Origin: Oceanimonas aquatica
Lineage (GTDB): Bacteria > Pseudomonadota > Gammaproteobacteria > Enterobacterales > Aeromonadaceae
Direction: 5' to 3'
DNA: 64,000 nucleotides
Assembly: GCF_030732065.1 (NCBI RefSeq)
Contig: NZ_JAVBHX010000005.1
Location: 124,001 to 188,000 of the forward strand
This document shows positions 1-64,000 of the stretch, one piece after another. Positions within the stretch are counted from its first letter, which is position 1; every line of letters begins with the position of its first letter. The notes under the pieces are model-generated. The model was given only the letters and a program-made list of their open reading frames with translations, made no database searches and was not told where the DNA came from. The position numbers were made by a program, and so were the translations under genes.

Positions 1-906
1 CTTGAGCAGGCGAACGGCCTCGGCGCCGCTCAGGCCCGGCATCAGAATCTCCATCAGCACCAGATCCGGCATGTGCTGCTCGAGCAGGCTGATGGCCGCT
101 GCCGTTGAGTCGGCGGTCAGTATATGAAAGTCGTGGGACTTGAGAATGGAGGTCATCATTTTGCGGTACGCCGGATCTTCCTCCACCACCAGTATGGTGC
201 CGTTGTGGTGACTGACCTTGCTCAGGGCCTGGCGCAAGTCGCGCAGACTGCTGGATGACAGGGATTCAAAGTTGCGGACCGAGCTGTCGAGCTGTTTTAT
301 CTGCTCATACAAGCGGTTCGGGCTGGGCATGTCATGCTCCGGCGTCTGTGCCTCGGTACCGGCAGCCAGGTTCAGCAGGGTTCTCAGACTGCCGGTCAGA
401 TCCTCACCGCCATCCAGCTGCCGGGACAATATGGCTTCCAGCTCGCTCACCACCAGCTGCTGACCGTCCAGCTTGTCCTGCCGGCCCTGAGCGGCCCGTT
501 GCTGCTCCAGTTCGTAAAATTCCTGATAAATGGCCATGCTGAGCCGAAAGGGATCAAAGGACAGGGGCCAGAACACCACATAGTTGTTGAACTTGCCCTG
601 GCGACACAACTGGTAGGCCTGTTTCGCTTCCAGCTTGTCGCACAGCAGCACCAGCCGGCAGTTCTCATCCTGAAAACGCCGGCTCTTGGCCCTGAACAGC
701 TCCGCCAGTTTCAGGGACTGCTCCACCTGCTTGAAGGCAAAGATCAGTACCCGGGCGTGACTGGCATCAAAGGCCTTGATCAGACTCTGATCCTTATTGG
801 GCACTTCAACATCGATATGGTCATTTTCCAGAATGCCGGTCACCATTTCACGGGTATCGGAACTGCCGGCGGCCACAAATACCGGCTGGCTGGATTCTTC
901 ATTCAT
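1..906 (-). CDS. Response-regulator-like protein with two receiver domains (partial, runs off left edge)
   Basis: The reading frame starts with ATG at 906 and is open to the window edge (302 residues seen). Residues about 7-125 look like a degenerate receiver domain without a recognisable phosphoacceptor. A charged, Gln/Glu-rich linker follows (about 130-225). From about 238 a second, better receiver domain begins with the acidic cluster VVEEDP (Glu242, Glu243, Asp244). The place normally held by the phosphorylated Asp reads LVLMEILMP, so Glu286 replaces Asp. A Glu there often mimics the phosphorylated state, so this may be a constitutively active or phosphorylation-independent regulator; that is inference. 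The output domain, if any, is outside the window. A purine-rich ribosome site (GGAGAG) precedes the ATG. Confidence 0.7.
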   Translation of the reverse strand, partial: MNEESSQPVFVAAGSSDTREMVTGILENDHIDVEVPNKDQSLIKAFDASHARVLIFAFKQVEQSLKLAELFRAKSRRFQDENCRLVLLCDKLEAKQAYQLCRQGKFNNYVVFWPLSFDPFRLSMAIYQEFYELEQQRAAQGRQDKLDGQQLVVSELEAILSRQLDGGEDLTGSLRTLLNLAAGTEAQTPEHDMPSPNRLYEQIKQLDSSVRNFESLSSSSLRDLRQALSKVSHHNGTILVVEEDPAYRKMMTSILKSHDFHILTADSTAAAISLLEQHMPDLVLMEILMPGLSGAEAVRLLK

Positions 907-1233
907 TCCCTTGCTCTCCAGTAATGCCGGGCGAACGGTCTGGTATGTTCCAGCCCGGCTTATTCAATTCGAAAGCATCCGGCTTTCGCATCCATTGCCG
1001 AGGTGCACCTCAAGCCATGTCGGAAGTGGCCTGCTTTTTTATTATTTGTTGAGGGCCGGCGGCCCGTTATTTTTGTTACTCAAATGGAATCTTTCGTAGT
1101 ATTAAACCTCGGCCCCCGCTTGTATAGCCACCGCACATTTTTTTACATTTTTTGTTACCTTGCCGGTATTTCTGGTGTCATGTTGGCGAGCCATCATGAT
1201 GTCGCAATAATTAATCTGGAGTGAATTCACACT
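907..1233. other. Intergenic region between divergent response-regulator and chrA genes
   Basis: This 327-base stretch separates divergently transcribed genes and must hold both promoters. It is clearly more AT-rich from about 1080 to 1230 than the flanking genes. A GGAG lies 12 bases before the chrA start. I see no convincing operator or RNA structure. Confidence 0.4.
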
Positions 1234-2364
1234 ATGCTTTCGGTGTTCTGGCAATTCTTTATGCTGGGTTGGGTCAGCTTTGGCGGACCGGCTGCTCATA
1301 TCGGTTATTTTCAGCGCCATTTCGTGCAAAAGCTCGGCTGGCTGCCGCAAGACCGCTTTGCCTCTACCCTGGCGCTGTGCCAGTTTCTGCCCGGCCCCGC
1401 TTCCAGCCAGCTGGGCTTTGCCATCGGTTACCAGCGCGCCGGTCTGGGCGGTGCCATTGCCGCCTTTCTCGGCTTTACCCTGCCTTCCTTTACTCTGATG
1501 CTGGTGCTGGCCTTGCTGGGACAACACTACGCGGACTCTCCGGTCACCTCGGCGGTGGTCGGCGGCCTCAAGCTGTTTGCGCTGGTGGTGGTGGCCGACG
1601 CCGTGCTGACCATGGCCGGCCAGTTCTGCCGCCAGCGCCTGCCGCTGAGCCTGGCGGTGGGCACCGCCGCGGGGCTTTGGCTGTGGCCCGGGCTGGCCGC
1701 CCAGTTTGTCGCCCTGCTGGCGGCGGCACTGATTGGCGCCTTCTGGCTGCGTCGAGACAGTGGCGAGCCGGGTCGCTCTCCATCCCTCAACTGGCCGTTT
1801 TTGCTGCTGTTTGCCGGCCTGTTTGTGCTGTTGCCGGTACTTGGCTTGGGCGGCTCGGCAGGCCTGTTCGCCGACTTTTACCAGGCCGGCAGCCTGGTGT
1901 TTGGCGGCGGTCACGTGGTGCTGCCGCTGCTGCAAAACCTGCTGGCGGATACGCTTTCCAGTGACCTGTTTCTGACCGGCTACGCCGCCGCCCAGGCCAT
2001 GCCCGGCCCCATGTTCACCCTGGCCACCTTTCTCGGCGCCGAGCTGCTGCCGGCAAGCCCCATACTGGGGGCGCTGGTAGCCACCTTTGGCGTGTTTTTA
2101 CCGGGCTTTTTACTGGTGCTGGCGTTTATCAATGGCTGGCAGGCGCTGGCCGCCAACCCGCGCATGGCGGGGGCCATTGCCGGGGTCAATGCGTCCGTGG
2201 TGGGATTGTTGCTGGCGGCCCTGTATCAGCCGGTGTTTGTGGCCAGCGTCACCGGTGCGCCGGCCCTGGCCGCGGCAGCGCTGGGCCTGCTGGCGCTGCG
2301 GGTGCTTCGCTGCCCGCTGCTGGTGCTGATCCCGGCCTTTATGCTGGTGGGGTTCTGGTTGTAA
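1234..2364 (+). CDS. chrA: Chromate transporter, CHR family
   Basis: 376 residues, the usual length of a two-domain CHR protein. The N-terminal half carries the family motif FGGP (residues 16-19) and the second half repeats it as FGGGHVVLP (about 226), as expected from the internal duplication of this family. Many hydrophobic helices predict an inner-membrane protein. CHR proteins export chromate, driven by the proton gradient, giving resistance. No chrB-type regulator is adjacent. The second in-frame ATG at 1261 is also possible but 1234 keeps the complete first helix. A long hairpin element follows the gene. Confidence 0.88.
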   Translation: MLSVFWQFFMLGWVSFGGPAAHIGYFQRHFVQKLGWLPQDRFASTLALCQFLPGPASSQLGFAIGYQRAGLGGAIAAFLGFTLPSFTLMLVLALLGQHYADSPVTSAVVGGLKLFALVVVADAVLTMAGQFCRQRLPLSLAVGTAAGLWLWPGLAAQFVALLAAALIGAFWLRRDSGEPGRSPSLNWPFLLLFAGLFVLLPVLGLGGSAGLFADFYQAGSLVFGGGHVVLPLLQNLLADTLSSDLFLTGYAAAQAMPGPMFTLATFLGAELLPASPILGALVATFGVFLPGFLLVLAFINGWQALAANPRMAGAIAGVNASVVGLLLAALYQPVFVASVTGAPALAAAALGLLALRVLRCPLLVLIPAFMLVGFWL

Positions 2365-2429
2365 ATGCAAGGGATTGGGGATTGAGGACAGGATTACTAT
2401 AAACAGACAATACCGGCCTATATAAAGGC

Positions 2430-2532
2430 GGCCAAAGGAGGCCGCTTCGCGACCGATCAAATGCCATGGATGGCATTTGCCGAGCGCCCCAAGGAGGGGC
2501 TTGAAGCGTGTCGCGAAGTGGTTCCTTTGGCC
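2430..2532 (+). repeat. Long hairpin element, copy A (conserved core, two inner hairpins)
   Basis: The outer arms 2430-2453 and 2510-2532 pair over 10 and 9 bases around a small internal loop. Inside are a perfect 8-bp hairpin (AAATGCCA / TGGCATTT, 2459-2478) and a second hairpin built on GCCCC / GGGGC (about 2485-2500). The core is nearly identical to the element at 14642-14755, but the outer arms are different in sequence and still self-complementary. It lies between the convergent genes chrA and purT, so it could act as a two-way terminator; no T-run follows, so this is unproven. Confidence 0.75.
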
Positions 2533-2564
2533 GACCTTTGCCGGCCCCACAGGCGATTTAAGGC

Positions 2565-3746
2565 TTAAAACTCTACCTTCACCGCCGCGGCAACTCGGCG
2601 GGCCTTGTCTCGGGCGTTCTCAATGCTGTCGGCCAGACTGAGGGCTACGCCCATGCGGCGGCGGCCGTGAATCTCCGGCTTGCCGAACAGGCGCAGATCG
2701 GTATCGGGCTCGGCCAGGGCTTCGGTGAGGTTGCCAAAGGTAGTCTGGCTGGAACTGCCTTCGGGCAGGATCACCGCCGAGGCCGCCGGGCCGTACTGAC
2801 GAATAGTGGGAATGGGCAGGCCGATAATGGCCCGGGCGTGCAGGGCGAATTCCGACAGGTTCTGGGAGATCAGGGTGACCATGCCGGTATCGTGAGGCCG
2901 GGGCGACACTTCGCTGAACAGCACTTCGTCACCACGCACAAACAACTCCACCCCAAACAGGCCACGGCCACCGAGGGCGCTGGTCACTTTTTCAGCCACT
3001 TCTTCGGCCGCCGCCAGCGCCACCGGGCTCATGGCCTGGGGCTGCCAGGACTCCCGGTAATCGCCGTCTACCTGAATATGGCCGATGGGCGCGCAGAAGC
3101 TGGTGCCACCGGCATGACGCACGGTGAGCAGGGTAATCTCGTAGTCAAACTCCACAAAGCCTTCCACGATCACCCGGCCGCCGCCGGCACGGCCGCCTTC
3201 CTGGGCATATTGCCAGGCGGCGTCGATGTCGGCCTCGGTCTTCACCGTGCTCTGGCCCTTGCCGGACGAGCTCATCACCGGCTTGACCACACAGGGCAGA
3301 CCAATCTCGGCCACGGCGGCGCGAAACTCGTCCTGGGTACCGGCAAAGCGGTAAGGCGAAGTGGCCAGATTAAGCTCTTCCGCCGCCAGCCGGCGAATGC
3401 CTTCCCGGTTCATGGTGAGCTGGGTGGCGCGGGCGGTGGGCACCACGGTAAAGCCTTCCTGCTCCAGCTCGGCCAGCGTATCGGTGGCGATGGCCTCGAT
3501 CTCGGGCACGATCAGGTGGGGCTGCTCTTGTTCGATCACGGCACGCAGGGCGGCGCCGTCCAGCATGGAAATGACATGGGAACGGTGGGCCACCTGCATG
3601 GCCGGGGAATTGGGGTAGCGATCCACGACGATCACTTCAACGCCGAGGCGCTGCAGCTCGATCACCACTTCCTTGCCCAGCTCACCGCCGCCGCACATCA
3701 ACACTCGGGTGGCAGTTGCCGAAAGGGGGGTACCCAGAGTCGTCAT
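2565..3746 (-). CDS. purT: Formate-dependent phosphoribosylglycinamide formyltransferase (GAR transformylase 2)
   Basis: 393 residues beginning [16 protein letters not shown], almost the length of E. coli PurT (392). It converts GAR to formyl-GAR using formate and ATP in purine synthesis. It is an ATP-grasp enzyme: the N-terminal nucleotide-binding segment has [18 protein letters not shown], the glycine-rich ATP-grasp loop is SSSGKGQS, and the metal-binding segment near the end reads [10 protein letters not shown]. The open frame extends upstream to 3947, but that part overlaps copA and has no family similarity, so ATG 3746 is chosen. No riboswitch or purine operator is evident upstream. Confidence 0.95.
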
Positions 3747-3787
3747 AACGGAGTCCTGTTTTGTGAGAAAGCGCACATTATAGAGAG

Positions 3788-6256
3788 TTATGACGCTCCC
3801 TGGCCAGTGGGCGAAAACCGCTTCAACCGCAGGGCGTTGCTGACCACGAACACGCTCGACAGCGCCATGGCGCCGGCGGCCAGCATGGGCGACAGCAGCA
3901 GGCCAAAGGCCGGGTAGAGCACACCGGCGGCCACCGGGATCAGACACACGTTATAGGCAAAGGCCCAGAACAGGTTCTGGCGAATATTACGCAGGGTGGC
4001 ATGGCTGATGGCCAGCGCCTGAGGCACGGAGCGCAAATCACCGCGCATCAGCACCACTTGTGCCGACTCGATGGCAATGTCGGTGCCGGTGCCGATGGCC
4101 AAGCCCACGTCCGCCGCCGCCAGCGCCGGGGCGTCGTTGATGCCATCGCCCACAAAGGCCACTGTGCCGTGCTGCTGGCGCAGGTGTTCGAGCGCCTCCA
4201 CCTTGCCGTCGGGCATGACCTCGGCTTCCACTACATCAATGCCCAGCTCATCAGCAATGGCCCGGGCCGTGCCCTTGTTGTCGCCGGTGATCATGGCCAC
4301 CTTGAGCCCCTGTTCATGCAGCGCGGCAATGGCCTCGGGGCTGCCTTCCTTGACCCGGTCGGCCACCGCCAGAATGGCCGCCGGCTGGCCGTCGATGGCG
4401 GCATACAGCGGCGTTTTGCCCTCACCGGCCAGCCTTTTGGCGGTGTCGGCAAACACCGAGAGGTCCATATTCAGGGACTTGAGATAGCGGTCCGCCCCCA
4501 CCTCCACCCGTACACCATCGACCTTTGCCCTGACGCCCATGCCGGTGACGGTATCAAACTCGCTCACCTCGGGCAGGTTCAGGTTGCGTTCTTTCGCCGC
4601 CGCCACCAGGGCCTCGGCGATGGGGTGCTCGGAGCGCTGCTCCACCGCGGCGATTCGCGCCAGCACGCCGTCCTTCTCCACCCCGTCGGCGGTCTCCAGA
4701 TCGGTCAGCTCGGGCTTGCCTTCGGTCAGAGTGCCGGTCTTGTCAAAGGCGATCACCTTGACAGCACGCAGGGCCTGCAGCGCTTCTCCCTTGCGAAACA
4801 AAACGCCCAGCTCGGCGGCCCGGCCGGTGCCCACCATGATGGAGGTGGGCGTGGCCAGCCCCATGGCGCAGGGGCAGGCGATGATCAGCACCGCCACCCC
4901 GTTGACCAGGGCAAAGCTGAGCGCCGGCTCCGGCCCCAGCCACCACCAGAGCACAAAGGTGAGCAATGCCAGGCTCATGACCACGGGCACAAACACGGCC
5001 GTGACCTTGTCGACCAGCGCCTGAATGGGCAGCTTGGCCCCCTGGGCCTGCTCCACCATGCGAATGATCTGTGCCAGCCGGGTCTGTTTGCCTACCTGCG
5101 TGACTTGCACCAGCAGGGAGCCTTTGTTGTTGACGGTACCACCGGTGACCTCATCGCCCTCACCCTTTTCTACCGGCTCGGGTTCGCCGGTGAGCATGGA
5201 CTCGTCCACCCAGGAACTGCCGTCTATCACGGTGCCGTCCACCGGAATACGCTCCCCCGGGCGAACCCGCACCTTGTCCTTGACCTTGACCCGCTCAAGG
5301 GGAATGTCTTCAGTGCTGCCATCCCGCTCCACCCGGGCCGTCGGTGCCTGCAGGCCAAGCAATTTCTGAATGGCCTCGCCGGTGCGCCCCTTGGCCCGGG
5401 CCTCGAGAAATCGCCCCAGCAAAATCAGGGTGACGATCACCGCCGCCGCCTCGAAATAGACCTGGCGGCTGCCGGCGGGCAGCCAGTGACCGGCAAAGGT
5501 GGCCACGGTGGAATAGCCCCAGGCCGCCAGCCCCCCCAGCGCCACCAGGGAATTCATCTCGGATGCGCCGCGCAGCAGCGCCGGCAAGCCTTTTTTCAGA
5601 AACAACAACCCCGGGCCGAACAGCACCAGGGTGGCCAGCACAAACTGAATCTGCCAGTTCAGGGACTGCCCCAGCGTGGCTTCAACCCAGTGATGCATGC
5701 CGGGCACAAAGTGGGAGCCCATTTCCAGCACAAACACCGGCAGGGTGAGCACGGCCGACGTTAACAACGAACGTTTCAGTGAGTGCTGTTCCCGCTCATG
5801 GTCGTCGTTCTTATTGGATTTGGGGGCATCATCGGCAGCCTCGGCGGTAAAACCGGCTTTTTCCACTGCGGCACTCAGGGCGCTGATATCCTGACTGCCG
5901 GCAAGCAGCTCAACATATGCTCGCCCGGCGGCCAGATTCACAGTGGCCGATAGCACGCCCGGCAGCCGGCGCAGCACCTTTTCCACCCGGCCGGTGCAGG
6001 ACGCACAGCTCATACCGCCAATCACCAGCTCCAGCTGCTCGCTGGGGCAGCCATAACCGGCCTTTTCCACCGCCGCCACCAGCTCGCCCGTAGCCGCCCC
6101 CTTGTCGAGCGCCAGTTCGGCGCTGCCGGACGCCAGATTTACGCTGACCGAACGCACCCCCGACACACCGCTCAGGGCCTTTTCGACCCGGGAGACACAA
6201 GACGCGCAGCTCATGCCCTCGATGGGCAAACGCAGTTCTGCTGATTTAGTGGTCAT
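3788..6256 (-). CDS. copA: Copper-exporting P1B-type ATPase
   Basis: 822 residues. Two N-terminal metal-binding domains carry GMSCASC (residues 14-20 and about 82-88). The membrane part has the Cu(I)-transport motif [11 protein letters not shown], followed by the phosphorylation site DKTGTLT and the hinge motif [11 protein letters not shown], and the HP motif EHPIAEAL. All hallmark residues are present, so it should be active. It pumps Cu(I) out of the cytoplasm. The small HMA protein gene ends 13 bases upstream on the same strand, suggesting one transcript. No cueR-type regulator is adjacent; the window's only MerR protein (16146-16574) looks like ZntR. Confidence 0.95.
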
Positions 6257-6269
6257 GGCCGCCTCCGCT

Positions 6270-6461
6270 TTACTCGCAGTCGTAACCGGCGTCGCTCAGC
6301 GCCTCGATAATCTCTTCCCGGGGCAGGCTGGAGCTGATGCTCACCTTGCGGGTGGCCAGCTCGAAGTTGAGCTCACAGTCCGGATCCAGCTCGGTCAGAA
6401 TGCCGGAAATCACGCCTACACAGTGGCCACAGGTCATGTCGGGAATCGTCAGGGTAATCAT
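6270..6461 (-). CDS. Small heavy-metal-associated (HMA) protein, CopZ-like copper chaperone
   Basis: 63 residues with the ferredoxin-like HMA fold pattern and metal-binding motif MTCGHC at residues 9-14. Such proteins carry Cu(I) to CopA or buffer it. It is the first gene of the pair with copA (gap 13 bases) and has a good ribosome site (GAGGAAA). The acidic C-terminus ([10 protein letters not shown]) adds an extra Cys. Confidence 0.88.
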
Positions 6462-6569
6462 GGTGGTTTCCTCAATCAGTGTGGTAATCAGTACCCAGTA
6501 TCGGGGTTACCGCCACGGTAAGGTCAACCACTTTATTTTGCGGTGCCGGTGTCGGCGTTACAACCGCCT

Positions 6570-6962
6570 TCAGGAATCGTCGGCCAGGCGACGCTGAAGC
6601 AGGTCGACGCCATCCGTTCCCATATTGCCTTTGGAAAGATACACCCTGGCCTCGAAGCCCAGGTTGGCGGCATCGCCGGACGCCTGGCGGCTCATGCGGT
6701 CCTGATGGAGATCCACCCCATCGGTCCCGTTGCTGCCACCATTGATAAAGACGCGGGCAGGTACACATTCCTGTTCGGTGCTGCCGGTTTTCTCGGCGCG
6801 GCGCTGGGCCAGTTTGGCATGGAACAGATCGTTACCGTCGGTGCCCATATTGGTCTGGCTCAGGCAAACCCGGGCCGGCGCCTGGCTCTCAACGGCCAGC
6901 GCCGCCTGGGGCAGCATCAGAACAGTGGTCAGGGCAATCATCAGGGTGCTGAACTTACGCAT
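6570..6962 (-). CDS. Secreted small protein with three internal repeats (unknown function)
   Basis: 130 residues. Residues 1-23 are a clear Sec signal peptide (MRKF, hydrophobic core, ALA cleavage site). The mature part has three copies of a unit centred on RVxLSxxNMGTDGVDL at residues 31-46, 70-85 and 106-121; the middle copy is the most diverged (RVFINGGSNGTDGVDL). Two Cys (33 and 66) lie in the first repeat region. I do not recognise the family. The conserved Asp/Asn in GTDGVDL could bind a cation, and the gene lies 108 bases upstream of the copper genes on the same strand, so a periplasmic metal role is possible but only inferred. The longer frame to 7112 lacks a signal peptide start and is rejected. 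Confidence 0.75.
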   Translation of the reverse strand: MRKFSTLMIALTTVLMLPQAALAVESQAPARVCLSQTNMGTDGNDLFHAKLAQRRAEKTGSTEQECVPARVFINGGSNGTDGVDLHQDRMSRQASGDAANLGFEARVYLSKGNMGTDGVDLLQRRLADDS

Positions 6963-7093
6963 GGTGTTTCCTCGCGGATTTGAGTGGGCTTTGTGAACGG
7001 CAGAAAGCATAACAAGGAGGCACTGACGAAAGGCTGACATCACCATGACATTACTGTCATCTGGCGGGAGACCGGCTGCCGTCGAGTCGAGCA

Positions 7094-7121
7094 ATAAAAA
7101 AGGCGGGCACAAGGCCCGCCA
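7094..7121 (-). terminator. Rho-independent terminator of gabT
   Basis: On the minus strand a GC stem GGCGGG / CCCGCC with a 7-base loop (7102-7120) is followed by a run of six T. It lies about 30 bases after the gabT stop. Confidence 0.88.
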
Positions 7122-7151
7122 AATAACTTTGACATCGACGTATTCTCCGGC

Positions 7152-8432
7152 TCAGATGAGCTCGGACAGCACCTGCTCAAGCAAGTCCAGACCTTCACTT
7201 ACCACGTCCAGCGGTGAGGTCAGGGCCGGCAGGAAGCGAATGACATTGCCGCGCACACCGCAAGACAACAAAATCACGCCCTTCTCAATGCCCCTGGCCA
7301 CCACGGCCTTGGTCAGTTCAGGGTTGGGCTGATCCACATCCCCATTGTGCACCAGCTCCATCGCCACCATAGCGCCCAGGTTGCGTACCTGGCCGATATG
7401 GTGAGGATGCTTGGCCTGCAGCTCGCACAGGCGCTTATTCATCAGCTCGCCAATGGCCAGGGCCTTGTCGCACAGCTGCTCTTCTTCAATGATGTTCAGC
7501 ACTTCCAGGCCGGCGGCGCAAGCCAGCGGAAAAGCGGCGTAAGTGCCACCCAGGCCGCCCGGGTTGGCGGCGTCCATGATGTCGGCCTTGCCGACCACGG
7601 CAGACAGCGGGAAACCGCCGGCAATGCCCTTGGCCATGGTCATCAGATCCGGCTCGATGCCGGCGTATTCGGTGGCGAACAGTCGGCCGGTACGGGCAAA
7701 ACCGGTCTGGATTTCGTCACAGATCAACACAATGCCGTGCTGATCACAGAGGGTGCGCAGCTTTTGCAGGAAAGACGGCGGTGCCGGGTAGAAGCCGCCC
7801 TCACCCTGTACCGGCTCGATGATAAGCGCGGCGACCCGGCCGGGCTCGATATCGCAGTGGAACAGCTCGTCCAGGGCCTTGAGGGACTGCTCTTCGGTCA
7901 CGCCGTGATAGGCATTCGGGTACGGCAGGTGGTAGATCTCGCCCGGGAAAGGACCAAAGCCGGCCTTGTAGGGAGCGACCTTGCCGGTCAGGCCCATGGC
8001 CAGGTTGGTACGACCGTGAAAGCCGCCGTTAAAGGCGATGACACCGCTGCGCCTGGTGTGGGCGCGGGCAATTTTCACCGCGTTTTCCACCGCTTCGGCA
8101 CCAGTGGTGACAAAAATGGCCTTTTTCGCGCTGTTGCCCGGGGCCAGTTCCACCAGCCGCTCGGCCAGCTCGACGGCGCTCTCATAGGGGGTGACCATGG
8201 CGCAGGTGTGGCTGAAGCGCTGCAGCTGCTCGTTCACCGCCGCCACAATGCGCGGGTGACTGTGGCCGGTGTTGACCACGGCGATGCCGGCGGCGAAGTC
8301 GATAAAACGGTTGCCGTCCACGTCCCAGATTTCGTTGTTCTTGGCGTGGTCCACATACACGGGGGCCATGTTGCCCATGCCGCGGGCAAAGACGGCGTCC
8401 TTGCGCTGCTGAAGTTGCTGATTCTTGCTCAT
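7152..8432 (-). CDS. gabT: 4-aminobutyrate aminotransferase
   Basis: 426 residues, the E. coli GabT length. A class-III PLP aminotransferase: the cofactor Lys lies in MAKGIAGGFPLSAVVG, the phosphate-binding segment is TTGAEAVENAVKIAR, and the Asp contacting the pyridine nitrogen is in CDEIQTGFARTG. It moves the amino group of GABA to 2-oxoglutarate, giving succinate semialdehyde, which the upstream gabD product oxidises. The start ATG at 8432 follows AGGAGAATTATC; the longer frame to 8477 has no such site. Confidence 0.93.
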   Translation of the reverse strand: MSKNQQLQQRKDAVFARGMGNMAPVYVDHAKNNEIWDVDGNRFIDFAAGIAVVNTGHSHPRIVAAVNEQLQRFSHTCAMVTPYESAVELAERLVELAPGNSAKKAIFVTTGAEAVENAVKIARAHTRRSGVIAFNGGFHGRTNLAMGLTGKVAPYKAGFGPFPGEIYHLPYPNAYHGVTEEQSLKALDELFHCDIEPGRVAALIIEPVQGEGGFYPAPPSFLQKLRTLCDQHGIVLICDEIQTGFARTGRLFATEYAGIEPDLMTMAKGIAGGFPLSAVVGKADIMDAANPGGLGGTYAAFPLACAAGLEVLNIIEEEQLCDKALAIGELMNKRLCELQAKHPHHIGQVRNLGAMVAMELVHNGDVDQPNPELTKAVVARGIEKGVILLSCGVRGNVIRFLPALTSPLDVVSEGLDLLEQVLSELI

Positions 8433-8455
8433 GATAATTCTCCTGTCTTTGCTGC

Positions 8456-9919
8456 TCAGCGAATGCCGCCCATGCACAGATATTTGGTTTCCATGTAATC
8501 GGCCAGGCCCTCGGCGGAGCCTTCCCGACCCAGGCCCGACTCCTTCACGCCGCCAAAGGGAGCGATTTCGTTGGACAGAATGCCCTCGTTAATGCCGATC
8601 ATGCCGTATTCCAGCTGCTCGGCGACGCGCCAGATACGGCTGTGGCTCTCGGTATAAAAATAGGCCGCCAGGCCATAGGGAGTGTCGTTGGCAATGGCCA
8701 CGGCCTCGGCCTCATCACTGAAGCGAATGACCGGCGCAACCGGACCAAAGATTTCCTGGTTGGCAATGGCCATTTGCTGCGTCACGTTGCCCAGAATGGT
8801 CGGGGCGTAGAACAGCTCGCCAGCCTCGTGGCGACGGCCACCGGTTACCAGATCGGCGCCCTCGGTCAGGGCCGCGTCCACCATGCCGGCCACCTTGTCG
8901 ACGGCGGCCTTGTTGATCACGGGACCCAGGGTGGTGGCAGCGTCGAGACCGTTGCCGATCACGAACTTCTCCACTTCGGCCTTGAAGCGGGCCATGAACT
9001 CGTCGTAAATGCCGTCCTGTACCAGGATGCGGTTGGCACAGACACAGGTCTGGCCGGCGTTGCGGAACTTGGAGATCACGGCGCCGGTCACGGCGGCATC
9101 GAGGTCGGCATCGTCAAACACGATAAAGGGCGCATTGCCCCCCAGCTCCAGGCTGAGCTTTTTCACGGTGTCGGCGCTCTGGCCGTAGAGCAGCTTGCCC
9201 ACCCGGGTGGAGCCGGTGAACGACAGCTTGCGCACGCGGGCATCGCTGGTCAGCACGCTACCCACCACGGCGGCCTGGCTCGAGGTCACCATGTTGATCA
9301 CGCCGGCGGGAATGCCCGCCTGCTCGGCCAGTGCCATCAGCGCCAGGGCGGAAAACGGGGTTTCTTCCGAGGGCTTGACCACTGTGGTGCAACCGGCCGC
9401 CAGCGCCGGAGCCAGCTTGCGGGTGATCATCGCGTTGGGGAAGTTCCAGGGGGTGATGGCCGCCACCACGCCGATGGGCTGCTGAATGCTCAGGGCACGC
9501 TTGTCGCCGGTAGGTGCGGAGAACACTTTACCGTAGGCGCGCTTGGCTTCTTCGGCATACCACTCGATGTAGGAGGCGCCGTACAGCACCTCGCCCCGGG
9601 TTTCGAACAACGGCTTGCCCTGTTCCTGGGTCATCAGCCGGGCCAGATCTTCCTTATGCTCGATGATCAGATCGAACCAGTCCCGCAGCAGGCGGGCACG
9701 CTCTTTGGGGTTGAGCGCGCTCCAGGCCGGCAGGGCCCGGCTGGCGGCGTCGATGGCGGCGCGGGTTTCGGTTTCGCCCATGTCGGGCACTCGGCCCAGC
9801 GGATCGCCGTTGGCGGGGTTGTAAACGGCAATGGTGACGCCGCTCTCGGCCTGACACCAGCGACCGTCGATATGGCCGCTTTCCCTTACCAGGGTGCTGT
9901 TGACTGCAGAAATGCTCAT
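8456..9919 (-). CDS. gabD: Succinate-semialdehyde dehydrogenase (NADP+)
   Basis: 487 residues. Aldehyde dehydrogenase features: TPWNFP, the general-base Glu in LELGGNAPF, the catalytic Cys in NAGQTCVCANR, and the FGPVAPV segment. It oxidises succinate semialdehyde to succinate. The gabD-gabT gap is 23 bases, so they form one operon with gabD first. ATG 9919 is chosen because the frame upstream has no similarity to the family. A divergent LysR gene starts 168 bases away and is the likely regulator. Confidence 0.93.
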   Translation of the reverse strand: MSISAVNSTLVRESGHIDGRWCQAESGVTIAVYNPANGDPLGRVPDMGETETRAAIDAASRALPAWSALNPKERARLLRDWFDLIIEHKEDLARLMTQEQGKPLFETRGEVLYGASYIEWYAEEAKRAYGKVFSAPTGDKRALSIQQPIGVVAAITPWNFPNAMITRKLAPALAAGCTTVVKPSEETPFSALALMALAEQAGIPAGVINMVTSSQAAVVGSVLTSDARVRKLSFTGSTRVGKLLYGQSADTVKKLSLELGGNAPFIVFDDADLDAAVTGAVISKFRNAGQTCVCANRILVQDGIYDEFMARFKAEVEKFVIGNGLDAATTLGPVINKAAVDKVAGMVDAALTEGADLVTGGRRHEAGELFYAPTILGNVTQQMAIANQEIFGPVAPVIRFSDEAEAVAIANDTPYGLAAYFYTESHSRIWRVAEQLEYGMIGINEGILSNEIAPFGGVKESGLGREGSAEGLADYMETKYLCMGGIR

Positions 9920-10086
9920 ATAGGCTGCCTCATGTTGATTCCATCCGCGCCCGTGAGTCCAAGATTCCGGTTTTGCCGTGAGCGGCACCACAACGGCACG
10001 GGCCATGGTTTGACAACATGCTAGCCCTGGGCGCAAAGTCCGGTAAATGATGCCCTCTCAACATACACATTGAAGAATTTCAAACT

Positions 10087-11016
10087 ATGAGCCAGACCAA
10101 CCGGCCCGTGCTGGGCCAGATCGGTGATTACGAGATCCGCCTGCTCAAGCTGTTCAAGACGGTGGTGGAGTGCGGTGGCTTTTCGGCGGCGGAAACCGAG
10201 CTCAATATCAGCCGCTCCACCATCAGTGTGCACATGGCCAACCTGGAAAGCCGGCTCAAGCTCAAACTGTGCCGTCGCGGCCGCTCGGGATTTTCCCTCA
10301 CCGACGACGGCGAGGTGATTTACGAGTCCACCAAGCGACTGTTCAGCCGGCTGGAAGAATTTCGCTACACCGTCAACGAGCTGCATGAGCAACTCAGTGG
10401 CGAACTCAAAATCGTCTCCAGTGACAGCATCTGGCTGGAGGACGAGTTTTCCATGGTAGAAGTATTCGCAGCTCTGGGCGAGCAGGCGCCGGACGTCAAC
10501 GTGAGCGTGGACGTGGCCTACATGGGCGAGATCGAGCGCCGGGTGCTGAGTGAGGACGCCGACATCGGCTTTATTCACTACCACAGAGATCTGGAAGGGC
10601 TGGATTACCATCACCTGTACCAAGTGCGCTGTTTTCTTTACTGCAGCGATCGCCATCCGCTGTTTGACGAGCAGGATGACGAGGTCATTGCCAAGCGTCT
10701 GGGCGAGTTCAAGCTCATTCATCCCGGCATTCACACCAACCCGGAAACCAGCGCCCAGCTGGCGGGCATGCAGCTGGCCGGGCGCGCCTATCACTACGAG
10801 CCTCGTGCGGCGCTGATCCTCTCGGGCCAGTACATCGGCTTTCTGCCCGAAAGCTACGCCCGCCGATGGGTGGACAGCGGCCGCCTGCGGCCCCTGCTGC
10901 CCCGGCAGAAAACCCATCTGTTGGGTGTGTCCGCCATTACCCGCAGCCACGGCCGCCAGAGCCGGGTGCGGCAACTGTTCCTGCAATTACTGAAAGCGCA
11001 GCTCGACCGCCCCTGA
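10087..11016 (+). CDS. LysR-family transcriptional regulator, probable regulator of gabDT
   Basis: 309 residues. Residues about 15-75 form the LysR winged helix-turn-helix (GGFSAAETELNISRSTISVHMANLESRL); the rest fits the substrate-binding-like effector domain. It is transcribed away from gabD across a 167-base intergenic region, the usual arrangement for a LysR activator of the neighbouring operon. The TRAP operon downstream on the same strand is another possible target. The ligand cannot be read from sequence. Confidence 0.88.
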   Translation: MSQTNRPVLGQIGDYEIRLLKLFKTVVECGGFSAAETELNISRSTISVHMANLESRLKLKLCRRGRSGFSLTDDGEVIYESTKRLFSRLEEFRYTVNELHEQLSGELKIVSSDSIWLEDEFSMVEVFAALGEQAPDVNVSVDVAYMGEIERRVLSEDADIGFIHYHRDLEGLDYHHLYQVRCFLYCSDRHPLFDEQDDEVIAKRLGEFKLIHPGIHTNPETSAQLAGMQLAGRAYHYEPRAALILSGQYIGFLPESYARRWVDSGRLRPLLPRQKTHLLGVSAITRSHGRQSRVRQLFLQLLKAQLDRP

Positions 11017-11286
11017 GCCCTTGGTCGGCACCTCTCGCCGGCCATAACAATATGATCACACTCACAGTTCCTGCCACAAGTTGTGCTGGTCAACAGCTCG
11101 ATGTCGGTGCTAACCACTACATAAACAAAGGTTTTCCGTTTTTTGTTTGATTGCCATCAAACTCAAGTTGAATTCGCCTGTATTTAACCGGTCGTTAACC
11201 TGCCGCAGACTTCTCCCGCCAAAACAAATACAACCTCGGGCCTCGCCCGACACTAACGGAACGTGATAACACAAGGGACTAACCAC

Positions 11287-12294
11287 ATGACCAGACTCTG
11301 GAGCTCTGCCCGCACCAAGATCGCCGCTTCCCTGATTGCCGTTGCCGGCATGGGAGCCACCATGGAAGCCATGGCCGCCGACGTCACCTGGCGCTTTACC
11401 AATCTCTATTCCCGCGGCACCGCCTTTGGCGATGTTTACCAATCCTTTGCCGACAAGATTGAAGCCGACTCCAACGGCCGCATGAAGATCAACATGCTCT
11501 ACGCCGGCGAAGGCGTCGACACCAAGGGCATCATCAGCGCCACCAAGTCCGGCCTGCTGGACATGGCCGCGCCCTTCCAGCCCATGCACGCCGGCGAAAT
11601 TCCCTTTGGTGTGGTAGAGGTAGGCCTGCCCGGCTCCAACGGCAGCCTGGACGAGCTGAACCAGCTGTTTCATGAAAAAGGCTGGAGTGACGTGCTGACC
11701 GAAGCCTACGACCGTCACAACCTGGTGTGGCTGGATCCCTACTTTCAGCCCGGCGTGTACGTCATCACCAAGAAGAAGATCGAGTCCATTGAAGACTTCA
11801 AGGGCCTGAAGATTCGAGCTCCGGGTGCCTACGGCCGCTTCTTCCGTGAGCTGGGTGCCTCTCCGGTCAACCTGGCCTGGGGTGAAACCTACACCAGCCT
11901 GGCCACCGGCGTCATCGACGGCACCATCGGCTCCAACCTGATCGATCACCGCGACGGCAACTTCGCCGAAGTGGCCAAGTTCATGTACCCGCTGCCGGTC
12001 TCCAGCGCCCAGGCCCTGCCGATACTGGTCAACAAGAACGCCTGGAGCAAACTGCCGGACGATCTGAAAGACGTGGTGCGCAACGCCGCCAAGTGGCACG
12101 CCACTCAGCAGGCCGAGAAATCCGCCCTGTGGGAAAAGGAAGCCGTGGCCGACATGGAGCAACTGGGCATGACCTGGAGCCCGGAAGCCTCTGAAGCCGA
12201 CAAGAATAAGTGGCGTGACGCCGCCGAAGCGGTCTGGGCCCACTACGGCAAGACCGACAAGTACAGCGCCCGCCTGGTAGAACTGCTGAAGTAA
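11287..12294 (+). CDS. TRAP transporter solute-binding protein, DctP family
   Basis: 335 residues. A signal peptide (residues 1-29, ending MEAMA-A) is followed by a DctP fold: the segment KKKIESIEDFKGLKIRAPG carries the Arg that usually binds the substrate carboxylate, and WGETYTSLATGVIDG is the usual helix after it. It captures an organic acid in the periplasm for the two membrane subunits encoded next. The substrate is unknown. ATG 11287 is preferred over 11263 because it starts the signal peptide. Confidence 0.9.
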   Translation: MTRLWSSARTKIAASLIAVAGMGATMEAMAADVTWRFTNLYSRGTAFGDVYQSFADKIEADSNGRMKINMLYAGEGVDTKGIISATKSGLLDMAAPFQPMHAGEIPFGVVEVGLPGSNGSLDELNQLFHEKGWSDVLTEAYDRHNLVWLDPYFQPGVYVITKKKIESIEDFKGLKIRAPGAYGRFFRELGASPVNLAWGETYTSLATGVIDGTIGSNLIDHRDGNFAEVAKFMYPLPVSSAQALPILVNKNAWSKLPDDLKDVVRNAAKWHATQQAEKSALWEKEAVADMEQLGMTWSPEASEADKNKWRDAAEAVWAHYGKTDKYSARLVELLK

Positions 12295-12303
12295 ACCTCA
12301 CTA

Positions 12304-12324
12304 CTGCCCCGCACTGCGGGGCAG
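12304..12324 (+). promoter_or_regulatory. Intercistronic stem-loop between TRAP binding-protein and membrane genes
   Basis: A perfect 9-bp stem CTGCCCCGC / GCGGGGCAG with a 3-base loop and no T-run. Such a structure after a binding-protein gene usually protects its mRNA or limits read-through, so that more binding protein than permease is made. Confidence 0.65.
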
Positions 12325-12345
12325 TCTGTATGACCCGGATGTATC

Positions 12346-12879
12346 ATGAAAACTCTGCTTAGTATCTGGTGCAGGGCCACCGGCTGGCTGGTGTCGGCCA
12401 CCAGCCACACCATCTCCCTGGCCCTGCCACTGCTGGCGGGCACCGTCGCCTTTGAGGTGTTCTCCCGCTACGTACTCGACCGCCCCACGCTCTGGGCCTA
12501 CGACGTATCGCTGTTTTTGTTCGGCTACATCGGTGCCCTGTGCGGTGCCCATGCCCAGCTGAAAAAATCCCATATCAACGTGGATATCGTGTATCTGGCG
12601 GTGTCCCAACGCTGGAAAAATGCCTTTGACCTGCTGGCCAACGCGCTGGGGGGCTTTTTCCTGCTGGTGATCGCCACCAAGGGCTGGGAAAAGGCCGTGG
12701 AAGCCATGGAATTCGGCTACACCCGCCAGTCGGAGTGGGCACCGTCCATCTCCCATTTCTGGATCATGGTCACCGCCGCTGCCGTGCTGTTTTTGCTGCA
12801 GCTGTCCGCCGACATGATCAAGGACACCTGGCATCTGATCACCGGTGAGCCCCTGCTGAGCGAGGAAGAACAACAATGA
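12346..12879 (+). CDS. TRAP transporter small membrane subunit, DctQ family
   Basis: 177 residues with four hydrophobic helices and the family segment EVFSRYVLDRPTLWAYDVSLFLF. It pairs with the large subunit in the inner membrane. Its stop overlaps the next start (ATGA), indicating translational coupling. Confidence 0.9.
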   Translation: MKTLLSIWCRATGWLVSATSHTISLALPLLAGTVAFEVFSRYVLDRPTLWAYDVSLFLFGYIGALCGAHAQLKKSHINVDIVYLAVSQRWKNAFDLLANALGGFFLLVIATKGWEKAVEAMEFGYTRQSEWAPSISHFWIMVTAAAVLFLLQLSADMIKDTWHLITGEPLLSEEEQQ

Positions 12880-14192
12880 GTATTGAACTGATCACCGGCC
12901 TGCTGCTGGTGGGCGTCATGGTGTCCTTTATCATGGGCGCCCAGGTGGGTCTGGCGCTGGGCGGCGTGGCCATGCTGCTGGGGTACGCCACCTGGGGCGA
13001 AGGCATCTTCAACATAGTGCCCACCACCATTGAAAGCACCCTGTTCAGCTTTGTACTGCTGGCCATTCCCCTTTACATTTACATGGGCCAGTTGCTGACC
13101 CGCTCAGGCATTGGCGATGCCATGTTCAAGGCCAGCCAATTGGTAATTGGCCGTATCCGCGGCTCACTGGCGATCAGCGTGATCGGCGTCTGCTCCATGA
13201 TCGGCGCCATGGTCGGCATCATTGGTGCCGGCATCATGACCTCTGGCAGCATCGCCCTGCGCCCCATGCTGGAGCGCGGCTACGACAAGAAGCTGGCCCT
13301 TGGGGTGATCATGGCCGGCGGTGGCCTCGGCATTCTGATCCCGCCCAGCATTCCCATGATCCTGTTCAGCTCCACCACCCAGAACTCGGTGGGCAAAATG
13401 TTTATCGGTGCCATGGTACCGGCGCTGATCTCCATTACCGTACTGATGCTGTACGTGGTGATCTCCTGCAAGCTGAACCCGGAGCGCGCCCCCATGGGCC
13501 ATGCCCTGGACGCCCCCAAAAACCGGCGGGAAAAACTGATCACCCTGCGCGACGGCTTTCTCGCCCTGGGGCTGATTGTGCTGGTACTGGGCAGCATCAT
13601 CAGCGGCATCGCCACGCCCACCGAATCCGGCGCCATCGGCGTGGTGGGTGCTCTGCTGCTGGCCATTCTCTACCGGCGGTTCAAGCTCAACATGATGAAA
13701 CGCTCCGGCGCCGAAACCGCACTGCTGGTGAGCGTGGCCATCTGGATCGTGCTGGGCGCCTCGGTATTCAGCAACTTTCATCTGCTGATGGGGGTACAGG
13801 GCATGGTGGCCGACTTTGCCGCCGGCCTGGATCTGCCCCCCATCGCCATCATCATCATGATGCAGGTGGTGATGCTGCTGCTCGGCTTTATCATCGACGA
13901 GATGATCATCGTGCTGATCTGCGCGCCCCTGTTCACCCCCATTGCGGTGAGCCTGGGCTACGACCCCATCTGGTTCGGCATTCTGATGATCCTCAATATC
14001 GAGATCGCGGTGCAGACCCCACCCTACGGCTTTGCACTCTTCTACCTCAAGGGCATCGCCCCTCCCGGGGTGACCATGATGGATATTTACAAGTCCATCC
14101 TGCCCTTTGTACTGCTCAAGCTGGGCGTACTGATCCTGTGCATGCTGGTGCCGGAAATCGTGACCTGGCTGCCCAACAAACTGATGGGGTAA
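12876..14192 (+). CDS. TRAP transporter large membrane subunit, DctM family
   Basis: 438 residues, about 12 hydrophobic segments. Family motifs include GGGLGILIPPSIPMI and the C-terminal TPPYGFALFYLKGIAP. It forms the Na+-driven transport channel. It sits between dctQ (4-base overlap) and the UspA gene (gap 6 bases) in one operon. Confidence 0.93.
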   Translation: MSIELITGLLLVGVMVSFIMGAQVGLALGGVAMLLGYATWGEGIFNIVPTTIESTLFSFVLLAIPLYIYMGQLLTRSGIGDAMFKASQLVIGRIRGSLAISVIGVCSMIGAMVGIIGAGIMTSGSIALRPMLERGYDKKLALGVIMAGGGLGILIPPSIPMILFSSTTQNSVGKMFIGAMVPALISITVLMLYVVISCKLNPERAPMGHALDAPKNRREKLITLRDGFLALGLIVLVLGSIISGIATPTESGAIGVVGALLLAILYRRFKLNMMKRSGAETALLVSVAIWIVLGASVFSNFHLLMGVQGMVADFAAGLDLPPIAIIIMMQVVMLLLGFIIDEMIIVLICAPLFTPIAVSLGYDPIWFGILMILNIEIAVQTPPYGFALFYLKGIAPPGVTMMDIYKSILPFVLLKLGVLILCMLVPEIVTWLPNKLMG

Positions 14193-14198
14193 CGACTC

Positions 14199-14621
14199 AT
14201 GTTCAAGGAAATACTGCTGCCGCTCGATTTTGAGCACCAGGAGCTGTACCCGCAGGTGGTGGAATCGGCACTGCGGCTGTGTCATTCGCAAGGGCGCATT
14301 CACCTGCTGTACGTGAATCCGTCCCGAGTACATCACGCTGCCGCGCCCTTTTACTCAAAAGAACTGCTGGAAAAGCAGGATCAGGCGATCACCGCACAAC
14401 TGGACGACTTTATGCAGAGCCATATTCCGGCCGAGCATCGTGGCCGGCTGGAAGTACGCCACGGCGTGGTGTACGACACCATACTGGCCCGGGCCAAAAA
14501 GCTGGCGGTGAACCTGATCATCATGCCCGCCTCATGTCCGGGCGCCAAAACCTACCTGCTGGGCTCCAACTCGTCCAAGGTGGTGCGCCACGCCGACTGC
14601 GCCGTGCTGGTGGTGCGGTAA
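14199..14621 (+). CDS. Universal stress protein (UspA family), TRAP-operon type
   Basis: 140 residues with the alpha/beta Usp fold; the C-terminal nucleotide-binding segment reads LLGSNSSKVVRHADCAVLVV, resembling the ATP-binding G-rich loop. Usp genes at the end of TRAP operons (as teaD in the ectoine transporter operon) encode regulators of the transporter; a similar role is likely here by position. Confidence 0.87.
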   Translation: MFKEILLPLDFEHQELYPQVVESALRLCHSQGRIHLLYVNPSRVHHAAAPFYSKELLEKQDQAITAQLDDFMQSHIPAEHRGRLEVRHGVVYDTILARAKKLAVNLIIMPASCPGAKTYLLGSNSSKVVRHADCAVLVVR

Positions 14622-14641
14622 AGCTCTAAACCCCGCAACAA

Positions 14642-14755
14642 GAAGCAGCAACAGGGCTACCTGCGCCGACACGCTTCGAGCCCTTCCTTGGGACGCTCGG
14701 CACATGCCTTCCGTGGCATGTGACGGTCGGCTCCGGTACTCCCTGTTGCTGCTTC
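14642..14755 (-). repeat. Long hairpin element, copy B
   Basis: Outer arms 14642-14656 and 14741-14755 are a perfect 15-bp inverted repeat. The inner core, read on the minus strand, matches copy A (2430-2532) almost base for base over about 60 bases, including the hairpin CACATGCC / GGCATGTG; one A-T pair of copy A is a C-G pair here. It again lies between convergent genes (the UspA gene and the permease gene). Confidence 0.75.
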
Positions 14756-14787
14756 ATCGAATTCCGGCGTTTCTCACAGAATAATAA

Positions 14788-16071
14788 TTACCCCTTCCCT
14801 TTCGGCCAGAGCTGCTCCATGGCCAACGCCAGCAAAGTGCCGGTCAGCAGACCGTTGCCCAGCAGGTATTGCGCCATGCTCGGGAAATGACGGTACAGGC
14901 CAGCAGGCAGGAACATGCAGCCCACCCCCAGCAGCAGGGCCACGCCCACTATGGTGCTGGCCCGGTTGTCGAGGCCGTTTTTGGTGATCAGCTGAAAGGC
15001 CAGGCTGACCAGCTTGATAAAGGTGGCCAGCAGAGCCGCATTGGCCACCGGCGCCGGCAGCAACGACAGCACGCCGACCGCTTCAGGAAACAACGCCACC
15101 AATGCCAGCAAGGCACAGGCCAGCAGAAAGGGCGCACGCCTGTCTTCACCGCTCAACTGAATAAAACCGGCGGTGACCGGCAAGGGCACCACGGCGATGG
15201 TGGCAAAGCTGCCCGCCAGGCCATGGCTGATGCCGGACGCCCAGCTGCTGCGGTTGATCACGGCGTGGTCGTCGCCCTGTCGTTCGCGCACCACCGCCGA
15301 TACCGCGGTGACCGCCGCTATCTGGTTGGAAAACAGTAGCAAGGAGAACAGCACCGCCACCACCAGCATGCCGGCATCCAGCCGCGGCAGACCCCAGGCA
15401 AACAATTCGGGCAGAGCCAGACCGGCGTTGTCGGTTGTGGTGGCCGGCGACAGCTCGAACAGCCAGAACGCCAGCCAGCCCAGCACGATGCCCACCAGCA
15501 CCGCATAGGTGCGCAGCACATTGTGACGGCTGAAAGAGCACAGCAAGACGCCCAGAAACACCAGCAGGCCAATCAGCAGCACCGGCAGACTCATGGTGCC
15601 GGTACGCGGATCCGTGACCATACCACGCACGAACACACCGGCGAGCTGAATGACCAGCAGCAGAATAAAGCAGCCGGTCACCAGGGGCGTAAACAAAAAC
15701 AGCAGCCGGTGCACCTGACGCGCCAGCCCCAGCACCAGCATGATAAGGCCGGCGACCAGCACACCGCCGGAAAGCAGCCGCAGCGTCTCGAAACTGTCCA
15801 GCCCCTGCTCCTTGCCTATGTAGGCCATCACCACAAATACGATGGCCCAGGAGCCGGCCGGGCCGTCGGCAATGGGGTAACGGTGCCCCAGCCAGGCCTG
15901 CAGCCCGGAGCTCAGCCCCACCACCAGCAGGGTGCGCTGCACCAGGCCCGCCACCTCAGTGCTGTCGAGACCAAAAGCCTGCCCCAGCACGATGGGCAAC
16001 GCCAGGGCGTTGGCCAGCAAAAATACAAACCACTGAGTCACGCTCAGTCCCCACCCCAGGTGGTGTCGCAT
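14788..16071 (-). CDS. NCS2-family nucleobase permease (uracil/xanthine type)
   Basis: 427 residues, strongly hydrophobic with about 12-14 membrane segments. The early segment FFLLANALALPIVLGQAFG-like stretch (residues about 14-32) and the ADGPAGSWAIVF motif resemble Bacillus-type purine/uracil permeases of the NCS2 family. It probably imports a purine or pyrimidine with protons. Which base is carried cannot be read directly. It ends near the hairpin element and has no operon partner. Confidence 0.8.
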   Translation of the reverse strand: MRHHLGWGLSVTQWFVFLLANALALPIVLGQAFGLDSTEVAGLVQRTLLVVGLSSGLQAWLGHRYPIADGPAGSWAIVFVVMAYIGKEQGLDSFETLRLLSGGVLVAGLIMLVLGLARQVHRLLFLFTPLVTGCFILLLVIQLAGVFVRGMVTDPRTGTMSLPVLLIGLLVFLGVLLCSFSRHNVLRTYAVLVGIVLGWLAFWLFELSPATTTDNAGLALPELFAWGLPRLDAGMLVVAVLFSLLLFSNQIAAVTAVSAVVRERQGDDHAVINRSSWASGISHGLAGSFATIAVVPLPVTAGFIQLSGEDRRAPFLLACALLALVALFPEAVGVLSLLPAPVANAALLATFIKLVSLAFQLITKNGLDNRASTIVGVALLLGVGCMFLPAGLYRHFPSMAQYLLGNGLLTGTLLALAMEQLWPKGKG

Positions 16072-16145
16072 TGAAGATCTCCCGCGATAAAAAGAAGAAA
16101 AGTTAGCAAGGACAGGCCGCCGCAGGCGGCCCTTTCAGGTGAGCA

Positions 16146-16574
16146 TTAACGGGCGTTATTGTCGGTATTCTCCAGGCGGCCGTCCAGGGCTTCCAGAATG
16201 GAGCAATGCTCGGCGCTTTCCTGGCCGCCGCAGCAGGCGTCAGACAGCTGTCGCAGGGAGCGGCGAAACTGCTCCAGCTCGCGAATGCGCTCTTCCACGT
16301 CGGCCAGTTTGGTATCGGCCACCGCCTTCACCTCGCGGCAGGTGACCTCGCAGCTGCTGATACGCAAGGCCAGCAGCTCCTCAATGTCTTTCAGGGAAAA
16401 GCCCACCTTCTTGCTGCGCAGAATAAAGTGCAGGCGTTTTTTGTCTTCCTCACTGTACTGCCGGTAACCCGTGGGCGTGCGCAAACTGGGCACCAGCAGC
16501 CCTTGCTTCTCATAAAAACGCAGGGTATCGGTCTTGATACCGAAGGCCCTGGCCAGCTCGCCGATGCGATACAT
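16146..16574 (-). CDS. zntR: MerR-family zinc-responsive regulator, ZntR-like
   Basis: 142 residues: MerR helix-turn-helix at the start (MYRIGELARAFGIKTDTLRFYEK), a long dimerisation helix, and the zinc-binding C-terminal loop DACCGGQESAEHCSIL. The Cys pattern (CC and C further on, with Cys about 113) is that of ZntR rather than CueR. It should activate a zinc exporter gene (zntA), which is not in this window, so it acts at a distance. A strong ribosome site (AGGAGGAG) precedes the start. Confidence 0.88.
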   Translation of the reverse strand: MYRIGELARAFGIKTDTLRFYEKQGLLVPSLRTPTGYRQYSEEDKKRLHFILRSKKVGFSLKDIEELLALRISSCEVTCREVKAVADTKLADVEERIRELEQFRRSLRQLSDACCGGQESAEHCSILEALDGRLENTDNNAR

Positions 16575-16696
16575 TCGCTCCTCCTGTCTGAGCGGGGTTG
16601 GTTACACATAAAATCTCTTGACACCAAACCAAATAGTCCGGCATGGCGCGACAAAATACAGTAGAATATGCCGCCTTCTGTTCTGGCGTACCAGGC

Positions 16697-16742
16697 GGTT
16701 TGGTAAAGCCGGTGGCGTCGCGTTCGCCGATTTTACCAAACC
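16697..16742 (+). promoter_or_regulatory. Perfect inverted repeat in the purH leader
   Basis: GGTTTGGTAAA (16697-16707) and TTTACCAAACC (16732-16742) form an 11-bp perfect stem around a 24-base loop, 32 bases before the purH start. No T-run follows. It could be a regulatory RNA hairpin or a protein-binding palindrome; it does not resemble the PurR operator. Confidence 0.5.
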
Positions 16743-16774
16743 CCCCGATGAATCGTTAAAGGAACGAGAACATA

Positions 16775-18358
16775 ATGGAAACTGCCCGACCCATTCGCCG
16801 AGCTCTGCTGAGTGTGTCCGACAAACAAGGCATTGTTGAATTCGCCCAGGGGCTGCACGCCCGTGGCGTGGAACTGCTGTCTACCGGCGGCACTGCCCGC
16901 CTGCTGGCGGAACAAGGCCTGTCCGTGACCGAAGTATCCGACTATACCGGTTTTCCGGAAATGATGGACGGTCGCGTCAAGACACTGCACCCCAAGGTAC
17001 ACGGCGGCATTCTTGGTCGTCGCGGCCAGGACGACGCCATCATGAACGAGCACGGCATTGCGCCCATCGACATGGTCGTGGTCAATCTCTATCCTTTCGC
17101 CAACACCGTTGCCAAGGCCGACTGCAGCCTGGAAGACGCGATTGAAAACATCGACATCGGTGGCCCCACCATGGTGCGCGCCGCGGCCAAGAACCACAAC
17201 GATGTGGCCATCGTGGTCAACGCCAGCGACTACGATCGCCTGCTGGCCGAGCTGGATGCCAACGGCAACAGCCTGAGCCAGGCCACCCGCTTCGATCTGG
17301 CCATTGCCGCCTTTGAGCACACCGCCCAGTACGACGGCATGATCGCCAACTACTTCGGCACCATGGTTCCGGCCTACCACCAGTCCGCCGAGGGCTCCAA
17401 GTTCCCGCGCACTGTCAACTACCAGTTCACCAAGAAGCAGGATCTGCGCTACGGCGAAAACAGCCACCAGAGTGCCGCCTTCTACGTGGAAAACAACGTT
17501 GACGAAGCGTCCGTGGCCACTGCCACCCAGCTGCAGGGCAAGGAACTGTCCTACAACAACATCGCCGACACCGACGCCGCCCTGGAGTGTGTGAAGGAAT
17601 TCATTGAGCCGGCCTGTGTGATCGTCAAGCACGCCAACCCCTGTGGTGTGGCTCTGGGCAAGGATCTGCTGGAAGCCTACGACCGCGCCTACCAGACCGA
17701 TCCCACTTCCGCCTTTGGCGGCATCATCGCCTTTAACCGCGAGCTGGACGAAGCCACCGCCCGCGCCATTATCGAGCGCCAGTTTGTGGAAGTGATCATC
17801 GCCCCCTCCATCAGCGCCGACGCCAAGGCCGCCGTGGCCGACAAGAAGAACGTGCGCCTGCTGGAATGCGGTCAGTGGAGCAGCCAGACCAGCACCCTCG
17901 ACATCAAGCGCGTGAACGGCGGCATTCTGGTGCAGGACCGGGATCAGGGCATGGTCGACCTGGCCGACCTCAAGGTGGTTTCCAAGCGCCAGCCCACCGA
18001 GGAAGAGCTGAAAGACCTGCTGTTCTGCTGGAAAGTGGCCAAGTTCGTCAAGTCCAACGCCATTGTCTATGCCAAGGGCAGCCAGACCATCGGTGTGGGC
18101 GCCGGCCAGATGAGCCGCGTGTACTCCGCCAAGATCGCCGGCATCAAGGCCGCCGACGAAGGCCTGAAAGTAGAGGGCTCCGTGATGGCGTCCGACGCTT
18201 TCTTCCCCTTCCGTGACGGCATCGACGCCGCCGCCGCCGCCGGCATCAGCTGTGTGATCCAGCCCGGTGGCTCCATGCGCGACGAGGAAGTGATCCAGGC
18301 CGCCGACGAGCACGGCATGGCCATGGTCTTCACCGGCATGCGCCACTTCCGCCACTGA
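16775..18358 (+). CDS. purH: Bifunctional AICAR transformylase / IMP cyclohydrolase
   Basis: 527 residues. The N-terminal MGS-like IMP cyclohydrolase domain ([27 protein letters not shown]) is followed by the AICAR formyltransferase domain (KYGENSHQ-type motif here [13 protein letters not shown], and SNAIVYAKG). It performs the last two steps of IMP synthesis. AAAGGA precedes the ATG. It is followed after 16 bases by purD, forming the conserved purHD operon. Confidence 0.96.
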
Positions 18359-18374
18359 TTGCGAGGAAACAAGC

Positions 18375-19661
18375 ATGAACGTATTGGTTATTGGCGGTGG
18401 CGGGCGTGAACACGCCCTGGCCTGGAAAGCCGCCCAGTCACCCAAGGTAAGCCGGGTTTTTGTGGCTCCGGGCAACGCCGGCACCGAGCTTGAGCCTCAG
18501 CTGACCAACGTGGCCATCTCGGCCAACGACATTCCGGCCCTGCTGGCCTTTGCCAAACAGGAGCAGGTTGAGCTGACCATTGTCGGCCCCGAAGCGCCCC
18601 TGGTGGCCGGTGTGGTTGACGCTTTTGAAGCCGAAGATCTCGCCATTTTCGGCCCCAGCGCCGGCGCTGCCCAGCTGGAAGGCTCCAAGGCCTTTACCAA
18701 GGACTTCCTGGCGCGCCAGCAAATTCCTACCGCCGCCTATCAAAACTTCACCGAGGTGGAGCCGGCGCTGGAGTACCTGCGTCAGCAGGGTGCCCCCATC
18801 GTGATCAAGGCCGATGGCCTGGCCGCGGGCAAGGGTGTGATTGTGGCCATGACCCTGGAAGAAGCCGAAGCCGCGGTGCGCGACATGCTGGCAGGCAACG
18901 CCTTTGGTGATGCCGGCAGCCGGGTGGTGATCGAGGAATTCCTCGACGGCGAAGAAGCTTCATTTATCGTGATGGTCGACGGCGAGCACGTGCTGCCCAT
19001 GGCCACCAGCCAGGATCACAAGCGCGTGGGCGACAAGGACACCGGCCCCAACACCGGCGGCATGGGCGCCTACAGCCCGGCGCCCGTGGTGACCGCCGAA
19101 ATCCATGATCGCATCATGGAGCAGGTGATCATGCCCACCGTGCGCGGCATGGCGGAAGAAGGCCATGTCTACAAGGGCTTCCTCTATGCCGGTCTGATGA
19201 TCGACAAGGCCGGTCAGCCCAAGGTGATCGAGTTCAACTGCCGTTTCGGCGACCCGGAAACCCAGCCCATCATGCTGCGGCTGAAGTCCGATCTGGTGGA
19301 ACTGTGCCAGGCCGGCTGCAAGGGTGAGCTGGACAAGGCTCACGCCGAGTTCGACACCCGCGCCGCCGTGGGTGTGGTACTGGCCGCCGGCGGCTACCCG
19401 GGCGCCTATCGCCAGTGTGACGCCATCACCGGCATTCCCGCCGAGGCCGAGGGGGCCAAGGTGTTCCATGCTGGCACTCAGCTCAAGGGTGATGACCTGG
19501 TCACCGCCGGCGGCCGTGTGCTGTGCGCCACCGCCCTGGGCGAAAGCGTCAGCCAGGCTCAGCAAAAAGCCTATGAGCTGACTCGCCAGATCCAGTGGGA
19601 CGGCGTGTTCTTCCGCAACGACATCGCCTGGCGGGCGATCGCGCGGGAACAGGCAAAATAA
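18375..19661 (+). CDS. purD: Phosphoribosylamine-glycine ligase (GAR synthetase)
   Basis: 428 residues with the N-terminal [18 protein letters not shown], the ATP-grasp loop [11 protein letters not shown] and the signature RFGDPETQP. It joins glycine to phosphoribosylamine in purine synthesis. It is the second gene of the purHD operon, with ribosome site GAGGAAA. Confidence 0.96.
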
Positions 19662-19680
19662 AAGCTGAAAGCCGAAAGTA

Positions 19681-19709
19681 AAACGGGGCCAGATTGGCCC
19701 CGTTTTTTA
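19681..19709 (+). terminator. Rho-independent terminator after purHD
   Basis: The stem ACGGGGCC / GGCCCCGT is followed by six T, 20 bases after the purD stop. Confidence 0.92.
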
Positions 19710-19716
19710 TGAAACG

Positions 19717-19776
19717 TCACCCCCGCGCAGGAACGTCATCCCCAGCGAAGGCGGGGACGGGGGTCCATGTTGCATA
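19717..19776. repeat. Intergenic palindromic repeat (CGTCA...CCCC...GGGG type)
   Basis: The stretch has a CGTCA lead followed by CCCC...GGGG palindromes, twice in tandem (19717 and about 19733), ending in GGTCCATG. It resembles the short dispersed palindromes found between genes in many gammaproteobacteria. A related unit lies at 29408-29488. Confidence 0.5.
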
Positions 19777-19870
19777 CCACGCCGGCATCTGAAGCGTATT
19801 CATGGATGCACACTCCACGGGCATGACAACCTGGATACCAGTTGCTCGTCTTCATAGACAAAGATACACG

Positions 19871-20242
19871 TCAGTCGTCACTGGCCTGCAATTGCGCCGC
19901 CAGCCAGTGATCAAAACCGGGCACGGCGCCGAGGTGGGGCAACTGAGTGAGCTTGACCCCCGGATATTGTTCTTTCTTCTCTGCCAGCACCGAGGGCAGG
20001 TCTTTGACCACATGCTTGCCCTCGGCCAGAAAATAGGGAAACAGGGTAATGTCCCGGGCACCGGCGGCCACCTGGGCGTCGATCACCTGGGCCAGAGACG
20101 GCTCGGCCAGCTCCCAGAAGCCATACCCCACCAAATCAAAGCCGCCATTCATGGCGGCCGTCATACGCTGGGCAAACCCGGCGATTTCCTCGTTGGCGGC
20201 CGCCCGCCGACTGCCATGGGCGACCAGAATAAAGCCTTTCAT
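19871..20242 (-). CDS. CbiX-like chelatase (sirohydrochlorin chelatase family)
   Basis: 123 residues, one CbiX unit. The N-terminus FILVAHGSR has the metal-binding His of the family and PYFLAEGKHV carries the second conserved His. Short CbiX proteins insert Co or Ni/Fe into sirohydrochlorin; the exact metal is unclear. Its ATG is one base after the stop of the upstream gene, whose end contains the ribosome site AAGGAG, so the two are coupled. Confidence 0.82.
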   Translation of the reverse strand: MKGFILVAHGSRRAAANEEIAGFAQRMTAAMNGGFDLVGYGFWELAEPSLAQVIDAQVAAGARDITLFPYFLAEGKHVVKDLPSVLAEKKEQYPGVKLTQLPHLGAVPGFDHWLAAQLQASDD

Positions 20243-20243
20243 G

Positions 20244-20666
20244 CTACTCCTTGTTGATACACACTTCAGGCGGCTGAGCCGCCAGCACGTCCACACAAAA
20301 GTCCCAGCAGGCAATGCGATAGTGCTGAATGTCCTCATCCAGGTGGGCCCCCTGGGTTTCCTGGTGAAACCAGGTGAGAAAACGGGATGGGGTGATCAGC
20401 TGGATCTGGCTGTCGATATCGTCGTCTTCGTCTTCGAGCAGCTCGGGCACATCGGCCCCTTCCAGCACGCGATAACCATACAGGTGGCCAAAACTGAGCC
20501 AGTACACAATGTGCGGTGGCGTGTCCATATCGGACGGCACCCCCATGGCCAGCTCCAGGCAGCCGCTCCAGACATCCTGATGCAGCTCGGTGAGCATCAG
20601 GCCCGGTGTCAGTCCGCGGGCACCAGCCCACGGCACGGCGACCTGACGAATTGCGTTCACTTCCAT
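20244..20666 (-). CDS. Hypothetical protein coupled to the CbiX-like gene
   Basis: 140 residues, soluble, acidic (PELLEDEDDDIDSQ around residue 75-88), with four or five Trp and a Cys-containing C-terminus (CWDFCVD, EVCINKE). I do not recognise a family. It begins with ATG 20666 and its stop is one base from the chelatase start, so the two proteins are made together and may act together. Confidence 0.7.
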   Translation of the reverse strand: MEVNAIRQVAVPWAGARGLTPGLMLTELHQDVWSGCLELAMGVPSDMDTPPHIVYWLSFGHLYGYRVLEGADVPELLEDEDDDIDSQIQLITPSRFLTWFHQETQGAHLDEDIQHYRIACWDFCVDVLAAQPPEVCINKE

Positions 20667-20741
20667 AACAGCCTCCCTGGTTCGGGACAGGACCTGCTTC
20701 AGTTATAACAACCTAATGATCGCCGGGGCAAGCGTAGTGTT

Positions 20742-20767
20742 AAAAAAACCCGGCCGGGGCCGGGTTT
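20742..20767 (-). terminator. Rho-independent terminator of hupA
   Basis: Minus-strand stem ACCCGGC / GCCGGGT followed by seven T, about 20 bases past the hupA stop. Confidence 0.9.
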
Positions 20768-20788
20768 GTTGTGTCCTGATTTCGCGTC

Positions 20789-21061
20789 TTAGTTGACCGC
20801 GTCTTTCAGCGCCTTGCCGGCCACAAAGGCGGGCACGTTTGCCGCTGCAATCTGGATTTCCTTGCCGGTTTGCGGGTTACGACCGGTACGGGCAGCGCGG
20901 TGGTTAACCTTGAAGGTGCCAAAGCCCACCAGTTGAACAGGATCACCTTCTTTCAGGCTCTGAGTGATACCGTTGAGTACTTCTTCCAGGGCAGCCTTGG
21001 CCTGAGTCTTGCTCAGATCGGCCTTGGCGGCGATTGCATCGACAAGCTGAGTCTTGTTCAT
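20789..21061 (-). CDS. hupA: DNA-binding protein HU, alpha type
   Basis: 90 residues, the full HU length, with the DNA-arm motif [21 protein letters not shown]. It is a nucleoid protein that bends and compacts DNA. ATG 21061 is preceded by GAAAGGA. Proximity to purHD is also seen in enterobacteria. Confidence 0.95.
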
Positions 21062-21279
21062 AGGGTATCCTTTCTCACTTGGCATTAAGCGGTTGCCCAC
21101 TCTAGTCAAATTCGAGGCTCAAGCAAAGCCTTTGGCTTGAGGCCTGCTATCAAGTGCCGTTGTTTTGTGCGGAAACTGCGGAAAATATCACATTACCGCG
21201 AGTAACGAGCCCGGGCCGCGCCCGAAGCAGTGCTCAGCATAGCCGAGCGGGCCGGGCTCTGCCAAGGCTTGCGCCCGGC

Positions 21280-22143
21280 TCAGGACTTCAGATCCCGAAT
21301 CACCACGGTGGAATCGCAGCGGCCCATGCCCTGCTCCAGCAGCCGCTCGTAAACCTGGTGCACATGCTCGGTAAGGGGCAGCCTGAGTCCTTGCTGCTCG
21401 GCTTCGTCCAGACAAATGCCCAGATCCTTGTACATCCACTGAGCGGCAAAGCCAAAATCAAACTGATCATCGGCCATGGTCTGGGCCCGGTTCTGCAGTT
21501 GCCAGCTCTGGGCGGCACCGCCGGCCAGCACCTCAATCAGGGTGGGAATATCCAGGCCGGCCTTCTGGGCGATCATCAGGCCCTCGGCAATGCCCTGCAC
21601 GGCCCCGATCACACAGATCTGGTTGACCATCTTGCAGCGCTGGCCGGCGCCTACCGGCCCCAGCCGGGTCACCTTTTTGCCATAGGCTGCCAGTACCGGC
21701 GCCGCCTCGGCCACATCATTCTCGCTGCCGCCAATCATGATGGTCAGGGCGCCGTTTTCCGCGCCCAGCTGACCGCCGGACACGGGCGCGTCAATAAAGC
21801 GCACATTTTGCTTGCCAGCGGCTTCTGCCAGCTCCTCAGCCAGTTTGGCGGAGGTAGTGGTGTGATCGATCAGCAAGGCACCACTTTTCATTCCGGCCAG
21901 CACGCCGTCGTCGCCGTAGATAACGGAGCGCACATCGTCGTCGTTGCCCACGCAGACCATCACCATGTCGGCATTGTTGGCCGCCTCGGCCGGGGTGGCG
22001 CCACTGGTGCCACCACAGCGGGCCACCCAGTCCGCCGCCTTTTGCGGGTTGCGGTTATATACACATACCTCATGGCCCGCCTGCTGCAGGTGCCCGGCCA
22101 TGGGAAACCCCATGACGCCCAGTCCGATAAATGCCAGTTTCAT
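21280..22143 (-). CDS. 3-hydroxyisobutyrate / tartronate-semialdehyde-type dehydrogenase
   Basis: 287 residues. N-terminal NAD(P)-binding motif GLGVMGFPMAGHL, substrate motif DAPVSGGQLGAENG, and catalytic Lys in GAGQRCKMVNQ. It is a beta-hydroxyacid dehydrogenase; the exact substrate cannot be assigned from sequence. It follows a co-directional LysR gene (gap 92 bases). Confidence 0.88.
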   Translation of the reverse strand: MKLAFIGLGVMGFPMAGHLQQAGHEVCVYNRNPQKAADWVARCGGTSGATPAEAANNADMVMVCVGNDDDVRSVIYGDDGVLAGMKSGALLIDHTTTSAKLAEELAEAAGKQNVRFIDAPVSGGQLGAENGALTIMIGGSENDVAEAAPVLAAYGKKVTRLGPVGAGQRCKMVNQICVIGAVQGIAEGLMIAQKAGLDIPTLIEVLAGGAAQSWQLQNRAQTMADDQFDFGFAAQWMYKDLGICLDEAEQQGLRLPLTEHVHQVYERLLEQGMGRCDSTVVIRDLKS

Positions 22144-22235
22144 GCTTTGGCTCCTTGGTTATAGTGAACGGCGGTCATGATCCCATGCCCGCCGTCGGGG
22201 AACAAGCCAGAGCCCCTTGCAGGAAACAAGGCCGC

Positions 22236-23129
22236 TCAGCCCAGCTGGTGCAACAGCCAGTGAGAGGCCTCGAACCCGGCATGGGTAAACTGCGGGCTTT
22301 CCCGAATGATTTGCGCCAGCCGGGTGGTGGCCTCATTCACCTGCTCGGCCACGAACAGGGTGGTTCCGGTTTTGGGCAGGGGCGGCAAGCCTTCTTCTAC
22401 CACCACCAGGCCCTCTTCCAGGGTGCTGCGGGGGATCACCCCCACCCCAATTCCCGCCCGTACCGCCGCCAGCACGCCCGCCCGGCTCTGACTGGTAAAG
22501 GCAACCCGGAACGGGGTTTCCCATTGCTCCAGGGCCTGCAGGGCCGCATCTCTGTGGTAACAGCCTTCCACAAACACCGCCAGCGGCAGGGGCTCACGCA
22601 AATGGGCCTGGTGCAGGGGTGAACGAACCCAGACCAGATCATCCCGCCCCAGGCGCTGTCCGCCATCGGACAGCAAGGGCATTTCCACCAGCGCCAGATC
22701 CAGCTTGCGCTGCTGCACCAGTGCCACCAGATGCTGAGGACGGTGGTCGCACTGCACCTCCAGCCGCACCTCGGGGTAGTTGAGCACAAAGGTTTCCAGC
22801 AGCGGCGGCAGGCTGCGGGTAGCGTACTGATCATGGGTGCCAAAGCGCACCTTACCGCCGATCTCCGCGTTCAGAAAGGCGCCCAGTATTCGGTCATGCT
22901 GGTTCAGCAGTAGCTGGGCATGGGAGCGCAGCAATTCTCCCGCCGGGGTTAACCGAACCCCGTATTGCCCCCGCTCCAGCAGCTCGGTGGACACCAGATC
23001 TTCCAGCCGGCTCAGCTGCATGCTGATGGTCGAGGGGGCACGGTGCAGCCGGCCGGCGGCCACCGTCAGGTTGAGGGTTTCCGCTACCACCACAAAGGTG
23101 CGCAGCAGGGTGATGGGCAAGTCACGCAT
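22236..23129 (-). CDS. LysR-family transcriptional regulator
   Basis: 297 residues with an N-terminal helix-turn-helix (LTVAAGRLHRAPSTISMQLSRLE) and a LysR effector domain. It is divergent from the MFS gene at 23246 (116 bases apart), its most likely target, and co-directional with the dehydrogenase gene downstream. Confidence 0.88.
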   Translation of the reverse strand: MRDLPITLLRTFVVVAETLNLTVAAGRLHRAPSTISMQLSRLEDLVSTELLERGQYGVRLTPAGELLRSHAQLLLNQHDRILGAFLNAEIGGKVRFGTHDQYATRSLPPLLETFVLNYPEVRLEVQCDHRPQHLVALVQQRKLDLALVEMPLLSDGGQRLGRDDLVWVRSPLHQAHLREPLPLAVFVEGCYHRDAALQALEQWETPFRVAFTSQSRAGVLAAVRAGIGVGVIPRSTLEEGLVVVEEGLPPLPKTGTTLFVAEQVNEATTRLAQIIRESPQFTHAGFEASHWLLHQLG

Positions 23130-23245
23130 GGTCAGATTTCAACCTTGTTGAACGCAGATATTAATATTCATCGATTTACCGAATGCCGGCAAGAATTCAG
23201 GATAAACAGGTCAGCAGTTCATCACCGGATCAGGGAGTATTCAGG

Positions 23246-24454
23246 ATGAGATTGGCCGTTGTTTTTGGAATGAATCAGATTGTCAGCCATGGATTTGGCA
23301 TGTTTCTGTTTGCCGCCCTGGTACCGCTGATGCGGGACGCCATTCACCTGAGCCACTGGCATCTGGCCGCCATTGGCGCGCTCACCCAGCTGGCCTACCT
23401 CGCCGGCGCCATGCTGCTGGGAGTGCTCGGCCCCCGCCTGGGCACGGCCCGCCTGTCACTGGCCACGGGCTCTCTGTCTACCGCCCTGCTGTTTACCATG
23501 GCGCAGCTTGAAACCCCCTGGCTCATTATGCTGGCGCTGACCTGCCTGGCCGCCAGCGCGGCCATCAGCTGGGGCGCCATCGTGGAGATCATCAGTCGCC
23601 ATGCGCAGCCCGGTCAGCGCTCCACCGCGCTCTCGGCCGCCTCCAGCGGCACCGCCTGGGGTTATGGCCTGAACGGCCTGCTGATCCTGCTGGTGGTGCC
23701 GGTGCTGGGCTGGCAGCAGGCCTGGCAACTGGCCGGCATCACCGGCCTGCTGGTACTGGTTCTGACCTGGCGCCTGCTGAACAGCCTGAAAAAGCCCGCC
23801 GTGGCCACCGCCGATCCCGAGCCGAGTATTCCCGCCTCCAGGCTGCTCGCCACCATCTGCCGCGAGCGCACCGCCTTTCTGGCCTGCCTGATCTGCTTTC
23901 TGGCCGGTTTTACCACCATGCCCTTTTCCAGCTGGCTCAATACCTACCTGGATCAGCAGGGGCTGGCCGCCAGCCTTGGCGGTTACACCTGGACCACGGT
24001 GGGCCTCACCGGCATGGTGGCCGGTCTGCTCACCGGCCGGCTGGCCGACCGCAAGGGTCACGGTGTAGCCCTGCTGGTGATCTTTAGCGGCTTTGCCCTT
24101 GGCCTGCTGGCGTTTGTGTATGATCCGGCCCGTTTTGCCCTGGTGGCCGGTTTTGGCTATGGCCTGATGTACTTTCCCATGTGGGGCATTCTGGCCGGCT
24201 GGCTGAGCAAAACCTATTCCGCCACCGCCACCATGCAGATAAGCGGGGCCTGCATGGTGACCTTTGGCCTGGGCGGCACCCTGGGCAACCTGCTGGCCGG
24301 CTATCTGCGCGCCGCCACCGGCTCACTGGATGCGGTCTTCATGACCCTGGCGGGTGCCGCCCTGGTGCTGGTGATGGTGGGAGCCTGGATTCAAGGCCAG
24401 CGTCCCACTATGGCACCGCCGGTCACTGCGGTGCCGGAAGTGCCACTGCCCTGA
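23246..24454 (+). CDS. MFS transporter (YbfB/YjiJ-like)
   Basis: 402 residues, 12 predicted membrane segments, with the MFS loop motif GRLADRKGHGVAL between helices 8 and 9. Substrate unknown. The start at 23246 begins the first helix and is preceded by CAGGGAG/AGG; the longer frame from 23183 adds a hydrophilic tail and is less likely. Its stop is one base from the end of the convergent DUF1338 gene. Confidence 0.85.
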   Translation: MRLAVVFGMNQIVSHGFGMFLFAALVPLMRDAIHLSHWHLAAIGALTQLAYLAGAMLLGVLGPRLGTARLSLATGSLSTALLFTMAQLETPWLIMLALTCLAASAAISWGAIVEIISRHAQPGQRSTALSAASSGTAWGYGLNGLLILLVVPVLGWQQAWQLAGITGLLVLVLTWRLLNSLKKPAVATADPEPSIPASRLLATICRERTAFLACLICFLAGFTTMPFSSWLNTYLDQQGLAASLGGYTWTTVGLTGMVAGLLTGRLADRKGHGVALLVIFSGFALGLLAFVYDPARFALVAGFGYGLMYFPMWGILAGWLSKTYSATATMQISGACMVTFGLGGTLGNLLAGYLRAATGSLDAVFMTLAGAALVLVMVGAWIQGQRPTMAPPVTAVPEVPLP

Positions 24455-24455
24455 C

Positions 24456-25265
24456 TCAGCTTTCGTTACGGCCGGCGTCGGTGCTTTCAAAAATCTTGTC
24501 TGCCGAGGCCGCCACAAAGCCGGTGTAGAGCTCACCATCGGGTTTGGGGTAGCGCAGGGCAAACTCGTAAAAACAGCTGGGCAGCGCCGCTTCGCCGTCG
24601 GTGAAGGTTACCAGGGCGGTGTCGGCCAGGGTGGAGGACTGTTCCAGCAGCACATCGGGGGAGCCCTTGATCTCGCCGCCGGCGTCGTTAAGCCGGAACC
24701 CCGCCTGCTTGAGGGCGCTGTTCACCGCCTCCAGGCTGTCGTAATGCTGAAGGTGGTTCACGCTCACGGTAAAGTGATTGGCGCGGTAGCCGTACACCGC
24801 CAGCCAGGCGGCATACTCGCTTTCTGCCAGCAGGGTTTTGTAATCGGCGTGAGAGACCCGCCAGGGCGCGCCGGAATAAAGAAAATCCTCCCGCTCCGCC
24901 AGATGCTCATCGGCCTGGTCGATCAAGCCGGCCACAATGCGCTGAAGCTCGGGCGAGCACTGCTCCAGCAACAGCTCGCTGATAAACACCTTGGGTGCGT
25001 CCGGATCTGAATGCTCGTAGTGGCGGGCATAGAGCTTTTTGGCCTCGAAGTGGTATTCGCCCTTTTGCTCATAGCCCAGGGCCAGAAAATGGGCCGCCAG
25101 CTTATTCAAGCCGAGTTTGGGGTGGTTAAAGGTGCGAAAGGCCACGTGATCGTTGACGATGGCCTCGCCGCCGCCCAGCAGATCGTGAATTTTCAGGGCG
25201 CTGGGGGTCACGGTCAGGTAGTGCTGCCAGAGCGCCTCAAACAGTTCCTTTACCGACGTATGCAT
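24456..25265 (-). CDS. DUF1338 protein (2-oxoadipate dioxygenase/decarboxylase family-like)
   Basis: 269 residues. The family metal-ligand segment NDHVAFRTF is at residues about 38-46; a second His region is NHFTVSVNHLQH and the acidic ligand is likely in CFYEFALRYP. Characterised members are Fe(II) enzymes that act on 2-oxoadipate in lysine breakdown. The gene follows astD on the same strand (19 bases), so it is probably co-transcribed with amino-acid catabolic genes. The precise substrate here is unknown. Ribosome site AAAGGAG. Confidence 0.8.
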   Translation of the reverse strand: MHTSVKELFEALWQHYLTVTPSALKIHDLLGGGEAIVNDHVAFRTFNHPKLGLNKLAAHFLALGYEQKGEYHFEAKKLYARHYEHSDPDAPKVFISELLLEQCSPELQRIVAGLIDQADEHLAEREDFLYSGAPWRVSHADYKTLLAESEYAAWLAVYGYRANHFTVSVNHLQHYDSLEAVNSALKQAGFRLNDAGGEIKGSPDVLLEQSSTLADTALVTFTDGEAALPSCFYEFALRYPKPDGELYTGFVAASADKIFESTDAGRNES

Positions 25266-25284
25266 GACGATCTCCTTTGTTCGC

Positions 25285-27775
<2,491 letters not shown>

Positions 27776-27798
27776 GCAGCACTCCTTATGACAATGTG

Positions 27799-27820
27799 GG
27801 CGGGGCACCCCTGCCCCGCC
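27799..27820 (-). promoter_or_regulatory. Intercistronic hairpin between astC and astA
   Basis: A perfect 9-bp stem GGCGGGGCA / TGCCCCGCC with a 4-base loop and no T-run, in the 63-base gap. It may partly block transcription or stabilise the astC message. Confidence 0.6.
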
Positions 27821-27838
27821 GGTAATAACGGTGGTCGT

Positions 27839-29526
<1,688 letters not shown>

Positions 29527-30108
29527 CTACAGCAGCTTCAGGAAGTTACGCAGCAGCTGATGGCCAGCTTCGGTAAGAATGCTTTCCGGGTGAAACTGCA
29601 CACTGTGCACCGGCAGGGTGTCGTGCTGCATGCCCATGATCTCATCCCGCTCACCCTGCTCGTTTTCGCTCCAGGCGGTCACTTCAAAGCAGGCCGGCAG
29701 GGTGTCGGCCTTGACCACCAGAGAATGGTAACGGGTGACGGTCAAGGGATCGGGCAGATCCGCAAACAGACCTTTGCCGGTGTGGCGAATGGCCGAGGTT
29801 TTGCCGTGCATCACTTGTCGGGCCCGCACCACTTCGCCACCAAAGGCCTGGGCAATGGCCTGATGCCCCAGACACACCCCCAGTATCGGCAGTTCACCGG
29901 CAAAACGCTCGATGGCCGCCAGTGATACGCCCGTCTCGTTCGGCGTACAGGGGCCGGGAGAAATGATCAACCCTGCCGGCCGCAGCGCCGCTATCTCGTC
30001 CAGGCCGATATCGTCGTTGCGGCGCACCACCACCTCCTGCCCCAGCTCACCAAAATACTGCACCAGGTTCCAGGTAAAGGAGTCGTAGTTGTCGATCATC
30101 AGCAGCAT
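29527..30108 (-). CDS. pabA: Aminodeoxychorismate / anthranilate synthase glutamine amidotransferase subunit
   Basis: 193 residues, class-I amidotransferase with the nucleophile Cys in GVCLGHQAI and the His/Glu pair in [10 protein letters not shown]. It gives ammonia from glutamine to PabB (folate) or TrpE. No trpE neighbour is present, so pabA is preferred. The ATG and the next five codons form the left attachment core of the genomic island, so coding is intact but everything upstream of the ATG is island DNA. Confidence 0.92.
30092..30108. repeat. attL core of genomic island (17-bp direct repeat)
   Basis: TCGATCATCAGCAGCAT is identical to 63072-63088. It is the reverse complement of the first 17 bases of pabA. 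Confidence 0.9.
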
Positions 30109-30126
30109 ATTGAACTTATCTCTTTG

Positions 30127-30132
30127 ATTATA
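30127..30132 (-). promoter_or_regulatory. Possible island-borne -10 element driving pabA
   Basis: TATAAT on the minus strand, 18 bases before the pabA ATG. No good -35 hexamer lies at the expected distance. It would give a very short leader. Confidence 0.3.
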
Positions 30133-30160
30133 TTGATAGTGATTAGCCTAACACTGCTTT

Positions 30161-30199
30161 GATACCCGCTCTGATACCCGCAATTTCATTTGATACCCA
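30161..30199. repeat. Left-end integrase arm-type repeats
   Basis: GATACCCGC occurs at 30161 and 30173, with a third partial copy (GATACCCA) at 30192. The 26-base stretch 30161-30186 matches 62931-62956 except for three bases in the spacer. Confidence 0.75.
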
Positions 30200-30515
30200 A
30201 GACCGAGACCTCAACAGCACACATGAGGAGGCCGTATTTTCGCATCTATCCGGTTAGCGTCAAACCTCGACGACTCAACAAAAAGGCAGCCTCGAGCAGC
30301 ACCCCCCTGAAAACAATGACCTGGTTACGTCCAGCAGCTTCTCCGCACCACAGCTCCCCCTGACGAACCTCATGGGTTGACACGGTGCCTAAATGGAAAC
30401 CACCTAACTAAGCTAAGACTATTTTTGTGATAATTAAGATGCACTCTGCAAGTTACTTTTCAGATCATAGCTGTCACGACTTAATTAGTGGCAGCCAGCT
30501 TTAACAATAATAACT
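30200..30515. other. Non-coding island left end
   Basis: No convincing gene between the arm repeats and the minus-strand gene at 30516. It includes the segment CTAAGCTAAGAC (about 30408) that recurs in similar form near 31908. Confidence 0.4.
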
Positions 30516-31694
30516 TCATATTTTATGGCGAGAATACTCAGCCAGTATAATTTTCTTCAACACATCACTTGCATTAGTTCCATCTCTAGAGACAAGCTCA
30601 TCAAGTGCCTCTTTTGCACTTTTACCTATATATGTATTTAGACGACCATTATCTTTATTTTTATCTCTAAACTTCTTCTGTGACCAAGCTCCTCTCAACT
30701 CTCTCATAAACCACTTCTTAGTATTGGCATCTACATCCCATGTAAAATAAGATGCAGATAAAAACCTCAACCTGCTAGACTTTACAATCACTTTGATATT
30801 TTTCGCCAACATTCCACCATGTGCATCATCACTTTTACCCTTTATATACCTCCAGACCCAAGAAACAAAACTATCATTATTAACATCGACCCATTCAAAG
30901 GGATCTTTTTCGTCATTAACTCTATTACAAGCATCCTTTACATTTTGTAGAAGTTCCATCTTAATATTAGAATCCACATCTAAGAACATGAAGAATTCAA
31001 GTGTTGAAAAATACATCCGCCTATGGTCATCTAAATCAAGCGGTAGATTAAGGCTATCATAAAGATAACCACCTCTAAAATTACGAATAACTAACCAAGC
31101 TATAGTAGACTCAAGCTCCCTTCCTTTAAGAAAAGATAACTCACCACAGTCAAAAGCTGACAAACCAGAATAACCAAGGCTATAATCATCTAAAAATTTA
31201 AAAAACAAAAACTCATCACTTACTTTATCAACACCATTTAACCCTTCATTTAAATCTATACCAAGATCCAAAATAGGCTTTATTCTTCTATCAGAAAAAT
31301 CATCAAATTCTACCAGGGAACTTTCCTTTTCCTTATAAATATCTTCAAACCCAAAATCCAATATGGGATCCCTTTTAACCTCAGTTTCACATTCAAACCC
31401 AAAATCAATAATAGGCTCCATCTTGCGGTGGTTATCTCTACCAGAACCGCCTCCAGCAGCTTTTTTCGATTTATTTTTTGAATTAAGCCCTACAGCCACA
31501 TTATCAATATAAAACTTAGCTAAATAATCCGCCATTGATTTGACATCAACAAAAACAATCTTTTCAACACCCTCCGACTCAGCTACTCGCCTAACCAAAT
31601 ATCTCAATTTATATTGATCTTTAGAACCAATCTCTTCAAACCGGCATTTTAAAAAATTGTAATCTTCATAATCAGCAGGTCTATGAAATGCCAC
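30516..31694 (-). CDS. AT-rich island protein with possible ribbon-helix-helix C-terminus (unknown)
   Basis: 392 residues, strikingly AT-rich. Start is GTG 31694, preceded by an ideal AAGGAG at 5-base spacing. An unusual feature is a short repeat: PIIDFGFE, PILDFGFE and PILDLGID within residues about 93-160. The C-terminal 40 residues (LNTYIGKSAKEALDELVSRDG, then a helix SDVLKKIIL) resemble a ribbon-helix-helix DNA-binding domain: a strand, then two helices. The preceding helical part (WDVDANTKKWFMRELRGAW) could be its partner. DNA binding is inferred. It reads toward pabA and may supply some read-through transcription. Confidence 0.65.
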   Translation of the reverse strand: MAFHRPADYEDYNFLKCRFEEIGSKDQYKLRYLVRRVAESEGVEKIVFVDVKSMADYLAKFYIDNVAVGLNSKNKSKKAAGGGSGRDNHRKMEPIIDFGFECETEVKRDPILDFGFEDIYKEKESSLVEFDDFSDRRIKPILDLGIDLNEGLNGVDKVSDEFLFFKFLDDYSLGYSGLSAFDCGELSFLKGRELESTIAWLVIRNFRGGYLYDSLNLPLDLDDHRRMYFSTLEFFMFLDVDSNIKMELLQNVKDACNRVNDEKDPFEWVDVNNDSFVSWVWRYIKGKSDDAHGGMLAKNIKVIVKSSRLRFLSASYFTWDVDANTKKWFMRELRGAWSQKKFRDKNKDNGRLNTYIGKSAKEALDELVSRDGTNASDVLKKIILAEYSRHKI

Positions 31695-32152
31695 AAAAAC
31701 TCCTTACGCAGTAATAATTACATATCTTTATCATTACAATATCATCCTCTTATCAGCGCATTGTCAATGGTTTTTCGTTACAAAAACGCAAATACTCATA
31801 AGCTAAACCTCCTTTTTGAAGCCAAGTGTAGCTTTACAATCAGCTACCACAGTCAAGTCTATATTCAGATAACTCTAGAGTTTGCACTCAGATCACACAA
31901 GCGACTAGCTAAGCTAAGCCACTACTATTTGTGCTTGCCTGTAGAAAACAAACACTTCAAAAACTTATAACTTGCGAGCACTTCCCTCCCGCACTACCCC
32001 TCTCCAACCCAGAGCGCAGCAGCTCTCTCACCCCCTTGCTACATGTCTGTATGTTTAATATGCGTATATCAGTAGACCTTATCTAAAGAGAACTCAGTCA
32101 TATTTAATAACCAGAGCAGTCATTCCTGTGGAAGATACACAGGAGACAAACC
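31695..32152. other. AT-rich intergenic region, divergent promoters
   Basis: 458 bases between divergent genes at 31694 and 32153. No gene with a ribosome site was found. It holds CTAAGCTAAGCC (about 31909), similar to a copy at 30408. Confidence 0.4.
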
Positions 32153-32782
32153 ATGAGAACAAACAAGACTGCAACAAACCCCAAGCAAGCCGACAAAGTT
32201 ATCTCTGTCATCAATCGAGCATTGGCTGATCACCCCAGAACCATAGCGATAAGATTTGATCTTAGATTCCCCTGGGATCTACTTGACTCACTTCACTATG
32301 ACTCACCGTCTCAATACTTCAGAGCAGATCGGGAAGTCATCACCAGGTTCTTCAAATCCTTAAAGTCAAAAATCAACCATTCACTAAGAAAAAGAAAGAG
32401 TGAAGGTAAGCGAGTTCATCCAACAAGCATTCGGTACATTTGGTGCAGAGAAATAAATAATTCAATCCACTGCCACTATCACGTTCTTATACTGCTCAAT
32501 AAAGATACCTTCCAATCACCGGGTAACTACCGATTAATCAATAGTGGAGTAAGCGGGATGGTTTATTCCGCTTGGGCTAGCGCAATCGGGTTAAGTATTG
32601 AAGATGCAGAGAGCCTTGTGCACTTCCCAGACAACGCCAGTTACACCATAAATAAAAACGCCGACCGCCATATCTTTGAAGAGGACTATCACTCGTTGGT
32701 AAATCGAGCCCTCTACCTAGCGAAAGAATTCAGCAAATACACAGCAGATGGCGGCCGCTCTTTCGGCACGAGCCAGAGCTAA
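32153..32782 (+). CDS. Inovirus Gp2 / YagK-YfjJ family protein
   Basis: 209 residues. The central motif IHCHYHVLILLN (His106, His108, His110) recalls a HUH-type metal site, and family members occur in filamentous phages and in islands next to AlpA genes. The likely role is DNA binding or rolling-circle-like initiation, inferred. Ribosome site AGGAG. It precedes the AlpA gene by 29 bases. Confidence 0.75.
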   Translation: MRTNKTATNPKQADKVISVINRALADHPRTIAIRFDLRFPWDLLDSLHYDSPSQYFRADREVITRFFKSLKSKINHSLRKRKSEGKRVHPTSIRYIWCREINNSIHCHYHVLILLNKDTFQSPGNYRLINSGVSGMVYSAWASAIGLSIEDAESLVHFPDNASYTINKNADRHIFEEDYHSLVNRALYLAKEFSKYTADGGRSFGTSQS

Positions 32783-32811
32783 TACTTACAGCATCAGAAA
32801 GGGGTACCATC

Positions 32812-33006
32812 ATGAGACTCATCAAACTTAAAGAAGTCATGGACTGCACTGGCCTGGCTCGCTCTACGATTTACAAATACATATCTGAGCAGGCATTTCC
32901 CAAACCTGTTCCACTGGGTGAGAGAGCCGTAGCCTGGGTTGAAAACGAAATTCAGGACTGGATACTTGAAAAAGTAGCACTACGAGATAACGGAAAGTCA
33001 CACTAA
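32812..33006 (+). CDS. AlpA-family transcriptional regulator
   Basis: 64 residues with the AlpA/MerR-like winged helix (LKEVMDCTGLARSTIYKYI, FPKPVPLGERAVAWVENEIQDWI). AlpA proteins in P4-like and cryptic islands activate the integrase or excision genes; this one may regulate the integrase at the far end. Confidence 0.88.
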   Translation: MRLIKLKEVMDCTGLARSTIYKYISEQAFPKPVPLGERAVAWVENEIQDWILEKVALRDNGKSH

Positions 33007-33017
33007 GAAAAACCAAC

Positions 33018-33038
33018 CAGTAACCAGTAACCAGTAAC
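33018..33038 (+). repeat. Short tandem repeat, three CAGTAAC units
   Basis: Three exact 7-base copies in tandem, starting 11 bases after the alpA stop and preceded by a related AACCAAC. It lies in a 112-base gap and may be a protein-binding or replication-slippage site. Confidence 0.6.
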
Positions 33039-33118
33039 CAAAAAAAACTTCAGACATATTTCATTCCCTTGAGCTAACTCAACGCTGAGTTAAACAACGT
33101 CCCTCAAGGAGAATACCT

Positions 33119-33448
33119 ATGTCTATTAAATGCCCTTCCTGTAATTCCCAACGCATTATTACCCGAGACATTGCCAGAAAAATTGGCGGCACCACTGGCG
33201 CTATTGCCGGAGGCGCTTCAGGCATGGCTGGCGCTGCCGGTGGAGCCAGAGTCGGCACCCTGGTAGGAACCATAGGAGGCCCCCTAGGAATGACTCTGGG
33301 TGGCCTTGCTGGTGCCATTATCGGGGGGCTTGTGGGTAGTGCCGCCGGTGGTGCTGCAGGATCCAAACTTGGAGAAGAGATCGACAACAAGTTGCTGGAT
33401 AACTTCCAGTGCGCCGACTGTGGTCATTGCTTTCGTCAGCAAGGCTAA
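33119..33448 (+). CDS. Small glycine-zipper protein with split zinc ribbon
   Basis: 109 residues. CPSC at residues 5-8 and CADCGHC near the C-terminus can together form one zinc ribbon. Between them a 75-residue Gly/Ala-rich hydrophobic segment has GxxxG spacing typical of membrane-inserting glycine zippers (GGTTGAIAGGASGMAGAAGG and following). I know no function for it. It sits between the alpA gene and the DUF932 gene. AAGGAG precedes the start. Confidence 0.75.
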   Translation: MSIKCPSCNSQRIITRDIARKIGGTTGAIAGGASGMAGAAGGARVGTLVGTIGGPLGMTLGGLAGAIIGGLVGSAAGGAAGSKLGEEIDNKLLDNFQCADCGHCFRQQG

Positions 33449-33521
33449 CCACCAAACTCTGCCAGCTCTGGCAGCTCACTCTCAACACAGCTTCACTCAC
33501 CCACTTTCTCAGGAGGCGGTT

Positions 33522-34475
33522 ATGTCTCACCTCATCGAGTCCATGGCCTACGTGGGCCAAACGCCCTGGCATGGCCTGGGCAATCAGCTCAGCCGTCAGC
33601 AGCCGCTGTCGGTCTGGCTCAGGGAGGCCGGCATGGACTGGTCCATCAAGCAAAGCGATGTCATGTTCAACGCCGCCGATGATGGACTGTTCTTGCGCAG
33701 TCACGATGGCGCTCAGGTGCTGTATCGCTCCGATACCCTGGCTCCCCTGTCGGTAGTGTCCAATCGCTACAAGGTGGTGCAGCCCAAGGAGGTGCTGCAT
33801 TTTTATAAAGACCTGGTGCATGCCGGTGGCTTTGAGCTGGAAACCGCCGGCGTGCTCAAGGGCGGCCGCAAGCTGTGGGCCCTGGCTAAAACCGGCCAGG
33901 CAGACAAGCTCAAGGGGAACGACCACATCAAGGGTTATCTGCTGCTGGCCACCAGTTGCGATGGCACTCTGTGTACCACAGCACAATTCACTTCAGTACG
34001 GGTGGTGTGCAACAACACCCTGCAGGTAGCCGTTAACAAGAAAGCCGGAGCCATTAAGGTGCCCCACTCCACCGTGTTTGATCCCAAGCAAGTAAAAGAG
34101 GCTCTGGGGCTGGGCCTGTCGAGCTGGGATACCTTTATGCACGACCTGAAGGCCATGAGCCAACGTCCGGTTTCACCAGAAGAAGCGCACCGCTTCTTTG
34201 CAGAAGTACTGGAAGACCCATGCTTAACAGAAACTGATTTGACACCTTCAAAACCCATGCAACAACTGCTGAGCCTGTACGACGGTGCAGGTATGGGTGC
34301 TGATCTGGCTTCCAGCAAAAACACCGCCTGGGGCCTGGTAAACGCCATGACCGAGTTTGTAGATCATCACCGTCGTGCCCGCAGCCAGGATAACCGGCTC
34401 GACTCCGCCTGGTTCGGACTCGGTGCTCAACTCAAGCAAAAAGCCTACGGCCAGGCCATGGCATTACTCGACTAA
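33522..34475 (+). CDS. DUF932 phage/plasmid-like protein
   Basis: 317 residues beginning MSHLIESMAYVGQTPWHGLG, a characteristic start of the DUF932 family found in plasmids, phages and islands. Function is not established. Perfect ribosome site AGGAGG. It heads a gene group (DUF932, YqaJ nuclease, Gp3-like, RadC-like) that usually travels together in such islands. Confidence 0.87.
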   Translation: MSHLIESMAYVGQTPWHGLGNQLSRQQPLSVWLREAGMDWSIKQSDVMFNAADDGLFLRSHDGAQVLYRSDTLAPLSVVSNRYKVVQPKEVLHFYKDLVHAGGFELETAGVLKGGRKLWALAKTGQADKLKGNDHIKGYLLLATSCDGTLCTTAQFTSVRVVCNNTLQVAVNKKAGAIKVPHSTVFDPKQVKEALGLGLSSWDTFMHDLKAMSQRPVSPEEAHRFFAEVLEDPCLTETDLTPSKPMQQLLSLYDGAGMGADLASSKNTAWGLVNAMTEFVDHHRRARSQDNRLDSAWFGLGAQLKQKAYGQAMALLD

Positions 34476-34559
34476 TTCTCACCAGTATTACTTCTTTATA
34501 TCCCCCGTTGGCATGAGCCAACGGGGGGTATGTTTTTTATGCGTTTGAGGAGACTCACC

Positions 34560-35543
34560 ATGAAAACTCGTTATTCCCAAGCCCTGCGTCTGGCCGACAC
34601 CAAGGCACTCACTCACCAACAATGGCTGGAAGTGCGCCAGTCTGGTATTGGCTCATCCGATGCCGCCGTGGCCATTGGCCTGTCCCCCTACAAGAGCCCC
34701 TTGTCACTGTGGCTGGAGAAAACTGGTCGCCGCCCGGCACCAGATCTGAGCAACAACGAAGCGGTGTTCTGGGGCACTACCCTGGAGCCGGTGCTGGCTT
34801 ACGTTTACGCCCAACGCACCAGGCTCAAGGTGCGCCGGGTGAATGCGGTGCTGCAACACCCGGACCATCCCTTCATGCTCGCCAATCTGGATCGGGAAGT
34901 GCTGGGACACCCCGATGGCGTGGGCACGCTGGAGATCAAGACCGCCGGCTATCACTCTGCACCACAATGGGAGCAGGGCATTCCCCTCGCCTACCAGTGT
35001 CAGGTGCTGCACCAGCTGGCCGTTACCGGCCATGCCTGGGCCGATGTGGCGGTACTGATCGCCGGGCAGGATTTTCGTATTTACCGCATCAATCGGGACG
35101 ACGACAAAATTGCCGATCTCATAAGGCGGGAAAATGCTTTCTGGCAGCATGTGCTCGACGACACCCAGCCGGAACCCGACGGCTCGGCAGATGCCGGCAA
35201 GGCCCTGCAATCGCTCTATCCCGAAGACAAGACACCGGTGCTGGATCTTACCGAGTCGGCAGAAATGAACACCCTGTTCAGCCACTTTCTCAGCGCCAAG
35301 GAGAAGAAGGAAGAAGCCGAAGCCAGTGAGGCCAGGCTCAAGCAGCAACTGCAGGCCGCTTTGGGCGATGCCGGTGGCGCGGTATTTCAGGAAGGAAAGA
35401 TCAGCTGGAAACGCAGCCGTGATCGCGTGGTGCCCGATATGGAAAAGCTCAGTAACTCCCATCCGGAATGGCTGCAGCATTGCAGCAAAATCGTACCTGG
35501 CTCTCGCCGCTTTACCGTGCAACTGCAAAGGAGCAAGTCATGA
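34560..35543 (+). CDS. YqaJ-family viral recombinase/exonuclease
   Basis: 327 residues. PD-(D/E)xK exonuclease of the lambda-exonuclease/YqaJ class: RQSGIGSSDAAVAIGLSPYKS, the acidic ligand in HPDGVG and the catalytic LEIKTAG. A coiled segment (SAKEKKEEAEASEARLKQQL) lies near residue 255. It likely processes DNA ends for recombination. Its stop overlaps the next start (ATGA). Confidence 0.87.
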   Translation: MKTRYSQALRLADTKALTHQQWLEVRQSGIGSSDAAVAIGLSPYKSPLSLWLEKTGRRPAPDLSNNEAVFWGTTLEPVLAYVYAQRTRLKVRRVNAVLQHPDHPFMLANLDREVLGHPDGVGTLEIKTAGYHSAPQWEQGIPLAYQCQVLHQLAVTGHAWADVAVLIAGQDFRIYRINRDDDKIADLIRRENAFWQHVLDDTQPEPDGSADAGKALQSLYPEDKTPVLDLTESAEMNTLFSHFLSAKEKKEEAEASEARLKQQLQAALGDAGGAVFQEGKISWKRSRDRVVPDMEKLSNSHPEWLQHCSKIVPGSRRFTVQLQRSKS

Positions 35544-36436
35544 TCAAAGGACTGGCCATCACTCCGCCCATCATTGGGCGGATCAGCATTGGCAAGCTGG
35601 TCAACAAGAACGACAAGTGGCTACCGGAAAAAGACGACAGCTTTACCCTCACCACTCAGGTTCAAAACCGTAACGGCTGGATGTTACACCCGCTGCACCA
35701 GCAATACGCTGAAACGGCGGCCAACGGCAAGATCCGGGCGATCCCGGTGCGGGTATTGTTCAATGACAGCGAGCTGAACCTGCGGGCCGAGTACAGCGCC
35801 TTTGATCGCAGCACCGGACGGCCGCTGTGCGTGGGTAATGGCGATACCGCCAAACGAGTCAATGAAGGAGGAATAGAAGAAGTGACTTGTCCGGGGCCGG
35901 AGTATTGCCGCTTCGCCCATGAACAGGGCTGCAAGCTTTATGGCCGCCTTAACCTACAGGTGGAAGGCCAGAACGACGAGCTGGGCAGCTTTATCTTTCG
36001 CACCACGGGTTATAACTCGGTGCGAACCCTGGCGGCACGGCTACGCTACTTTGAGGCAGTGACCGGTGGCTATACGCGACATTTGGCGCTGCAACTCAAG
36101 CTCAGAGCCAAGAGCACCACCCAGTCTTACCGCACCCCAGTGTTCTATGTGGATTTGACCCTGCGCGACGAGGACACCCTGGCGCAAGCGGTCAGCACGG
36201 CATTGCAGGAAGCCGAACACTACCGGCAGTCCGGCGTGGACATTGCCAACCTGGAACACACCGCCAGACAACTGCTGCACAACGGCCAGTTTGAAGACGG
36301 TGAAGATGAAGTCCCGCTGTTGCTGGACGAATTCTACCCGGAACAAACCGAGCAGCCAGAACCAACCCTAAACGCCAAACCTGCCAACCTGGTCAAAGCA
36401 ACTCGCCTGACCAACAAACTCGGTACGGTTGAGTAA
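35540..36436 (+). CDS. Gp3-like phage protein (hydrolase or metal-binding / recombination directionality factor-like)
   Basis: 298 residues beginning MIKGLAITPPIIGRISIGKL. A Cys cluster (CPGPEYCRFAHEQGCKLYG, residues about 120-138) can bind a metal. Proteins of this sort lie after YqaJ-type nucleases in phages and islands. Some are linked to integrase directionality; that role is unproven here. Coupled to the YqaJ gene by an ATGA overlap. Confidence 0.7.
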   Translation: MIKGLAITPPIIGRISIGKLVNKNDKWLPEKDDSFTLTTQVQNRNGWMLHPLHQQYAETAANGKIRAIPVRVLFNDSELNLRAEYSAFDRSTGRPLCVGNGDTAKRVNEGGIEEVTCPGPEYCRFAHEQGCKLYGRLNLQVEGQNDELGSFIFRTTGYNSVRTLAARLRYFEAVTGGYTRHLALQLKLRAKSTTQSYRTPVFYVDLTLRDEDTLAQAVSTALQEAEHYRQSGVDIANLEHTARQLLHNGQFEDGEDEVPLLLDEFYPEQTEQPEPTLNAKPANLVKATRLTNKLGTVE

Positions 36437-36473
36437 CTAAGCTCTCATCAGACAAGCAAATACGAGATTCAAA

Positions 36474-36563
36474 ATGAACAAGTCCTGGATCGAATGGCTT
36501 GCCTGGGGGCTGCTAATCGTCATCGCTGGCGTTTCAGTTTATCTGGAAGTGAAGCGCTTCTAG
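36474..36563 (+). CDS. Possible 29-residue single-span membrane peptide
   Basis: The frame MNKSWIEWLAWGLLIVIAGV continues to the stop at 36561-36563. One hydrophobic helix (residues 8-24) ends in a basic tail (KRF). The ribosome site is weak. It lies between the Gp3-like gene and the RadC-like gene and may be a genuine small membrane protein. Confidence 0.45.
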   Translation: MNKSWIEWLAWGLLIVIAGVSVYLEVKRF

Positions 36564-36637
36564 CCCTCACGCCCTGGTTATACATATCCCTTTACGCGCC
36601 GCCCCTGATCGGCGTTTTTTTATGCATGGAGGATCCC

Positions 36638-37135
36638 ATGAGCAATAACACCTTTATCGCCGGCGAACAGTCCGGCACTTATCTGGCTCTTGGCCTGGTA
36701 ACCGAGGCCGACATTCTGCACATGGCCCACAAGTTGGCCCGCCGGCGACTGGCCAAGGGCCGTGTACTCGACGCCCCGAGCAAAACCTTTGAGGCGCTGC
36801 AAACCCTGCTGCAGGAATGTGAGCATGAGATCTTTGCGGTGGTACTGCTCGACAATCAGCACCGCATTCTGCGCTTCGAGCAGCTGTTTCGCGGCACCAT
36901 CGACGCCGCCAGCGTCTACCCCCGAGAAGTGGTCAAGCTGGCTTTAACCTGTAACGCAGCCGCCGCCATCTTTGTGCATAACCACCCGTCCGGCGATCCC
37001 GAGCCCAGCCGGGCGGACGTAGCCATTACTCAGCGCCTGCGCGATGCGCTTAACTTGGTAGATATCCGCACTCTGGATCATGTGGTTGTCGGCCTGGAAG
37101 GCTGCGTGTCTCTGGCTGAGCGCGGCCAGATTTAA
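36638..37135 (+). CDS. RadC/YeeS-like JAB-domain protein
   Basis: 165 residues. JAMM motif HNHPSGDPEPSRAD with upstream Glu, so a metal-dependent hydrolase fold. RadC-like genes are common in islands and defence-rich elements; activity is not established. ATG 36638 follows GGAGGAT and starts the conserved part. Confidence 0.85.
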   Translation: MSNNTFIAGEQSGTYLALGLVTEADILHMAHKLARRRLAKGRVLDAPSKTFEALQTLLQECEHEIFAVVLLDNQHRILRFEQLFRGTIDAASVYPREVVKLALTCNAAAAIFVHNHPSGDPEPSRADVAITQRLRDALNLVDIRTLDHVVVGLEGCVSLAERGQI

Positions 37136-37149
37136 CCCAAGGAGCCCAC

Positions 37150-37407
37150 ATGGAGTTCAACCCGAATGAGCTGGAGCCCCAGTTCAATGAGCAACAGTTC
37201 TGGCGCAAGCTCAGGGCCAACCTGCGCCGGGCAGGTAAAGAAGTGATCCGCCACTGCCTGTGCCTGCACTACGCGGCTCAGAAGCCGGAGACCCCGCTCT
37301 GGGCCAAAACGGTGGTGTATGGTGCCTTGGCCTACTTCCTAATCCCGCTGGATGCCGAGGTAGAGCGCCAAGCCGACCGCAAGCTGCGGGAGTGGTTTGG
37401 GGACTGA
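37150..37407 (+). CDS. Short DUF1232 (YkvA-like) membrane protein
   Basis: 85 residues. The hydrophobic core TPLWAKTVVYGALAYFLIPLD matches DUF1232, but the second conserved half (usually PIDLIPDF... and beyond) is replaced by a short charged tail. It could be a truncated or variant form. Confidence 0.6.
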   Translation: MEFNPNELEPQFNEQQFWRKLRANLRRAGKEVIRHCLCLHYAAQKPETPLWAKTVVYGALAYFLIPLDAEVERQADRKLREWFGD

Positions 37408-37411
37408 AAAA

Positions 37412-37440
37412 AAAAGCGACCTGCCGTCGCTTTTTTTTTT
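37412..37440 (+). terminator. Strong two-way terminator after the island maintenance module
   Basis: AAAAAAAAAGCGAC / GTCGCTTTTTTTTTT with a 5-base loop; T-runs on both strands make it bidirectional. It separates the maintenance genes from the CBASS region. Confidence 0.9.
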
Positions 37441-37842
37441 CACTTGAAACCAAGAATCATGGACCGGAGGTACTGGAAGTAAAATAGTGATGAGTAGTCG
37501 AATTTCGACCAAGGGCAGGTTTGATTCAGCACTAGGGAGATTTCCTGCTCGAACTCGGCTGTGGCCTTATTTATAAGTTCCGTTCTGCTGTAGGGATATC
37601 TACGCAGTTACACACAGCACCCTTTTTATTCTTCAATGGTAGCCGCCCAATATTTGCCGCAAAGCACTGACTCTGATAAATTTTTGACCAGAAACAGAAT
37701 AAATGTAGGTTTACGCATGATCTAGGTTAAGTATCTTGACCTTCCTACTATTTGAATACGCAGAAATCTTGCTACAGCGGCCATCCAATGACAAAACCCC
37801 GACTGGCCGAAATCCCGATAATTCAAGACTTGGTGCTCCACT
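37441..37842 (+). promoter_or_regulatory. Upstream region of CBASS operon
   Basis: 402 bases with no gene that I can support. AT-rich parts near 37670-37760 hold candidate -35 hexamers (TTGACC at 37684 and 37736), but no confident -10 element. It must contain the promoter of the DUF2188-CBASS operon. Confidence 0.35.
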
Positions 37843-38067
37843 ATGGCAGGTAAAAATCAGCATATTGTTCCTCATCAAAACGGTTGGGCCGTTAAAAGTG
37901 CAGGCAACCAGCGGGCGACATCTGTGCATGAGACGCAGCAACAGGCAATAGATGCAGGGCGAGATATTGCACGTAACCAAAAATCTGAACTTGTCATTCA
38001 TCGCCCAGATGGCCGTATCCGTAACAAGGATAGTCACGGCAACGACCCTTTCCCTCCGAGAGGTTAA
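37843..38067 (+). CDS. DUF2188 protein upstream of CBASS
   Basis: 74 residues: HIVPHQNGWAVKSAGNQRA, TQQQAIDAGRDIARN and LVIHRPDGRIRNKDSHGNDP are the three typical DUF2188 blocks. The family is small and its function is unknown. The stop is 6 bases before capV, so it is very probably co-transcribed with CBASS. Ribosome site is weak. Confidence 0.8.
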   Translation: MAGKNQHIVPHQNGWAVKSAGNQRATSVHETQQQAIDAGRDIARNQKSELVIHRPDGRIRNKDSHGNDPFPPRG

Positions 38068-38073
38068 AACGTC

Positions 38074-39075
38074 ATGACCGACATCCCTACCTACCATGTG
38101 CTCGCCCTGTCGGGTGGTGGTTATCGCGGCCTCTATACGGCTACAGTTCTTGCCGAGCTTGAATCAGTGCTGGGTCGCCCTATTGCTTCCCACTTTGACC
38201 TGATTTGTGGCACATCGGCGGGAGGGATGTTGGCTTTGGGGCTAGCAGCGGAGATTCCGGCTAGCGAACTCAAAGCATTGTTCGAAGACGAAGGTAATCG
38301 CATCTTTGGTTGCCGTAGCCTTCTAAGGCAGCTGTTGGGATTCTGGCTGACTGCAAAGCATGACTCGACGGGATTGCGAGAGGTACTGACCGAACGCTTT
38401 CAAGGAATCACGATCGGCGACTTGAAGCATCGTGTTCTTGTGCCAGCAGTAAACTACTCGACAGGTCGCGGACAGTTTTTCAAGACCCCTCACCACCCTT
38501 CCTTTGAACTGGATCACCGCATGAAAATCGTCGATGTTGCACTGGCGACTGCCGCTGCCCCCGTCTACTTTCCGCTGGCACGCAACGACCGTGGTGTCTT
38601 CGCGGATGGAGGACTGGTAGGCAATGCTCCCGGTCTATTCGGGTTGCACGAAGTCAAGACGTTCCTCTCGCCGAAACAGGATGCACTGATTCGAGTTCTA
38701 TCCATCGGCACGATGACGATCGGTGCGACCGTTCGAGGCGGTGCCAGCCTTGACCGTGGATTTGGAAAGTGGCGAGGAGGACTCTTCGATCTGGTGATCT
38801 CCGCACAGGAATCGTCGGTGGACTACATGCTGCAGCAAACGTTAGGCGACAACTACTTTCAAATCGACGACAAAGCGACACCGGATCAAAGTAAGGACGT
38901 GAAGGCGCTGGATCGGGTTTCCATTGGCGCCACGAATACGCTCAAGGATCGCGGAAGCCATGCTGCGCAGCGTGCGCTCGGCGCTCCTCTTTTCCAACCT
39001 TTTAGAGCGCACCAGGCCGGCGCTCCCATCTTCTATCACGGCCCCAACAAAAATGTCCCGGAGGCCAAATGCTGA
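38074..39075 (+). CDS. capV: CBASS patatin-like phospholipase effector
   Basis: 333 residues. Patatin motifs: glycine-rich loop SGGGYRG (13-19), nucleophile GTSAG (Ser48) and the Asp of FADGG (about residue 172-175). It cuts membrane phospholipids after binding the cyclic dinucleotide made by the neighbouring cyclase, killing the infected cell. It overlaps the cyclase gene by 7 bases. Confidence 0.93.
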
Positions 39076-40208
39076 ATCTGAGCCCACTTTTTTTTACCAC
39101 CATTGATAACGAATCCTGCATGCATGGGGAGTTGGATTTAGCCCCTGAACAGCGCACTCTGATCGCCAGCGCCCGCACTGATGTGAGGGATTGCCTACGC
39201 GCAGGCATTCCACGTGTATTAAAGGAAAATGGATACACAGAGGCAGTTCCCCAACCCCGCTTCTTCACGCAAGGGTCGTGGGCATACAAGACGTTGAACT
39301 CCCCGGCACAACCCCCTCAGCAAGCCGATATCGATGATGGCTGCTATCTGCCAATGAGCTTCATCTCTCAAACGAAGCGTCCCAGCACTGCAGCTACAGT
39401 ATTCTTTACTGCTGCGGAAGAAGCATTAAAACCGTTAGTCGAGGAAAAGCAGTGGAAGCTTGTCACCGATAAGCCGACGTGCATCCGCATCGTCATTAGT
39501 ACGTATGCCCATATTGATATACCTCTGTATGCCATCCCAGACGAAGAATTTGCAGCTCTGAAGGCGTCGATGGAACGGTATGGCTACGATTCGTTATTGG
39601 AGGCTGTAAACATGGCGGAGCAGGATACTTGGACTGCGCTCCCCGCTGACAAGGTACTGCTTGCTCATCGTGAATGCGATTGGATGCCCTCAGATCCTAG
39701 GCCAGTGAAGGAGTGGTTCTTAGCAGAAGTTGCGGCCAAGGGAGAGCAGTTCCGACGTGTGGTTCGCTACTTGAAGGCCTTCCGCGATTGGAGGTGGTCC
39801 AGCGGTGGACCTGCCTCGATCCTACTAATGGCAGCCGCTGCCCCACTCTTTGAAAAACGCGATAGGCGCGACGATCTCGCTCTGCTAGATGTCGTCGCGG
39901 CACTGCCAGCACGTTTGCGTGAGGGAGTGAACAACCCCGTGGAAGAGTCTGAATCGCTCACAGAGCGACTAGGCCACGCGGGTGTCGAAGAAGCGGCCAA
40001 GGCATTCGAAGAATTCGAGGATGTGCTTCGCGGAGCCACCGGCACCGGTAGTCCTTCACAGGCATGCATCTGGATGCAAGGTGAATTCGGCTCGCGCTTT
40101 CCAAACGAGCCAGAGCGGGTCAAAGCAGTATCCGTTGCTGCAACCATTGCCGCAACTCCCGCCACCGCAGGTCCGAGCGAACTTGTCGGGAGAACGAAGG
40201 CCGGATGA
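39069..40208 (+). CDS. dncV: CBASS CD-NTase, DncV-like (clade A)
   Basis: 379 residues. Nucleotidyltransferase motifs: QGSWAYKTL (Gly69-Ser70), catalytic ADIDDG (Asp87, Asp89) and third Asp in AHIDIPLY (Asp150), as in Vibrio DncV, which makes 3',3'-cGAMP. The C-terminus is ...RTKAG, ending in Gly; in type II CBASS the cyclase C-terminus is the site joined to targets by Cap2. Overlap with cap2 is ATGA. Confidence 0.93.
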
Positions 40209-41833
40209 GCGCCTCAGCGGTTGCAGACGTGATCGAAGCCTGCAAGCAGCACGGCTTCAAGTTTGTTGGTAAGACAGATGACGGCTGGTTCAAGCTTCAT
40301 GGGGATTTGCTCCCTCCCCAAGCGGACAAGGGCTATCCATGTGAAATTCAACTCGACCCCAAATTCTTCGACTTGCCTCGTATCCGGCTGCTGAAAATTC
40401 CCCCGGAGTTGCCCGCAGCAGCTCCTCATCTTGGCGCAGACGGCGGACTTTGCTACCTAGCCAAAGGCTCCGTCGTTCTAGATATATACGATCCTGTCGG
40501 GCAGTTGCTAGCGTGTCTACAACGTGCGGCTGTTGTGTTCGGACATATCGTGAAAGGGGAGATGCTCGAAGATCTAGCGGAAGAGTTCTTTGCCTATTGG
40601 CATGGTTGGCCTTGCTTTGTGGACATACAAGACAATGTCTTAGGGCTACAGAACTGCATTGTCGCGCAGGCCAATGAAAGTCCGTTGTGGTTCATCACCG
40701 ACAACGAAGATCGAACAACTGAGAAACTGAAGTCTCTCGGCTACCAAGTCACCGATAAAACAGTACTAACTTACCGGGTCAAAACTGGTGCTCAACCTCG
40801 TCCTCTTACCAACCACTGGCCTCCCGAAACCGTTGGGGATATTTTGGCTTGGCAAAGCATCCTGGACCCCCGGTGCCGACGCAAGATTCATAAACGCATC
40901 AAAGAAGGGAAAAAGAAAAAGGCCAACGGAGTTCTGATCATCATCGAATCCCCTTTGATGACTTATGGGTTTGCAGTTCTCTATAATCAACAACAACCAG
41001 CTCCAAAGAGCAAACATGTAAATAGCAGGGATTCAAGCTTTGGATTGAAGGTGATGCCCATCTCAGTTGTCAGGATTGATGATAGGTACCTTGCCCAGCG
41101 GAATATACCAAAATTAAAGACGCTTGCAGGAAAGAGCATCGCCGTCATTGGATGTGGCACGATTGGTGGCTATCTATCAGACATGCTGGTAAAGGCCGGT
41201 GCGGGGACCTGCGGCGGCAAACTTACGTTAGTGGATCTCGACATTCTGCTTCCGCAAAATATTGGGCGTCATCGTCTAGGATTTCCGGATTTGATGTCGA
41301 ATAAAGCCGAGGCCATGGCGAGGGAACTCAAGCGCTCGGCGCCAGGGGCCGAGATTCGTGCACTGCCCGTGGATGTTAGGCAATCTCAATTGGGAGAGCT
41401 GGATCTACTCATAGATGCCACCGGGGAAGAAGCTCTTGGGCATTGGCTGTGCGGTCAATATACTTCTACTACGCCCATGCTTTCAATCTGGATCGAGGGG
41501 CCAGGAACGGCTGTCCGCTCGCTCCTAAGAACGAACGAATCTGGAGCATGCTATCGATGTCTTTGGCATAGCAACAGAAGAGGCGAACTCCGTTCCACCC
41601 TTGCTCCCCTTCCTACCATCCTGGCGGGGCATGGATGTGAAGGCTTGTACGTACCATTTCCCGCTTCGGTAGCGATGCATGCAGCCAGCCTTGGCGCTGA
41701 GATGACTCTTGACTGGATCAATGGCGTCTATTCCCCTGCGTTACGAACTCGACTGATCGACCACACCCACCAGCTTGCTTCGCCCGATTGTGACCCACCA
41801 CGGGACCGGGAGTGTCCTGTATGCAGTTCTTGA
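40205..41833 (+). CDS. cap2: CBASS Cap2, fused E2-E1 conjugating enzyme
   Basis: 542 residues. The N-terminal E2-like domain has its probable active Cys83 in GADGGLCYL. The C-terminal E1-like domain has the nucleotide-binding [13 protein letters not shown], and a Cys pair SGACYRCLW (E1 active Cys candidates). Cap2 primes and activates the cyclase by joining its C-terminus to targets. The end (ECPVCSS) overlaps the cap3 start by 13 bases. Confidence 0.92.
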
Positions 41834-42297
41834 GTTCCTGGGCCACCGACGATAAAAGGACACTGCTGCATTTCTCAGCCTCATCGATAGAGACATTCTG
41901 TCAGCACATTCAGGTCCGTGATATTGACTGTGAAGCTGGCGGACTTTTGCTTGGTTCAGTTCATGGATCCCACATGCTAATTGAACTAGCAACGGTCCCT
42001 ACAGCATGCGACAAAAGGTTCCCATACCTGTTTGAACGGATGCCATTTGGCCACGAAGCAATCGCTCAGTCTCAGTGGGCGACGAGTCAAGGTACTGTCC
42101 GCTACTTAGGCGAGTGGCACACTCATCCCGAAGACCATCCTCATCCTTCTGGACTAGATAGAACGGAATGGAAACACTTATCAACTAAACGGCGGGATAA
42201 ACGGCCAACACTTGCTGTTATCGTCGGACGACAATCCCTCTATGTCGAATTAGTGCCGAATTCGGGACATGGCTTAGTGCTGAACCCGCTGGAATAG
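41821..42297 (+). CDS. cap3: CBASS Cap3, JAMM/Mov34 deconjugating protease
   Basis: 158 residues from ATG 41821 (a GTG at 41812 adds three residues). JAMM zinc site: EWHTHPEDHPHPSGLD (His-x-His ... Asp), with the catalytic Glu in CEAGGLLLG. It cleaves cyclase conjugates made by Cap2. It overlaps cap2, so the operon capV-dncV-cap2-cap3 is tightly coupled. Confidence 0.92.
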   Translation: MQFLSSWATDDKRTLLHFSASSIETFCQHIQVRDIDCEAGGLLLGSVHGSHMLIELATVPTACDKRFPYLFERMPFGHEAIAQSQWATSQGTVRYLGEWHTHPEDHPHPSGLDRTEWKHLSTKRRDKRPTLAVIVGRQSLYVELVPNSGHGLVLNPLE

Positions 42298-42470
42298 AAA
42301 ACAGCTTCAGCAGCCAACGAGTGATTAGCCATATTGTTGCTATCAAACCACTAAACCATGAAGGCAGGAGAAGCGTTAAAAACGATAAATACTCAAAGTG
42401 GTGATATCTTTGCGCTTGGTACTCGGGTGAGACAGAATGAACAGTACTGTCCCGAGCGCAAGGAATCGTC

Positions 42471-45350
42471 ATGACATCGCCCATTACCGATTATCACGCC
42501 AAGTATTTTGCATATGAGCTTACTCGTCAGCGCCGGGGTGGCGATGTTGGCCGGCTAGGCAGTTCGCTGTTCGATGCGTCGGTGGATCTTAACCCTCACC
42601 AGATAGATGCAGCCCTGTTTGCACTGCAAAATCCACTGGTCAAAGGGGTGGTGCTGGCAGACGAAGTAGGTCTGGGTAAAACCATTGAAGCCTCTCTGGT
42701 CATGGCCCAGCTTTGGGCCGAGCGTAAGCGCCATATAGTGGTGATCTGCCCGGCAGCCCTGCGTAAACAATGGGCCAACGAACTGGCCGAAAAGTTTCAC
42801 CTGCCCACACAGGTGCTGGATAACAAAACCTGGCAAACACTGCGCAAGGAAGGCATTCCGGATCCCTTCGACAGGCCGGTTATTTCGATTTTCTCCTTTC
42901 AGTTTGCCAAGCGTATGGAGCAGCAGCTGCGTCAGACCCCCTGGGATCTGGTCGTTATCGACGAAGCGCACAAGCTGAGAAATGCCCATCAAGACAGCAA
43001 CGTCATAGGCAACTGCATACGGGAAACCTTTGCCGGCTGCAAAAAGCTGCTGTTAACGGCCACACCACTGCAAAACTCCCTGCTGGAGCTGTTTGGCCTC
43101 TCTACCATCATCGATGAAAACCTGTTTGGCGACAAAGCCAGTTTCCGCCAGCAATACATGCGAAGCGACAGCGATCTACTCGGCCTGAAAGGACGGCTGG
43201 ATGAGTTTGTACACCGTACCCTGCGTAAACAGGTGCTGGAATATGTGCCCTATACCGAGCGCAAGGCCTATACCTACGAGTTTGAGCCTTCGGAAGACGA
43301 ACTGCGCCTCTATTATCTGGTGTCTGCCTACTTACAGCGGCCGGACACCTACGGCGTTCCCCTTCAACAACGCCACCTGGTTACCCTGGTGGTCAGAAAG
43401 CTGCTGGCCTCGTCCACGGCCGCCGTCTGCAAAACCCTCGAAAGCCTGCTGAAGCGTCTGAAAAAGCTAGAAGCACAAGGCAGCCCAAGCCTGGCTGGCG
43501 AGGATGACTGGGGCGACCTGCTGGATGATGACTTCGACGACGAACTGCTGGAAGCCGCCGAAACGGCCATGGAATATGAGAACTCTTTTGGCAATCGCGA
43601 TCTGGATCCCGACCAGCTGAGAGGGGAAATTGCCGAGCTGGAGCAATATCGCGAACTGGCCGGCCGAATTCACGAAGATGCCAAGTCCGCGGCCCTGCTC
43701 ACCGCTCTGGAGCAAGGCTTTGAAAAAATGGCCCTGCGCGGTGCCGAGCGCAAGGCGGTCATCTTCACCGAGTCCTGCCGTACCCAGGAATACCTGGCCA
43801 GTCATCTGGAGCGGCATGGCCATGCCGGCAAGGTTGCGCTGTTCAGCGGCAGCAACAATACTCCCGGCACCAAAGCCATTTATCAGCACTGGCTGGAGCA
43901 GAATCAGGGGACGGATCAGGTCACCGGCAGCCGGGCTGTGGATGTAAGAACCGCCATCATTGACCACTTCCGGTCCGATGCCGACATTCTCATCGCGACC
44001 GAAGCAGCCGCCGAAGGGGTCAACCTGCAGTTTTGCAGCCTGGTGATCAACTACGATCTGCCCTGGAACCCCCAGCGGGTAGAGCAGCGCATAGGCCGCT
44101 GTCATCGCTATGGCCAAAAACACGATGTGGTGGTGATTAACTTTCTCAACCAGAAAAACGAGGCCGACCGCCGTGTACTGGAGCTGCTCAGTCACAAATT
44201 TCAGTTGTTTGACGGCCTCTTCGGAGCCTCAGACGATGTGCTGGGCAGCATAGAATCCGGTCTCGACATTGAAAAGCGTATTGCCGCCATCTACAACGAA
44301 TGCCGCGAGCCCGCCGACATTCAGGCCGCCTTCGACCAGTTGCAGAAAGAGCTGGAAGAAGATATCGCCAAGCGCATGAACGAAACCCGCGAGAAACTGT
44401 TTCAGCATTTCGACGCCAACATTCACGACAAGCTCAAGCTAAGGCATGAGGAGGCACAGCAACAGCTGGATCAAATGAGCCGCATGTTCTGGAGCCTTAG
44501 CCAACATATGCTGGCCCCCAGCGCCACCTTTACCCCCGCCACCCTCAGCTTTGAGCTGGCCAGCCCTCCTGCCGGCCTGAATGCTCCTGCCGGCTTGTAT
44601 CAGCTGGTCAGCAAGAACAAACAACTCCAGCCGCTGGCACAGGCTCATAAATACCGGCTGGGTCACCCGCTCGGAGAATGGGTGCTCGACAGCGGTCGCC
44701 GGCTGGACACAGCCCCGGCCATGGTGGAGTTCAACCTCTCGGAGTTCAGCAAAAAACTGTCTTCTTTGGAGCCGCTGCAGGGCCAGAGTGGCTGGCTGGA
44801 GCTTAATCAGCTGCAACTGTCGAGCTTCCAGAATGAAGAACACCTGGTCTTTACCGCCTTTACCGATGACGGCCAGCTACTGGATACAGAGCAATGCGCC
44901 GATATGTTCCTGCTCAACGCCAGGCCCCTACCCCTTGCCGAAGCCGTGCCTCCAGACTCATTGGAGCAAAATGCCAAGCGCCAGCTGGACGCCAGGCTCA
45001 GCAAGCTGCTGGATGAAAACAAGGAATACTTCAAGCGCGAGCGCGACAAGCTGGAAGACTGGGCGGAAGATCAAATGCGATCCGCCCAGAAAAAACTGGA
45101 TGATACTCGGGTAGAGCTGCAACAGGCCAAAAAGCTCTCTCGCCAGGCCAATACCCTGGATGAGCAAAAGGAAGCTCAGGAAGCCATCAAGCGGCTGGAG
45201 CGCCAGCAGCGACGACAACGGCAGGAAATATTCACCGTAGAAGATGCCATCGAGGCCCGCCGCGATGCGCACATAGACGCGCTGGAACAACAGTTGCACC
45301 AGAAGAGCAGCACCCAGAGATTGTTCACCTTGCGCTGGCGACTGGTGTAG
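42471..45350 (+). CDS. SNF2/RapA-type helicase, first gene of an RM-like cassette
   Basis: 959 residues. Helicase motifs: DEVGLGKT (64-71), VIDEAHKLR (about 163-171), LLTATPLQN (about 200), and the C-terminal EAAAEGVNLQF with QRIGRCHRYGQ (about 530-545). The last 200 residues are highly charged and coiled (RQRRQRQEIF). No nuclease motif is evident. The gene lies alone in front of a methyltransferase and a restriction subunit (173 bases to the next), so its role is likely remodelling or translocation in the cassette. The RapA-like DEVGLGKT resembles DrmD of DISARM, but DrmA/B are absent. Confidence 0.85.
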   Translation: MTSPITDYHAKYFAYELTRQRRGGDVGRLGSSLFDASVDLNPHQIDAALFALQNPLVKGVVLADEVGLGKTIEASLVMAQLWAERKRHIVVICPAALRKQWANELAEKFHLPTQVLDNKTWQTLRKEGIPDPFDRPVISIFSFQFAKRMEQQLRQTPWDLVVIDEAHKLRNAHQDSNVIGNCIRETFAGCKKLLLTATPLQNSLLELFGLSTIIDENLFGDKASFRQQYMRSDSDLLGLKGRLDEFVHRTLRKQVLEYVPYTERKAYTYEFEPSEDELRLYYLVSAYLQRPDTYGVPLQQRHLVTLVVRKLLASSTAAVCKTLESLLKRLKKLEAQGSPSLAGEDDWGDLLDDDFDDELLEAAETAMEYENSFGNRDLDPDQLRGEIAELEQYRELAGRIHEDAKSAALLTALEQGFEKMALRGAERKAVIFTESCRTQEYLASHLERHGHAGKVALFSGSNNTPGTKAIYQHWLEQNQGTDQVTGSRAVDVRTAIIDHFRSDADILIATEAAAEGVNLQFCSLVINYDLPWNPQRVEQRIGRCHRYGQKHDVVVINFLNQKNEADRRVLELLSHKFQLFDGLFGASDDVLGSIESGLDIEKRIAAIYNECREPADIQAAFDQLQKELEEDIAKRMNETREKLFQHFDANIHDKLKLRHEEAQQQLDQMSRMFWSLSQHMLAPSATFTPATLSFELASPPAGLNAPAGLYQLVSKNKQLQPLAQAHKYRLGHPLGEWVLDSGRRLDTAPAMVEFNLSEFSKKLSSLEPLQGQSGWLELNQLQLSSFQNEEHLVFTAFTDDGQLLDTEQCADMFLLNARPLPLAEAVPPDSLEQNAKRQLDARLSKLLDENKEYFKRERDKLEDWAEDQMRSAQKKLDDTRVELQQAKKLSRQANTLDEQKEAQEAIKRLERQQRRQRQEIFTVEDAIEARRDAHIDALEQQLHQKSSTQRLFTLRWRLV

Positions 45351-45413
45351 TAAAAAGCCCTCTTAAAGAACCAGCAACTGGATCGCTTACCAGATCATAC
45401 ATGCCATGCCCGT

Positions 45414-45467
45414 CCTACTGGCAAAATCTTGGGCAGTTGTCGGGCATTGTCTTTTTGTGTCTAGCCT
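45414..45467 (+). promoter_or_regulatory. Inverted repeat upstream of the methyltransferase gene
   Basis: ATGCCCG and CGGGCAT (7-bp perfect arms) flank about 32 bases within the 173-base gap between helicase and methyltransferase genes. The spacing suits an operator or a hairpin; no controller protein gene is recognised. Confidence 0.3.
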
Positions 45468-45523
45468 TGGGTGCTTCGCTGACGCAGAATATGCGCAATA
45501 TTAATAATTCCCAGGGATAACGC

Positions 45524-48500
45524 ATGAACGATCAACAGCCACTCAGCTCCAACCAGACCCAGGTGCACAAGGCCAACCAGCGCCGGGACAAGTTTGCCCA
45601 TCTGCTGCGCGAGATGTTTCAGCTCAATCAGCCCGAGCTGGATTTTGGCCTGTATCGCATCATGCATGCCCGCAAAGACGATATAAACCGCTTTATCGAA
45701 CAGGATTTGCCCCGCCTCACCCGCGATGCCTTTGCCAACTTTGCCAGCAGTGACAAGGCCGAGCTACAAAAAGAACTGGATAAAGCCATTCAGGGAGCCC
45801 AAGCGCTGGAAATGGATCCCGATACCCTGCCCAAGGTAAAACAGCTGAAAGCCCAGCTCAGCGACGGCTTTGATCTGGCCCGGGAAGAAGGCGAGGTCTA
45901 CGATGCTCTGGTGACCTTCTTTAGCCGCTACTACGACGAAGGCGACTTTATCTCCCGCCGTGTTTACAAAGACGGCACCTACGCCATCCCCTACCAGGGT
46001 GAAGAAGTGGTACTGCACTGGGCCAACAAGGATCAGTACTACGTTAAAAGCAGCGAAACCCTGCGTGACTACAGCTTTCGCCTGAACCCGCATCCCAGTA
46101 GCGCCGAGCCCAACCCAATGCGGGTGCATTTTAAACTGGTGGATGCCGAAGCCGGCGCCCAGAACAACAACAAGGAAAGTGATAGCAGCAAACGGGTATT
46201 TGTACTCGACCACACCCAGCCCTTTGAGCTGCTGGAAGGCGAGCCCGACGAACAGGGCAACCAGCACACCGAGCTGCAAATTCGCTTTGTGTTCCGCGCC
46301 GCCACTCAGGATGACTGGCAGACCAACAGCGCCATTCGGGCCGAATTTGGCAAGGCCACTGTCGCCGCCAAGAAGAAGCCGCCGGTGCAGGGCGTGCTGG
46401 TGGCCAGCGCCGTGAACTGGCTGCTGAGTGCAGACAGCCAGCTGCCCGAGCAATGGCGCAAGCAACTGGCTCTGCCCTACACCAAGGCCGATGGCGAGCC
46501 CGCCGACTACAGCCAGCTGCAGGGCCAGCTCAACAACTACACCAAGAAAAACAGCTTCGATTACTTTATTCACAAGGATCTGGGCGGCTTTCTCACCCGC
46601 GAGCTGGATTTTTACATCAAAAATGAATTGCTCAGCTGGGACGACCTGGCTGCCCTCAAGCACAACCCGGCCCGGCTGGCACCGCTGCTGAGCAAGGTGG
46701 AAGTGATCCGCAAACTGGGCGAAAACATCATCGCCTTTCTGGCCCAGCTGGAGAACTTTCAGAAAAAGCTGTGGCTGAAAAAGAAGTTCGTTACCGACAT
46801 CCAGTATTGCCTCACCCTCGACCGCCTGTCCGAACACGACACCCTGCTTGCCCAGGTGTTTGACAATCCCGCCCAGCAGGCGGACTGGGCCACCCTTTAC
46901 GGGCTGGATTTGGCTCAGTTGCAAAAGGATCTGGAGCAAAATGGCCCGGCCGGGCTGCTGCCGCAGGCCAGATATCGCTACCTGATGCTGGATACCCGTC
47001 ACTTTAGCCCTGAGTTCAAGGCGCAACTGCTGGCCACCATGGACGATCTGGATCAGCAATGCGACGGCCTGCTGGTGCACTCCGAAAACTTTCAGGCTCT
47101 GAACCTGCTGCAGGAACGCTACCGCGAGCAGGTAAAGTGTATCTATATTGACCCGCCCTATAACACTGGTGGTGACGGCTTTGCTTATAAAGATACATAT
47201 CAGCATTCAAGCTGGCTTTCATGCCTGAAAGACAGAGTTGATATGTCTTCAAGATTACATTCAGAAAATTCTTGTTTATGGATAAGTATTGATGGAAGAG
47301 AGCAGCCAAACCTCAGAAAGTTGATGGACATTAAATCCGAAAAAATGGATTTTATTGCTGACATCGCCGTAGTTAACAATTGGAAAGGAAGGCAGGATAA
47401 AGAGCACATTGCAACTGCTCATGAAAATGTTCTTTTATATGCAAAGGAAAACTTTGAGTCCAACGGTTTCCCTTTAAGTGAAGATAAAATATCAGACTAT
47501 AAGCTCTCTGATTCTAACGGCCTAAAGTACTCCTTACGGGATCTCAGAAAGCGTGGTGGTGCCGACACCAGAGAGGAAAGACCAAATATGTTTTTCCCTA
47601 TATATTGGAGCCCATCAGAAAGAACAGCTTCAATCACAAGAAAAAATATTGATGATATTGAGATATATCCGAAGAAATCTGATAACTCTGATGGATGCTG
47701 GCGTTGGGGAAAAGATACGGTACAAAAAAACATCGAGATAATCGAATGTTCTAAAGTCGATGATGTGCGCTGGAACTGTAGCTATCGTATTTATTTAGAA
47801 AATGATGGAAAAGTAAGGACATCAAAACCAAAATCCACTTGGATTGGTAGCCGCTACTCAACCGACGGTGGTGGTAAAACCCTTAGGAATATTATACCTA
47901 ACACTGATTTTTCTTCACCGAAGTCATTATACTTTCTGAAGGATATACTTATCCATTCAATGGATAATGATGAAGTAACGCTTGATTTCTTCGCAGGTTC
48001 TGGCACCACCGGCCATGCCGTGATTGACCTTAACCGTGAGGATAACGGCCAGCGAAAATACCTGCTGGTGGAGATGGGTGATTACTTCGACACTGTGCTT
48101 AAACCCCGCATTCAGAAAGTGGTCTATGCCGACAACTGGAAAGCCGGTGCTCCCGTGGCAAACGAGGATGGCGGCTTCAACGGTGTATCTCATTGCTTCA
48201 AGTATATTCGCCTGGAAAGCTATGAAGACGCCCTGGGTAATCTGAGCCTGCAGCGCAGCATGGGCCAGCAGTCGCTACTGGACTCGTTCGATAACGAAGC
48301 GCTGGATGCCGCCCGCCAGAGCTATGTGATGAACTACCTGCTGGAGGTGGAAACCCGAGGCTCCGCTTCTCTGCTCAATACCAGGCTGTTTACCGATCCC
48401 ACCGCCTATCAGCTAAATGTGCGCTCCGCCGGCGGTGATGAAACCCGCGCGGTTAAGGTTGATTTGCTGGAAACCTTTAACTACCTGCTGGGCCTGACCG

Positions 48501-48961
48501 TAGAGCATATTGCCCCGCCCCTGTGGTTTGATGCCGACCTAAGCCAGGCCGAACTGGGTCGCTGGCAGGCCACGGTAAAGCACATTGATCAGGCCGAACT
48601 GAACACCATGGACGAAAACCAACGCGGCCGGCTGTGGTGGTTCCGCACCGTATACGGCGTTAACCGCGCCGGCCAGAAGGTACTGGTGGTATGGCGCAAC
48701 CTGCCTTCCATGCTGGCACAAGAAGACAAGGGTTTGCTGAAAGACAACGCCGTACTCGATGCCGTGCTGCTGGAGAAACTGAACATTCGCCTCACCGCCA
48801 GCCAGGATGACGAAGTAGACATTCTCTATGTAAACGGCGACCACAACATTGCCATTCCCAAAAACCGCCGGGGCGAGCCCATGGAAGAGGCCCGAGTGCA
48901 AATGATTGAAGAAGCCTTTCACCGGCTGATGTTTGCAAACACCGACGGCAACGCACTGTAA
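45524..48961 (+). CDS. Long type III-like adenine DNA methyltransferase (Mod-like)
   Basis: 1145 residues, much longer than classical type III Mod (about 600-650). A helical N-terminal part of about 520 residues of unknown role precedes the methylase. Motif IV is IDPPYNTGG (Asp543), and motif I is DFFAGSGTTGHAV (Asp821), so the order is the beta class with the target-recognition region (about 550-815) between. That region (47170-47980) is visibly AT-rich while both sides are GC-rich. Ribosome site AGGGA. The next gene begins 10 bases later. Confidence 0.9.
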   Translation: MNDQQPLSSNQTQVHKANQRRDKFAHLLREMFQLNQPELDFGLYRIMHARKDDINRFIEQDLPRLTRDAFANFASSDKAELQKELDKAIQGAQALEMDPDTLPKVKQLKAQLSDGFDLAREEGEVYDALVTFFSRYYDEGDFISRRVYKDGTYAIPYQGEEVVLHWANKDQYYVKSSETLRDYSFRLNPHPSSAEPNPMRVHFKLVDAEAGAQNNNKESDSSKRVFVLDHTQPFELLEGEPDEQGNQHTELQIRFVFRAATQDDWQTNSAIRAEFGKATVAAKKKPPVQGVLVASAVNWLLSADSQLPEQWRKQLALPYTKADGEPADYSQLQGQLNNYTKKNSFDYFIHKDLGGFLTRELDFYIKNELLSWDDLAALKHNPARLAPLLSKVEVIRKLGENIIAFLAQLENFQKKLWLKKKFVTDIQYCLTLDRLSEHDTLLAQVFDNPAQQADWATLYGLDLAQLQKDLEQNGPAGLLPQARYRYLMLDTRHFSPEFKAQLLATMDDLDQQCDGLLVHSENFQALNLLQERYREQVKCIYIDPPYNTGGDGFAYKDTYQHSSWLSCLKDRVDMSSRLHSENSCLWISIDGREQPNLRKLMDIKSEKMDFIADIAVVNNWKGRQDKEHIATAHENVLLYAKENFESNGFPLSEDKISDYKLSDSNGLKYSLRDLRKRGGADTREERPNMFFPIYWSPSERTASITRKNIDDIEIYPKKSDNSDGCWRWGKDTVQKNIEIIECSKVDDVRWNCSYRIYLENDGKVRTSKPKSTWIGSRYSTDGGGKTLRNIIPNTDFSSPKSLYFLKDILIHSMDNDEVTLDFFAGSGTTGHAVIDLNREDNGQRKYLLVEMGDYFDTVLKPRIQKVVYADNWKAGAPVANEDGGFNGVSHCFKYIRLESYEDALGNLSLQRSMGQQSLLDSFDNEALDAARQSYVMNYLLEVETRGSASLLNTRLFTDPTAYQLNVRSAGGDETRAVKVDLLETFNYLLGLTVEHIAPPLWFDADLSQAELGRWQATVKHIDQAELNTMDENQRGRLWWFRTVYGVNRAGQKVLVVWRNLPSMLAQEDKGLLKDNAVLDAVLLEKLNIRLTASQDDEVDILYVNGDHNIAIPKNRRGEPMEEARVQMIEEAFHRLMFANTDGNAL

Positions 48962-48971
48962 GGGGAGCACA

Positions 48972-51900
48972 ATGGCAACGGAACCTAAAAAAACCGGCAA
49001 GGCCGGCGGTGTGCGCGGCAAAAAAGGCCAGAAAAATACGCTGGAATTTCGTCACCACCTGGTGCTCAACCAGTGGCTGTTTTCTCTGTTCGGGTTCGAC
49101 GCCGTATCCGGCCGTTACCCGGTAGATAAAACCGGCCAGCGCGAAGCCGCCACCCTGGAAGCCTTTCGTGATCGCTTTCAGCTGATGGGAGATGTCACCG
49201 GCCGCAACAGCGACGGCATACACCACATCATCGAAGCCATTATTCAGAACTTTGATAATGGCCCCGGGCAGATAGACACCAACCGCATCAAGCTGACCGA
49301 AGAGCAGTTGCTGGACTACGATCGCCACATCAAGCAGCTCACCGACAAGATCAACCAGTCACGCCTGAGCGCCGGTGAAACAGAGCTGGAATGGAAGTAT
49401 TTTCAGTATCTTACGCTGCTGTTTACCGAAATTTATCTGGACTATTTCTTTACCCGACCAGACGAACTGCTGACCGAGCTGAATGAGCAAATTCAGCGCT
49501 GGAACCAGCACTGGCTGGATGAAAAGGACTACAATCACAAGCCGCTGGCGCTGCTGAATCCGGACGACGACCTCTGGCCGCAGCTAAGCCGGATTGCCTT
49601 CTGGAGTGCCACCGGCTCGGGCAAAACCCTGCTGATGCACGCCAACATTCAGCAGTTCCGCTATTACCTCAAGCGCTTTGGCAAGGCCAGAGACATTAAC
49701 AACATCATACTGCTGACACCCAATGAGGGCCTGACCCGCCAGCATTTGCAGGAGCTTGAGATCTCCGGCATTGCGGCAGCCGAATTCAGCAGCCGCGCCA
49801 TAACCCCCACCAGCGATATGTTTTATGCCCAGAAGCCGGTGCTGGTGATTGACGTCAACAAGCTGCGCGACAGCGAAAAGGCCAAAACCGTGGCCGTAGA
49901 CAGCTTTGGCGGCAACAACCTGCTGCTGGTGGACGAAGGTCACAGGGGCACCGCCAGCGGCGGTGGCACCTGGTACGACTATCGCCAAAAACTGTGTGCC
50001 CATGGCTTTTCGTTTGAATACTCGGCTACCTTCGCCCAGTCGGGCGGCCAGCATGAGAATCTGCGTCAGACTTATACCAAGTCGATTTTGTTCGATTACT
50101 CCTACCGTCACTTTTACAGCGACGGCTACGGCAAACAGTCCCAGATCCTCAACCTTGAGAAAAACCTCGATGGCGAAGATGAATTCCGCTATCTGGTTGC
50201 CTCCCTGCTCAGCTACTACCAACAGTTGCGCCTGTTTGATGATGACAGTGAGCTGTTCAAACGCTTTAACCTCTATCGCCCTTTATGGGTGTTTGTCAGC
50301 TCCAAGGTCACCGCCACCCTGAGCAGCGGCGAAGCCTCCGACACGGTGCAGGTGCTGCAGTTTATTCAGCGGGTATTAAGCCAGCGTGAAGCCACCATAA
50401 ATGCCATTGATCACCTGCTGAACAAGGGGATGGAAACGGCCGCCGGTCGCAACCTGCTGAGTGGCCGCTTCAATTATCTTAAAGAGCTGGATCAGCCGGC
50501 AGCGGAGCTGTATGCCGACATTATGGAGCGGATTTTCCACACCAGCGGCGGTCAGCTTTATATAGAAAACATCAACGGTGTTTCCGGTGAAATCGCCCTG
50601 CGTGCCGGTGCCTCCGATACTCCCTTTGGGGTGATCAACGTTGGGGACGACGGCAAGCTGATAAAGCTGTGTGAAAAGCACGGACTCATTGCCCAGGATG
50701 CCCGTTTTGGCAGTTCGCTGTTCAACACCATCAACAGCGATCAGTCCCGAATCAATCTGCTGCTGGGCTCGAAAAAGTTTACCGAGGGCTGGAGCAGCTG
50801 GCGTGTCTCCAACATGACGCTGATGAACGTGGGCAGGAACGAAGGTGCCCAGATTATTCAGCTATTTGGCCGAGGCGTGCGTCTTAAAGGTTTTCAGAGT
50901 ACGCTGCGACGCTCCGCCGAGCTGGTAAATGAACTCAAACAGGCCGGCCTGGAGCGCCCTCGCCATATTGGCATTCTTGAAACCCTGAACCTGTTCGGCA
51001 TCAAGGCCGATTACATTGCTCAGTTCCGCAAGGAGCTGGAAGACGAAGAAATTCCGGTTAACCATGGCCTGATTGAATACGAGCTGCCGTTGGTTCCCAT
51101 GAAAAACCTGCCGAACAACCTGCCGGTGATTCGCATTAAACCCTCGGTGGCCGGCAAGGCCATTGGTGGTGCCGGATCTGCATTTCTGGAGCTGGCAGAG
51201 CAGGTAGAACTGCTGCCACCCAGCTATTTTTTAGCACAGGGCGAAACAGGCGCTTATGATTATTTCTGCGATTCGCCCCGTGTTCAGCTGGACTTTTATC
51301 CCAGGGTGGCTGCCTTTTCGACCGACAATACCGGCGAACAACTGGTAAAGCGTAGTACCCAGCGATTTACTGCCATGCATCTGGCACTGATGGATACCGA
51401 AGCCCTCTATTTTGAGTTGCTGGCCTTCAAGCGGGATCGCCGTTGGTCCAACCTGACCATATCTCAGGAGCAAATCATCGCTCTGCTGTCTGAAAGTGGT
51501 TGGTATGAGCTCTATGCGCCGGATCAGGTCATGGAGCTTGGCGAACTGGATAAAATCACGCTGTGGCACGAAATGGCCATTGCCTTGCTGCGTAAATACT
51601 GCGAAATGTTCTACGGTTATCGTCGCAAGCAATGGGAAGCCGACAAGCTGGAATACCGTCCCATTACCGAAAACAACAAATACCTGTTTGGTATTACCGA
51701 CACATCGCCCGAAGGCAGTTACACCCTGACCCTGGACTCATTGCGTCATGAGTCACTGATCAAGCAACTGGAAAACCTGAGAGGAAATCTGCTTGCAGGT
51801 AACATTGATAAGTGGAAAAACAAAATACTGGATGGACTGGAATTCCTCTGGTGTGAACGCCACTTTTATCAACCACTGGTTGCTGCAACTCAAGGTTTCG

Positions 51901-52388
51901 ATTTTCAGATCAGCCCTGTTTCTTTAAATAAAGGAGAAGCCCAGTTCGTTAAGGATCTGCAATCAGCATGGGAACAAAAACTGTTTAATGGTTACGAGTT
52001 GTACCTGCTCAGAAACCAGACCGGACAGGGTGCCGTAGGTGTATTTGTTGATGGTGGTTTTTATCCGGACTTTATTCTCTGGCTGGTTAAAGACGGCAAG
52101 CAGCATGTAATATTTGTCGATCCCAAAGGACTGCGTAATCATAAACCACAAAGCCCCAAGGTGAAGTTCCATAAAGCCATCAAGGAAATAGAAGAAAAAC
52201 TGGCCGACTCCAGTATTCAACTGGACGCCTTCCTGATCTCCAACACTCCCCAGGCCACACTGCTGGGTGACTGGCGGGATGACCAGGGCCAGCTGGTAAC
52301 GGAACAGCAGCTAAAGGACTGGCATATTCTTTTTGAGCAGGATGGGGTAGAGGCCATTCGTGATCTAATTAAAAAAGTAACCAGCTGA
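48972..52388 (+). CDS. Type III-like restriction subunit (Res), helicase-nuclease
   Basis: 1138 residues. SF2 helicase motifs: ATGSGKT (213-219), VDEGHRGTASGG (from Asp321), SKKFTEGWSSW and a QLFGRGVRL motif VI. C-terminal PD-(D/E)xK site: YPDFILW (Asp1033) and FVDPKGL (Asp1050, Lys1052). So it can move along DNA and cut. ATG 48972 with AAGGGGAG is chosen over the in-frame codon at 48933. Coupled to the methyltransferase gene. Confidence 0.9.
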   Translation: MATEPKKTGKAGGVRGKKGQKNTLEFRHHLVLNQWLFSLFGFDAVSGRYPVDKTGQREAATLEAFRDRFQLMGDVTGRNSDGIHHIIEAIIQNFDNGPGQIDTNRIKLTEEQLLDYDRHIKQLTDKINQSRLSAGETELEWKYFQYLTLLFTEIYLDYFFTRPDELLTELNEQIQRWNQHWLDEKDYNHKPLALLNPDDDLWPQLSRIAFWSATGSGKTLLMHANIQQFRYYLKRFGKARDINNIILLTPNEGLTRQHLQELEISGIAAAEFSSRAITPTSDMFYAQKPVLVIDVNKLRDSEKAKTVAVDSFGGNNLLLVDEGHRGTASGGGTWYDYRQKLCAHGFSFEYSATFAQSGGQHENLRQTYTKSILFDYSYRHFYSDGYGKQSQILNLEKNLDGEDEFRYLVASLLSYYQQLRLFDDDSELFKRFNLYRPLWVFVSSKVTATLSSGEASDTVQVLQFIQRVLSQREATINAIDHLLNKGMETAAGRNLLSGRFNYLKELDQPAAELYADIMERIFHTSGGQLYIENINGVSGEIALRAGASDTPFGVINVGDDGKLIKLCEKHGLIAQDARFGSSLFNTINSDQSRINLLLGSKKFTEGWSSWRVSNMTLMNVGRNEGAQIIQLFGRGVRLKGFQSTLRRSAELVNELKQAGLERPRHIGILETLNLFGIKADYIAQFRKELEDEEIPVNHGLIEYELPLVPMKNLPNNLPVIRIKPSVAGKAIGGAGSAFLELAEQVELLPPSYFLAQGETGAYDYFCDSPRVQLDFYPRVAAFSTDNTGEQLVKRSTQRFTAMHLALMDTEALYFELLAFKRDRRWSNLTISQEQIIALLSESGWYELYAPDQVMELGELDKITLWHEMAIALLRKYCEMFYGYRRKQWEADKLEYRPITENNKYLFGITDTSPEGSYTLTLDSLRHESLIKQLENLRGNLLAGNIDKWKNKILDGLEFLWCERHFYQPLVAATQGFDFQISPVSLNKGEAQFVKDLQSAWEQKLFNGYELYLLRNQTGQGAVGVFVDGGFYPDFILWLVKDGKQHVIFVDPKGLRNHKPQSPKVKFHKAIKEIEEKLADSSIQLDAFLISNTPQATLLGDWRDDQGQLVTEQQLKDWHILFEQDGVEAIRDLIKKVTS

Positions 52389-52419
52389 CGGCAATAACCT
52401 TTCAATCAGCAATAAAATA

Positions 52420-52454
52420 AAAAGAGCCATCATACACATGAGGGCTCTTTTTTA
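52420..52454. terminator. Bidirectional terminator between Res and Septu genes
   Basis: AAAAGAGCC and GGCTCTTTT form a stem with T-runs on both strands, between convergent genes. Confidence 0.85.
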
Positions 52455-52477
52455 TACGTTTTCTGCTTATTCATGGC

Positions 52478-53179
52478 TCACAAAGCAGAATGATTTTTCT
52501 TCAGAACTTCTTCAGCCACATTGGAAAAAAACTGCCGTGTGAGGCTGAAAAATGGGCTCAAGGCATTGTTCGTAGGAATAAGGTCTATAGAAGCTAGATA
52601 ATGCAAATCCATATCGTTATCAAGGTGTTCCTGCACAAGCTCATCCAGTTCACTCCACCAGGCTCTTCGCCGATTTACCAGAAAAGAGCTGTTAAGGTTC
52701 AGCAGGTCAATGGTGTATTCCGCTTTATCTGTATCAGGGGCACTTAGCGTTGCAGAGGGAACAACACGGCCATCAGACAGATACTTGAAGTAACTCGCGC
52801 AGTCAGAGTCCAGGCACGAAACGAACCGTTCCTCGTCATAATTGCTCAGCTTGGCATGGCCACCAAACACATCTTCCAGTTGAGCAAGCTTCTCGCTGTG
52901 TATGGCACTCGCCGCCAGGTTGTGATAATCGAAGGTGCTCTTTGGATACTGGCTTTTGGGCTTGATGTGCTCAATGTGGTAGCCAATGCCTTCAAGATCA
53001 GCACGAATCTCGGAATAGCAGCAAAGCAGGAACTGTTCATTCAGCAAAAGCTGCTGCAACTTTCCTTTTTCTTTCAGTCCACTCCAGCGTTTTGCAGCTT
53101 CCTCACCGTCTTTTGGAGGCCGCTCGTTTGCCTTTTCAAGCAAGCGATGATGCACTCCCCGCTTGATGATTGTTTTCAC
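52478..53179 (-). CDS. ptuB: Septu HNH nuclease PtuB (retron-type HNH family)
   Basis: 233 residues. HNH core: YHIEHIKPKSQYPKSTFDYHNL with a later His (AIHSEK). The family, sometimes called the retron HNH, pairs with PtuA. Start is GTG 53179, overlapping the ptuA stop (GTGA). It lies after ptuA and should cut invading DNA when the ATPase signals. No reverse transcriptase or msr-msd RNA is adjacent, so this is Septu, not a retron. Confidence 0.88.
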   Translation of the reverse strand: MKTIIKRGVHHRLLEKANERPPKDGEEAAKRWSGLKEKGKLQQLLLNEQFLLCCYSEIRADLEGIGYHIEHIKPKSQYPKSTFDYHNLAASAIHSEKLAQLEDVFGGHAKLSNYDEERFVSCLDSDCASYFKYLSDGRVVPSATLSAPDTDKAEYTIDLLNLNSSFLVNRRRAWWSELDELVQEHLDNDMDLHYLASIDLIPTNNALSPFFSLTRQFFSNVAEEVLKKNHSAL

Positions 53180-54492
53180 TTTTTCAGCACCTCTTGCCTT
53201 TGGATACTGCGTTGCAAACGCACCAAGGCAGGGTGGTTCTCTCCCAAAGAAGCAGCGAGCTTTTTAAAGAGTGAGTCGGCTTCTTGTGTTTGGTAGTATC
53301 CCTGATCAACCAGCTCTACTAACCTATTCAGATCTTTTCTTTCGGCAATAGGCGGGTAAGGGTCAACCAACATAATGGTTTCCAGCACATCACTGCTTAT
53401 TTCACCATAACTCCGGGCAAGGGGGATCTCAGCAACAAACTTGCCATCGGCGTTACGCCCAATGGTACGGATACTCTCTTTGTGAACTGACGACAGTACT
53501 TGTGGGCTATGAGTACTCACAATGAACTGTATGTTCGGAAAGGCACTACGCAACGAGTTAATCACACGTTGCTGCCAGGCCGGATGCAGGTGTAAGTCCA
53601 CTTCATCGATCAGCACAATACCTGGCGTCAACTCAGGTGCTTGCTCATTTAAATGACCGTTTAGGCGAGCACAACGAAACGCGATATCTGCCACCAGAGA
53701 GATCATGGCGCGAACACCGTCACTCAACAAACTCACCGGCAACAGGCCATGATCCACATGCCACATCACCAGCTCGCCATGAGCAAAGCTGTAGTGAAAC
53801 TCGCTCCAGCCCTCATCTTGCATGGCCTGGTTTACAGCACGTTGTATACCATCCAGCCGGGGCTTTAAGTTGGACTTTTGATAGCCTTTAAACTCGGTTT
53901 CCTGCTGGGCCGAACGGGTGGCGTCCTGAACCCACTTCTGCATTTGTTTAAAGCTGGAAGATGAGGTTAGGCAGTCTTCATAGCCCAGGCTGCGGCTACC
54001 ACTGATAACCGACTTGCCCGAGACGTCCTTATGATTCACCCATAGGCGGCTTGACGGGTAGTAAGCCACCACCGGCAACTCGGTGTTGGGGTCATCCCGT
54101 ATCTCAGACTGAAGCTGCTTGCCCCAGTCGGCCAGTGGTGCGGCCTCTTTGGTCGTGGTGCGGCCTTTAGGGCTATTCAGCGCTCTCTGCCACTGTATGG
54201 CGGGCTCATCGGCTTCGGCCTGAATAACCACGGGGAAGTTTTGCTCGTTCTCAAAGCCGTTACCGACCACACTGAAACGGGCATCGGTGCGTGCTATCTG
54301 CTGTGACTTGCCCATGTCAAAGGCACCCACAAAGGGCCCCAGAGCAGCAGCAATGGCTTCCAGAGCCGTTGTTTTCCCCTGGCCATTACGTGCGGCGATC
54401 ACTGTCAACTCGGGATGGAACGTGATCTCAAAATCTTCAAATCGGCGGTAATTTTGCAGAGTTAGTTTGGTTAACTTCACGCCTTCCCTCAT
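53176..54492 (-). CDS. ptuA: Septu ATPase PtuA
   Basis: 438 residues from ATG 54492 (a TTG at 54510 is another possible start; the ribosome site is weak for both). SMC/ABC-like ATPase: Walker A ARNGQGKTTALEA (about 34-46), signature region LLSDGVRAMISLV and Walker B GIVLIDEVDLHLHPAWQQ, then the H-loop VSTHSPQVL. It acts as the sensor/regulator of PtuB in the two-gene Septu defence system. Confidence 0.88.
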   Translation of the reverse strand: MREGVKLTKLTLQNYRRFEDFEITFHPELTVIAARNGQGKTTALEAIAAALGPFVGAFDMGKSQQIARTDARFSVVGNGFENEQNFPVVIQAEADEPAIQWQRALNSPKGRTTTKEAAPLADWGKQLQSEIRDDPNTELPVVAYYPSSRLWVNHKDVSGKSVISGSRSLGYEDCLTSSSSFKQMQKWVQDATRSAQQETEFKGYQKSNLKPRLDGIQRAVNQAMQDEGWSEFHYSFAHGELVMWHVDHGLLPVSLLSDGVRAMISLVADIAFRCARLNGHLNEQAPELTPGIVLIDEVDLHLHPAWQQRVINSLRSAFPNIQFIVSTHSPQVLSSVHKESIRTIGRNADGKFVAEIPLARSYGEISSDVLETIMLVDPYPPIAERKDLNRLVELVDQGYYQTQEADSLFKKLAASLGENHPALVRLQRSIQRQEVLKK

Positions 54493-54902
54493 TACACAGT
54501 CAGCAATCAAACCGGTAGTTTACCTTTTCCCGGTCGTCGAGGTCGATGATATGCTCTCGAAGATTCAAAAGGTTCCTAACCAGGAGTCAACAAGACGGCT
54601 CAACTAGCTGAAACACTGCCCTACCTGGACCGTCAGCTGGCCATGTACAGCACTTCCCTACTCCAAGGTTTGAACATATCGGGTGGCCCGCATTTTCAGC
54701 CGAGCTCTAACACAATGTGGCGTGGCGACCAGGGGCATAGGGAGATGATCGATGAGCGTCACTACTTTATAATGTATTCATGTGTAGGTGAGTTCCTGGA
54801 CAACTTTGCCTCACCCACACAAAAGCCTGGATCAAAAAAGTGATTGGTTGTGAACTCCACCTTTATAAAGCCAGTGAAATCAAACCACATGAAAAACTAA
54901 AA
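54493..54902. other. Gap between Septu and the AT-rich operon, possible gene remnant
   Basis: A plus-strand frame open from 54580 to 54843 (66 residues from ATG 54643, MYSTSLLQGLNISGG...) has no ribosome site or recognisable family. It might be a remnant of a displaced gene. Otherwise nothing. Confidence 0.3.
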
Positions 54903-55385
54903 TCAATTCCATCTGTATGATAAAACCACACCATCAACATTAATCTCAGCTTCTAATATGTCACAACCATGTCTTATCAAAACCTTTCCGGTTTGCCCGA
55001 ACCCCAACTTCATCGGAAATATTCTCTTTGTGTCTCCCACATTTCTAATATCGTAGATAGGGCAATTACCTCTATTTACTCTTACGCCATTTATAGTCAC
55101 TAAATCTTCTCTTCCTTGTATCAGAAGATAGTGACTTTGACCTCCATAGCGGTTTGGCTCCAAACTAGAAGATACGTTGATAGATGAGGAAGTTATATTA
55201 GACTTAGACGATGAAGAACCTCCTTCACATTCAGCCTCCCACTCAGATAACATTCCATAACTTATTGGTGCTTCTTCGCCAACTACTTCCCTGTGAGCAC
55301 TTATCTTATCATCTAAACAACTTTCAACATCTGCAAATGCTACATTACTTAAAAAAAACAAAGAAACAAAAGCTGAACGACGCAT
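54903..55385 (-). CDS. Small secreted protein at the end of the helicase-nuclease operon (unknown)
   Basis: 160 residues, AT-rich. Residues 1-19 form a signal peptide (MRRSAFVSLFF...AFA). The mature part has a Ser-rich stretch (GGSSSSKSNITSSSINVSSS) and four Cys that could form two disulfides. Function unknown. It follows the 760-aa gene by 66 bases on the same strand, so may be co-transcribed. A secreted protein behind an intracellular nuclease system is unexpected. Confidence 0.65.
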   Translation of the reverse strand: MRRSAFVSLFFLSNVAFADVESCLDDKISAHREVVGEEAPISYGMLSEWEAECEGGSSSSKSNITSSSINVSSSLEPNRYGGQSHYLLIQGREDLVTINGVRVNRGNCPIYDIRNVGDTKRIFPMKLGFGQTGKVLIRHGCDILEAEINVDGVVLSYRWN

Positions 55386-55451
55386 CCCTAACTCCCTTAA
55401 TTTAGTATTAATCAAAAACCACGCTTGCAACTAAATATTAATTTAGTAAAT

Positions 55452-57734
55452 TCACTCCTCATAATCTCGATAGCTGCGAATAAAAATACTTGGGAATACT
55501 CTGCCAGCAAACCTGCCGATACGAATAAAATCAACGTCGAGGAGTGGCATTATCACTTCAGGGCTTGAATCACCTCGTAACGCATGCCATCTATAAATAC
55601 TTGGCTGGCGATTAATTGTCAAATTCAAATTATTCAAATCTCCTACTAAGTAATAACCTTTTTCAGCATCAAACCATAAACCAGTAAGACCAGGTATTTT
55701 CCTCAACCAAGTACGGGGATCATACACCGGACGTTCAATAAAAGATGATAATAGTATCCACCATTGCCCCATTACCTTTTTATCCCCTCCAATTAAATCG
55801 GAGGCTCTAGAGTTAAATTCCTTTCTTAACCTATTATAAGCAACACGGCCAAGTGAAAAATGATCGTACACTGTCTGCTGCCAACATTTGCAAAGTTCAG
55901 GTAGGCATTTCAATAATTTATCAATACGATCGCAATCTTCTTTTGGCAATGAAAGCAATGTTCTAACATTGTCTTCATTTATCCAACAATCATAGTCAGC
56001 AGGTAATAACCAGCTGCTCACCGGATACATACTTTTCCTCCCCTCAAGTAATGGCATCACTTCTCCCAAGCCATCTGGAGTAAGTATAGGAGTATGGTTT
56101 CCCGGGCTTTGTAAAAGCACTCGTTCTTTACCAATAAAAAGAACAACCTGTCGTTTCAAAAAACCATCAACATCCTTTCTTATTTCTTCTTCAGGTGTAT
56201 ATCCATAAGGCCAATTGTTAACAATTTCACCAATTAGCTTCTTACAATTTATATCATGACGTTCTAACAAACCATCTAGTTCCTTAACCACAATAGGGTC
56301 AGAGAGAGAAAATTCTACAACAACGGGTTTGTCCTTTGACAAAGTAAAAAGATAACCTTCAGATATTAGAGTAAGATCTTTGAGCAACTCATTGTGATTA
56401 GGCAAGTAGTCAGTAACAGTAGCTGCTGGATCCCGCATAAGTTGCTTGAAATGCAATTCTTTAACCGCTACTACCAGCTTTAAAGAGACAATAGACTTAA
56501 ACTCAGTTATCTGTTCAAATGTATAATCGAAGTAATCATCAAAAACCTGAGTAATATTATCTTCATCGTCACGAATAAACCACTGTTCGACAACAAAATC
56601 ATCATCCAACTCATAGGGATTAAGAATGATATGTTGAACTATACAATCATCAGAAAAATTGCGAGTGATTTCATAAGGGTCTTGTGGCAACCCTTTCCCC
56701 TGATCTAGCACAACTAAATAACGTTGGCACGGCTTCAACTTTAATTCTTGAAGATTAACTGGTTGATTAGAGAATAAATCAATCTTGATATTAAGCCCTT
56801 CATCCTCTAATAACTTCACGAACCACTTTTTCACTTCAGAAATAGGGGAATCTAAGTTTTCACGGGCATCAATTAAAGTAATCGGAAATTTTTCCAAAGG
56901 CAAAGATTTCAAGCGTCTTTTTTTATCTGGCTTATGCGTGCTAGGATATTTATCAAGATGAAGCACTTCATTATCCAGATAAAATCCATAATCATGGGCT
57001 GACTTAACATATGCAGATACAAACTGCTGAATAAAATAACTCCTACTAGTCTTTAAGCCCTCAGGTGACTTCAAGTCAATAAATGGACGCTGTTTACGAA
57101 TACCTTTAGATTTTTTAATTTCTTGATATAACTCTCCTAGCTCTTCATTTCCAGGAAACCAACGTCCAAGCCAACCATCTTGGTCTCGTAACCAAAGCTT
57201 CCCTGTTCTGGGTGATTCAACTTTAAGTTTCCTAAGACTTACATTACTAAATGTTATTTTTACCTCTGTTGTATTTTTGTCTTTCCGCTGACGAACTGCA
57301 CCCTCTATATCAATTGCTTCGATACCAGGATTATCACCACCCCATTCATTAAGCTTAAGCAATGGTTTACCTAGCGCTCGATAACCTCGAGTCTGTCCTA
57401 CCTGATGGCCAACTTGGCGCAGAATCAATTTCAACCATACAGGATTAAGTTCAGGCAGATACTCTACTTTCTCGGCCACCAAAAAGGTTTTATCTTGAGT
57501 CTGAATCCGTGGTAACACATGGCTTTCATCAGGTAGCGCAACATATAAATTTTTATTATACATGTAGTAAGGGTATGAACTTTCTGACAACTGCTCATCA
57601 AGACATTCTCGCCATTGCCACCACTTCATTCTACTCATGGTGAGCGGATAGCGATACACAACTAACTTACCAGCCAACGTAGAATTAATATTATCATCCT
57701 GATAAGTTAAAAAAGATGTTTTTAACTCTGCCAT
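55452..57734 (-). CDS. Large island protein of unknown family (partner of helicase-nuclease)
   Basis: 760 residues, AT-rich, no signal peptide or membrane span. I do not recognise a family. The N-terminal part (about 1-200) is rich in basic and aromatic residues (YRYPLTMSRMKWWQWRE). The middle part (about 290-400) has an alternating strand-helix pattern, with QRYLVVLDQGKG and IVQHIILNPYELDDDF, faintly like the MID-PIWI layout of Argonaute-related proteins, but no catalytic tetrad can be picked out. The C-terminal part has SIYRWHALRGDSSPE. It starts 11 bases after the stop of the helicase-nuclease gene, so they form one operon and probably one system. Confidence 0.7.
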   Translation of the reverse strand: MAELKTSFLTYQDDNINSTLAGKLVVYRYPLTMSRMKWWQWRECLDEQLSESSYPYYMYNKNLYVALPDESHVLPRIQTQDKTFLVAEKVEYLPELNPVWLKLILRQVGHQVGQTRGYRALGKPLLKLNEWGGDNPGIEAIDIEGAVRQRKDKNTTEVKITFSNVSLRKLKVESPRTGKLWLRDQDGWLGRWFPGNEELGELYQEIKKSKGIRKQRPFIDLKSPEGLKTSRSYFIQQFVSAYVKSAHDYGFYLDNEVLHLDKYPSTHKPDKKRRLKSLPLEKFPITLIDARENLDSPISEVKKWFVKLLEDEGLNIKIDLFSNQPVNLQELKLKPCQRYLVVLDQGKGLPQDPYEITRNFSDDCIVQHIILNPYELDDDFVVEQWFIRDDEDNITQVFDDYFDYTFEQITEFKSIVSLKLVVAVKELHFKQLMRDPAATVTDYLPNHNELLKDLTLISEGYLFTLSKDKPVVVEFSLSDPIVVKELDGLLERHDINCKKLIGEIVNNWPYGYTPEEEIRKDVDGFLKRQVVLFIGKERVLLQSPGNHTPILTPDGLGEVMPLLEGRKSMYPVSSWLLPADYDCWINEDNVRTLLSLPKEDCDRIDKLLKCLPELCKCWQQTVYDHFSLGRVAYNRLRKEFNSRASDLIGGDKKVMGQWWILLSSFIERPVYDPRTWLRKIPGLTGLWFDAEKGYYLVGDLNNLNLTINRQPSIYRWHALRGDSSPEVIMPLLDVDFIRIGRFAGRVFPSIFIRSYRDYEE

Positions 57735-57744
57735 GAAGCCTTCC

Positions 57745-60700
57745 TTAATTTAGTAGGGAACTACGTGATTTAAATTGACGAATAAGCTCGCACAAACCAA
57801 TAAAACCAGGAGTAGTAACATCGGGGGAATAAGGATCCAAACAACTCGAAAGCACAAAAATAGATGCATCACTAAATCCTACGGGTGACATTTTCAAATC
57901 AAAGCTTTTAAGAGTCGCATTACCATCAGAACCAACTAGGTTTAAAATTACAATCTTTGCTTCAGATGAAATAAGCCGGCGCAGCTCTTTTACCTTATCA
58001 GAAAGTGAAAATATTTGGCTACCTGTCTGCTCTTGGATTGCATTCTGAAAGGCTATATCTGCCTCTCTTTGTGTATCCATCCCCCAATATTTAGCATCAA
58101 TAAACAGTGGTGTTCCGGAAATATTAAAGTCATATAGTTCAAGAGTATTATTGTGCAACAGCTCTGTAGTACTAGTAATTCCTTCTTCATCAAGAAGCGC
58201 CCTAATACTCTCTTCTCCAATTCTCCCTTGTAAAATTCTTTGTGCAAAATCTGGATGAAATAGATACTGAGTCTCAAGACCACTGGCCACAGCCTCACTT
58301 GTCACATAACCATGCCGATTGAACCAGGTGGTAATCGCATGATGATGAGTTATCCAGCGATAGATAGGCTGTAACCTATAATGCCTTGCGTTGTAATCTG
58401 ATTCAGCCAAGAAACGTCCATCTGGATAGTACCAGACACCTTTCTCTGGATCTGCACCGCAAGGAAGGTGAATACAGGCCCAATCCTTAAGCGTCAGCTT
58501 ATCTTTTTCAAAAACTCCTAGTTCAGACCCTGTAAATGAGCATGCAAGATCTCGGCGTAGTGCTGCACGGCCTATTGACTCCCAAGTTTTATGTAGTGAT
58601 ACCACGTCAACATTGTTGTTATCTTTTCTTGACTTACGGATATTGCCAACAAGATATTCATCTATAATTTCTCTGATCTTTTCCCCTCGCTGAGCTGGAG
58701 TAAATATTAGAGCTAAAGGATCAACAGAGAAGTTAGCTTTTTGTAGGCCTTGTAATAAACCCTCATTAAGTGTACTGATAAAGTCTTTATGTTTACCATA
58801 TCCGTGAATATCATCAGCATATTTTCTTAACGTTTGCGCAAGCTCAGTTTGAATATAAATCCTTGTTTCTGGAGTTTTATCCCACACCCTCTCCATACGT
58901 CCAACTTGCTGCTGTACATCAGCAGCAAGATTACAGACAAAATCCGGAGTACTTTTGTACAGCGCATTATTTAACTGACTGACTTCACGTTTATTTGATC
59001 GCATCAATGCGCCTATATAGTGCCTGTAATCTTTCTCTGACACCTGAGCAGACTGACGCAACTTTTGAAGTTTACGTATCTGAGCTCCTATTGACGCCAT
59101 ACGTTCACCTGCATCTTCTTTATCAGGAACAGAGAAGTAAAAGTGTCTAGCCTCATAAAGGTATAGGCAGGTCAAATCAGTTCTCTTTAAAAGATCATTC
59201 TCCACAACCTCAAAATCAAGGTTGATACCATTAGTTGCCGAAGCAACCTGCGTGAATATTATGACTCTAAAATTCGTCCCAAAAGCTTTTGAGTATTGCT
59301 CTAAAAAAAGAGGATCTTTCTGGCTATGAGCTGTCAAAAAACAAATGATAACAACATGCCCTTTCACAATTACTGGCTTAAACCAAGGCGATTGTCCCAC
59401 TAGTAATGGAATCATACATTTATTTTTACTATCGATCTCATCATTAAACCATTCTAATCTCTTACGACTAGCATGTGCTGACTCTTCATTAAGCCATTTA
59501 CAGAAAAAATGTATAGAGTTAACATATGTCAAATGCCCTTTATGCTTATTATTACTTGAGGCAATATTCATAATTTCTAGCATAGCGTGCAGGCAGTTAC
59601 GACGATGTTCCTTAGTAGAATCAGGAATAGTCTCTCGATCATGTTGAAAAAAATCAGCAGGTAGATGATCTAATGAATCTGCTATATCTTTACCACTCGC
59701 TTCATCTTTACTCGTAAAATCAAACACTTCAACAGAAAGTTGATTGCATCGCTTACTAGCTTTTTTCCTTTTCAGGACATCAATCAGCTCACTCTGATTT
59801 CTAATACAATTTTCATGAGGTGTTATTGGAACTGGAAGATTGCCATCTTCATCCTTCCTTTTTCGTGCGATCTCATTTAAAGCACTGTATACCCACTTCA
59901 TATCAAAGTTACCCAAAGACCGCTCGATCATGGACGTGGCTGAGAGGCCAAAAACTAGATTTCGACTGGCAAGTGTAACTAAAATAGCCTCTGGTGTTGT
60001 CGGAATATGTGCACGTTTTTGAACAATACGTAAACTATCAAGTTGTTCAGATGCTCCTGTAAACATCCAACAGCTAAAACCATGAACATGAGCTTGAGTG
60101 TGTGGTAAAACATTAGTGTTTTTTAAGTCTACTAACTCTGGTAAATTAGTATTAGGAATAGCACCTAAAAATACTGCGTTATTTAGACTCTGATGATAGT
60201 GACCACTCTGATAGTCATTGACACTATTAAATAGAAGATGCATAAACTCATCACGCAGGCTACGACCAGATCCAATTTGGGCTTCAACTGGCAATCTAGA
60301 CAATCTGATCAGAGTATGACGTAACAGCTGTTCTAATTGAGCAAGGAAGAATCCTGCAGTTACTGATGTTTTAGAACGATTTTGAACTACCATTAGGCCA
60401 TGAGGAGCAGGCTCCAAATGAGTTGGTGATTGACTAATAGCATAGTCTGAGCGAAACAAATAGCGTGGTATAAACTCGCAACTGTCATCCCTAACTAATG
60501 CTCGCTGATTGGGAAAATCAATACCTTTATCACTAAGAGCAAGAAGTGTTTTTTCAAAATCACCTTCGAGCTCATCCAATATCCTAAGAAGTTCTTCATT
60601 TTTACTATTTGCAATTCTAGAGCGAGCGATCAATCGACTGCCCTCATCAACCAGCACACCCAAGCACTGGGGCAATTCCTGGACCCTTTGTGCCTGGCTT

Positions 60701-61596
60701 AACAACTCTAGTAATACAGGTTCTTGATACTCAAATTCATCTATGAAAACAACATAACCTTCAAGGTTCATGTCTCCCATTCTGGTTCGTTGTTGTCCAT
60801 CATAGAACCCATTGAAAAACTTATGAGTTGTCATTACTAAAAGCGGTTGATATTCATCTCTCCAGACAATAGCTGGTAATATTTTACGTATCCAAGGGTG
60901 CTGACGATACTGTTCCAGCTTTTTTAATCCTGGATTATCAAGACCTATGTTATTACGACGTTTACCTTTAGTCTTTATATTATTTTTTTGGCTAAGTTTT
61001 ACTAAAAAAGCCATATTTTGAAGCACAGCTTTCTCTAGCTGCTTGCAAGTACGCCCTAACTCTTGTTCAAATTGAAGCTTAAGGTCTAGATCATCTGGAT
61101 TTTGGCTTTTCTGAATCCGCTCCAGTCGATTAGCACGATTTTCAATCGTAGTACATAATCGATGTAAAACGTCGAGAGGACATAATTCATTAACCCACAG
61201 CTGGGCCTCTGACAGAGATTGAATATGCTGCTGCCATGGAAGCAGCTCAGTGGTTACGGATTCATGAGGTAGAGGTTTACCTGAGACAGCTGCCGACAGT
61301 TGTTCTTGGCGAGAATAAAGAACACTTAAAGGATGCTGGCAATCTATCACGTCACGTATCAATTCATGTAGGATATTCCAGCGATGTGTTACGAAAATCC
61401 CTTGTAGCCCTTTCGCTTTAAGGTAACTGAGAACAGATGAAACCTTTTCTGGACTGGGCTTGAAAAGTGCTGAGGTTTTACCCAGCCCTGTGGGCCCATT
61501 GACTTCAATTAAACCTGCAAGTGTTGATCCACCTGCCAAAGCGCGATTGATCTGCGAAAGATAAAAGTGTTGATATGAACATTCCCTGGCCGCCAT
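57745..61596 (-). CDS. Very large helicase-nuclease (SF2 helicase with C-terminal PD-(D/E)xK domain)
   Basis: 1283 residues, AT-rich. Walker A GPTGLGKT (34-41), Walker B VFIDEFEYQEP (Asp286-Glu287), motif III GLSATS (Ser552), motif V-like VASATNGINL (about 790) and motif VI QQVGRMERV (Gly899-Arg900). A long insertion of about 250 residues separates motif I and II. A C-terminal nuclease-like site is LYDFNISGTPLFIDAKYW (Asp about 1155, Asp1167, Lys1169). The layout resembles Cas3/DinG-type helicases fused to a nuclease, but I know no exact match. It is the first gene of the operon and is transcribed from the integrase side. Confidence 0.75.
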   Translation of the reverse strand: MAARECSYQHFYLSQINRALAGGSTLAGLIEVNGPTGLGKTSALFKPSPEKVSSVLSYLKAKGLQGIFVTHRWNILHELIRDVIDCQHPLSVLYSRQEQLSAAVSGKPLPHESVTTELLPWQQHIQSLSEAQLWVNELCPLDVLHRLCTTIENRANRLERIQKSQNPDDLDLKLQFEQELGRTCKQLEKAVLQNMAFLVKLSQKNNIKTKGKRRNNIGLDNPGLKKLEQYRQHPWIRKILPAIVWRDEYQPLLVMTTHKFFNGFYDGQQRTRMGDMNLEGYVVFIDEFEYQEPVLLELLSQAQRVQELPQCLGVLVDEGSRLIARSRIANSKNEELLRILDELEGDFEKTLLALSDKGIDFPNQRALVRDDSCEFIPRYLFRSDYAISQSPTHLEPAPHGLMVVQNRSKTSVTAGFFLAQLEQLLRHTLIRLSRLPVEAQIGSGRSLRDEFMHLLFNSVNDYQSGHYHQSLNNAVFLGAIPNTNLPELVDLKNTNVLPHTQAHVHGFSCWMFTGASEQLDSLRIVQKRAHIPTTPEAILVTLASRNLVFGLSATSMIERSLGNFDMKWVYSALNEIARKRKDEDGNLPVPITPHENCIRNQSELIDVLKRKKASKRCNQLSVEVFDFTSKDEASGKDIADSLDHLPADFFQHDRETIPDSTKEHRRNCLHAMLEIMNIASSNNKHKGHLTYVNSIHFFCKWLNEESAHASRKRLEWFNDEIDSKNKCMIPLLVGQSPWFKPVIVKGHVVIICFLTAHSQKDPLFLEQYSKAFGTNFRVIIFTQVASATNGINLDFEVVENDLLKRTDLTCLYLYEARHFYFSVPDKEDAGERMASIGAQIRKLQKLRQSAQVSEKDYRHYIGALMRSNKREVSQLNNALYKSTPDFVCNLAADVQQQVGRMERVWDKTPETRIYIQTELAQTLRKYADDIHGYGKHKDFISTLNEGLLQGLQKANFSVDPLALIFTPAQRGEKIREIIDEYLVGNIRKSRKDNNNVDVVSLHKTWESIGRAALRRDLACSFTGSELGVFEKDKLTLKDWACIHLPCGADPEKGVWYYPDGRFLAESDYNARHYRLQPIYRWITHHHAITTWFNRHGYVTSEAVASGLETQYLFHPDFAQRILQGRIGEESIRALLDEEGITSTTELLHNNTLELYDFNISGTPLFIDAKYWGMDTQREADIAFQNAIQEQTGSQIFSLSDKVKELRRLISSEAKIVILNLVGSDGNATLKSFDLKMSPVGFSDASIFVLSSCLDPYSPDVTTPGFIGLCELIRQFKSRSSLLN

Positions 61597-61710
61597 CAGC
61601 TACACGCTCCTGTGCTCTCCAGCTAAGATCGCTGTTCATAAAACACCCTACATGGATTGGAGCCAAATGTATATTGCTAGGCAGTACAAGACCTTCTGTA
61701 TATTTGAGGT
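61597..61710 (-). promoter_or_regulatory. Promoter region of helicase-nuclease operon
   Basis: 114 bases between the integrase stop and the helicase start, on the same strand. AT-rich part near 61655-61700. No confident -35/-10 pair or terminator seen, so read-through from the integrase is possible. Confidence 0.35.
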
Positions 61711-62910
61711 TTATCCATCCCTTGTTTGCGTAAGCTCATCTATCAAATCTGCCCACTCCTGCATCATGGCTTTCCGTTCGTCCAGATACTGGGCCTGGTT
61801 GTAGCTGGCCCTTACCTTGTTGCGCTCGGCGTGCGCCAGCTGGCGCTCTATTAAATCCGAACGGTAGCCCATTTCGTTCAGCATGGTAGAGGCAGTGGCC
61901 CGAAAGCCGTGAGCCGAGAAGCCAATGCTGCCCTTGCCGCTGAATCCCATACGCTCCAGGGCTCGGTTCAGCGTGGTTGCAGTCATGTAAGTATCCGGGT
62001 TACGCAGATTGGGAAACAGCAACGGTCGGCCACCGGTGAAGGTATGCAGCTCTTGCAGCAGCTCAACCGCCTGGCGGGAAAGCGGCACTATGTGAGGCTG
62101 GCGCATCTTCATTTTTTCAGCCGGGATCCGCCATTCGGCCCGCTCCAGGTCAAACTCGTGCCATTCTGCTTTACGCAGCTCTACAGTGCGCACAAAAGTC
62201 AGCAGCATCAGCCGCAGTGCTATCACTGTGGTTCTGTAGCCACCATACCCGTCCAGTGCCTTGATGAACTGAACAATCTGCTCTCGAGTGAGGGGTTTGC
62301 GGTGCTCAACCTTGGGACGGTGAATTGCGTCCTTCAGAGCGGCGGCAGGATCGTGGTCAGCACGCAAAGTGGCAACAGCGTAACGGAAGATGGCAGACGA
62401 CCACTGCCGGATCAGCAGGGCCACGGTTTCCGCTCCCCGTTCTTCTACTCGCCGAATAATTTCCAGCAGGTGGGCTGCCGCCACATTGCGAATGGGAAGC
62501 TTTCCGATATAGGGAAACACATCTGCCGCCATAAAGCGCTCAACCTGACGTTGGTAGTAAGGCGTCCAGCCGGGAGATTTCTTGTCTATCCACTCTCGCG
62601 CCAGCGATTCAAAGGTACTGGCATTCGCTGCCTGGTTCGCCAGCCGTTCCGCTTGTCGTTGGTGTGACGGGTGGAGCCCTTGCTTGACCAGGGCTCTCGC
62701 CTTGTCATGCGCGGTACGTGCGCCAGCCAGGCTCAGGGTTGGGTACTCGCCAATGGCAAAGACATTCTCTTTACCGGCAATGCGGTAACGATACCGCCAC
62801 AGCTTGGATCCCGAAGGTCTAACCTCCAGGTAGAGACCCTGTCCATCGGCCAGCTTCTGAGGTTTGCTGGCAGGCTTGGTGTTACGAACTTTGGCATCGG
62901 TCAGCGGCAT
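61711..62910 (-). CDS. int: Tyrosine integrase, P4/phage-island type (DUF4102 N-terminus)
   Basis: 399 residues from ATG 62910 (MPLTDAKVRNTKPASKP, the DUF4102 arm-binding domain). Catalytic residues: Arg in TFVRTVELR, His-x-x-Arg in SAHGFRATAST, His in LAHAERNKVRASYNQ and the nucleophile Tyr in SYNQAQY. It integrates and excises the island at pabA. The longer frame to 62979 would read through the arm repeats (HENCGYRCGYR) and is less likely. It points into the island. Confidence 0.93.
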   Translation of the reverse strand: MPLTDAKVRNTKPASKPQKLADGQGLYLEVRPSGSKLWRYRYRIAGKENVFAIGEYPTLSLAGARTAHDKARALVKQGLHPSHQRQAERLANQAANASTFESLAREWIDKKSPGWTPYYQRQVERFMAADVFPYIGKLPIRNVAAAHLLEIIRRVEERGAETVALLIRQWSSAIFRYAVATLRADHDPAAALKDAIHRPKVEHRKPLTREQIVQFIKALDGYGGYRTTVIALRLMLLTFVRTVELRKAEWHEFDLERAEWRIPAEKMKMRQPHIVPLSRQAVELLQELHTFTGGRPLLFPNLRNPDTYMTATTLNRALERMGFSGKGSIGFSAHGFRATASTMLNEMGYRSDLIERQLAHAERNKVRASYNQAQYLDERKAMMQEWADLIDELTQTRDG

Positions 62911-62913
62911 AAT

Positions 62914-62956
62914 GCGGGTATCCTGATTTCGATACCCGCAACGATACCCGCAATTT
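62914..62956. repeat. Right-end integrase arm-type repeats
   Basis: GATACCCGC at 62931 and 62943 plus an inverted copy at 62914. The stretch 62931-62956 matches 30161-30186 in 23 of 26 bases. The copies lie just upstream of the integrase ATG, so integrase binding could repress its own gene. Confidence 0.75.
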
Positions 62957-63025
62957 TCATGGATGGCAATAGACGCCAAAAACCGAAAATGGAGCTAAAG
63001 CACTGATATTTAATGATTTAGTGAT

Positions 63026-63088
63026 TTACTGAGAGACTTTAATAGACACCGATGGACTAGAATGTCGATTATCGATCATCAGCAGCAT
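63026..63088 (-). pseudogene. Chimeric 20-codon remnant of the pabA start at attR
   Basis: ATG 63088 reads MLLMIDNRHSSPSVSIKVSQ and stops at 63026. The first seven residues equal those of PabA; the codons 6-7 (GAT AAT) are synonymous to pabA (GAC AAC). It keeps the native pabA leader but no function is likely. Confidence 0.6.
63072..63088. repeat. attR core of genomic island
   Basis: Identical 17-bp copy of 30092-30108. DNA to its right is the native upstream region of pabA. Confidence 0.9.
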
Positions 63089-63166
63089 GAGCAAAAGGCC
63101 TTTTCTTTTAAGGTCACAGCAAAAACACGGGGCGCATCTTCGCACGTATTGGTTTTGTGGAAAACC

Positions 63167-63196
63167 TTGAGCCGGCTTTCTTCATCCCGGGCTCAA
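63167..63196 (-). promoter_or_regulatory. Weak hairpin at the end of umuC
   Basis: TTGAGCC / GGCTCAA (7-bp arms), overlapping the umuC stop, followed on the minus strand by GGTTTTCC. It may be a weak terminator ahead of the old pabA position. Confidence 0.35.
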
Positions 63197-64000
63197 TATA
63201 CTCGGGGCAGATCGCTGATACGGGTGGTGTAGGCCGGCGACAGCAAGGCCCGTTTCATTTGCCAGCCCTGCTGAATGCCTTCGGCGGCGAGGAACACGCG
63301 ACCCTTGCCGGTGCGGTTGATGCGGTCCATCACTCGCATCAGGGGCCGGCTGTGAGGCTTGGGCTCATGTACCTCAAACAGCTCCGGCTGAAAGCTGCCC
63401 GGCGGCCAGAAGTCGGTGAGCATAACCGCCACCTTCTGGTAGGCAAGGCCGGGCCGCCAGATCTGCTGCAGACAGTGACAGGCTGCTCGCACCAGCTCTC
63501 GACTGTCGTGGCTGGGCACCGGCAGCGTCACCATGGCGCTGTTGCCATAAAACGGCTCGCGCGTGGCAAAGGGGCTGGTGCGCACCGACACCCGCACCAG
63601 CCGGCAGTATTGCTGCTGCTCCCTCAGTTTTTCCGCCGCCCGGGCGGCATATTTGCTGACCGCTTCCCGCAGCGGCTGCCACTCGCTTACCCGCTCGCCA
63701 AAGCTGCGGGAGCTGATGATCTGCTGTTTGGACTCGGGCAGCTGGTGCAGCGCCAGGCAGCTTTCGCCGTTCAGCTCGCAGATGGTGCGCTCCATGACCA
63801 CGGAAAAGCGCCGGCCCATGACCTTGGTATTGGCCCTGGCCAGCTGCCAGCCGGTGTGAATACCGAGCGCCTGCAACTGACGGGACAGCCGCGGACCAAT
63901 GCCCCATACCTCGCTTACCGGCACGCGTTGTAACAGCCGCAGCCGACGCTGTGGGCAGGTCAGCTCCACCACGCCACCGGTGGCGGGCCAGCGCTTGGCG
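63193..64000 (-). CDS. umuC: DNA polymerase V catalytic subunit UmuC (partial, C-terminal part)
   Basis: The frame is open to the window edge, 268 residues seen, including the first residues AKRWPATGGVVEL. The segments PVSEVWGIGPRLSRQL, SRSFGERV, KYAARAAEKLREQQQYC and IQQGWQMKRALLSPAYTTR are diagnostic of UmuC (little finger and C-terminal part). It works in SOS translesion synthesis. umuD and the SOS promoter would lie to the right, outside the window. Before island integration, pabA would have followed it. Confidence 0.92.
   Translation of the reverse strand, partial: AKRWPATGGVVELTCPQRRLRLLQRVPVSEVWGIGPRLSRQLQALGIHTGWQLARANTKVMGRRFSVVMERTICELNGESCLALHQLPESKQQIISSRSFGERVSEWQPLREAVSKYAARAAEKLREQQQYCRLVRVSVRTSPFATREPFYGNSAMVTLPVPSHDSRELVRAACHCLQQIWRPGLAYQKVAVMLTDFWPPGSFQPELFEVHEPKPHSRPLMRVMDRINRTGKGRVFLAAEGIQQGWQMKRALLSPAYTTRISDLPRVY

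Follow-up and report, generated by a model that had tools for sequence, protein, structure and literature searches.

In the 64,000-nucleotide stretch of Oceanimonas aquatica DNA analyzed here (the window), two genes lie side by side on the minus strand: the first, at 57745..61596, encodes a helicase-nuclease of 1283 amino acids (aa), and the second, at 55452..57734, a partner protein of 760 aa. Both reading frames are open and start with ATG where an earlier sequence-only reading had placed them, and its description of two AT-rich genes 10 bases apart proved accurate: the intergenic gap spans 57735..57744 and the GC content of the pair is 38.9%, compared with 61.8% for positions 1-29000 of the window. 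Among relatives, the spacing of the two genes ranges from a 46-base overlap, which depends on the start codon, to a 9-base gap. The setting, too, is integrase-adjacent and defence-rich as described: an integrase ORF (61711-62979, minus strand) lies upstream of the helicase gene, its end 114 bases from the helicase start; the opposite side of the pair is occupied by known defence modules, namely a type III restriction set, PtuAB and CBASS genes. Since full-length relatives exist at 29-52% identity, both genes can be regarded as real and conserved. A possible third gene, a 175-aa ORF at 54903-55430, was dismissed as part of the system because the relatives examined list other genes downstream of the pair.

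The SF2 helicase motifs attributed to the 1283-aa protein were each located by residue on the minus strand: Walker A (GPTGLGKT, residues 34-41; 61474..61497, as computed from the ORF), motif II (VFIDEF, 283-288; 60733..60750), motif III (GLSATS, 550-555; 59932..59949) and motif VI (QQVGRMER, 896-903; 58888..58911). In addition, a nuclease active-site region extends from GRIGEE (1124) to DAKYW (1167), covering residues 1124-1171 (58084..58227, minus strand). Its counterparts in the DdmD protein L017 are GALGEE at 1043 and DAKNW at 1087, while L037 and L038 feature DFKHW and lack a match to GxxGEE. Judged by motif and alignment, the same protein thus carries a predicted C-terminal PD-(D/E)XK nuclease, as does DdmD.

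Several comparisons identify the helicase as a clear DdmD homologue over most of its length. From the PDB, a seven-member helicase profile retrieved five sequence versions of Vibrio cholerae DdmD, the best of them at E=2.5e-16, as well as DdmD 9ix4 at 3.2e-6; at E<=10 this search of the PDB returned 7 distinct sequences, the sole one besides DdmD being ArdA at 0.19. Comparison by hhalign with four DdmD-type proteins, one of which is incomplete at a contig end, gave a probability of 99.3 and E=1e-20 over 893 columns, nuclease included, and end-gap-free alignment with L017 yielded 23.8% identity over 1074 columns (z 18.9, 30 shuffles). In a helicase tree of 15 rows, from which L041 and L042 were left out, the window family forms a separate clade of ten on a long stem; because the branches are long, the clade alone was used and not its exact neighbour. 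Family models did not place the pair: at E<=1, Pfam gave two unrelated chance-level matches for the helicase, NCBIfam placed neither protein, and the PADLOC DdmD and DdmE models matched neither helicase nor partner, the control being the true DdmDE of genome G078, matched at 1.8e-232 and 3.9e-73.

The kinship of the partner is far more remote. No Pfam family was found for it at E<=1, BLAST linked it neither to DdmE (E=1.0) nor to ApsB (E=8), profile searches of the PDB did not retrieve DdmE, and global hhalign against DdmE gave no signal. The partner profile A10 scored 34.0 against five DdmE proteins, compared with a mean of 17.0 and a maximum of 27.3 for 40 column shuffles, and the local matches keep the same order in both proteins. 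The best profile match to the DdmE C-terminus lies in the partner's C-terminal region (residues 554-760 plus stop; 55452..56075, minus strand). Taken alone, the MID region gave no signal, scoring 13.6 where shuffles averaged 13.4, and the N-terminal region, at 19.8, stayed below its shuffle maximum of 22.1 and gave no clear signal. Among single DdmE sequences, L036 outscored 153/153 decoys in a comparison that aligns the DPY-x12-Q stretch of the partner; the scores of L018, L038 and L037 were reached by 2/153, 24/153 and 39/153 decoys, respectively. End-gap-free alignments that set partner-type proteins against DdmE and ApsB overlap in just 3 to 136 columns, too few to speak for or against kinship. 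The partner hence appears faintly and locally DdmE-like, a remote likeness that is partly established, being strong against shuffles and mixed against decoys.

A MID-like signature, D352-x-Y354 ... Q367 ... E426-L427-x-x-K430 (56445..56681, minus strand), offers a further point of contact. The pattern D-x-Y..Q..E-L-x-x-K occurs in 11/11 family members, 5/5 DdmE proteins, ApsB and 0/162 decoys, counts which refer to a signature spotted by eye beforehand, with wide spacings allowed and three clades only. In ApsB it takes in three published MID-like residues. D-P-Y-x12-Q and E-L-x-x-K follow in the same order in V. cholerae DdmE, L018, L036 and L042, the distance from Q to K being 35-38 residues longer in the partner than in DdmE. 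Of the ApsB-type motif Y-x3-K...QG...K, the partner retains Y, Q and K, with QH in place of QG; at the Y+4 position, occupied in ApsB by the essential lysine K413, it has R, and its relatives have K, Q or T. Single-sequence AlphaFold2 models of the full-length partner (mean pLDDT 32) and of fragment 270-450 (pLDDT 51.6) were both poor and neither was counted as evidence; when the fragment model was compared with the PDB by Foldseek, nothing matched at E<=0.001, and the best 50 of 893 matches included no Argonaute.

The two genes travel together, which bears out the linked partner of the sequence-only reading. Among 5426 Escherichia coli genomes, the LF82 helicase and LF82 partner queries return the identical 26 genomes, 24 of these copies being nearly identical; in the host genus, 2/23 genomes carry the helicase and the partner adjoins in both, and all six records with the partner in a plasmid collection also contain the helicase. 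Many Salmonella plasmids carry partial helicases with no partner match. Family members reside in part on plasmids, in part beside conjugation genes and in part in islands. The partner occurs in 2/398 genomes of a phylum sample and 3/295 of an order sample, the own genome included where it belongs to the group. The helicase profile found three genomes in each of three samples: the own genome, G015 and G078 (weak DdmD-type matches) among the 398 of the phylum; G015, G681 and G693 (a weak DdmD-type match) among 147; and the own genome, G1156 and G1162 (its DdmD) among 75. The DdmE model matched 3/149 genomes in one set and 0/229 in another, where the blank shows little because the controls also gave 0/14; an ApsB search of 229 genomes found none. 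No relative was seen in viral contigs scanned by partner, by helicase alignment and by partner alignment, and the helicase query found none in phage records.

Among known systems, DdmDE, described from V. cholerae and, judging by a reference list, also from L. casei, is closest: it shares the two-gene layout with the helicase-nuclease first and the ordered partner motifs. The window helicase differs in being only ~24% identical to DdmD, and the window partner is undetected as DdmE by BLAST, PADLOC and PDB profile search. A match to one described system was found for the helicase only, and the pair can be called undescribed at most at the subfamily level, the sequence-only view of a pair, and a 760-aa protein, without a place having given way to DdmD homology of the helicase and, in the partner, a remote local likeness to DdmE together with an ApsB/DdmE-type motif. 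The same reading had pointed to PIWI-RE and Hachiman, whose small operons likewise pair a helicase with a nuclease. Pfam holds PIWI-RE models and the PADLOC library Hachiman models; both families were rejected, as neither protein matched either of them in Pfam or PADLOC at E<=1.

In our view, the two genes probably form a plasmid-defence system that belongs to the DdmDE/ApsAB class and occupies a branch of its own. By analogy with published work on DdmDE and ApsAB, from which all steps and the plasmid target are drawn, the 760-aa protein, as a proposed Argonaute-like sensor, would bind a short nucleic-acid guide via a MID-like pocket (Y354, Q367, K430), and the guided complex would find matching plasmid DNA and recruit the 1283-aa protein; its SF2 helicase would then move along the displaced strand while the C-terminal nuclease cuts, and the plasmid would be lost. 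For a bolder proposal the scales are even: that the pair represents a third branch of guide-directed plasmid elimination, as yet without a name, and that D-x-Y...Q...E-L-x-x-K unites sensor, DdmE and ApsB in one highly diverged Argonaute-like superfamily. If true, it would contradict the published statement that DdmE is devoid of the MID-like motif of ApsB, and the variable Y+4 residue would suggest another mode of holding the guide end, or another guide.

The neighbouring CBASS genes, PtuAB and type III restriction set, together with the purely local likeness of partner and DdmE, would also suit an anti-phage system, in which the DdmD-like helicase-nuclease is brought to phage DNA and the partner recognises something besides a guide-matched plasmid. 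The island and the conserved pair do support the earlier call of defence; plasmids are nonetheless the likelier target, because DdmDE and ApsAB act against plasmids and ApsAB was inactive against eight phages (PMC11096173). Moreover, the presence of some family members on plasmids or near conjugation genes is what conflict between mobile elements would predict, and we deem a phage target rather improbable. Membership of the ApsAB family proper, known from E. coli ST38, is very unlikely: the pair shares its gene order, the QxVGRxER motif, a helicase-nuclease with a putatively Argonaute-like partner and the MID-like Y..Q..ELxxK, whereas full-length likeness is absent for either protein (ApsA, BLAST E=1.3, z 1.3; ApsB, z -0.7, its hhalign score reached by 49/153 decoys), hhalign against ApsA aligns the nuclease part only (E=0.052), the ~180-aa N-terminal extension of ApsA is missing (Walker A at 34 vs 216), and the K413 equivalent varies. 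DNA repair, too, makes use of helicases combined with nucleases, yet an island-carried repair or recombination pair with no defence role seems scarcely credible given the specific homology to DdmD and a patchy distribution among plasmids, islands and sites next to conjugation genes; the partner-less partial helicases on Salmonella plasmids may, in addition, reflect counter-selection.

Much mobile drug resistance is plasmid-carried. Few plasmid-removing systems are known (PMC11096173), and a plasmid-defence branch such as the one proposed here, which occurs on plasmids, near conjugation genes and in islands, escapes the defence profiles used, its sensor being so diverged that profile comparison alone hints at the kinship. 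It would broaden the known range of Argonaute-like sensors recruiting a helicase-nuclease, and it yields a testable claim, namely a single guide-binding signature across three families thought unlike.

The two A+T-rich genes described by the sequence-only reading are both present at their positions on the reverse strand, encoding a 1283-aa SF2 helicase-nuclease (57745-61596) and a 760-aa partner (55452-57734) at a GC content of 38.9%, compared with 61.8% for window 1-29000. Neither protein obtained a useful match in Pfam, NCBIfam, PADLOC or PHROGs. Upstream of the helicase, an integrase ORF with Pfam integrase domains (61711-62979) ends 114 bases from the start of the gene. The opposite side of the pair harbors PtuA (53176-54510) and PtuB (52478-53179) and a type III restriction enzyme (48933-52388); farther out come a type III methylase (45524-48961), a DrmD-like SNF2 helicase (42471-45350) and CBASS genes for a patatin effector, a cyclase and an E1-E2 protein (38074-41833). 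The SNF2 helicase, methylase and restriction enzyme possibly constitute one extended restriction system (42471-52388). A 175-aa ORF (54903-55430), which by eye features a signal-peptide-like stretch near its start and weakly matches a PHROG of unknown function, adjoins the pair but is apparently unrelated to it.

Helicase and partner genes are adjacent in 12 loci examined, comprising the window, Proteus mirabilis L006, Salmonella plasmids L007 and L011, Citrobacter plasmid L008, genomes G015 (L009), G543 (L010), G681 (L026) and G1156 (L041), and the E. coli strains LF82 (L019), SC418 (L020) and WP4-S18-ESBL-08 (L035); the helicase is annotated as two pieces in L011 and, next to IS1, lacks its start in L008. 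The closest complete relative among these loci belongs to the host's own genus (G1156; helicase 51%, partner 52%, gap of 9 bases), in which 2 of 23 genomes, the host's included, carry a window-type helicase. A Halomonas MAG (L002) shows 64% over helicase residues 1-612, though linkage cannot be judged there because the locus stops within the helicase.

Linkage of the two genes is also evident in larger collections. Searches by blastn with the LF82 helicase and partner, which would miss more diverged copies, matched the same 26 of 5426 E. coli genomes, with adjacent positions in 25 and, in the 26th (L035), partial matches to adjacent annotated genes. Since 24 of the 26 copies are nearly identical, they represent approximately three independent cases; one copy has its helicase, and another its partner, split into two annotated pieces. 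Among plasmid-collection records, all six with the partner also possess the helicase, while 140 of the 146 with the helicase are, by subtraction, devoid of a partner match and are all Salmonella by organism counts; among the matches listed (24 of these 140), coverage reaches helicase residue 927 in 3 or 4 pieces. On the Salmonella Infantis plasmid L012 (NZ_CP016407; 5917-8778), the helicase occurs in three annotated pieces up to an IS630 gene, and no partner is present.

In L006 and L035 the pair has a type III restriction system on one side and, on the other, a DUF4268 gene and then a gene for a relaxase of MobH/TraI_2 type; L035 also has an annotated traD. This setting, whose ORF layout recurs in L026, resembles SXT/R391-type elements. 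In two genomes the partner gene shares its 3' end with an overlapping 1941-aa ORF (L009:12426-18251, L010:978-6803) that may be another defence gene; the L009 copy features a NACHT domain. Downstream of the system in two E. coli strains lie an ATP-dependent nuclease and a UvrD helicase (L019:12584-16382, L020:12583-15612; annotated as pieces in L020), which we take to be Gabija-like.

By sequence comparison, the window helicase is DdmD-like. A seven-member helicase profile matched Vibrio cholerae DdmD (E=2.5e-16) and DdmD 9ix4 (3.2e-6) in the PDB, the sole further match being ArdA (0.19); the V. cholerae match carries the title 'Helicase/UvrB N-terminal domain-containing protein' and was taken to be DdmD on account of its entries, among them 8u3k, 9bgk and 9ezy, in which DdmE is present too. 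Comparison with four DdmD-type proteins by hhalign gave prob 99.3 and E=1e-20 over 893 columns, and end-gap-free alignment with the DdmD of L017 gave 23.8% over 1074 columns (z 18.9), compared with a z of only 1.3 for ApsA. The ApsAB locus was identified in NZ_CP040390 (L028), an ST38 genome named in PMC8751382, by published motif positions and a 743-aa ApsB. In a 15-row tree, whose branches are long and whose outgroup placement is unsure, ten window-type helicases grouped together with 100/100 support, their stem measuring 3.7 changes per column. DdmDE was found in genomes G078, G1046 and G1069 and, within the host's genus, in G1162 (L042:6416-11976; 1179 and 680 aa), hence both branches occur within one genus. 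The PADLOC DdmDE models match the DdmDE of G078, the set tested, and none of the window pair, the LF82 pair and ApsAB.

Comparison with DdmE places the partner only faintly. The C-terminal regions alone scored 31.3 (60 column shuffles: mean 13.3, sd 2.1, maximum 19.7), and the partner-family profile A10 scored 34.0 against five DdmE (40 shuffles: mean 17.0, sd 2.5, maximum 27.3). The local A10/DdmE matches, the lesser of them weak alone, are collinear in the two proteins: 217-262/205-252, which 199-388/203-362 overlaps, then 444-462/374-392 and 590-797/498-670. Individually, the DdmE of L036 scored 31.9, above 153 of 153 decoys (maximum 29.3), and aligns to window partner residues 220-388, DPYEIT..Q on DPYPEL..Q included. 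The real score was reached by 2 of the 153 decoys for L018, 24 for L038, 39 for L037 and 49 for ApsB; the fifth DdmE, L042, scored 22.5 alone. Neither the MID region alone (13.6; shuffle mean 13.4) nor the N-terminal region (19.8; shuffle maximum 22.1) stands out against DdmE, and global hhalign, BLAST and PDB profile searches yielded nothing for the partner.

A lead is provided by the MID-like signature D-x-Y...Q...E-L-x-x-K, which appears common to the partner family, DdmE and ApsB. Spotted by eye prior to counting and with wide spacings allowed, it occurs in 11/11 family members, 5/5 DdmE and ApsB and in 0/162 decoy ORFs; the V. cholerae DdmE alignment also shows it. The step from Y to Q is 13 in ten family members and 16 in L041; three of the DdmE have 13 and the other two 15, whereas ApsB has 22. 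The published ApsB residues Y409, Q431 and K489 fall within the signature, and the Y+4 residue, R in the window, K/Q/T in relatives and R/Q/H in DdmE, is in ApsB the essential K413 (PMC11096173). In that paper, Zongo et al. report the MID-like motif to be absent from DdmE.

No description of the window-type branch was found in the open-access literature searched (titles and abstract openings, most subscription papers excluded), and PMC11096173 may already include it under its unnamed 'intermediate' sequences. The E. coli system that was tested in that paper and is 28/25% identical to ApsAB is probably not of the window-type family, because window-type proteins are devoid of full-length likeness to ApsAB.

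According to a review (PMC12409362), DdmE is a catalytically inactive Argonaute working with DNA guides, and the DdmD that it recruits travels on single-stranded DNA and cuts. Another review (PMC12904381) gives the same account with the names DdmD and DdmE swapped. ApsAB removes plasmids, which is abolished by changes in ApsA helicase residues or ApsB K413 and partially affected by a nuclease change, and it showed no activity against eight phages (PMC11096173). By homology, the window pair would likewise combine guide-directed recruitment with plasmid removal by the helicase-nuclease.
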